24,168 nt of DNA from a virus, in IMG/VR virus record IMGVR_UViG_3300032011_000129, positions 1 through 24,168 of that record; one strand, given 5' to 3'. Positions 1-24,168 of the stretch are shown here, one piece after another; position 1 is the first letter of the stretch; the number at the start of each line of letters is the position of its first letter. A model generated the notes under the pieces. That model was not told where the DNA came from and searched no databases. It saw only the letters and a list, made by a program, of their open reading frames with translations. The position numbers and the translations under genes are program-made.

Positions 1-2
1 TA

Positions 3-3000
3 GATCCTGTCAACATTGCGTATGCTTTTTTGCCAGGAGGCATGGCAGCAAGAGCTGGTCAATTTGCAGCCTACGAAGGAGGTCTGGAAACACTACGTCA
101 AACAGCCACTGAAGGTAAAATAACTGACCCTACTGCTATTGGAGTTACTGCTGCTATTGGTGGTGCAGCATCTTTAGGAATAGATGCAGCGTTAAGAGGA
201 TTTTCTAAAGAAGCTAAAGAATTAATTGAAGAAACTTCAGAAAATGTTGTAAAAACAGAAACATCTGTCGGTACTAAAGTAGACACAGTTACAACTCCTA
301 AAGAAAATTTAGCTCCTGTAGTTACACAAGCTGATCATGTAAGAGCTTGGTGGAGAAAATCATTACAAGGACAACCAACAGAACTTTCTCAACTTAGACA
401 ACGTGCTATAGATGGAGAAAATATCCCACAAGCAGATTTTGTTAGAGCATTTTGGAGAGCATCAGGAGCTGAAAAAGGAAAGATAAATGCAGATCCTGTG
501 TTATCTACAGTAGAAGTAAAAACAATTCAAGAATCAGTAGCATCATTAGAAAAGTCAGCAAAAAAACTTTCTTTTGATGAGTTAGGTTATCAAGACAGAT
601 TAATTCAAGTATCAAAAGTAGATAATATTCTTAAAACTTTAGAAAAAAGATTAACTAACCCTAAATATAATAAAACTAAAGTACAGGCTAGAATAACTGA
701 ATTAAATCAATATAAGAAAAAACTTGTAACTAATATAGATCAAGATGGAATGTCTTTAGTTACATCTAAATCTGATGCTATTTTTGACACCATAGAAGAC
801 TTAGCTTCTAAAAATAAACTATCCACAAATATTTTTGCATCGTTGATGGCAGAAGCTGTAAGACCATTAGTAGGTGCAGCAGGGGGCGGTGTAATAGGAA
901 ATATGTTTGATGATGATAGTGATCATAATTGGATGTATTGGGGATTACTTGGAGGGGCAGGATTTGGACATTTAAGCAGAAGATTAAATAAATCAGCAGC
1001 TCTAACTGATGTTCAAAAGGCTAATGGTGATTTAGTTATTAATGAAGCGTATCACTCATTAGCTGGTAGAGCGATGGCTAAGTTAAAGATTATGACTTCT
1101 TCTACTAACGCAACTAAAATGGATGCTGCTGGAGGCTGGGCTAAAGTAATAGGTAATAAATTATTTAGTCGCATAGGAACAGGAGATGCTTATTCTCTTG
1201 AAGCCAAAGTACAAAGATTACATTCTGATTTTTTTGAAAGATTAAATTCTGTTGTTACATTGCCTGAAGCTAAAAATATTTTAGAACAAGTAGGCACTAT
1301 AACAGAAAAAAGTATGTTACAGCTTAATGAAGCTAATAGAACAGTTAATACTGTAGCTGGTGAAGTAATGAGAGGATTTACAGATATAAATTCTCTTAAA
1401 GCTGGTTATAAAGGAATAGCAGGAGATTTAGCTCCTTTAACAAATAATCAATTAATAACTGTTAAAGAAGCAGTTTCTGGTTACAAAGAACAATTAAAGT
1501 ATGTTAAAGGATTAGTCGAAGATGCAGGTATTTCTTTTAAAGATTTAGGAGAAGATTATGGTCTTCCTCAACTGTGGAATATAGCAAAGGCAGATGCAGA
1601 TTATTTTAGTTTTGTTAAAGATTTAGAAACAGCCATTGATATACAGAAAAGAAATGGAGGCAAAAATCTTAATGCAGACAACTTTGCTACTAATGTAACA
1701 ACTAAACCTGCTTTTAGAGACACAGTTCAATCTAGAAGAAGTGATTTTTTTGATCGTGATCCTGAAACAGGACTAACAACATTTAGAAAAGAAGCTGTTT
1801 ATTTTGAAAATACACGACAATTAACTGATAAAGCGGCTGTTAAGTTTTTAGCTGAGAAAGGCTGGTTAAAATTAGATGCTCAAGAAGTATTAACTGAGTA
1901 TGGATTACAAACAATTAAAGTAGCAGAGTTTGCTAAAACATTTGGACCTAATGGAGAAGTTATTAATCTTGCTTTTAATAGGACTAGAGATGCTTTTAAA
2001 AAATCTGCTGTTAATTTAAATCCAAAAGAAGCTCAAAAGATAGCCTCTGAAAGAGAAAATTATGAAAATTTAATAGTAAATGGAATAGAAGCTTTTTGGG
2101 GAAGATATGGTAGACCTCTACAAGGAGAAGTAGGGCAAACAGCTACAACTGCTGTAAGAACACTTCAAGCATTAGCTAATATGAAGTATCTAACAACTGT
2201 TGCTATTGCTAACCTTCCTGATTTATTACAGCCTTTTATTAATAGTAGTTTTGGTACAGCAGCTAAAGTTGCATTGCAAAAACCTTCAAAAAGTTTTGCA
2301 AAGCAAGGAAACTTTAAATATGACAATACTTGGGAAAGAGAGTTAATGAATTTTACTTCTGGAGGAATGATTGAATCCAGAGGACAAGCATTTTTAGCTA
2401 ATACTCAAGATATTTATTTTAAATTAGTAGGTTTAAAAAAAGTTACAAATGTAGCTAGAAATTTTGCTTATGATGTAGGTGTTAATAGAGCCTACAACTT
2501 AGCGAAAAAAACTAAACTTAGTAATTCTGAGCTAAAAGAATTAAAAACAATGGGATTAACTAAGGATAATTTAAAAGTTATTGGAAAACATAAAACTGTA
2601 GATGAAGCTTTTGGAGATACTGCAGGAGCGAATGTTTTTTTAGATATAGCAGGAAGACAGTCTGCAGATAGAGATGCAATTATACCTTTAATGGGGAATA
2701 GATTGTTATTCACTCAACACCACAATCCTTTTATTAGATCAATGGGTCAATTTTTATCATGGACTATGGGTAAGTCTGCTCAATTAAATAGATTGTTAAT
2801 TAGAGTAGAAGATGGAGATGCAAGACTAGCGTTAAAAATGTTAGCTGCTGTTCCTATTTATGCAGGACTTAGAGAAATGAAAGGATTTGTTAATCCTAGT
2901 GCTAAAGAAGATCCTTATGAAGATGAAGATTATATTGATAAAGCTTTTAGAGGATTAAAAATATCAGGCCAAGTTAATAATTGGGCTGTAGATAAAATAG

Positions 3001-5186
3001 CTGAAACAATTAAATATAACATTTCATCTAGAGATAATTTTACTGGTGGATTTTCACCAGCAATGGGATACATGGAAGAATCTATTAAAGCTATAGCCAG
3101 TGCTTTAGGTGAAGAAGACTTTGAAGATGCTGCTAAGAAAATAGGTGAGACTGTTCCTATAGTCTCTCAAGCTATAGATGTAGCAGAAAAGTATGCAGTA
3201 GGTGGTGAAGTAGATGTACCTAGAGCAGCACCAGAGCCTGATGAAAGAATAGATAAGATGACAGGCTTACCTTACAACATCCAGGCAGGTATCCCTTTTA
3301 GAGATGAAGAAGACCCTATTAAAAGACTAGGACTTGCAGGTGGAGGCATAACTTCTGATCCTTTACAAAGGTTAAAGTTTGGATTAGGCGGTGGTGTCTA
3401 TAAACTAGGCAAAGCTTTATTGAAAGCTTCAGGAGATGAAGCAGTAGGTGCATTTGAAAGTACAGCGGCTAAGAATCTAGCTAATGCTACCCCTGATGGA
3501 AGTGTAGATGATGTAGCTAAAAGTTTAGACGAAAATCTAACGACTGTTTCATTAGATCAGTTTAAAAAATTAAATAAAGGGCGTGACGCAACGATTGCTG
3601 AGAACATGGATGAGGCAGATATAGCTGCTTGGCAAGAAGCTAATAAACTTCCAGAAAGTAAAAGGCAAAAACAAGAGCCAGAAGTTATTGAATCCTTACA
3701 GAAAGTATTAGCAGGTAAAAAACCTATAAAAAAACATAATAAGTTAGTTGATGAGGAATTTCCTCCATTCTTGTATACAAAAGAAAATGCACCTGAGTTC
3801 CCCACATTAGTAGAGGTTAAAGGGGCTGTAGGTAAGAAAACTTTAACAGGTGGTAGAGGCATTATAGATGCTGATATTTCTGTAGATGAAGGGCGTAGAG
3901 TTTCTTCTAGGCTAGATATACCAGCGTATGATCAAAGAGGTGTCTGGGCTGTAACTTTGCATGAGCCTGGGAAAGGGGGCAAGGCTTTTGCTTATGGACA
4001 ATCTGCTATATTAAAAAATGTGGAGTTTACTACTAATCCAAAAGATGCTTTAGATATTGCAATGGGACAAGCTAAAGGAACTATTGCTCGTATTGAGGGA
4101 AATTGGGTTAATCATAATCCTATAGAAACTTATAGAAGAACTCTGGATTTACTAGATAGTGATGAATGGGTTCAAGTAGGTATGAATCCTTATAAACATT
4201 CTTATTTTTATGACAAAGCAACTATGAAGCCCTTAAAGTCTGCCTCAGAAGTTATACAGGTTGGACCTTTAGTCCTTGCTAAAAAAGATAAAAATTTAAT
4301 ATATGCAAACGCTGATGATTTTAAAGTTGATTTAAGTCCTCAAAGTATAAAAGGTAAGAAGAAACTTAGAGATCAAGAAATAAACATAGACAGTGTTTTT
4401 TTTATGGAAGGAGGCAAGGTACTTAAAGCCTTGGCAAGAAAAAAGTTAGCTACAGGAAGGGAAGTAGATCCTTCTATGTTTCGTGCTGATGGTTCTAGAA
4501 AATCTGCAATAGGATTTCTTGGGCAAATAAAGAATAAGATTACAGGGGGAACCATGACTGAGTTCTCTACTGATATGATGTATAAGGGTAAAAAAATTGA
4601 AATTCCTACGCTGGTTCCTACACAAAGTAAAGAAGCTATAGAGTATATGCAAAACATGGAGCCAGAAAAGGGGTGGAACATGGAAAACCCTATGGATAGA
4701 CAAATAATAAATACGGCTCGTGAACACGCTAAAAGGCGGTTAGATCAAGGCAAGTTTCAATTTTATGTAGATGAAGAAGAACAAAGACTTAATAAAGCTG
4801 AAGGGAGTTCTATAAATCAAAGTAGTTTTAAAAACATAGCGTATGGGGAAATTTCTAAACTTATAGGATTTAAACCAAAACACTTAAAGTTTGCTATAGA
4901 TTCTGATAAAGAATATAGCCTTGAATCTAGACTGCGTGGTACAGGTGATTCTATTAGACACGTTATGTTAGGTGCTGCTGCATACTATTCGGATAATCCA
5001 AAATTGGCTAAAAAAGCTATAGATTTTAGAGATAAGTATTCTTTTGATGATAAAAGAGGTATACGAAAAGATATTGAAAATAATCAAATAGGTTATGATT
5101 TAGCTAAAGAATCTGACTCAATGGAAGAGGTATTAGAGAAAGCTTTATTTTTAAATGAAGCAGGGAAGCTTGGTAAATTTAAATAA
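3..5186 (+). CDS. Giant internal-virion / polyvalent protein, 5' end outside the window
   Basis: The frame is open from base 3 and reads in-frame through the first TTG and ATG codons, so the gene begins upstream and at least 1727 codons are visible. The length and the place just before the lysis genes fit a podovirus-type internal virion protein that is ejected with the DNA (inference). A glycine-rich hydrophobic stretch lies near 880-990 and a long helical region fills 1000-2700. A conserved block with QFLSWTMGKSAQLN lies near 2740-2800. The linker RLGLAGGG (about 3325-3350) separates it from a C-terminal half that looks like several joined domains: one with SRLDIPAY, QVGMNPYKHSYFYD and EVIQVGPLVLAKK (about 3900-4280), resembling domains of phage 'polyvalent' proteins; one with EIPTLVPT (about 4595-4790); and an end domain with DSIRHVMLGAA and ENNQIGYDLA (about 4940-5180), similar to RH..NN..G domains seen in toxins and tail proteins. 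Domain names are from memory. The stop codon overlaps the lysozyme ATG (TAATG). Confidence 0.75.
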   Translation, partial: DPVNIAYAFLPGGMAARAGQFAAYEGGLETLRQTATEGKITDPTAIGVTAAIGGAASLGIDAALRGFSKEAKELIEETSENVVKTETSVGTKVDTVTTPKENLAPVVTQADHVRAWWRKSLQGQPTELSQLRQRAIDGENIPQADFVRAFWRASGAEKGKINADPVLSTVEVKTIQESVASLEKSAKKLSFDELGYQDRLIQVSKVDNILKTLEKRLTNPKYNKTKVQARITELNQYKKKLVTNIDQDGMSLVTSKSDAIFDTIEDLASKNKLSTNIFASLMAEAVRPLVGAAGGGVIGNMFDDDSDHNWMYWGLLGGAGFGHLSRRLNKSAALTDVQKANGDLVINEAYHSLAGRAMAKLKIMTSSTNATKMDAAGGWAKVIGNKLFSRIGTGDAYSLEAKVQRLHSDFFERLNSVVTLPEAKNILEQVGTITEKSMLQLNEANRTVNTVAGEVMRGFTDINSLKAGYKGIAGDLAPLTNNQLITVKEAVSGYKEQLKYVKGLVEDAGISFKDLGEDYGLPQLWNIAKADADYFSFVKDLETAIDIQKRNGGKNLNADNFATNVTTKPAFRDTVQSRRSDFFDRDPETGLTTFRKEAVYFENTRQLTDKAAVKFLAEKGWLKLDAQEVLTEYGLQTIKVAEFAKTFGPNGEVINLAFNRTRDAFKKSAVNLNPKEAQKIASERENYENLIVNGIEAFWGRYGRPLQGEVGQTATTAVRTLQALANMKYLTTVAIANLPDLLQPFINSSFGTAAKVALQKPSKSFAKQGNFKYDNTWERELMNFTSGGMIESRGQAFLANTQDIYFKLVGLKKVTNVARNFAYDVGVNRAYNLAKKTKLSNSELKELKTMGLTKDNLKVIGKHKTVDEAFGDTAGANVFLDIAGRQSADRDAIIPLMGNRLLFTQHHNPFIRSMGQFLSWTMGKSAQLNRLLIRVEDGDARLALKMLAAVPIYAGLREMKGFVNPSAKEDPYEDEDYIDKAFRGLKISGQVNNWAVDKIAETIKYNISSRDNFTGGFSPAMGYMEESIKAIASALGEEDFEDAAKKIGETVPIVSQAIDVAEKYAVGGEVDVPRAAPEPDERIDKMTGLPYNIQAGIPFRDEEDPIKRLGLAGGGITSDPLQRLKFGLGGGVYKLGKALLKASGDEAVGAFESTAAKNLANATPDGSVDDVAKSLDENLTTVSLDQFKKLNKGRDATIAENMDEADIAAWQEANKLPESKRQKQEPEVIESLQKVLAGKKPIKKHNKLVDEEFPPFLYTKENAPEFPTLVEVKGAVGKKTLTGGRGIIDADISVDEGRRVSSRLDIPAYDQRGVWAVTLHEPGKGGKAFAYGQSAILKNVEFTTNPKDALDIAMGQAKGTIARIEGNWVNHNPIETYRRTLDLLDSDEWVQVGMNPYKHSYFYDKATMKPLKSASEVIQVGPLVLAKKDKNLIYANADDFKVDLSPQSIKGKKKLRDQEINIDSVFFMEGGKVLKALARKKLATGREVDPSMFRADGSRKSAIGFLGQIKNKITGGTMTEFSTDMMYKGKKIEIPTLVPTQSKEAIEYMQNMEPEKGWNMENPMDRQIINTAREHAKRRLDQGKFQFYVDEEEQRLNKAEGSSINQSSFKNIAYGEISKLIGFKPKHLKFAIDSDKEYSLESRLRGTGDSIRHVMLGAAAYYSDNPKLAKKAIDFRDKYSFDDKRGIRKDIENNQIGYDLAKESDSMEEVLEKALFLNEAGKLGKFK

Positions 5187-5632
5187 TGAATAAACAAAAC
5201 GTATTTGAACAACTAAAAATAGATGAAGGCATTAAACATGAATGCTATCTATGTTCAGAAGGCGTACCTACCTTTGGTATAGGTCATAAGATATTAGAAT
5301 CAGATCCTGAATATGGTAAGCCCCCAGGAACAGAAGTAGATGAAGATAGAATATGGGAAGTCTTTGAGACTGATCTGGAAATATCTATTAATGAATGTGA
5401 AATAATGTTTGGTAAAAGTATCTGGAGTGGTTTCCCTGATGAAGTAAAAGAAGTCTGCGTAAACATGATGTTTAATCTTGGTAGGCCCAGGTATAGTGGA
5501 TTTTCTAAACATATTGCTGCTTTACAATCTCATAACTGGACTTTAGCAGGGGCTGAAGCTAGAGATAGTAGATGGCATAGACAAGTAGGAGCTAGAGCTG
5601 AACGTCTTTGCCTAAGATTAGAAGCTCTATAA
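5186..5632 (+). CDS. Endolysin, T4-type lysozyme (GH24) with Cys in the catalytic Asp position
   Basis: A 148-aa muramidase that would cut the glycan strands of host peptidoglycan at lysis. The N-terminus aligns closely with T4 lysozyme: the segment FEQLKIDEGIKHECYL matches its first helix and GVPTFGIGH matches its beta-hairpin. The catalytic glutamate is E14 (T4 E11) and the threonine is T29 (T4 T26), but the residue equivalent to Asp20 is C23. Glu-x8-Cys-x5-Thr is a known variant: D20C T4 lysozyme is reported to be active, and some phage endolysins are described with D or C here. The later MMFNLGRPRYSGF and DSRWHRQVGARAERL segments match the C-terminal lobe. There is no signal peptide or N-terminal membrane anchor, so export probably depends on a holin. 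The start is translationally coupled (TAATG) to the upstream virion gene. Family assignment is firm; catalytic competence is inferred. Confidence 0.93.
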   Translation: MNKQNVFEQLKIDEGIKHECYLCSEGVPTFGIGHKILESDPEYGKPPGTEVDEDRIWEVFETDLEISINECEIMFGKSIWSGFPDEVKEVCVNMMFNLGRPRYSGFSKHIAALQSHNWTLAGAEARDSRWHRQVGARAERLCLRLEAL

Positions 5633-5637
5633 TGTAA

Positions 5638-6189
5638 ATGTTTGCTGAACTTGCAGCAATCACCAGTGCTATATCTGCAATCAATAATACTATTTCCACC
5701 TTCAAGGAAGGTAAAGCTAATGCCCAGCAAGCTGCTTCTTTGTTGGGTAAGTTTGGCACGACTGCCCAAAAGCTGGATGATTGGGAAAAGAAGAAAAAAC
5801 TTAAACGCCCTTTAACCCCTAAAGAGGCGATGGATCTCTCTATAAAGCGTAGGGAAATCAAAAACATAGAAAGGAAAATTAAAGACCATCTTATGATGGC
5901 TGGCATGTCAGATGTCTGGAGAGATGCTGAACGCATCCGACAGGAATCAGAAAGAGAGCACCTTCAGTATTTAAAAGATATCCATAAGAAGCGTAAAGAA
6001 AGAAATCGCAAGCTAAAAGAAAGAGCTACTGCTGCTTTCATTATTATTGCTTTGTTGTTTTTATGCTGGTCTGGATGGTTTCTTTACGGAGCCATAAAAG
6101 AATCAAGGATTGAAGCAGCTAAAGAACGTCTAGAACAGTTAAAAGAAAGACAACGCAACATAAGAAAATGCGGCAGACATAGATGTTGA
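5638..6189 (+). CDS. Single-pass membrane protein in the lysis cassette (holin-like role possible)
   Basis: A 183-aa protein with an alanine-rich, helical N-terminus (about residues 1-45), a strongly charged Lys/Glu/Arg helical middle likely to form a coiled coil (50-128), one clear transmembrane segment at about 131-153 (AFIIIALLFLCWSGWFL) and a charged tail. Small proteins starting MFAELAA with this layout recur beside lysozyme genes in marine phages as I remember them, but their function is not established. The position between lysozyme and spanin genes suggests a part in lysis, perhaps as a holin or pinholin, although one distal membrane segment after a long cytoplasmic-looking domain is atypical for a holin. 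It starts 5 nt after the lysozyme stop without a good Shine-Dalgarno sequence, so it probably depends on reinitiation, and it overlaps the next gene by 7 nt. Confidence 0.75.
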   Translation: MFAELAAITSAISAINNTISTFKEGKANAQQAASLLGKFGTTAQKLDDWEKKKKLKRPLTPKEAMDLSIKRREIKNIERKIKDHLMMAGMSDVWRDAERIRQESEREHLQYLKDIHKKRKERNRKLKERATAAFIIIALLFLCWSGWFLYGAIKESRIEAAKERLEQLKERQRNIRKCGRHRC

Positions 6190-6398
6190 TGGTATTTTTG
6201 TTAGTAGTGGTTGTAGATGGTGAAGTAGTGTCAGATAATGAGATGCTGTTTAGGGATGTATATAGGTGCAATGTATTTGCAAGTGCAATAGAGCAGGGCA
6301 AGTGGAGTCCTAATGATAGACCTTACTACCGCCAGAAAAATGTTACCGCATATTGTGTCCCTAAGAGAGTTTCTAAAAACCAGCCCCTCTACGAGTAG
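6183..6398 (+). CDS. Small protein with hydrophobic N-terminus and two cysteines
   Basis: A 71-aa protein of unknown function. Residues 1-11 are strongly hydrophobic (MLMVFLLVVVV) and are followed at once by acidic residues. This is too short for an ordinary signal peptide but could be a buried strand or weak anchor. Two cysteines sit in DVYRCNVFA and VTAYCVPK, and this arrangement recurs in the small protein at 7894-8097. It overlaps the preceding gene by 7 nt and ends 10 nt before the spanin start, so it is embedded in the lysis operon. A similar small protein is familiar to me from marine phage genomes but has no assigned role. Confidence 0.65.
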   Translation: MLMVFLLVVVVDGEVVSDNEMLFRDVYRCNVFASAIEQGKWSPNDRPYYRQKNVTAYCVPKRVSKNQPLYE

Positions 6399-6408
6399 GA
6401 GTAGACAT

Positions 6409-6816
6409 ATGTGGCAACTAAGTGCAGGTCTTGGAATAGCTTTAGTAGTGGTATCAGGTGGTTTTAAATTATATTACGATAAAACTGAAGCTGAAAAAGA
6501 AACAATGGCAGCACAGTTAAGACAGTCTGCAGACAATCAGTTATTACTAGAGAACAGCATTAAGGGTCTTAATGATCAAGTGTTAAAGGCTGAAGAAGAT
6601 AAAAAAATTACATTTCAAAAGATTAATCTATTACAAGAGCAGAACCAGGAAGCTCTTGCAGAAGTTAATAACCTTAAAAGTAAATTTGATAAACACAATA
6701 TGAATGTTCTTAGTTTAAGAAAGCCTAAACTGATAGAGAACATTATTAACAAAGGAACTAAAGGGGTCTTGAATGAATTTGAAACTCTTACTAATCCTGT
6801 TAGTAGTATCCAGTAG
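6409..6816 (+). CDS. Inner-membrane spanin (Rz-like) candidate
   Basis: A 135-aa protein with the layout of an i-spanin: a short N-terminal membrane helix (about residues 3-19, LSAGLGIALVVVSGGF), then a long charged coiled coil (about 22-95, rich in E, K, Q and L) that would lie in the periplasm, and a basic C-terminus (RKPKLIENIINKGTKG). i-Spanins join the inner membrane to an outer-membrane lipoprotein and fuse the two membranes at the last step of lysis of Gram-negative hosts. An in-frame ATG at 6313 exists, but the ATG at 6409 is preferred: it has a purine-rich site (TAGGAG) upstream and places the membrane helix at the N-terminus, whereas the longer form would overlap the previous gene by 86 nt. 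The 3' end overlaps the next gene, a lipoprotein, by 44 nt in another frame, which recalls Rz/Rz1 nesting. Assignment is by architecture, not by catalytic motif. Confidence 0.75.
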   Translation: MWQLSAGLGIALVVVSGGFKLYYDKTEAEKETMAAQLRQSADNQLLLENSIKGLNDQVLKAEEDKKITFQKINLLQEQNQEALAEVNNLKSKFDKHNMNVLSLRKPKLIENIINKGTKGVLNEFETLTNPVSSIQ

Positions 6817-7183
6817 TGGCTGTAGTTTACTAGGTAAAGATCCTTATATACCTGAAGTAAAGCCAGTAGAAGTAGTTACTATTACTAAACCTGCTGCTAT
6901 ATATCATCCTCCTTTACCTAATCAGGTAAGGACAAAACCTGTAGAATGGAGAGTATTGACTCCTGACATTATGGATGAGTATCTTACAGACTTGAAAGAA
7001 GGCAACGCACCTACTAATGTATACTATGGTGTCAGCCCTACAGGGTATGAAAATCTATCAGTTAATATGGCAGAACTTAAAAGATATATACGTCAGGTAC
7101 TTTCTATAGTCACTTACTATAAAGAATTAGATGAGGAAGAAGATGCCAGCAAAGAAGAAAACTCAGACCAGAAAGAAAAGTAA
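6773..7183 (+). CDS. Lipoprotein, candidate outer-membrane spanin partner
   Basis: A 136-aa protein with an N-terminal signal (MNLKLLLILLVVSSSGC) and a lipobox-like SSGC, so C17 is the likely lipidated cysteine. The -3 position is Ser rather than the usual Leu, which makes the prediction less than certain. The mature part has proline-rich stretches (PEVKPVEV, YHPPLPNQ), typical of o-spanins, followed by a conserved block with WRVLTPDIMDEYLTDLKEG and YENLSVNMAELKRYI that I recall from many marine phages. The C-terminus is highly charged and may be disordered. It starts inside the i-spanin gene (44-nt overlap, different frame), which supports a spanin pair. It is much longer than lambda Rz1, so an additional role cannot be excluded. 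The 3' end overlaps the next gene by 41 nt. Confidence 0.7.
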   Translation: MNLKLLLILLVVSSSGCSLLGKDPYIPEVKPVEVVTITKPAAIYHPPLPNQVRTKPVEWRVLTPDIMDEYLTDLKEGNAPTNVYYGVSPTGYENLSVNMAELKRYIRQVLSIVTYYKELDEEEDASKEENSDQKEK

Positions 7184-7349
7184 AAGTAAAGTTAATGAAG
7201 CAGGTAATTATACTAAGCCTACTATGCGTAAGAACTTATTTAATAAAATTAAAGCAGGTACAAAAGGCGGTAAAAGTGGGCAATGGAGTGCGAGAAAAGC
7301 TCAGTTATTGGCTTCTGAATATAAAAAGAAAGGTGGGGGATACACATAA
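7143..7349 (+). CDS. Small basic protein with a GQWSARKAQ motif (DUF5872-like)
   Basis: A 68-aa lysine-rich protein (about 20 Lys/Arg against 2 Glu). After a basic tail (PAKKKTQTRKKSKSK) it has the conserved core KPTMRKNLFNKIKAG and GGKSGQWSARKAQLLASEYKKKGGGY. I associate this core with DUF5872, a family found in aquatic phages and large DNA viruses; the name is from memory. A role in binding or condensing DNA, or as a minor virion component, is possible from the charge alone. The ATG at 7143 is chosen over the one at 7131 because MPAKKK begins the conserved form; neither has a strong Shine-Dalgarno sequence. Its start lies within the lipoprotein gene, and its stop overlaps the next ATG (TAATG). 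Confidence 0.75.
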   Translation: MPAKKKTQTRKKSKSKVNEAGNYTKPTMRKNLFNKIKAGTKGGKSGQWSARKAQLLASEYKKKGGGYT

Positions 7350-7591
7350 TGCCTCTTAAAAAATCACAGAAATCTTTAAAGAACTGGACTAAGCAGAAGT
7401 GGCGTACTAAATCAGGTAAACCTAGTGCTAAAACAGGAGAAAGGTATCTACCTGAAAAAGCTATTAAGTCTCTTAGTAACAAAGAGTATGCAGCCACTAC
7501 TAAAAAGAAAAGAGCAGATACAAAAAAAGGCAAACAACATTCAGCCCAACCTAAAAAGATTGCAAAAAAAACTAAATCTTATAGGAAATAA
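7349..7591 (+). CDS. Small, very basic protein with a TGERYLP motif
   Basis: An 80-aa protein with about 28 Lys/Arg residues and only 4 acidic ones. Conserved-looking segments are WRTKSGKPSAKTGERYLPEK, KEYAATTKKKRADTKKGKQ and QPKKIAKKT. I recall close relatives in marine phages and in some algal large DNA viruses, all without a known function. The net charge of about +24 suggests nucleic-acid binding, but no fold is recognisable. Translation is coupled to the upstream basic protein through TAATG, and it is followed after 2 nt by a third basic protein, so the three are probably made in fixed proportion. Confidence 0.75.
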   Translation: MPLKKSQKSLKNWTKQKWRTKSGKPSAKTGERYLPEKAIKSLSNKEYAATTKKKRADTKKGKQHSAQPKKIAKKTKSYRK

Positions 7592-7593
7592 TT

Positions 7594-7887
7594 ATGGCCC
7601 ATGAAGATAGAAAAAAAGCCATGCTTAAAAAGCACAGGCTTAAAGGTGTAAACAAACCTAAAAGAACTCCAGATCATAAAACTAAATCTCACATGGTACT
7701 AGCTCAAGAAGGACATGAGCTAAAGCTTATAAGGTTTGGGCAACAAGGAGTTAGGGGAGCAGGTAAAAATCCTAAGACTGCTAAAGATAAAGCCAGGAAG
7801 AAGTCTTACTATGCTAGACATAATGCTCAAGATGCCAAGCCTTCTAAGATGTCAGCTAGGTACTGGTCACATAAAGTAAAGTGGTGA
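7594..7887 (+). CDS. Small basic protein with KSH..LAQEG / IRFGQQGV motif
   Basis: A 97-aa protein, third of a run of basic proteins (28 Lys/Arg, 7 acidic). It contains KPKRTPDHKTKSHMVLAQEG, KLIRFGQQGVRGAG, KARKKSYYARH and a C-terminal MSARYWSHKVKW. The pattern of a small beta-rich core (KLIRFGQQG) followed by a basic helical tail is one I recognise from many marine phage genomes, where it is a conserved protein of unknown function. It starts 2 nt after the upstream stop codon and probably depends on reinitiation. Being late-operon genes, the three basic proteins are more likely to act in virions or in DNA packaging than in replication (inference). Confidence 0.75.
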   Translation: MAHEDRKKAMLKKHRLKGVNKPKRTPDHKTKSHMVLAQEGHELKLIRFGQQGVRGAGKNPKTAKDKARKKSYYARHNAQDAKPSKMSARYWSHKVKW

Positions 7888-7893
7888 CTGTTT

Positions 7894-8097
7894 ATGATTA
7901 CTACTTTATATCTTATATCACTACAAGTCTGGATTAACTTTGATACCTTTGAAGGCGATTATCAACTAGACGATTGTGCCAAAATAAAAGAGCATATACA
8001 GGAGAACTTTCCTGTTACAGCTACTTGTGTAACTGCCTGGGATGATATTCTAATCCATGATTCAAAAGTCTATATTGATAGTTTACAAATCAAATAA
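7894..8097 (+). CDS. Small two-cysteine protein at the end of the late operon
   Basis: A 67-aa protein of unknown function. It begins with a short hydrophobic stretch (MITTLYLISLQVWI), then an acidic segment and two cysteines in QLDDCAKIKEHI and VTATCVTAW. The layout (hydrophobic start, C, helix, then VTAxCV) resembles that of the protein at 6183-6398, so the two may be distant relatives. It starts 6 nt after the upstream stop and has no convincing ribosome binding site. It is the last plus-strand gene before the convergent junction; only 34 nt separate its stop from the stop of the first minus-strand gene, and I see no clear hairpin terminator there. Confidence 0.6.
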   Translation: MITTLYLISLQVWINFDTFEGDYQLDDCAKIKEHIQENFPVTATCVTAWDDILIHDSKVYIDSLQIK

Positions 8098-8131
8098 CCA
8101 GCAATAAACCCTAGACAGAAAGCAAGCTCCA

Positions 8132-8386
8132 TTAATCCTTGTAAGCCTCATTCTTTTCAGTAGCAGGATCATCAGGAATAAATCTACCAAATTTATCTCT
8201 TGCTCTTTTTTTTATGTCAGTTACTTTTTCACCAGCTTTTTCTTTAACTTCTTCAAGTCCCTCAGACACAGTATTCTTTACTTCTTCTACTACATCTTCT
8301 GTTTTTTTCTTAACATATTTTCCTGATGCATTAAAAGTATGCTCAGACTCAGCAAATAAGTTTTTAAACCAGTTTAGTATAGACAT
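8132..8386 (-). CDS. Amphipathic helical protein with DKFGRFIPDDPATEKNEAY tail
   Basis: An 84-aa protein and the last gene of the leftward operon. After a hydrophobic start (MSILNWFKNLF) it is an uninterrupted, strongly charged heptad-like helix (about residues 22-65, EEVKNTVSEGLEEVKEKAGEK) similar in texture to YtxH or apolipophorin-like proteins. It ends in a conserved-looking tail, KFGRFIPDDPATEKNEAY, which I recall from other marine phage proteins of unknown function. A clear AGGAG ribosome binding site precedes the ATG. No catalytic or metal-binding motif is visible. A structural, DNA-associated or membrane-associated role cannot be decided from sequence. Confidence 0.7.
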   Translation of the reverse strand: MSILNWFKNLFAESEHTFNASGKYVKKKTEDVVEEVKNTVSEGLEEVKEKAGEKVTDIKKRARDKFGRFIPDDPATEKNEAYKD

Positions 8387-8410
8387 CGTTTTCTCCTGTG
8401 TGTAATATCA

Positions 8411-8611
8411 TTATTCCCCTATCTTTTTATTCAAATCTAATTTGTGCTTAACAGGCTCTGAGATAGGGGGTTTACTTTCCCCATAGTATACAAACACCAA
8501 TGCATTGCACTTGGGACAAGAAAGGTTTGTCATCATGGCGTGATCATCGTCATCTTCAAGATCCTGATCACCACCCCAGATAAGTTCAGTTTTACAGACC
8601 CAGCAATTCAT
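8411..8611 (-). CDS. Small zinc-ribbon protein
   Basis: A 66-aa protein with two CxxC knuckles (CWVC near residue 3 and CPKC near residue 32) separated by an acidic loop (GGDQDLEDDDDHAMM), consistent with a single zinc ribbon. Such small ribbons in phages may bind nucleic acid or act as adaptors on host RNA polymerase, but nothing here identifies the partner. The ATG at 8611 is chosen over the one at 8617 because it overlaps the upstream nuclease stop as ATGA, a coupling used repeatedly in this operon, and because MNCW is the usual start of related proteins as I remember them. Confidence 0.75.
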   Translation of the reverse strand: MNCWVCKTELIWGGDQDLEDDDDHAMMTNLSCPKCNALVFVYYGESKPPISEPVKHKLDLNKKIGE

Positions 8612-8997
8612 GCCCATACATGGGTCTTCTTACTACCATCATATTTGATAGCGTGGCCCTCCTCTATTAATAGTTTACAGATGTTTCTTTTACTGTCGTG
8701 AGTAAACATATCAGCCAACAGCCTTCCATATTTATCTAGTTTGCCTCCATTAAGAGACTCAATATAAATAGCTTTACCACAAAGTACCTTCATTCTGTTC
8801 TTAGCTGCTAGGCCCAATACCTTCTCTGCTTTGTTTCTTGTTCGTGACTCTGGGGTGTCTATACCATTGGCTCTAAGTCTAACCTTACGATAAACACCAA
8901 AAGATAAATCCAGTAAGACATCCACAGTATCCCCATCTACAACACGATCTACTTCAGCTTTGTAGATATATTGTTGTTCTATTTTCTTTTTACTCAT
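8608..8997 (-). CDS. Staphylococcal-nuclease-like (thermonuclease) endonuclease
   Basis: A 129-aa SNase/TNase-fold nuclease, which would cut DNA or RNA in a calcium-dependent way. The hallmark residues are present: DGDTVDV (D21 and D23, metal ligands), VRLRANGIDTPES (R42, D47, T48, E50) and KYGRLLADM (R92). These correspond to D19/D21, R35, D40, T41, E43 and R87 of the staphylococcal enzyme. There is no signal peptide, so it acts in the host cytoplasm. This fits host-DNA breakdown alongside the other nucleases of the operon, although a more specific processing role is possible. It is coupled to both neighbours by short overlaps (ATGA at each end). Confidence 0.93.
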   Translation of the reverse strand: MSKKKIEQQYIYKAEVDRVVDGDTVDVLLDLSFGVYRKVRLRANGIDTPESRTRNKAEKVLGLAAKNRMKVLCGKAIYIESLNGGKLDKYGRLLADMFTHDSKRNICKLLIEEGHAIKYDGSKKTHVWA

Positions 8998-9371
8998 GGA
9001 AACCTGCCCTCTTTTAACTTAGCTATTAATTTATCTTTAAACCATTGAGCCTTATTGAGATCTTCCACACCATTCTTATTAGGATACCTCCAATCATATT
9101 TCATAATGCTTCCACGCAAGTATCCAATAAATTCTTCTGGAGTTAACATAGCTTCAATAGCATCTATACATTCAATAGTATCTGTTTTGTAGTGGCTAGG
9201 ATTAATTTTATCATCTACTATTGAACCATTAAAAATTTCATATGCCACTTTCTCCTCCTTCCATTCTTTAGGTTTACCTGCATTATAAGCTCTGTCCCAA
9301 GCTTCAGGTGGCTCATCGTCCAGGCTCATTTTAATATCTGTTTTAGGCAAGCTGTTCTTCCAATCGTTCAT
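8994..9371 (-). CDS. DUF3310 protein (T7 gp1.7-related nucleotide kinase family)
   Basis: A 125-aa protein whose C-terminal half has the DUF3310 signature: INPSHYK, ECIDAIEAML, EFIGYLRGSIMKYDWRYPNK and EDLNKAQWFKDKL. The family includes phage T7 gp1.7, a nucleoside mono- and diphosphate kinase, so a role in supplying dNTPs during replication is likely, though activity is not shown for this branch. The N-terminal part (SLDDEPPEAWDRAYNAGK) precedes the domain. The open frame extends to 9506, but that part lies wholly inside the endonuclease gene. The start at 9371 is preferred (29-nt overlap, purine-rich GGAAA upstream); an ATG at 9329 is an alternative that would avoid overlap. Coupled by ATGA to the SNase-like gene. 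Confidence 0.85.
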   Translation of the reverse strand: MNDWKNSLPKTDIKMSLDDEPPEAWDRAYNAGKPKEWKEEKVAYEIFNGSIVDDKINPSHYKTDTIECIDAIEAMLTPEEFIGYLRGSIMKYDWRYPNKNGVEDLNKAQWFKDKLIAKLKEGRFP

Positions 9372-9795
9372 CAGATTTCCACTCTTCAGGTAAGGTATCA
9401 GAGGTGTACCATTTAAAATTGTTTTTACTGGCCCACTCTCCATGACTTCTTTTAGTACCGTCTTTTCTTTTTTGGGCAAAAGGCATAGGTAAAGTAGGGT
9501 CAGCAAATAAAAAAACTAATTCAGTATTAGGAGCTAATGTTTTTCTAATCCATACATACTTATTGTATTCAGCGTGATCCCAGAATCTTCCTTTTGCTTC
9601 AATCAGAATCTTTTTTTTACCAAACCATTTTGTAAAATCAGGCTCATATTTATGTTCAATTACATAGTCAACAGTATCTCCATGATGTTCCCAATCTTTA
9701 AGAACTGTAGCGTGTAAAGTTCTTTCAAAGGCAGAATCATATCCACCTTTAGATCTTCTTAAATCAGGTGGACGTTTCTTTCTTTTTCTCTGCAT
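9343..9795 (-). CDS. Endonuclease I, T7 gp3-type Holliday junction resolvase
   Basis: A 150-aa nuclease of the phage T7 endonuclease I family, which resolves branched replication and recombination intermediates and helps degrade host DNA. The active-site set is complete and spaced as in T7: E24 (DSAFERTL), D53 (YEPDF), E66 and K68 (ILIEAKG), equivalent to T7 E20, D55, E65 and K67. The N-terminus is highly basic (MQRKRKKRPPDLRR). The frame also allows a TTG start 24 nt upstream, but the ATG at 9795 forms a TAATG junction with the preceding gene and has AGAGG just upstream. The C-terminus continues past the core with a WASKNNFKWY segment. It overlaps the DUF3310 gene. Confidence 0.93.
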   Translation of the reverse strand: MQRKRKKRPPDLRRSKGGYDSAFERTLHATVLKDWEHHGDTVDYVIEHKYEPDFTKWFGKKKILIEAKGRFWDHAEYNKYVWIRKTLAPNTELVFLFADPTLPMPFAQKRKDGTKRSHGEWASKNNFKWYTSDTLPEEWKSDERLEEQLA

Positions 9796-10070
9796 TAACC
9801 TCTGCCTGTTTGTTGACAATAATTTTTTACATCTAATAATGATATAGATTCTAGTGGTTTAGTTTTAAGAAGTCTTTTTAATATAGACTTCATTCCTTTA
9901 CTAGACATAGCGATAGCATAATAGTAAGAATTATTGTTGGCATACTCTGTTTTAGATATAGAGTTTTTAGTTACTTTGGCCCCTTCTTCATCTGATAAGT
10001 TTTCTTTTAACAGAGCCATACAATATTCTTCTGCTGTTCTATTTAGTTTTTTCATTAGCTTGGCATTCAT
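9795..10070 (-). CDS. Conserved small protein between the RecB-like nuclease and endonuclease I
   Basis: A 91-aa protein of unknown function, mostly helical and moderately basic (NAKLMKKLNRTAEEYCMALLKENLSDEEGAKV, then SKGMKSILKRLLKTKPLESISLLDVKNYC split by a YANNNSYYYAIAM segment). No catalytic motif is visible. It is linked tightly to both flanking nucleases: its ATG overlaps the upstream nuclease stop (ATGA) and its own stop overlaps the endonuclease I start (TAATG). That points to co-translation and possibly to a role with one of these enzymes, for example as a modulator; this is inference only. Confidence 0.75.
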   Translation of the reverse strand: MNAKLMKKLNRTAEEYCMALLKENLSDEEGAKVTKNSISKTEYANNNSYYYAIAMSSKGMKSILKRLLKTKPLESISLLDVKNYCQQTGRG

Positions 10071-10921
10071 AGTAAAGCCACCTCATCTACTTTAGGTAAA
10101 ACTGCAACTCTGGTTAAATACTTTAGACCATTAGAGTATCTAAATGCTCTTAGTCCCTGGCCTCCATTGCTATCCTGCCAACAATCATGTTTGTGAGCGC
10201 AGTACACACAACCAACAGCTAACTTCATATTGCCTGATTTACCTTCAGCTACAGGCTGATAACACAATGCAGGGGGATCGTCTTTAGTTATAGCTTCTTT
10301 GATTTTTTCAATCTTGACTCTGGCATTAGGCTTAACCAGTTCTCCTGGTTCATAAGTAGTAAGCTCTCCTGTCTCTTTATTGATAGCAAGAAAGCCTCCT
10401 CTGGTGGTTTCTTCAGCAGTCTCATACGCAGACAACTGCATAAGGTAACCAAATGTATCGCTCTCATGCAAAGAATTATCAGCAAACTTCTTGAATGCAA
10501 AGTTAGAAGCAGTCTTAATATCCACTACTTCACCATTTATCTTGCAGTCAATGTGTCCTTTGATACCATCCAGAGACACTTCTTTCTGCTCATCAGTTAC
10601 TTTGTTGTCTGTCATTCGTAATAACATTAGAACTATTTCTTCTAAGAGATGACCATACAAAAACTTAATGAAAGTCTGTGGAGTTATTCTAGAAGGGAAG
10701 CTATTAGTCTTTCTACTATCAAACCAGAGCTGCCTTAGAGGTTTTCCTATGTTAGACATCCTGATAGTAAACTCATTAGAAGGTTGAGGAGAAGCCCAAT
10801 GCTTAATAACTTCTTTAATTGCTTCACCTGTCTGTTCTATAGCTTCATCTGATAAATCAATAGCTCCATCATTCAGTTTATCTAGTTTGTTGTAGATGGA
10901 TTTCACTATAAGGTTGTCCAT
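10067..10921 (-). CDS. RecB/Cas4-like PD-(D/E)XK exonuclease
   Basis: A 284-aa nuclease of the PD-(D/E)XK superfamily. The conserved pieces are GHLLEE (H91), GHIDCKI (D125), GEVVDIKTAS (D134 and K136) and the YLMQLSAY (Q162) motif typical of RecB and Cas4-type nucleases. Near the C-terminus CYQP (C220) and CVYCAHKHDCW (C238, C241, C247) give four cysteines that could hold an iron-sulphur cluster or zinc. In Cas4/AddB-type enzymes one ligand normally lies N-terminal to the nuclease core; here all four are C-terminal. The likely role is the exonuclease for host DNA degradation and recombination, replacing T7 gp6. The ATG at 10921 is preferred (GGGA upstream), but one at 10933 is possible; either overlaps the preceding zinc-finger gene. 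Confidence 0.85.
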   Translation of the reverse strand: MDNLIVKSIYNKLDKLNDGAIDLSDEAIEQTGEAIKEVIKHWASPQPSNEFTIRMSNIGKPLRQLWFDSRKTNSFPSRITPQTFIKFLYGHLLEEIVLMLLRMTDNKVTDEQKEVSLDGIKGHIDCKINGEVVDIKTASNFAFKKFADNSLHESDTFGYLMQLSAYETAEETTRGGFLAINKETGELTTYEPGELVKPNARVKIEKIKEAITKDDPPALCYQPVAEGKSGNMKLAVGCVYCAHKHDCWQDSNGGQGLRAFRYSNGLKYLTRVAVLPKVDEVALL

Positions 10922-11123
10922 AATTGATCCCATTGTTGTTTGTGGTTTTCCAGTAGAGACTTAATAATTTCTGATTAACAAGTCCTATGTAATAGTCTTG
11001 ATTCTGAGGAGAAAATTTCATATGTCTTTTACAACTGTTACAAAAATGTTTTTCTTTCCTGGTAAAATTTTTTGGTATTGTAGTTTTACACTTAATACAT
11101 GGAGTATGTTTAAATAGATTCAT
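10878..11123 (-). CDS. Small treble-clef-like zinc-finger protein
   Basis: An 81-aa protein with CIKCKTTIPKNF (CxxC) and, 15 residues later, CNSCKRHM (CxxC), a spacing that suits one zinc site of an HNH-like or treble-clef finger. The rest of an HNH motif (a His-Asn-His set) is not evident, so it is more likely a DNA-binding or adaptor protein than an active nuclease. The ATG overlaps the polymerase stop (TAATG), which supports that it is a real gene. Its 3' end overlaps the RecB-like nuclease gene by 44 nt. Confidence 0.65.
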   Translation of the reverse strand: MNLFKHTPCIKCKTTIPKNFTRKEKHFCNSCKRHMKFSPQNQDYYIGLVNQKLLSLYWKTTNNNGINYGQPYSEIHLQQTR

Positions 11124-12895
11124 TAGTGTGTCTCGCTCCAGTTATTACCTACATTGTATTCACCAGTAAGAGGACAATTAAGTTCTAAAGAGTTACCTGC
11201 TTGTTCAATAGCAAGCACTCCTAGATTACCTACTTGATTAGCTATGGTACACTCAGCTTCTATCTGCCATTCATCATGGACATTAGCAACAAAGTGAGTG
11301 TCATAAAGAGATAGGCTATTATTCAATATAACCAACGCTTCTTTCATAACGATAGCACCTGCACCCTGCAACAAAGTATTCAAAGCACTATGCTCACTCC
11401 TTACTCCAAGCTTTCTGCCATCAAGTCCTTTTAGATATCCATTTTTTTGGAACGCTCTTGATACTCTATTTCTAAGATCTGCAAATGCAGGGAGATTATC
11501 GAAGAAAGATTTTCTAAGTCTCGTTCCAGTTTCTTTGTTTCCTCCAGCCACACTCCCAAGCTTTTCATCTCCTGCTCCATACAAGAGTGCATAGATGAAT
11601 GTCTTTGCCTGATCTCTAGATTCAAGTCCTGCAAGGTGCTGGTTAGCTGTGTGTATGTCTCCTGATATGATTTCATTAGTGTAATCCTTATCATTCATGT
11701 AGTGAGCTAACATCCTTAACTCAAGTCCTGAAGCATCAATACCTACTAACTTATAATTAGAAGGCACTCTCCATAAACCTCTAAAGTCTCTACCATAAGG
11801 AGCCTTAACACTAGGCACTTGTGCCATGTTTGGTTTCCTGTGAGTCATACGTCCTGTCACAGTTCCATTGTGTATGACATGACTGTGTACTCTAAATGTT
11901 GAAGGGTTAGCCTCCTCTATCCAAGAGTTAAGCTGCGCTATGCGCTTCTCTAACAGGAAATAATGCTTAATTAGTTTAGCTTCTGGGATATCTGTGACAG
12001 TCTCTAATACTTTCTCATTCAGTATTGCTCTGCCTTTATCAGTAAACTTAGTAGGCTTCCATCCAAACTCCTGCAAGTATTCAATGAGCTGAATCCTGCT
12101 AGATACATTTACCTCTTTAACTTCAGTCCTGACAACATGATCTTTATCAGTCTGCTGCATCTCAAGATACTCATCATCAGTTAGCCTAGTGCCTCCACCA
12201 CATTCAGATACAGCGTTTCTTGCTACGCTGCCATCCTTTTTGTACTTAGGATACAGCTTAGTCTCTATGATCTTAGGCTTGAAGACTTCCTTGATACTAT
12301 TCTCAGTCTTGATGATGTCTTTCTGAAGCTCACTCTGAATACCAGAAGCCTTATCGAAGTCCAGTAAGAAGCCATGTCTCTCTTGTTCACCTAATATCTC
12401 AGCGACACTATGCTCAAGATCAATACATTTTCTACTGTATCCTCTAGCTTCTTCTCGTAGCTCATGGAATACCCTGGTGTTCAGCTCTACATCTCTAATG
12501 CAATACTTCAGCATCTGCATAGAGTAGTGACTGTAATCATCAAACTCTATCTTTGGATAACGTAGTAAGGTTCCCCAATCAGCTAGTCTGTGTCCTGGCT
12601 TCCTGTCTGGACTACATAATCTGGAAAGAACTAATGTATCCAGTATCTCTTTACCTTTAGCAAAGTCAGGATAGTCCAGTATCTTTTTTACACAAGGTAT
12701 GTCAAAGGTCAGAATGTTATGTCCTATTAAGGTATCTGCAGTATTAAGTAATGCTACAGCTTCATGTAGTTCATTAGGACCAAAGGATTCTATCTCCTCA
12801 GTATCTGCATTCTGAACTACAATGCACCATATCTTTGTATACTTAACACCATCAGTTTCTACATCGAATACCATTCTTAATTTATCGTCACTCAT
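11123..12895 (-). CDS. Family A DNA polymerase, T7 gp5-like, with 3'-5' exonuclease
   Basis: A 590-aa replicative polymerase. The N-terminal 3'-5' proofreading domain is intact: Exo I FDVETDG (D11, E13), Exo II GHNILTFD (D65) and Exo III YCIRDVE (Y131, D135). The polymerase domain has motif A GIDASGLELR (D387), motif B RDQAKTFIYALLYGAGDEK (K431, Y435) and motif C NVHDEW (H540, D541, E542). Motif B is almost identical to that of T7. The residue matching E. coli Pol I F762 is Tyr (Y435), a form that surveys of viral polymerases link with lytic phages. At 590 aa it is shorter than T7 gp5 (704 aa), and the segment around 200-330 is where the thioredoxin-binding region of T7 would be expected; thioredoxin dependence cannot be judged by eye. 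It overlaps the primase-helicase by ATGA. Confidence 0.97.
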   Translation of the reverse strand: MSDDKLRMVFDVETDGVKYTKIWCIVVQNADTEEIESFGPNELHEAVALLNTADTLIGHNILTFDIPCVKKILDYPDFAKGKEILDTLVLSRLCSPDRKPGHRLADWGTLLRYPKIEFDDYSHYSMQMLKYCIRDVELNTRVFHELREEARGYSRKCIDLEHSVAEILGEQERHGFLLDFDKASGIQSELQKDIIKTENSIKEVFKPKIIETKLYPKYKKDGSVARNAVSECGGGTRLTDDEYLEMQQTDKDHVVRTEVKEVNVSSRIQLIEYLQEFGWKPTKFTDKGRAILNEKVLETVTDIPEAKLIKHYFLLEKRIAQLNSWIEEANPSTFRVHSHVIHNGTVTGRMTHRKPNMAQVPSVKAPYGRDFRGLWRVPSNYKLVGIDASGLELRMLAHYMNDKDYTNEIISGDIHTANQHLAGLESRDQAKTFIYALLYGAGDEKLGSVAGGNKETGTRLRKSFFDNLPAFADLRNRVSRAFQKNGYLKGLDGRKLGVRSEHSALNTLLQGAGAIVMKEALVILNNSLSLYDTHFVANVHDEWQIEAECTIANQVGNLGVLAIEQAGNSLELNCPLTGEYNVGNNWSETH

Positions 12896-14595
12896 AAGAT
12901 AGTCTCCTCAGTAATTTCCATATCGCTCAGATCTAACTCAGTCAATCTACCTGTTACTGTGTCGTAGATAATAGAACCTGCATCTCCTACCTCACCAGAG
13001 TATCTGTTCTTGAGGACTCTTAGCTTAGTTGTTCTAGCTTCACTTTCATCTTCTGCCTGTTGGTTTCTTTCAAGACCAATAACAGAATCAGCTATCTGAG
13101 CTATTACATGAGAGCCTCTAAGGTGACTAAGGTTTATCTCAGCTCCATTCTCATGCCCCTTGTTACCATCAAGTCTTCTTAGGTGAGAGACAGTAACAAT
13201 AGAGATATCAAGTTCTTCACATAGCTCTCTGAACTTATGCATGATCTTGTTGATCTCTGAAGTTTCGTTCTCTCCTCCTGCAGCACTGATCATGTGAATG
13301 TGATCAATAAAGATCCACTTACATTCTGAACCTGCTGCCATGAACTTTACTCTATCTGCAATAGCATTTAGATTGTTCTCGCCAACGTGTTCATAGACCC
13401 ATACTCTGTTCTTATTGTCTCCTTCAAACAAAGCATCATGCCATTCTGAAAGTCTAGCTACATCGTAAGTATCTCTCACACTGTCCTTGGATAAACGCTC
13501 ATTAGCTTCAATAGACATCAAGCCATCAATGGTGCGTTCATAGCTTTCTTCAAGCATGACGATACCAATGTTGTCTTGAGTATTCTGTAGTAGCCAATGC
13601 TGTAGTTCACGACAGACTGCACTCTTACCTAACCCTGTACCAGCAGTAAGCACTGTCACCTCACCTTGGCGTAGTCCCTCAAGCTTTTCATTAAGTCCCT
13701 TCCAAGGGAAAGGTACAGATAGTTTAGTAGGTCTTTCCAGATACCTTCCTTTGTTATCGCTGACTGATACAAGTCCACTAGGCGTGTATGTTTTAGCTGA
13801 GTACCAAGCATCCATAAATGCCTTTTGTTCTCCTGCCATCAACATCTCATTAGCATCATTGTATTCAGAAGGAAGGCTGACTATCTTTGTCTTACCTGTC
13901 TGTAGAAGTCTGGCTACTTTCTCTGTAGCTTTCCTTCCTGGCTCATCCATATCGAAACAAAGCACTACGTTCTCAAAGCTATAAAGATACTCTAGGTTCT
14001 TTCTAACAGCTCTTTCTGCATCTGAAGAGGACTTCACTCCTATTGCAGGAAAGTTAGTACCTTTAGCATTCAGCATTTGATAACCAGACATAGCATCTAT
14101 CTCACCTTCAAAGAGAGTGATGTATCTCTGTCCTTCTTCAAAGAGCTGCTTACCAAAGAGATCTACTTTAGAAGAACCATCAGTCCATACAAACTGAAAG
14201 GGTTCGTTATTTCTTTTCTTTATAACATCCCTTATCTTTATGACTTCTTCTTCACCATTGTAGTAAGGATAGTAATGTTTAATGTCATTACCTTGATCAT
14301 CTCTAACTACTCTGACGTTGAACTTCTTTACGACAGGAAGCTGTAAGCAGCGAGATTCAATAGCACAAATCTCACCACCTGTAGGCTTAACTATCTTGGA
14401 AGGTTTAGACTGTCGAGGAGCAGGAACAATGTCCTCACCCCCTTCTCTAGCCTTGTTATATTGAGCAGGACTCCATGAAGTTTCACAAGCAAAGCAATGT
14501 GCGCTTCCGTTCTTGTACTCAGTAAGAGCATCACTACTGCCGCATTGTTCATTGATACAAGGTATGTGCTGGCGTTTATAGACGTTATCATCCAT
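12892..14595 (-). CDS. Bifunctional primase-helicase, T7 gp4 / Twinkle type
   Basis: A 567-aa protein that would unwind duplex DNA 5' to 3' and prime lagging-strand synthesis. In order: a zinc-binding domain with C13, C18, C34 and C37; a TOPRIM primase domain with FEGEIDAMS (E163/E165) and VLCFDMDEPGR (D215/D217); and a RecA-like hexameric helicase domain with Walker A GTGLGKSA (319-326), a MLEES motif (about 347), Walker B WIFIDHIHMI and VSHLRR downstream. The length matches full-length T7 gp4 (566 aa). A good ribosome site (AGGAG, about 7 nt spacing) precedes the ATG. Placed directly before the polymerase and after the single-strand binding protein, it completes a T7-like replisome. Confidence 0.97.
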   Translation of the reverse strand: MDDNVYKRQHIPCINEQCGSSDALTEYKNGSAHCFACETSWSPAQYNKAREGGEDIVPAPRQSKPSKIVKPTGGEICAIESRCLQLPVVKKFNVRVVRDDQGNDIKHYYPYYNGEEEVIKIRDVIKKRNNEPFQFVWTDGSSKVDLFGKQLFEEGQRYITLFEGEIDAMSGYQMLNAKGTNFPAIGVKSSSDAERAVRKNLEYLYSFENVVLCFDMDEPGRKATEKVARLLQTGKTKIVSLPSEYNDANEMLMAGEQKAFMDAWYSAKTYTPSGLVSVSDNKGRYLERPTKLSVPFPWKGLNEKLEGLRQGEVTVLTAGTGLGKSAVCRELQHWLLQNTQDNIGIVMLEESYERTIDGLMSIEANERLSKDSVRDTYDVARLSEWHDALFEGDNKNRVWVYEHVGENNLNAIADRVKFMAAGSECKWIFIDHIHMISAAGGENETSEINKIMHKFRELCEELDISIVTVSHLRRLDGNKGHENGAEINLSHLRGSHVIAQIADSVIGLERNQQAEDESEARTTKLRVLKNRYSGEVGDAGSIIYDTVTGRLTELDLSDMEITEETIL

Positions 14596-14610
14596 ATCGT
14601 TGCTCCTGTT

Positions 14611-14844
14611 TTACTGTTGTTCTGGTTGTATGAGCATATCCTCAGTCAAATGCTCTTCTCTCATGGTTTTAAGGAAGGCGATAAGAGCGTGTTTACATAC
14701 TAAAGCATTGTCTCTGTGCCGTACCATATCCTGCTCAGTCTGTCTTATTACTCTAGCTAATTCTCTAATAACCTGCTGTTTATCAGCATCTGCTTTGGAT
14801 ATATCATATGTTTTACCTTCAAAGGTTGCTGTATCTTCTGCCAT
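14611..14844 (-). CDS. Small helical protein upstream of the primase-helicase (DUF6447-like)
   Basis: A 77-aa protein. A short beta-like start (ATFEGKTYDIS) is followed by one long helix (about residues 18-65; QQVIRELARVIRQTEQDMVRHRDNALVCKHALIAFLKTM) that could form a coiled coil. This layout resembles small phage proteins of the DUF6447 type as I recall them; function is unknown. Its ATG overlaps the single-strand binding protein stop (TGATG), and the helicase follows after 15 nt, so an accessory role in replication is plausible but not shown. Confidence 0.7.
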   Translation of the reverse strand: MAEDTATFEGKTYDISKADADKQQVIRELARVIRQTEQDMVRHRDNALVCKHALIAFLKTMREEHLTEDMLIQPEQQ

Positions 14845-15311
14845 CAGAATGCCACCTCATCTGGAGTGATATCCCCTTTAGCCTGTTCGACTAACTCAAG
14901 AACCTGTACGGCAAGAAGCATGGGTCTTTTATGTCTACCTTTACCATAGCTATAGGCTTCCCATTGAACCTTCACTTTACTGCCATTCTCAATGCGTTCC
15001 GCAAAAGATTCTTTGTCTTTATCCATAACGATAGGTGCTTCATTAGGATTACCATTGTAATCTGCTGCCCATTTAAGGAAGGTAATAACAGGCTTATTGG
15101 TATAATCCATCTTGCCTCCCTTATCTAAACGCATCCCTGCATTGAATCCTGCAGCTTTGAACTGTTCATATACCTCAGGCTCAACAGCTACATTGATTTC
15201 CCACTGGTACTTACCTGTTCCTGGTGACTGCTTCTCATTGTAGTCAGGTACAGCATCATAGACTTTTGCAAAATAGCTTTCGCCTTCTACTACTTTAGAT
15301 AAATCAGACAT
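14844..15311 (-). CDS. Single-stranded DNA-binding protein, T7 gp2.5-like
   Basis: A 155-aa protein whose features fit a phage OB-fold single-strand binding protein: a beta-rich body with aromatic residues suited to stacking on bases (KYQWEINVAVEP, TFLKWAADYNG, KVKVQWEAYSYGKGRHKRP) and a short acidic tail ending in Phe (ITPDEVAF). In T7 gp2.5 the acidic tail with terminal Phe contacts the polymerase and helicase; here the tail is less acidic but the terminal Phe is kept. The gene sits immediately ahead of the helicase and polymerase genes. It has a strong ribosome site (AAGGAG, 6 nt spacing) and overlaps the upstream gene by 8 nt. Family assignment rests on these features and context, not on a catalytic motif. 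Confidence 0.8.
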   Translation of the reverse strand: MSDLSKVVEGESYFAKVYDAVPDYNEKQSPGTGKYQWEINVAVEPEVYEQFKAAGFNAGMRLDKGGKMDYTNKPVITFLKWAADYNGNPNEAPIVMDKDKESFAERIENGSKVKVQWEAYSYGKGRHKRPMLLAVQVLELVEQAKGDITPDEVAF

Positions 15312-15516
15312 CTAGTTCTCCTTGTTTTGCTGATTGTTGTTTGAACTCTTCATAAAGATCATAACCATTGTGGTCACAACCTTCTCCAAAAAAAACATTC
15401 ATATAGTCGGGATCTTTATCACAGACTCTAGCAGTCATGGGAAGTTTATCTTTGTACATTTCTCCACCATACAACATAAAAAACTCACCCCACTCTTGCT
15501 TTGATAATCTAAGCAT
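15304..15516 (-). CDS. Small hypothetical protein, YGGEMYKDKLPMTARVC
   Basis: A 70-aa protein of unknown function, starting MLRLSKQEWGEFFMLYGGEMY, with two cysteines (ARVCDKD, GEGCDHN). The open frame continues upstream to 15606, but the ATG at 15516 has a near-perfect ribosome site (AAAGGAG) at good spacing, and the extra 30 residues lie inside the preceding gene. It overlaps that gene by 8 nt and the single-strand binding protein gene by 8 nt, giving the same compact coupling on both sides. Confidence 0.7.
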   Translation of the reverse strand: MLRLSKQEWGEFFMLYGGEMYKDKLPMTARVCDKDPDYMNVFFGEGCDHNGYDLYEEFKQQSAKQGELDV

Positions 15517-15730
15517 TGTGTATCTCTCCTTTATAAAGTTTATTGATAAACTCAGGAATGCAATCACGAACAAACTCATCAGTGATTTTTGCTTTGGTTT
15601 CTGCATACTTTCGCTTGGCTATCACAAAGGTGATGAAGGATTCCTGTACTTCTTGAGCAGGAACCTCCACCATCATTGAGTGAGCGAATGCAATAACGAA
15701 TTGCTCTTCTATGAACTGACGTTCAGACAT
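15509..15730 (-). CDS. Small helical hypothetical protein
   Basis: A 73-aa, largely helical protein (RQFIEEQFVIAFAHSMM, VPAQEVQESFITFVIAKRKYAETKAK) with an AAGGAG ribosome site in front of its ATG. No motif is recognised. It lies between the DUF932 gene (17-nt gap) and the next small gene (8-nt overlap), so it is part of the same transcription unit as the single-strand binding protein and the replisome genes. Confidence 0.7.
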   Translation of the reverse strand: MSERQFIEEQFVIAFAHSMMVEVPAQEVQESFITFVIAKRKYAETKAKITDEFVRDCIPEFINKLYKGEIHNA

Positions 15731-15747
15731 AAGAATCTCCTTTTACT

Positions 15748-16692
15748 TTATGCTGCTTGTAATAAAGTACAGGCTTTTCTTACGTTGTCTCTTCTGTCAA
15801 TCCTGGTAGAAGCAATGTTCTTCTTGCTGTTTTCAGTGTTGCCATCAGCGTGAGTAGACCAGTGGGTCATGGCATTGTATACAGCCCAATGGTTACACCC
15901 TAAAACAGGTGCTTCTTTGCTGATGTATTGATTCCAAAGGAACTTGATATCCTTTGTCTTACCATCTTGATACTTCTTAGAAGCAAGTATCTCATTGAGA
16001 CTCATCAATGGATCAACATCGAACTTAGCTGCTTTAGCCAATATCTTGAAAGCTTCAAAGTTGCTGACTGATTGTCCTTTCCAGTTAGCCCATCTCTCCT
16101 TTTCTCTTTCATAGGTAGAGATAGCTGAAGCTACCATGCGAGATCCTCTGTCAGGATTAAGACTCTTGGTATGCTTAGAGGTGTAGATACACAATGGATC
16201 TAACATCACCTGTCCATTGGTACACGCCATGCGAACAGCACCTGTCTCAATAGTGAAACACCAAGAGCCATCGTAACTGTTTCTATGTAGGATCTGAAGC
16301 ATTGTCTCATCACCATTGCCCACATCAAACATATGTGCAGGAAGGTCATACTGAACAAGGTATCTGCCACCATCATGAGAAGTAGAGAACTTCCTACTTA
16401 TTCCAGTAAGGTCCAGCCCAGAATTAAGAAGCATATTCTCAACAGTTGATACACACTCTATGGGTTGGTGTCCTAGCTTGAACTTAGTACCTACAACATT
16501 AACCAGCTCATTGTTTCTGGTATTGTAGATAACACGTTTCTTGTCATCAGTTTTGATTTGATTGTTGGATATATCAAAGTGTAATTCAGACTCAGCAAAG
16601 TGAGGTAACACACCATCTAAACTATCTAACTTATCTAGGTGTATTTGATTTTGGTTTCTTGAAGGGTTTAATGCGTGGATGTTGTTAGTCAT
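15748..16692 (-). CDS. DUF932 protein
   Basis: A 314-aa protein of the DUF932 family, which is common on phages and plasmids. Family-like segments are NNELVNVVGTKFKLGHQPIE near residue 65, SHDGGRYLVQYDLPAH, GSWCFTIETGAVRMACTNGQ near residue 145-165 and SKHTKSLNPDRGSRM. The biochemical role of DUF932 is not established; expression early in infection or in replication is suggested by its location. The ATG has an AGGAA site. Upstream lies a 312-nt non-coding gap with inverted repeats, the only sizeable gap within this half of the operon, so a promoter serving DUF932 through to the replisome genes is plausible. Confidence 0.87.
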   Translation of the reverse strand: MTNNIHALNPSRNQNQIHLDKLDSLDGVLPHFAESELHFDISNNQIKTDDKKRVIYNTRNNELVNVVGTKFKLGHQPIECVSTVENMLLNSGLDLTGISRKFSTSHDGGRYLVQYDLPAHMFDVGNGDETMLQILHRNSYDGSWCFTIETGAVRMACTNGQVMLDPLCIYTSKHTKSLNPDRGSRMVASAISTYEREKERWANWKGQSVSNFEAFKILAKAAKFDVDPLMSLNEILASKKYQDGKTKDIKFLWNQYISKEAPVLGCNHWAVYNAMTHWSTHADGNTENSKKNIASTRIDRRDNVRKACTLLQAA

Positions 16693-17004
16693 TTTGTTTT
16701 CCTATGTTTTACTTTGGTTTTTAAATAAATCAATAAAAAATAATTATTGATATGTAAACTATGTAAAGGAGTTTAACTGTTATACAACCATAGTTATATA
16801 CCAGACAGCCTACTTCCATAGTATCTCCACCTTTGGTTATCAAAAGTGAAAAGATTCTGTAGTAATAATGAAGAAAGTATGGAGTAAATGCAGGGATTAA
16901 CATAATTTAGGTGCATGAAAGGGCAAACTTTAGGCCCACCAACCCTAACCTATAAGCATTATGTTTTAAGATGTCCCTGCTCACCTTGGGATCAAGGGTC
17001 AGCA
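16693..17004 (-). promoter_or_regulatory. 312-nt non-coding gap upstream of DUF932
   Basis: No credible gene is seen on either strand. The part near DUF932 has an inverted repeat AACTATG (16757-16763) / CATAGTT (16789-16795) that encloses the 9-bp palindrome-like site AGTTTAACT (16770-16778). The same site recurs in the array before the terminase genes. AT-rich sequence with TATAAC-like hexamers on the minus strand could hold a promoter, but no convincing -35/-10 pair stands out. The distal part holds the structured element at 16890-16980. Confidence 0.5.
16890..16980 (-). ncRNA. Multi-stem structured element, possible attenuator or small RNA
   Basis: Nested complementary arms are visible: GCAGGGA (16890-16896) with TCCCTGC (16974-16980); TTAA (16897-16900) with TTAA (16966-16969); CATAAT (16901-16906) with ATTATG (16958-16963); TTAGG (16907-16911) with CCTAA (16944-16948); and an inner GGGC/GCCC hairpin (16921-16924 / 16934-16937, 9-nt loop). 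Together they give a long, bulged stem. No T-run follows on the minus strand, so it is not a simple intrinsic terminator. The strand and whether it is transcribed are inferred from the flanking genes. Confidence 0.5.
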
Positions 17005-17292
17005 CTACTCAGGATACTCTATAAGTTTAACTTTGGAATAGTTAATTTTCCAACGTCTACCTTGGTCAGGTATCTCAGCAAATATTATATGTTGTATATC
17101 TGCTATATCATCATCTATGTTATTTCTCATCATGTGCCTTTTAAGAACATCTTCAGCGTCTTCTCTGAAGGCGGTGTATTGTACCCTGTTCCCTTCTAGT
17201 ACTTCAGTCGAGAGGGCTAGGCTCATAGGTACAGCGTGTTCTTCATGGCCTTTAGCCAGACACAGAACGTCTACTGGTTTATCTATAGCCAT
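17005..17292 (-). CDS. Hypothetical protein, last gene before the structured gap
   Basis: A 95-aa protein with no recognised family. It mixes beta-like and helical segments (MAIDKPVDVLCLAKGHEEHAVP, TEVLEGNRVQYTAF, REDAEDVLKRHMM, DDDIADIQHIIFAEI). A strong ribosome site (GAGGAG) precedes the ATG, which overlaps the stop of a 51-aa gene as TAATG. It may be real but accessory; position in a run of small early genes is the only hint of function. Confidence 0.65.
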   Translation of the reverse strand: MAIDKPVDVLCLAKGHEEHAVPMSLALSTEVLEGNRVQYTAFREDAEDVLKRHMMRNNIDDDIADIQHIIFAEIPDQGRRWKINYSKVKLIEYPE

Positions 17293-17447
17293 TACTTATT
17301 CTCCTCTTCCTGTATCTGGTTTAGATTACCTTGAATTAGGAACTTAACGTGAACATATCCTCCAGACATAGAAGATATAGAGTTAGTAGATGGAGAAGTT
17401 TTTAGCCACTCCAGAAAAGTTTCAAGTTCTTTTATTTGCATAGTCAT
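17292..17447 (-). CDS. Short 51-aa hypothetical protein
   Basis: A short gene that can be overlooked because of its size. It encodes MTMQIKELETFLEWLKTSP followed by a Ser-rich turn, SGGYVHVKFLIQG and an acidic end. Support comes from its translation signals: GAGGAG 7 nt upstream of the ATG at 17447, a 26-nt overlap with the preceding gene and a TAATG junction with the next one, matching the style of the operon. No family is recognised. Confidence 0.6.
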   Translation of the reverse strand: MTMQIKELETFLEWLKTSPSTNSISSMSGGYVHVKFLIQGNLNQIQEEENK

Positions 17448-17643
17448 GCTGTTTCTCCTCAGTTAAAAGTATATCATCCAGTATCTCTTGTTTTATCTCT
17501 GCAGCTTCTTGCCTATCAAACTTAATAAGAAGCTTTATGTGGGATTTCTTGAGTCGATAGGTACTCCAGGTCATAGCCTCAGGTGGATCAGTGACAAGGG
17601 TATAAGGTATCTCTACCTCATTGCGTAGATAGATCATTTTCAT
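17422..17643 (-). CDS. Small hypothetical protein
   Basis: A 73-aa protein, MKMIYLRNEVEIPYTLVTDPPEAM followed by STYRLKKSHIKLLIKFDRQEAAEIKQEI. Alternating beta strands and a terminal helix are suggested; no family is recognised. Its sequence SHIKLLIKFD resembles SHINLLALVEVKD of the next gene upstream, so the two may be related. The ATG overlaps the upstream stop as ATGA. Confidence 0.65.
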   Translation of the reverse strand: MKMIYLRNEVEIPYTLVTDPPEAMTWSTYRLKKSHIKLLIKFDRQEAAEIKQEILDDILLTEEKQHDYANKRT

Positions 17644-17834
17644 GCTTCGCCCTCGTCTATCTCTTTGAGTGTCAGGTGTACGTCCTTCACTTCTACTAAC
17701 GCTAAGAGATTAATGTGTGAAGATTCATTGATCATCTGAATAAGAATGTCAGAAGCAGGTATGTGTGAACCTTCTCCCATATCTGAAGAAGATATTCTTA
17801 AAGTAACTTGCTCTATTTTGTCTTCATAAATCAT
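17640..17834 (-). CDS. Small hypothetical protein
   Basis: A 64-aa acidic protein, MIYEDKIEQVTLRISSSDMGEG followed by SHINLLALVEVKDVHLTLKE. It has a GGGAG ribosome site 6 nt before the ATG and starts 3 nt after the upstream stop. The spaced hydrophobic strands suggest a compact beta fold. Function unknown; possibly a distant copy of the neighbouring 73-aa protein. Confidence 0.65.
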   Translation of the reverse strand: MIYEDKIEQVTLRISSSDMGEGSHIPASDILIQMINESSHINLLALVEVKDVHLTLKEIDEGEA

Positions 17835-17837
17835 GGG

Positions 17838-18176
17838 TTACTCCCTGTATCCAGCGTATTTACTGTCAGGATCGACAGCTCCATTAGTCCAATCAGGTGG
17901 ATCTATGTCCTCATCGTATCCAGTTTCAACAAACTCCTCATAATAGGTGTCCCCATCATGCTTCTCTTTAGTGGCTACATACCCCAACAGATTTATCCAG
18001 TGGTCCCTTGGCCCATAGGTATAGGTATACCCATTGTCGTGATCAGTACATACGACTGACCACATTTGATCCTCAGTGAATCCTAGATCCTCCATCTGTT
18101 TGATGTTGCTAAAGAAGTCTCCCGAATCTCTTCTTTGTTCCTCAAAAGGAAAGGTTCCTTCTATTATTGTTGTCAT
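17838..18176 (-). CDS. Acidic hypothetical protein
   Basis: A 112-aa acidic, tyrosine-rich protein (QMWSVVCTDHDNGYTYTYGPRDHW, TYYEEFVETGYDEDIDPPDW). The N-terminal and central part is consistent with a small beta-rich domain, while the C-terminus is likely flexible. No family is recognised. Its ATG overlaps the upstream stop as ATGA, and a 64-aa gene follows at once. Confidence 0.7.
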   Translation of the reverse strand: MTTIIEGTFPFEEQRRDSGDFFSNIKQMEDLGFTEDQMWSVVCTDHDNGYTYTYGPRDHWINLLGYVATKEKHDGDTYYEEFVETGYDEDIDPPDWTNGAVDPDSKYAGYRE

Positions 18177-18460
18177 ACTTCCTCCTCATCTAGTTCAGGT
18201 AGTCTCATATGTTTGTCATAGCCCCACCATTTTTTCTGCTTGTCTTTTAGATAAGCCTGATAGGGAGTTGGTTCTAAAACTGGATCTCCCTCTTCAGCAC
18301 TCTCGACTTCTTCTCTATAAGCTCCTTGATTAATTTCAAGATTCCATTCGTGCAATGGGTTGCCTTGACAGGCAATGTGAATAGCTTGTTCTTTGCTATC
18401 AGCTTCAATGTATTTGTAAACACGATACTGATACCATCCTATAACTTTATATTTACTCAT
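18173..18460 (-). CDS. Hypothetical protein, KYKVIGWYQYRVYKYIEADSKEQAIHIA
   Basis: A 95-aa protein with a beta-rich start followed by a helix (ADSKEQAIHIACQG), a pattern seen in small phage proteins that pair a sheet with one helix, for example those called DpnD/PcfM-like. The homology is not certain. The second half is charged and proline-containing. It has a GAGGA ribosome site and ends in an ATGA junction with the next gene. Confidence 0.7.
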   Translation of the reverse strand: MSKYKVIGWYQYRVYKYIEADSKEQAIHIACQGNPLHEWNLEINQGAYREEVESAEEGDPVLEPTPYQAYLKDKQKKWWGYDKHMRLPELDEEEV

Positions 18461-18476
18461 ACTATTTCCTCTGTTG

Positions 18477-19142
18477 TTACGCCACGTTTCTGGCAGGGAT
18501 CAGGTTCTTATCTTTGTAGACCTTCTTCATTCGTCTACCATGTGAAGGATAAGCAATGACTGATACACTCTTATCCCAACAAGCCCGACAGGTATCACAC
18601 TTGCCACCTCTATCATAGGCTTCGCACAGTGTCATCCTAGATGTAATATCTTCTGGATGTTGAACAATGGTACTGGTGGTTTTGCCTTTAATGATTCCAC
18701 CAGTGATACTGTCACTTGAATACCTAACAACTACATTAGGTAGTGCTTGCATCTTCTTGAAAATAAACGAATACTTTTTGAACTTATGGGATCTAGTAGG
18801 CATCCAGTGTTTGCACCAAGGTGTACGTTGCATCACTTGAAAGATCTTTTGTGCTAGTCCTACACAATAGACATCCCCACTATCAAACCATCTGAAGTAT
18901 CTGGAGTTGTCTAACTCTGCTACCATGTCATCTACCCATGCATCACGCTTCCAATCCTGCTTGTTGTGATCTCTGATAGCTTTAACATTTTTGAAATTGT
19001 AGTTGCCATCAGTCGCATAGCATCCTTTACATGGATCGACTAGCTCTTTTGTTTTAAGATCTATGCTTCCTGGACAGGTGGTTCTTGCCTGTAAAGACCA
19101 TGATTTGCAAGGCATCTTCCCTGCATTACTTAGTTTTAACAT
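18477..19142 (-). CDS. GP88-family cysteine-rich protein
   Basis: A 221-aa protein matching, as I recall it, the phage 'gene product 88' family of unknown function. Characteristic parts are GKMPCKSWSLQA (C12), TTCPGSIDL (C23), PCKGCYATDGNY (C38, C41), then FRWFDSGDVYC, TPWCKHWMPTRSHKF, VRYSSDSITGG and a terminal cysteine cluster TLCEAYDRGGKCDTCRACW (CxxCxxC). The many conserved cysteines suggest an iron-sulphur or zinc site, and the CxxCxxC resembles a 4Fe-4S ligand set. The order 'Cys-rich motif, RWFDSGD, HW.PTR, SSDS' hints at an enzyme, perhaps one acting on nucleotides or DNA, but no reaction is known. The ATG has an AAGGAA ribosome site. Confidence 0.8.
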   Translation of the reverse strand: MLKLSNAGKMPCKSWSLQARTTCPGSIDLKTKELVDPCKGCYATDGNYNFKNVKAIRDHNKQDWKRDAWVDDMVAELDNSRYFRWFDSGDVYCVGLAQKIFQVMQRTPWCKHWMPTRSHKFKKYSFIFKKMQALPNVVVRYSSDSITGGIIKGKTTSTIVQHPEDITSRMTLCEAYDRGGKCDTCRACWDKSVSVIAYPSHGRRMKKVYKDKNLIPARNVA

Positions 19143-19163
19143 AGCTTGTTGTTCCTTGTTGGG

Positions 19164-19436
19164 CTAGTTTGATTTAGGTAATATAGAATCAAGATCATCT
19201 TTGAGATCTCTCATCTCTTCCATAAGTTGTACCATAGACTTGTCTTCATCAGGCGTAGCATCAAAGTCCAATGCTCTTTCAACAGCTTCGTCATCTCCTT
19301 CTATTAGCTGTTGATCTATTGGCATATCCTTTATGAACTGTAGATGCTGTTCTTCAGTTTGAAAGGTTATGCGTTTAATCTGCCTGTCAGTAGCAGAATG
19401 ATGGATAAGTAGTGCAGCTTGCTTTGGGTATGGCAT
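19164..19436 (-). CDS. Hypothetical protein with acidic helical C-terminus
   Basis: A 90-aa protein. The N-terminal part (PYPKQAALLIHHSATDRQIKR followed by TFQTEEQHLQFIKD) may be a small globular fold; the C-terminus is acidic and helical (DEDKSMVQLMEEMRDLKDDL). No family is recognised. The translation start is strong (TAGGAGGT in front of the ATG). Confidence 0.7.
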   Translation of the reverse strand: MPYPKQAALLIHHSATDRQIKRITFQTEEQHLQFIKDMPIDQQLIEGDDEAVERALDFDATPDEDKSMVQLMEEMRDLKDDLDSILPKSN

Positions 19437-19449
19437 TGGTTACCTCCTA

Positions 19450-19707
19450 TCAGGTGTAAATGTCCTGTTCGTAGAAATACTTCTCTTCTCTTTCAAAAAA
19501 GTCTTCATAGTCATCTAATGATTCAACATCAAAATCAGATGCATCTATCCAATTTGTGTACTTTCCATCCTCATTCATCCAGTTAATCTGGATAGGGACA
19601 ATGGCAATAGATGGGTAATCTTCATCCCCTATTGCGTAATCTTCTCCCTCTACTGCATACCTTAGTTTCATTACTAAGCTATTAACAGATGATTCTATTT
19701 CGTCCAT
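19450..19707 (-). CDS. Highly acidic hypothetical protein
   Basis: An 85-aa protein with about 24 Asp/Glu against 5 Lys/Arg, ending in a run DYEDFFEREEKYFYEQD. Such charge is typical of DNA-mimic or inhibitor proteins made early by phages, but there is no specific family match, so this is only a possibility. It has a GGGGAG ribosome site. It lies directly after the 69-aa conserved gene and before another acidic protein gene. Confidence 0.68.
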   Translation of the reverse strand: MDEIESSVNSLVMKLRYAVEGEDYAIGDEDYPSIAIVPIQINWMNEDGKYTNWIDASDFDVESLDDYEDFFEREEKYFYEQDIYT

Positions 19708-19723
19708 TGGCTATTGCTCCCCA

Positions 19724-19933
19724 TTATTTAACTTTGACAATGATGTCGTTTTCTATTGTTACCTGTGCAAAGAATTCTCTGCCTAGGCCTGTGATGTGTG
19801 GCCTATTTGCTACAGTGAGTAGCCCATTGGATTCGTACTCATCCCCAAAAATGGAAGTCTCTGTATAGCTGAGTCTCTTCCCTATGTTTTCTTTGAGGTT
19901 CTTCTTTGATGGATAGTTCACTACTAGTGTCAT
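19724..19933 (-). CDS. Conserved small protein, IGKRLSYTETSIFGDEY
   Basis: A 69-aa protein. The segment SKKNLKENIGKRLSYTETSIFGDEY, then NRPHITGLGREFFAQVTIEN, is one I recognise from several marine phages as a short conserved protein with no known function. A small beta-sheet fold is likely. The ATG has a GGAA-type ribosome site after an A-run. Upstream lies the hairpin region that borders the GIY-YIG gene. Confidence 0.75.
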   Translation of the reverse strand: MTLVVNYPSKKNLKENIGKRLSYTETSIFGDEYESNGLLTVANRPHITGLGREFFAQVTIENDIIVKVK

Positions 19934-20017
19934 GCTATTTCCTTTTTTGATTTACGAATAGATTACACCCACAATCTGCAAAGATTATGGAAGTATGATG
20001 GTTTAAAAATGAAAGGC

Positions 20018-20097
20018 GGGTAGGACGTAGATCCTGCGTGGTTCTCTGGCAGTTATCCAATATGGAATATCTCTTTATTACTACGTTGATCCTACCC
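20018..20097 (-). repeat. Long inverted repeat covering the GIY-YIG stop codon
   Basis: Arm GGGTAGGACGTAG (20018-20030) is complementary to CTACGTTGATCCTACCC (20081-20097), except for a 4-nt bulge, giving 13 base pairs around a 50-nt loop. The GIY-YIG stop codon lies in one arm, so the structure would form at the 3' end of that mRNA. On the minus strand the sequence after the stem is pyrimidine-rich (CGCCTTTCATTTTT), so it might act as an imperfect terminator or protect the transcript end. Confidence 0.55.
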
Positions 20098-20695
20098 TGT
20101 TAAAAATGAATGTGTTTCTAATGCTTTCTATAAAGCTCATATTATCAGGTTCATAATAATCTAATGGATTACGCATAAAATCATAAAAGTTATGTCCATT
20201 TATATTTTTATTTTTTATCCACATTTTTTTCGCTATTTTCCGCATTTGTGGAGTAAGACGTTTATTACGAACAGCATCGAAAAATGATCGCTGTCCTTTT
20301 TGAATAAGCATTATTAATGAATCCATATCTTTTATTATTTTGTTGTCGCCCTTATTTTCTATAAAGTAAAGATGATAAAGCTTAGTTAGTTCGCTTCTGT
20401 CATCATTTTCATAAATTATTCTGTCGTAATTCTTCTCAATATCTTTTTGTTTTTTAGCTCTACCCTGCACGTTATACCTGGGTTTTTCTTCTTTGATTGC
20501 TCTTGATTCTGCAGTCAAAGCTTCCTCTCTTGTGTCGTAATGCTCAGTTTTTAGCGTTGTCATTTCTTTAAACCAACAAGATTGTCCTTTGTGGCCCTGC
20601 ATACGATTCATTACTGAACATGATATACCAATATAAAGCAGTTCGTTGCTCTGATTAAATGCTCTGTATAAAGTAGTAAATCCTGCCCTGTACAT
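20081..20695 (-). CDS. GIY-YIG family nuclease, probably free-standing homing endonuclease
   Basis: A 204-aa protein with an N-terminal GIY-YIG domain: LYRAF (Y10 in the GIY position), ELLYIGIS (Y21-I22-G23), NRMQGH (R31, H35) and AESRAIKEEKPRYN (metal-binding E63, N75). These are the catalytic residues of the fold. Residues 80-204 form a separate Lys/Asn-rich domain (KKMWIKNKNINGHNFYDFM) likely to bind DNA; it matches no family I know. Codons are more AT-rich than in most neighbours, as with many mobile endonucleases. The gene is flanked by structured sequence on both sides and has an unusually strong ribosome site. No split exons are evident, so it looks like a free-standing selfish nuclease rather than an intron ORF. 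A replication or repair role is the alternative. Confidence 0.88.
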   Translation of the reverse strand: MYRAGFTTLYRAFNQSNELLYIGISCSVMNRMQGHKGQSCWFKEMTTLKTEHYDTREEALTAESRAIKEEKPRYNVQGRAKKQKDIEKNYDRIIYENDDRSELTKLYHLYFIENKGDNKIIKDMDSLIMLIQKGQRSFFDAVRNKRLTPQMRKIAKKMWIKNKNINGHNFYDFMRNPLDYYEPDNMSFIESIRNTFIFNRVGST

Positions 20696-20820
20696 TGTTA
20701 CACCTCCTTACAACAAGGACTTATACGTTGTTATTGGTTTATAGGTATACACTATCTCAAATGTATACTTATAAACCTATGCACCTATCTAGTTTGATAG
20801 ATGCTAGGTTTAGGTGAATG
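20696..20820 (-). promoter_or_regulatory. Structured leader of the GIY-YIG gene with mutually exclusive hairpins
   Basis: Plus-strand coordinates. Stem III: GGTTTATAGGTATACA (20736-20751) with TGTATACTTATAAACC (20762-20777), 16 positions with one G-T pair and a 10-nt loop. Stem I: CACCTA (20782-20787) with TAGGTG (20811-20816), enclosing ATCTA/TAGAT. Stem II: AAACCTATGC (20773-20782) with GCTAGGTTT (20803-20811), which competes with both I and III. No T-run follows stem III, so an intrinsic terminator is not obvious. Whether this is a switch, an attenuator or only a set of protein sites is unknown. Confidence 0.5.
20701..20710 (-). promoter_or_regulatory. Full-length Shine-Dalgarno sequence of the GIY-YIG gene
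   Basis: TAAGGAGGTG, 5 nt before the ATG, pairs in full with the 3' end of 16S rRNA; it is the strongest ribosome site in the window. Just upstream CCTT could pair with its AAGG (20706-20709 with 20715-20718) and mask it. This decides the start at 20695. Confidence 0.8.
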
Positions 20821-21330
20821 TTAGCCATTGACTACCGCTTCAAGTTTTTGGATCGGATCAAAGGCTTCTAGTTCTACTTCGTAGAATTTGCCTACAGCTT
20901 CCAACATCTCATCCATAGATAGCCCACTGTTATCGGCTGACTTGATAGCCTTTTCAAACTTCTCTAGTGGCGTAGCTTCAGCAGTAGGTTCGATAGCCAA
21001 GTAAAACTCTGGATCAAATGGTGCTTTGTTAGATCCTTTGCGTAGCCCAAAAGCTTTTGATTCTTTGCGTAGTTCTAAGCCTATGCTCTCAGCGTATTCC
21101 TTTATGTTCTTTTTTGTGAGTGCTTTAAACTCTTTCGGCTTGTGTAAGTCATTGATTACATTGTATATATGCGTCAATGGTGCAAAGTTTGGGCTATCTT
21201 GATTCGCTTGATCTGCTACGAATCCCATACAAGGCGGAAGAACTGCGCTTGCTTTAGCGTTAACAGTATCTTTTGCAATGGTTTTTAGTTGAGATTTAAA
21301 GTTAGTGTTTCCAATTTCTGGTATTTTCAT
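20821..21330 (-). CDS. Hypothetical protein, first gene of the leftward operon
   Basis: A 169-aa protein of unknown function, with a central segment (KEFKALTKKNIKEYAESIGLELRKES) and a helical C-terminal half (EKFEKAIKSADNSGLSMDEMLEAVGKFYEVELEAF). No motif ties it to a known family. Because it is the first gene transcribed leftward from the large intergenic region, it is likely made earliest in infection, a position where phages often place host-takeover proteins (inference). An AAGGAA site precedes the ATG, and a hairpin lies in the leader 28-80 nt upstream. Confidence 0.75.
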   Translation of the reverse strand: MKIPEIGNTNFKSQLKTIAKDTVNAKASAVLPPCMGFVADQANQDSPNFAPLTHIYNVINDLHKPKEFKALTKKNIKEYAESIGLELRKESKAFGLRKGSNKAPFDPEFYLAIEPTAEATPLEKFEKAIKSADNSGLSMDEMLEAVGKFYEVELEAFDPIQKLEAVVNG

Positions 21331-21357
21331 GATGATTTCCTTTTAATAAGTTTATTT

Positions 21358-21410
21358 ATAAACGATTGGTATATGCACACTCCGAAAAATGCACATATGA
21401 AATCGTTTAT
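21358..21410 (-). promoter_or_regulatory. Hairpin in the leader of the leftward operon
   Basis: ATAAACGAT (21358-21366) pairs perfectly with ATCGTTTAT (21402-21410); inside, ATATG pairs with CATAT. The result is an interrupted stem of about 14 bp in the presumed 5' leader of the first leftward gene. Further upstream on the minus strand, a TTGACC hexamer (about 21498) and the palindrome GGTATCTACC (21478-21487) could be part of a promoter/operator, though no good -10 box is present at ideal spacing. Confidence 0.45.
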
Positions 21411-21574
21411 TTCATTATGCTGTAATAGCTTGCTCTCGCAAATTCGCTTTATTATTGCGGCCTTTCCTTATTTAGTAGGTATCTACCAGTGACAGGGGTC
21501 AACCAACACTAGAATCATGGCTGTTCACATCCCAAATAAACTAGGGTATGCATTCATTCGCACTATGTAGCTAG

Positions 21575-21628
21575 TAAGATTCCTTATCCTCTTAAAAACT
21601 TCAGCAATTAAGATTCCTTATCCTCTTA
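21575..21628. repeat. Perfect 20-bp direct repeat, two copies
   Basis: TAAGATTCCTTATCCTCTTA occurs at 21575-21594 and again at 21609-21628, 34 bp apart start to start. Each copy has inverted ends, TAAGA and TCTTA, so each may be a site for a dimeric protein. Confidence 0.85.
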
Positions 21629-21791
21629 TAGCCTACGAACTACACCTATTGATTGGGCCTTTATAGGTACGCCCTTTTAACCTTACTCATTCCTGATAGT
21701 TACTAGATCTAAAGGTGGTAGCTCTATCAGCCGGTTAATATGTCTTAACTTGGAAACCATTAAACCAGTTAAAAATTGAGATGTTGTGAAA

Positions 21792-21822
21792 GAATAATGG
21801 ACTGGTATGGAGGAATAATGGA
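21792..21822. repeat. GAATAATGGA direct repeat, 21-bp period
   Basis: The 10-mer GAATAATGGA occurs at 21792-21801 and 21813-21822, on the same face of the helix (two turns apart). It may be a short binding-site pair. Confidence 0.6.
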
Positions 21823-21927
21823 AAGAAAGTGAATTAGGGAGATCTCTTTTAATTAATATTAGATATAAGATATTAAAAAAGTTTCTTAAATCGGCTCAAA
21901 TTGCGTCTAATGGGATTTTTTTCAGAT

Positions 21928-21997
21928 CAAGAATTTTGAATATATTTAAAGTTTAAAACTATCTAAATTCTTGAAATGATAGATAAAAGCTATCTAT
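21928..21997. repeat. Two adjacent inverted repeats
   Basis: CAAGAATTT (21928-21936) pairs with AAATTCTTG (21965-21973) over a 28-nt loop. Next to it ATAGATA (21979-21985) pairs with TATCTAT (21991-21997) over a 5-nt loop. Neither is followed by a T-run, so they are not obvious terminators. Confidence 0.6.
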
Positions 21998-22023
21998 TGG
22001 GAGTGTGAGAAAATAATATTTTA

Positions 22024-22184
22024 AGTGAGTGCTTACTAACTTATAGATTGTCAATATTGAGAAAAAATGTAAGTAAGCGTTCACTAACTAAATTTTCAAT
22101 TGGTCATTTTTCAATATGTAAGTAAGTATTCACTAACAAAAATTAAAAATTTATAAAAATTAAAAATAGTGAGGACTTACTAAC
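22024..22184. repeat. Four dyad-like 17-bp repeats at 47-49-bp spacing
   Basis: Copies matching AGTRAGNRYTYACTAAC (one further mismatch is allowed in the centre) start at 22024, 22072, 22121 and 22168. The first 14 positions (AGTRAG...ACT) read similarly on both strands, so each is an imperfect palindrome. Flanks are partly shared too: copies 2 and 4 are followed by AAATTTT, copies 2 and 3 are preceded by ATGTA or TATGTA. The regular spacing points to an array bound by one protein. Confidence 0.8.
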
Positions 22185-22201
22185 CAAATTTTGAATAGGG
22201 T

Positions 22202-22250
22202 CAACAGGGTAGGCAGGAGGCCATGCCACCCCCCCTATATATATAAATGC
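22202..22250. other. GC-rich hairpin and C-run next to a TA-run
   Basis: Within very AT-rich DNA, a short GC-rich patch contains GGCA (22212-22215) that can pair with TGCC (22224-22227) and outer GGGT/ACCC-like ends, then seven Cs followed by TATATATATA. Such a contrast is seen at unwinding elements and at some packaging sites; there is no direct evidence for either here. Confidence 0.45.
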
Positions 22251-22289
22251 AATATCATACATTTTCAGAGATTTTGAGTTGTCAATATA

Positions 22290-22309
22290 AGGGGAAACAA
22301 ATGACCCCC
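22290..22309. repeat. Small GC-rich hairpin
   Basis: AGGGG (22290-22294) pairs with CCCCT (near 22305-22309) across a 10-nt loop. No T-run follows on either strand. Confidence 0.45.
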
Positions 22310-22363
22310 TAATACCCCTACTCTACAACAGATATATTAAAAAATCTGGGAGCGCAATAGGTA

Positions 22364-22441
22364 ACATAGTTAACCTATGTAAATAGGAAGGGGAACGAAA
22401 TAGGGAAAATATTTAGAATAGTGAGAAAATAGTTAAACTAT
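22364..22441. repeat. Two palindromic sites related to the AGTTTAACT motif
   Basis: ACATAG-TTAAC-CTATGT (22364-22380) has perfect 6-bp arms; ATAGTT-A-AACTAT (22429-22441) has perfect 6-bp arms around one base and contains the reverse complement of AGTTTAACT. Both share AACTATG/CATAGTT ends with the inverted repeat upstream of DUF932. Confidence 0.7.
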
Positions 22442-22490
22442 GTTAAAACTAATTATAAATAATTATTTATAAATTATTGTTTTATTGTGT

Positions 22491-22550
22491 TTAAAACAGT
22501 TTAACGATTTTAAAAACAGTTTAACTATTTAAATACCAGTTTAACTAAGT
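22491..22550 (+). repeat. CAGTTTAAC array, three copies with an exact 20-bp period
   Basis: CAGTTTAAC begins at 22497, 22517 and 22537, preceded by an A-rich hexamer each time (TTAAAA, TAAAAA, AAATAC). It ends about 120 bp before the small terminase start, where an activator or repressor of late transcription could bind. A T/A-rich stretch with TATATT-like hexamers follows at 22560-22585. Confidence 0.85.
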
Positions 22551-22672
22551 AACCTATTTAGAATATTGTATAGCTTATATTAAACATAAGCAAGACTTTG
22601 TGTTATTTGTTTTCTTGTGGTAGGTTCTATTGAGTCACTTTAACCATTACTGGTACGTTTATTCATTTGCCT

Positions 22673-23119
22673 ATGTCAGACATCACACAATACATACCTG
22701 ATAGAAACAGAAAAAGAGAATACACAGAGAAACAACAAAGCTTTCTTGATAATCTTGTTTCAGCAGGAGGTGATGCCAAGATAGCAGCAGACTTAGCAGG
22801 GTACGCCCCAGGAGTCTATCCTCAGGTAGTAAGAGCCTTAAAAGAAGAAATCATAGAGCTGGCTTCAGAGATATTAGCACAATCAGCTCCTAAGGCTGCT
22901 ATGAAGCTCGTAGAGGTCATGGAAGCTGATGCCCCTATCCCACAGTCAAATGTTAAAGTTCAGGCCGCACAGACGATTCTAGACCGCATAGGGCTTGGAA
23001 AAGCAGATAGGGTAGACGTTAATCATAATATATCAGACAATACAGGGGCATTATTCATTCTTCCTGCAAAGAAACCATCAACAGTAGATGCTGATTATGA
23101 TGAGATTTCCAAAGACTAA
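22673..23119 (+). CDS. terS: Terminase small subunit
   Basis: A 148-aa protein that would recognise phage DNA and hand it to the large terminase subunit. The N-terminal half has a helix-turn-helix pattern (KQQSFLDNLVSAGGDAKIAADLAGYAPG), followed by an amphipathic oligomerisation helix (KEEIIELASEILAQSAPKAAMKLVEVM) and a C-terminal VDVNHNISDNTGALFILPAKK segment that is common in phage small terminases. The ATG at 22673 is chosen; a TTG six bases upstream is the longer alternative. No Shine-Dalgarno sequence is visible before either, so translation may be leaderless or weak. It overlaps the large subunit by 23 nt. Confidence 0.88.
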   Translation: MSDITQYIPDRNRKREYTEKQQSFLDNLVSAGGDAKIAADLAGYAPGVYPQVVRALKEEIIELASEILAQSAPKAAMKLVEVMEADAPIPQSNVKVQAAQTILDRIGLGKADRVDVNHNISDNTGALFILPAKKPSTVDADYDEISKD

Positions 23120-24168
23120 ACCTAAAGGCAAAGGGTTAACACCTTTTGGCTATGTCTACAATGAAGACACTAAACTACTGGAAGCTATTCCAGGCCATTT
23201 AGAAACCTTAGAAGAAGCTTTACAGCTTTTTGAAAAAGAAGAACTGACTTCATTACGACAGGCAATAGATTATATTAAATCTAAAATACCTGACGCTAAG
23301 ATATCTCATCAGACATTCTCTAACTACTTACAGAAAGAAGGTAAGCAGCGTAGACAATACACCTATCACTCTGCTGTCAAAAAAGACAAAGATGCTAAAC
23401 AACGCATCAGACAGGATAGAAAGCGTGTTAAGCAGTTAGAAGGTAAATTATCTACAACTAAACAACGACTAAGAGACAAAGAAAAAGTATTTAAGAAACT
23501 AAGTGAAGAACCTGATAAATCTACCATACATGGTAAAGTTGTAGACATAGAGCCTATATCAGACGTATTTAAAAATGATATAGAGCAAGCAGTTGTGTTT
23601 GCTCCTAATGAAGGACCACAAACAGAATTCCTGGCCGCATCAGAAACAGATGTACTCTATGGGGGAGCAGCAGGAGGAGGTAAGTCTTATGCGATGCTTG
23701 TAGATCCCCTACGATACGCACACAGAGCTGTTCACAGAGCATTGATTATCAGACGTTCCATGCCGGAACTAAGAGAACTCATAGATAAATCAAGAGAACT
23801 CTATCCTAAAGCCTTTCCAGGTTGTAAATACAGAGAAGTGGAGAAAATGTGGAATTTTCCTTCAGGAGCCAAAATAGAGTTTGGTTTCCTTGAAAGGGAT
23901 GCAGATGTGTATCGTTATCAGGGACAAGCTTATAGCTGGATAGGGTTTGATGAGATTACACACCTGCCAACAGAGTTTAGCTGGAATTATCTGGCTTCAA
24001 GATTAAGAACTACTGATTCAAAGATAATCCCTTATATGCGTTGTACTGCCAACCCTGGCGGTGTAGGAGCACATTGGGTAAAGAAAAGATATATTGATCC
24101 CTGTATACCTGATACTAGCTTTGAAGGGGCTGATGGACTAACAAGAAAGTTTATCCCTGCCAGATTAG
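23097..24168 (+). CDS. terL: Terminase large subunit, 3' end outside the window
   Basis: The first 357 codons of the DNA-packaging ATPase/nuclease; the frame is open to the last base. The ATPase core is clear: Walker A GGAAGGGKS (189-197), the adjacent RRSMPELRELI segment, Walker B WIGFDEITHLP (D285, E286) and coupling motif CTANPGG (316-322). The nuclease domain would follow beyond the window. The first 165 residues are unusual: after KPKGKGLTPFGYVYNE a helical region with an HTH-like part (ISHQTFSNYLQKEG) and a highly charged coiled coil (about 105-150) precede the ATPase. This may be a DNA- or small-subunit-binding extension. The start at 23097 (ATGATG) lies within the small subunit gene, without a strong ribosome site. 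Confidence 0.95.
   Translation, partial: MMRFPKTKPKGKGLTPFGYVYNEDTKLLEAIPGHLETLEEALQLFEKEELTSLRQAIDYIKSKIPDAKISHQTFSNYLQKEGKQRRQYTYHSAVKKDKDAKQRIRQDRKRVKQLEGKLSTTKQRLRDKEKVFKKLSEEPDKSTIHGKVVDIEPISDVFKNDIEQAVVFAPNEGPQTEFLAASETDVLYGGAAGGGKSYAMLVDPLRYAHRAVHRALIIRRSMPELRELIDKSRELYPKAFPGCKYREVEKMWNFPSGAKIEFGFLERDADVYRYQGQAYSWIGFDEITHLPTEFSWNYLASRLRTTDSKIIPYMRCTANPGGVGAHWVKKRYIDPCIPDTSFEGADGLTRKFIPARL

Follow-up and report, generated by a model that had tools for sequence, protein, structure and literature searches.

The gene at positions 18477 to 19142 of the window, the 24,168-base virus record analysed here, raises the question of what a GP88 protein does. This minus-strand gene encodes 221 amino acids. 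Its ATG start is at 19142, a Shine-Dalgarno-like AAGGA can be read from the sequence 10 bases 5' of it (19153–19157, minus strand), and the plus strand of 18477–19142 contains stops throughout. The first-pass annotation had given exactly these coordinates without the strand, and its assignment to the GP88 family is borne out by a match to PF17338 (E 6.5e-30, 105.1 bits against a curated cut-off of 24.4). Its remark that the family has no assigned function also holds, since a function for GP88 is named nowhere in the searched libraries. The window protein falls in a PHROG annotated as unknown function, its baseplate and zinc-finger Pfam matches (E 0.012 and 0.73) are under the cut-offs, and among the titles and abstract openings of a mostly non-subscription literature no functional study of GP88 or of DUF5131, a family considered below, was found. 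From the open reading frame, Pfam, conservation and a predicted model, the protein is a candidate two-cluster radical-SAM-type enzyme. The probability that GP88 is a compact enzyme of this type, one that would contain iron-sulfur, bind SAM and carry out radical chemistry, is put at roughly two in three, a figure that covers the type of enzyme and not its substrate.

The setting of the gene was read from family matches. Downstream of GP88 and on the same strand are genes for a DUF932 protein (15748–16692), a Toprim/DnaB primase-helicase (12892–14595), a family A polymerase (11123–12895) and a Cas4-domain exonuclease (10067–10933), and a GIY-YIG endonuclease gene (20081–20695) lies upstream. The earlier description of a gene beside replication genes corresponds to a distance of about 4 kb, GP88 being upstream of the primase-helicase and polymerase. 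A stretch of about 1.2 kb (21493–22666) without any ORF of 60 aa separates the early block from a small-terminase-like gene (22667–23119, a weak PHROG match) and may contain control sequences or an origin. At 30–5186, an ORF of 1718 aa, whose sole PHROG match is short and weak (phrog_586, residues 1303–1410), precedes one endolysin-like and two spanin-like genes. The whole window gave zero matches to phages at the DNA level, and a plasmid search for GP88 gave zero as well.

A first search for relatives returned 14 IMG/VR loci and 16 phage records, all 16 of the latter annotated as hypothetical. In two alignment-based scans of IMG/VR, at least 576 of 600 and at least 593 of 600 candidate stretches were confirmed to encode a GP88 relative, the two sets possibly overlapping, and 80 loci were retained from each. 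GP88 was also confirmed in 7 of 78 candidate bacterial genome contigs, and a query with the mycophage type of GP88 matched 264 phage records. Conservation was counted over 188 aligned rows, 177 of them distinct, with the copy of the window (L015) dropped; contig ends cut two of the rows, L158 lacking the N-terminus and L014 the C-terminus. A further GP88 alignment, A3, omits sequences shorter than 180 aa, those reaching 80% identity and seven phage-record rows that were kept in the 188. An open frame in a MAG contig (L099, 5241–8708) fuses a CheA-like protein, recognised by eye, to GP88; it was judged a probable assembly chimera, and only its GP88 part entered A3.

The cysteines of the window protein are C12, C23, C38, C41, C93, C110, C173, C182, C185 and C188, from which the first-pass annotation had omitted C93 and C110. 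C38, C41, C173, C182, C185 and C188 are each Cys in 187/188 rows, the lone exception being a contig-end gap. The upstream Cys of the N-terminal triad occupies alignment column 23 in only 100/188 rows because the loop varies in length. Counted by spacing, CX13-15CX2CYA is present in 182/188 rows (13 residues in 171, 14 in 11), and a Cys followed by 12–22 residues and CX2CYA is present in every row except the cut L158 (187/188). The metal-site reading had been made to depend on conserved cysteines, and seven of those in the window protein, C23/C38/C41 and C173/C182/C185/C188, are conserved. The proposal fails for C12, which is Cys in only 71/188 rows and was ruled out as a metal-site ligand on that ground; C110 (55/188) and C93 (3/188) are likewise not conserved. 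The triad C23-x14-C38-x2-C41 (19020–19076, minus strand) is, from its conservation, a putative SAM-binding [4Fe-4S] site, and C173-x8-C182-x2-C185-x2-C188 (18579–18626, minus strand) is a candidate for an auxiliary [4Fe-4S] cluster or for zinc.

Conservation extends well beyond the cysteines. R84, W85, D87, G89, D90, W113 and S142 are unchanged in 188/188 rows, and T116, N136 and H201 (187/188 each), H112 (186/188) and Y198 are nearly so. This pattern persists down to 31% identity and is therefore far beyond chance. Of the RWFDSGD and HWMPTR motifs picked out earlier, RWxDxGD and HWxPT are thus invariant or close to it, and within SSDS only S142 is, with S143, D144 and S145 kept in 112/188, 93/188 and 84/188 rows. 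On the minus strand, R84-W-F-D-S-G-D90 (18873–18893) stands where predicted strand 2 ends, and its D90 aligns with a conserved DUF5131 Asp. H112-W-M-P-T-R117 (18792–18809) falls in predicted strand 3; its alignment partners are T-K in DUF5131 and T-K-S in spore photoproduct lyase (SPL). N136-x5-S142 (18717–18737), in predicted strand 4, recurs as N-x5-S in DUF5131, in GP88 of the mycophage type and in most sequences of SPL. A regular expression for the window-type template matches 184/188 rows; the misses are the cut L014 and L158, L051 (N136 to Ser) and L145 (R140 to Val).

Cysteines conserved in this way could also build two structural zinc sites, one from the triad together with H201 or H112 and one from the four Cys near the C-terminus. 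The protein would then bind nucleic acids or resemble a nuclease, and be free of radical chemistry. Both histidines are conserved well enough to complete a C3H site, and weak Pfam matches to zf-P11 (6/73 members, best E 0.034) and zf-CXXC (5/73, best E 0.033) point the same way. The triad persists, however, without the C-terminal cluster in mycophage-type GP88 (68/68 rows) and in DUF5131 (66/66 rows holding the region, 10/76 being gapped at the triad), where it lies at the radical-SAM cluster loop, and the best structural matches are radical-SAM enzymes. Two zinc sites are on balance an unlikely explanation.

The AlphaFold2 model of GP88, calculated from 73 sequences, has a pLDDT of 94 and a pTM of 0.90. 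Its elements run β1 – Cys loop – α – β2 – α – β3 – α – β4 – β5 – Cys cluster – β6 – α, and this predicted order is compatible with a partial (β/α) barrel having the cluster loop after strand 1. VIA-align was run on the 1000 best chains from Foldseek, with a Z of 8 as the safe level of the tool. Ranks 1–7 of the 50 matches listed are radical-SAM structures representing five different proteins (Z 5.0–6.0). EpeE accounts for three of the matches (best Z 6.0, 5.0 Å over 154), and others are lysine aminomutase (Z 5.9), QueE (5.5), BtrN (5.0, 3.9 Å over 134) and 7bi7 (5.0), which we take to be NifB. By title or known identity, 15 of the 50 matches listed are radical-SAM, the first other fold appearing at Z 4.9. 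The structural matches of the model are thus consistent with a radical-SAM fold but weak, with Z at or below 6.0 and under the safe 8. Foldseek found nothing in the PDB for the GP88 model at E ≤ 1e-3; against viral models it gave 19 matches at that threshold, the named ones being GP88, DUF7227 or Gp37/Gp68-like.

The comparison with radical-SAM and ferredoxin folds suggested by the first-pass annotation makes the former the likelier of the two. No ferredoxin-like fold was recognised among the 50 matches listed by Foldseek against the PDB or the 50 listed by VIA-align, and the Fer4_13 Pfam model matches 2/73 GP88 members at a best E of 1.4. The annotation had also weighed a fold with no shared metal site against its reading, and the predicted fold could hold one.

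Profile comparison was used to trace kinship. The GP88 and DUF5131 profiles score 38.4 together, which 0/100 column shuffles reach (maximum 23.2). Against mycophage-type GP88 the score is 29.5, with no shuffle of 100 above 22.9. Two unrelated TIM-barrel families score 16.4 and 13.2 against GP88; the two controls, DHDPS and GDPD, reach 23.8 between themselves, a gauge of the score attainable by chance. In addition, two strong DUF5131 members (G021:C113 and G044:C12) score above the cut-off of the Pfam GP88 model, and the coordinates place these matches in the same frame. Judged by these profiles, GP88 is a homologue of DUF5131 (Gp37/Gp68) and of mycophage-type GP88. It is a family separate from DUF5131, whose Pfam model has no match listed for the window protein and matches 11/73 relatives weakly (best E 0.0032).

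The link from window-type GP88 to radical-SAM profiles is less direct. Against the SPL profile it scores 15.4, with 28/100 shuffles as good, against the rsam profile 17.8, with 10/100 as good, and against queE_Cx14CxxC 13.9 in hhalign at a probability of 0.1; rsam and queE14 are small profiles, drawn from 17/18 and 8/12 loci. Mycophage GP88 scores 29.9 against SPL, above all 100 shuffles (maximum 23.0), and DUF5131 scores 26.5, again above all 100 (maximum 23.2); the true-positive control of rSAM against SPL gives 30.6 (shuffle maximum 24.2). The DUF5131 score is modest because the unrelated TIM-barrel controls reach 23.8. DUF5131 is marginal against rsam (23.6, 1/100 shuffles as good) and negative against queE14 (19.1). 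Sequence searches of the PDB with the window protein, A3 and a further alignment, A4, drawn from 54 of 80 loci, gave nothing credible. Since GP88 itself matches neither the SPL nor the rsam profile, its assignment rests on a chain of links by way of DUF5131 and mycophage GP88, together with the fold. Thus, by sequence profiles GP88 is no proven radical-SAM member, and most likely works like one.

The structural end of this chain is firmer for the sister family. The DUF5131 model, from 54 sequences, has a pLDDT of 89 and matches six entries of spore photoproduct lyase at Z 13.5–13.7 (3.5–3.6 Å over 205–207 residues), followed by RlmN (about 10–11), viperins (about 9–11) and lipoyl synthase (about 9–10). 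Of its first 45 matches, 44 are, by title or known identity, radical-SAM enzymes, with several entries sharing one protein. Foldseek ranked UV damage endonuclease first for this model (E 4.4e-4), an order that disagrees with the ranking by Z-score. Taken together, the seven conserved cysteines, the radical-SAM structural matches and the homology to DUF5131, with its SPL match at Z 13.7, support the earlier view of GP88 as a metal-cluster enzyme rather than a structural protein.

A common motif template, comprising three cysteines, D, T-K/R and N-x5-S in the same order, is found in GP88, mycophage GP88, DUF5131 and SPL. Column counts were used to compare it, the motif regular expression matching 26/76 DUF5131 and 66/68 mycophage GP88 rows. 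The Asp is D90 in GP88 (188/188) and D136 in mycophage GP88 (68/68), and is present in 75/76 DUF5131 and 30/30 SPL rows; D90 was equated with the SPL Asp by way of DUF5131 and mycophage GP88. The Thr, T116 in GP88, is kept in 67/68 mycophage GP88, 75/76 DUF5131 and 30/30 SPL rows. The Asn is present in 187/188, 67/68, 73/76 and 22/30 rows of the four families, respectively, and the Ser in 188/188, 68/68, 69/76 (with Thr in the other 7) and 26/30 (with Thr in 4). The residue after the Thr is Lys in 67/68 mycophage GP88, 76/76 DUF5131 and 30/30 SPL rows, and in the 188 GP88 rows it is R in 143, Q in 36, K in 8 and H in 1.

This replacement of the SPL-type Lys by Arg or Gln in most GP88 rows speaks for a degenerate radical-SAM fold, in which the iron-sulfur cluster would be only structural or would sense redox state or iron and so regulate early infection. 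The lack of a constant partner gene in the loci surveyed (below) would also suit such a protein. Against this, D90, T116, N136 and S142 are near-invariant across very different phages, an unusual pattern if the role were purely structural, and a degenerate fold is considered very unlikely.

Among 189 loci, GP88 is the only family present in more than 91, within flanks of at most about 6–10 kb and often shorter. A primase-helicase is present in 53/189 loci and a polymerase in 36/189, and where present they are downstream of GP88 on the same strand; both families include the genes of the window itself. A family that by eye resembles large terminase is found in 91/189 loci, upstream of GP88 and on the other strand.

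Bacterial loci offer a different picture, in which GP88 might serve in defence or counter-defence, with SAM-radical chemistry aimed at a molecule of the host or of a rival phage. Two of the six bacterial loci read, L103 and L520, lie among defence genes, these two being the ones scanned for families. In L103 (3131–15703, a bacterial contig), GP88 at 7884–8582 is flanked by genes for a CAP12/Pycsar-type TIR protein, a DUF6884 protein (PDC-M57A-like) and LmuB/SMC-like ATPases, and the region looks like a defence island. In L520 (7811–15693, from a 9.5 Mb bacterial contig), a mycophage-type GP88 and a type I restriction-modification operon (MTase, specificity and REase) are divergent and about 0.5 kb apart; a PrimPol-like gene is also present in L520, at 3875–6145. 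Moreover, the two DUF5131 proteins tested match the PADLOC candidate models PDC-M41B and PDC-M30B. The window protein and two other GP88s, on the other hand, match no PADLOC model, the ORF lists of bacterial loci L104, L517, L518 and L519 hold no defence gene by eye, and in phage loci GP88 sits in the replication-gene block. A role in defence is considered unlikely, although the bacterial loci and the PADLOC matches lend it some weight.

In the preferred reading of GP88 as a radical-SAM-type enzyme, a non-canonical, partial (β/α)6 barrel would carry a SAM-binding [4Fe-4S] cluster on C23/C38/C41 in the loop after strand 1, and the open iron of this cluster would hold SAM. The SAM pocket would be formed in the style of SPL by D90 after strand 2, T116-R117 after strand 3 and S142 where strand 4 ends. 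C173/C182/C185/C188, located between strands 5 and 6, would bind a second cluster in place of one barrel helix, with a possible part in electron transfer or substrate binding. Reduction would cleave SAM to give a 5'-deoxyadenosyl radical, which early in infection would act on a substrate at the level of DNA or nucleotides.

That the substrate is DNA or a nucleotide is a tentative guess by analogy, made from the kinship to SPL and from the early-region position of the gene. The earlier pointer to nucleotide or host-takeover chemistry agrees with that position, and the nearest solved relative of DUF5131 acts on DNA; as to substrate it stays a guess. A bolder proposal, and a long shot, is that GP88, mycophage GP88 and DUF5131 form a phage-centred radical-SAM branch next to SPL that repairs or edits viral DNA bases, with the second cluster having replaced the H-donor Cys in the window clade. 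The protein, of about 210 residues, might then be a light-independent photolesion-reversing or base-modifying enzyme of sunlit aquatic phages.

If the reading of GP88 is true, a widespread family of unknown function would gain its first testable job. Both GP88 and DUF5131 are abundant viral families, and placement beside SPL would turn a "hypothetical protein" into a claim on cofactor, chemistry and catalytic residues. Should the substrate be DNA, a new class of viral DNA repair or modification would be at hand.

Compared with known systems, GP88 shares its CX14CX2C spacing with QueE, for which the accessible part of the source describes such a loop and a minimal β6/α3 core (PMC4389238). The model also reaches Z 5.5 to E. 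coli QueE in VIA-align. Unlike QueE of the Cx14CxxC type (TIGR04508), GP88 has an extra four-Cys cluster and shows no profile similarity to it; with no NCBIfam match and the hhalign probability given above, identity with QueE was rejected. Canonical radical-SAM enzymes differ in having CX3CX2C where GP88 has CX13-14CX2C, and an aromatic residue before the last Cys where in GP88 it comes after. Their GGE presumably stands where GP88 has DSGD.

SPL (PF20903) resembles GP88 in its Cys triad, conserved Asp and Thr and N-x5-[ST], all in the same order, and differs in its CX3CX2C and in the second cluster of GP88. SPL C90 would lie opposite DUF5131 C21, judging from the offset of the match ranges. 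Apart from C140/C141 and the tyrosines, the SPL residues named here are those generally known or those aligned. The H-donor Cys of SPL is C141 in the Bs and C140 in the Gt enzyme, as given in the parts of the sources consulted (PMC3742179, PMC5368176). Beyond the seven cluster cysteines, the 188 GP88 rows contain no conserved Cys that could correspond to it, and GP88 is therefore no SPL, though it may share the SPL mode of action.

DUF5131, or phage Gp37-Gp68 (PF07505), has C..CY, D, T-K and N-x5-S in register with GP88 and a similar predicted barrel; it differs in its CX6CX2C, fuller barrel and GGES motif. CxxCxxC occurs somewhere in 5/76 DUF5131 rows, and the family is presumably linked to the "three-Cys-motif partner". 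The mycophage gene 88 type of GP88, covered by the same Pfam model as the window type, shares with it the Cys triad, R-x5-D, T-[KR] and N-x5-S in the same order, and differs in having CX6CX3C (in L381) and an invariant VIDGDEHD (68/68 rows from viral loci), a motif not seen in the window protein. The four-Cys group with CxxCxxC is present in 187/188 window-type, 0/68 mycophage-type and 0/30 SPL rows. Since mycophage-type GP88 lacks this C-terminal cluster, the triad would be the core common to the families and the second cluster an addition to it; radical-SAM families usually show a conserved core triad and an optional second cluster.
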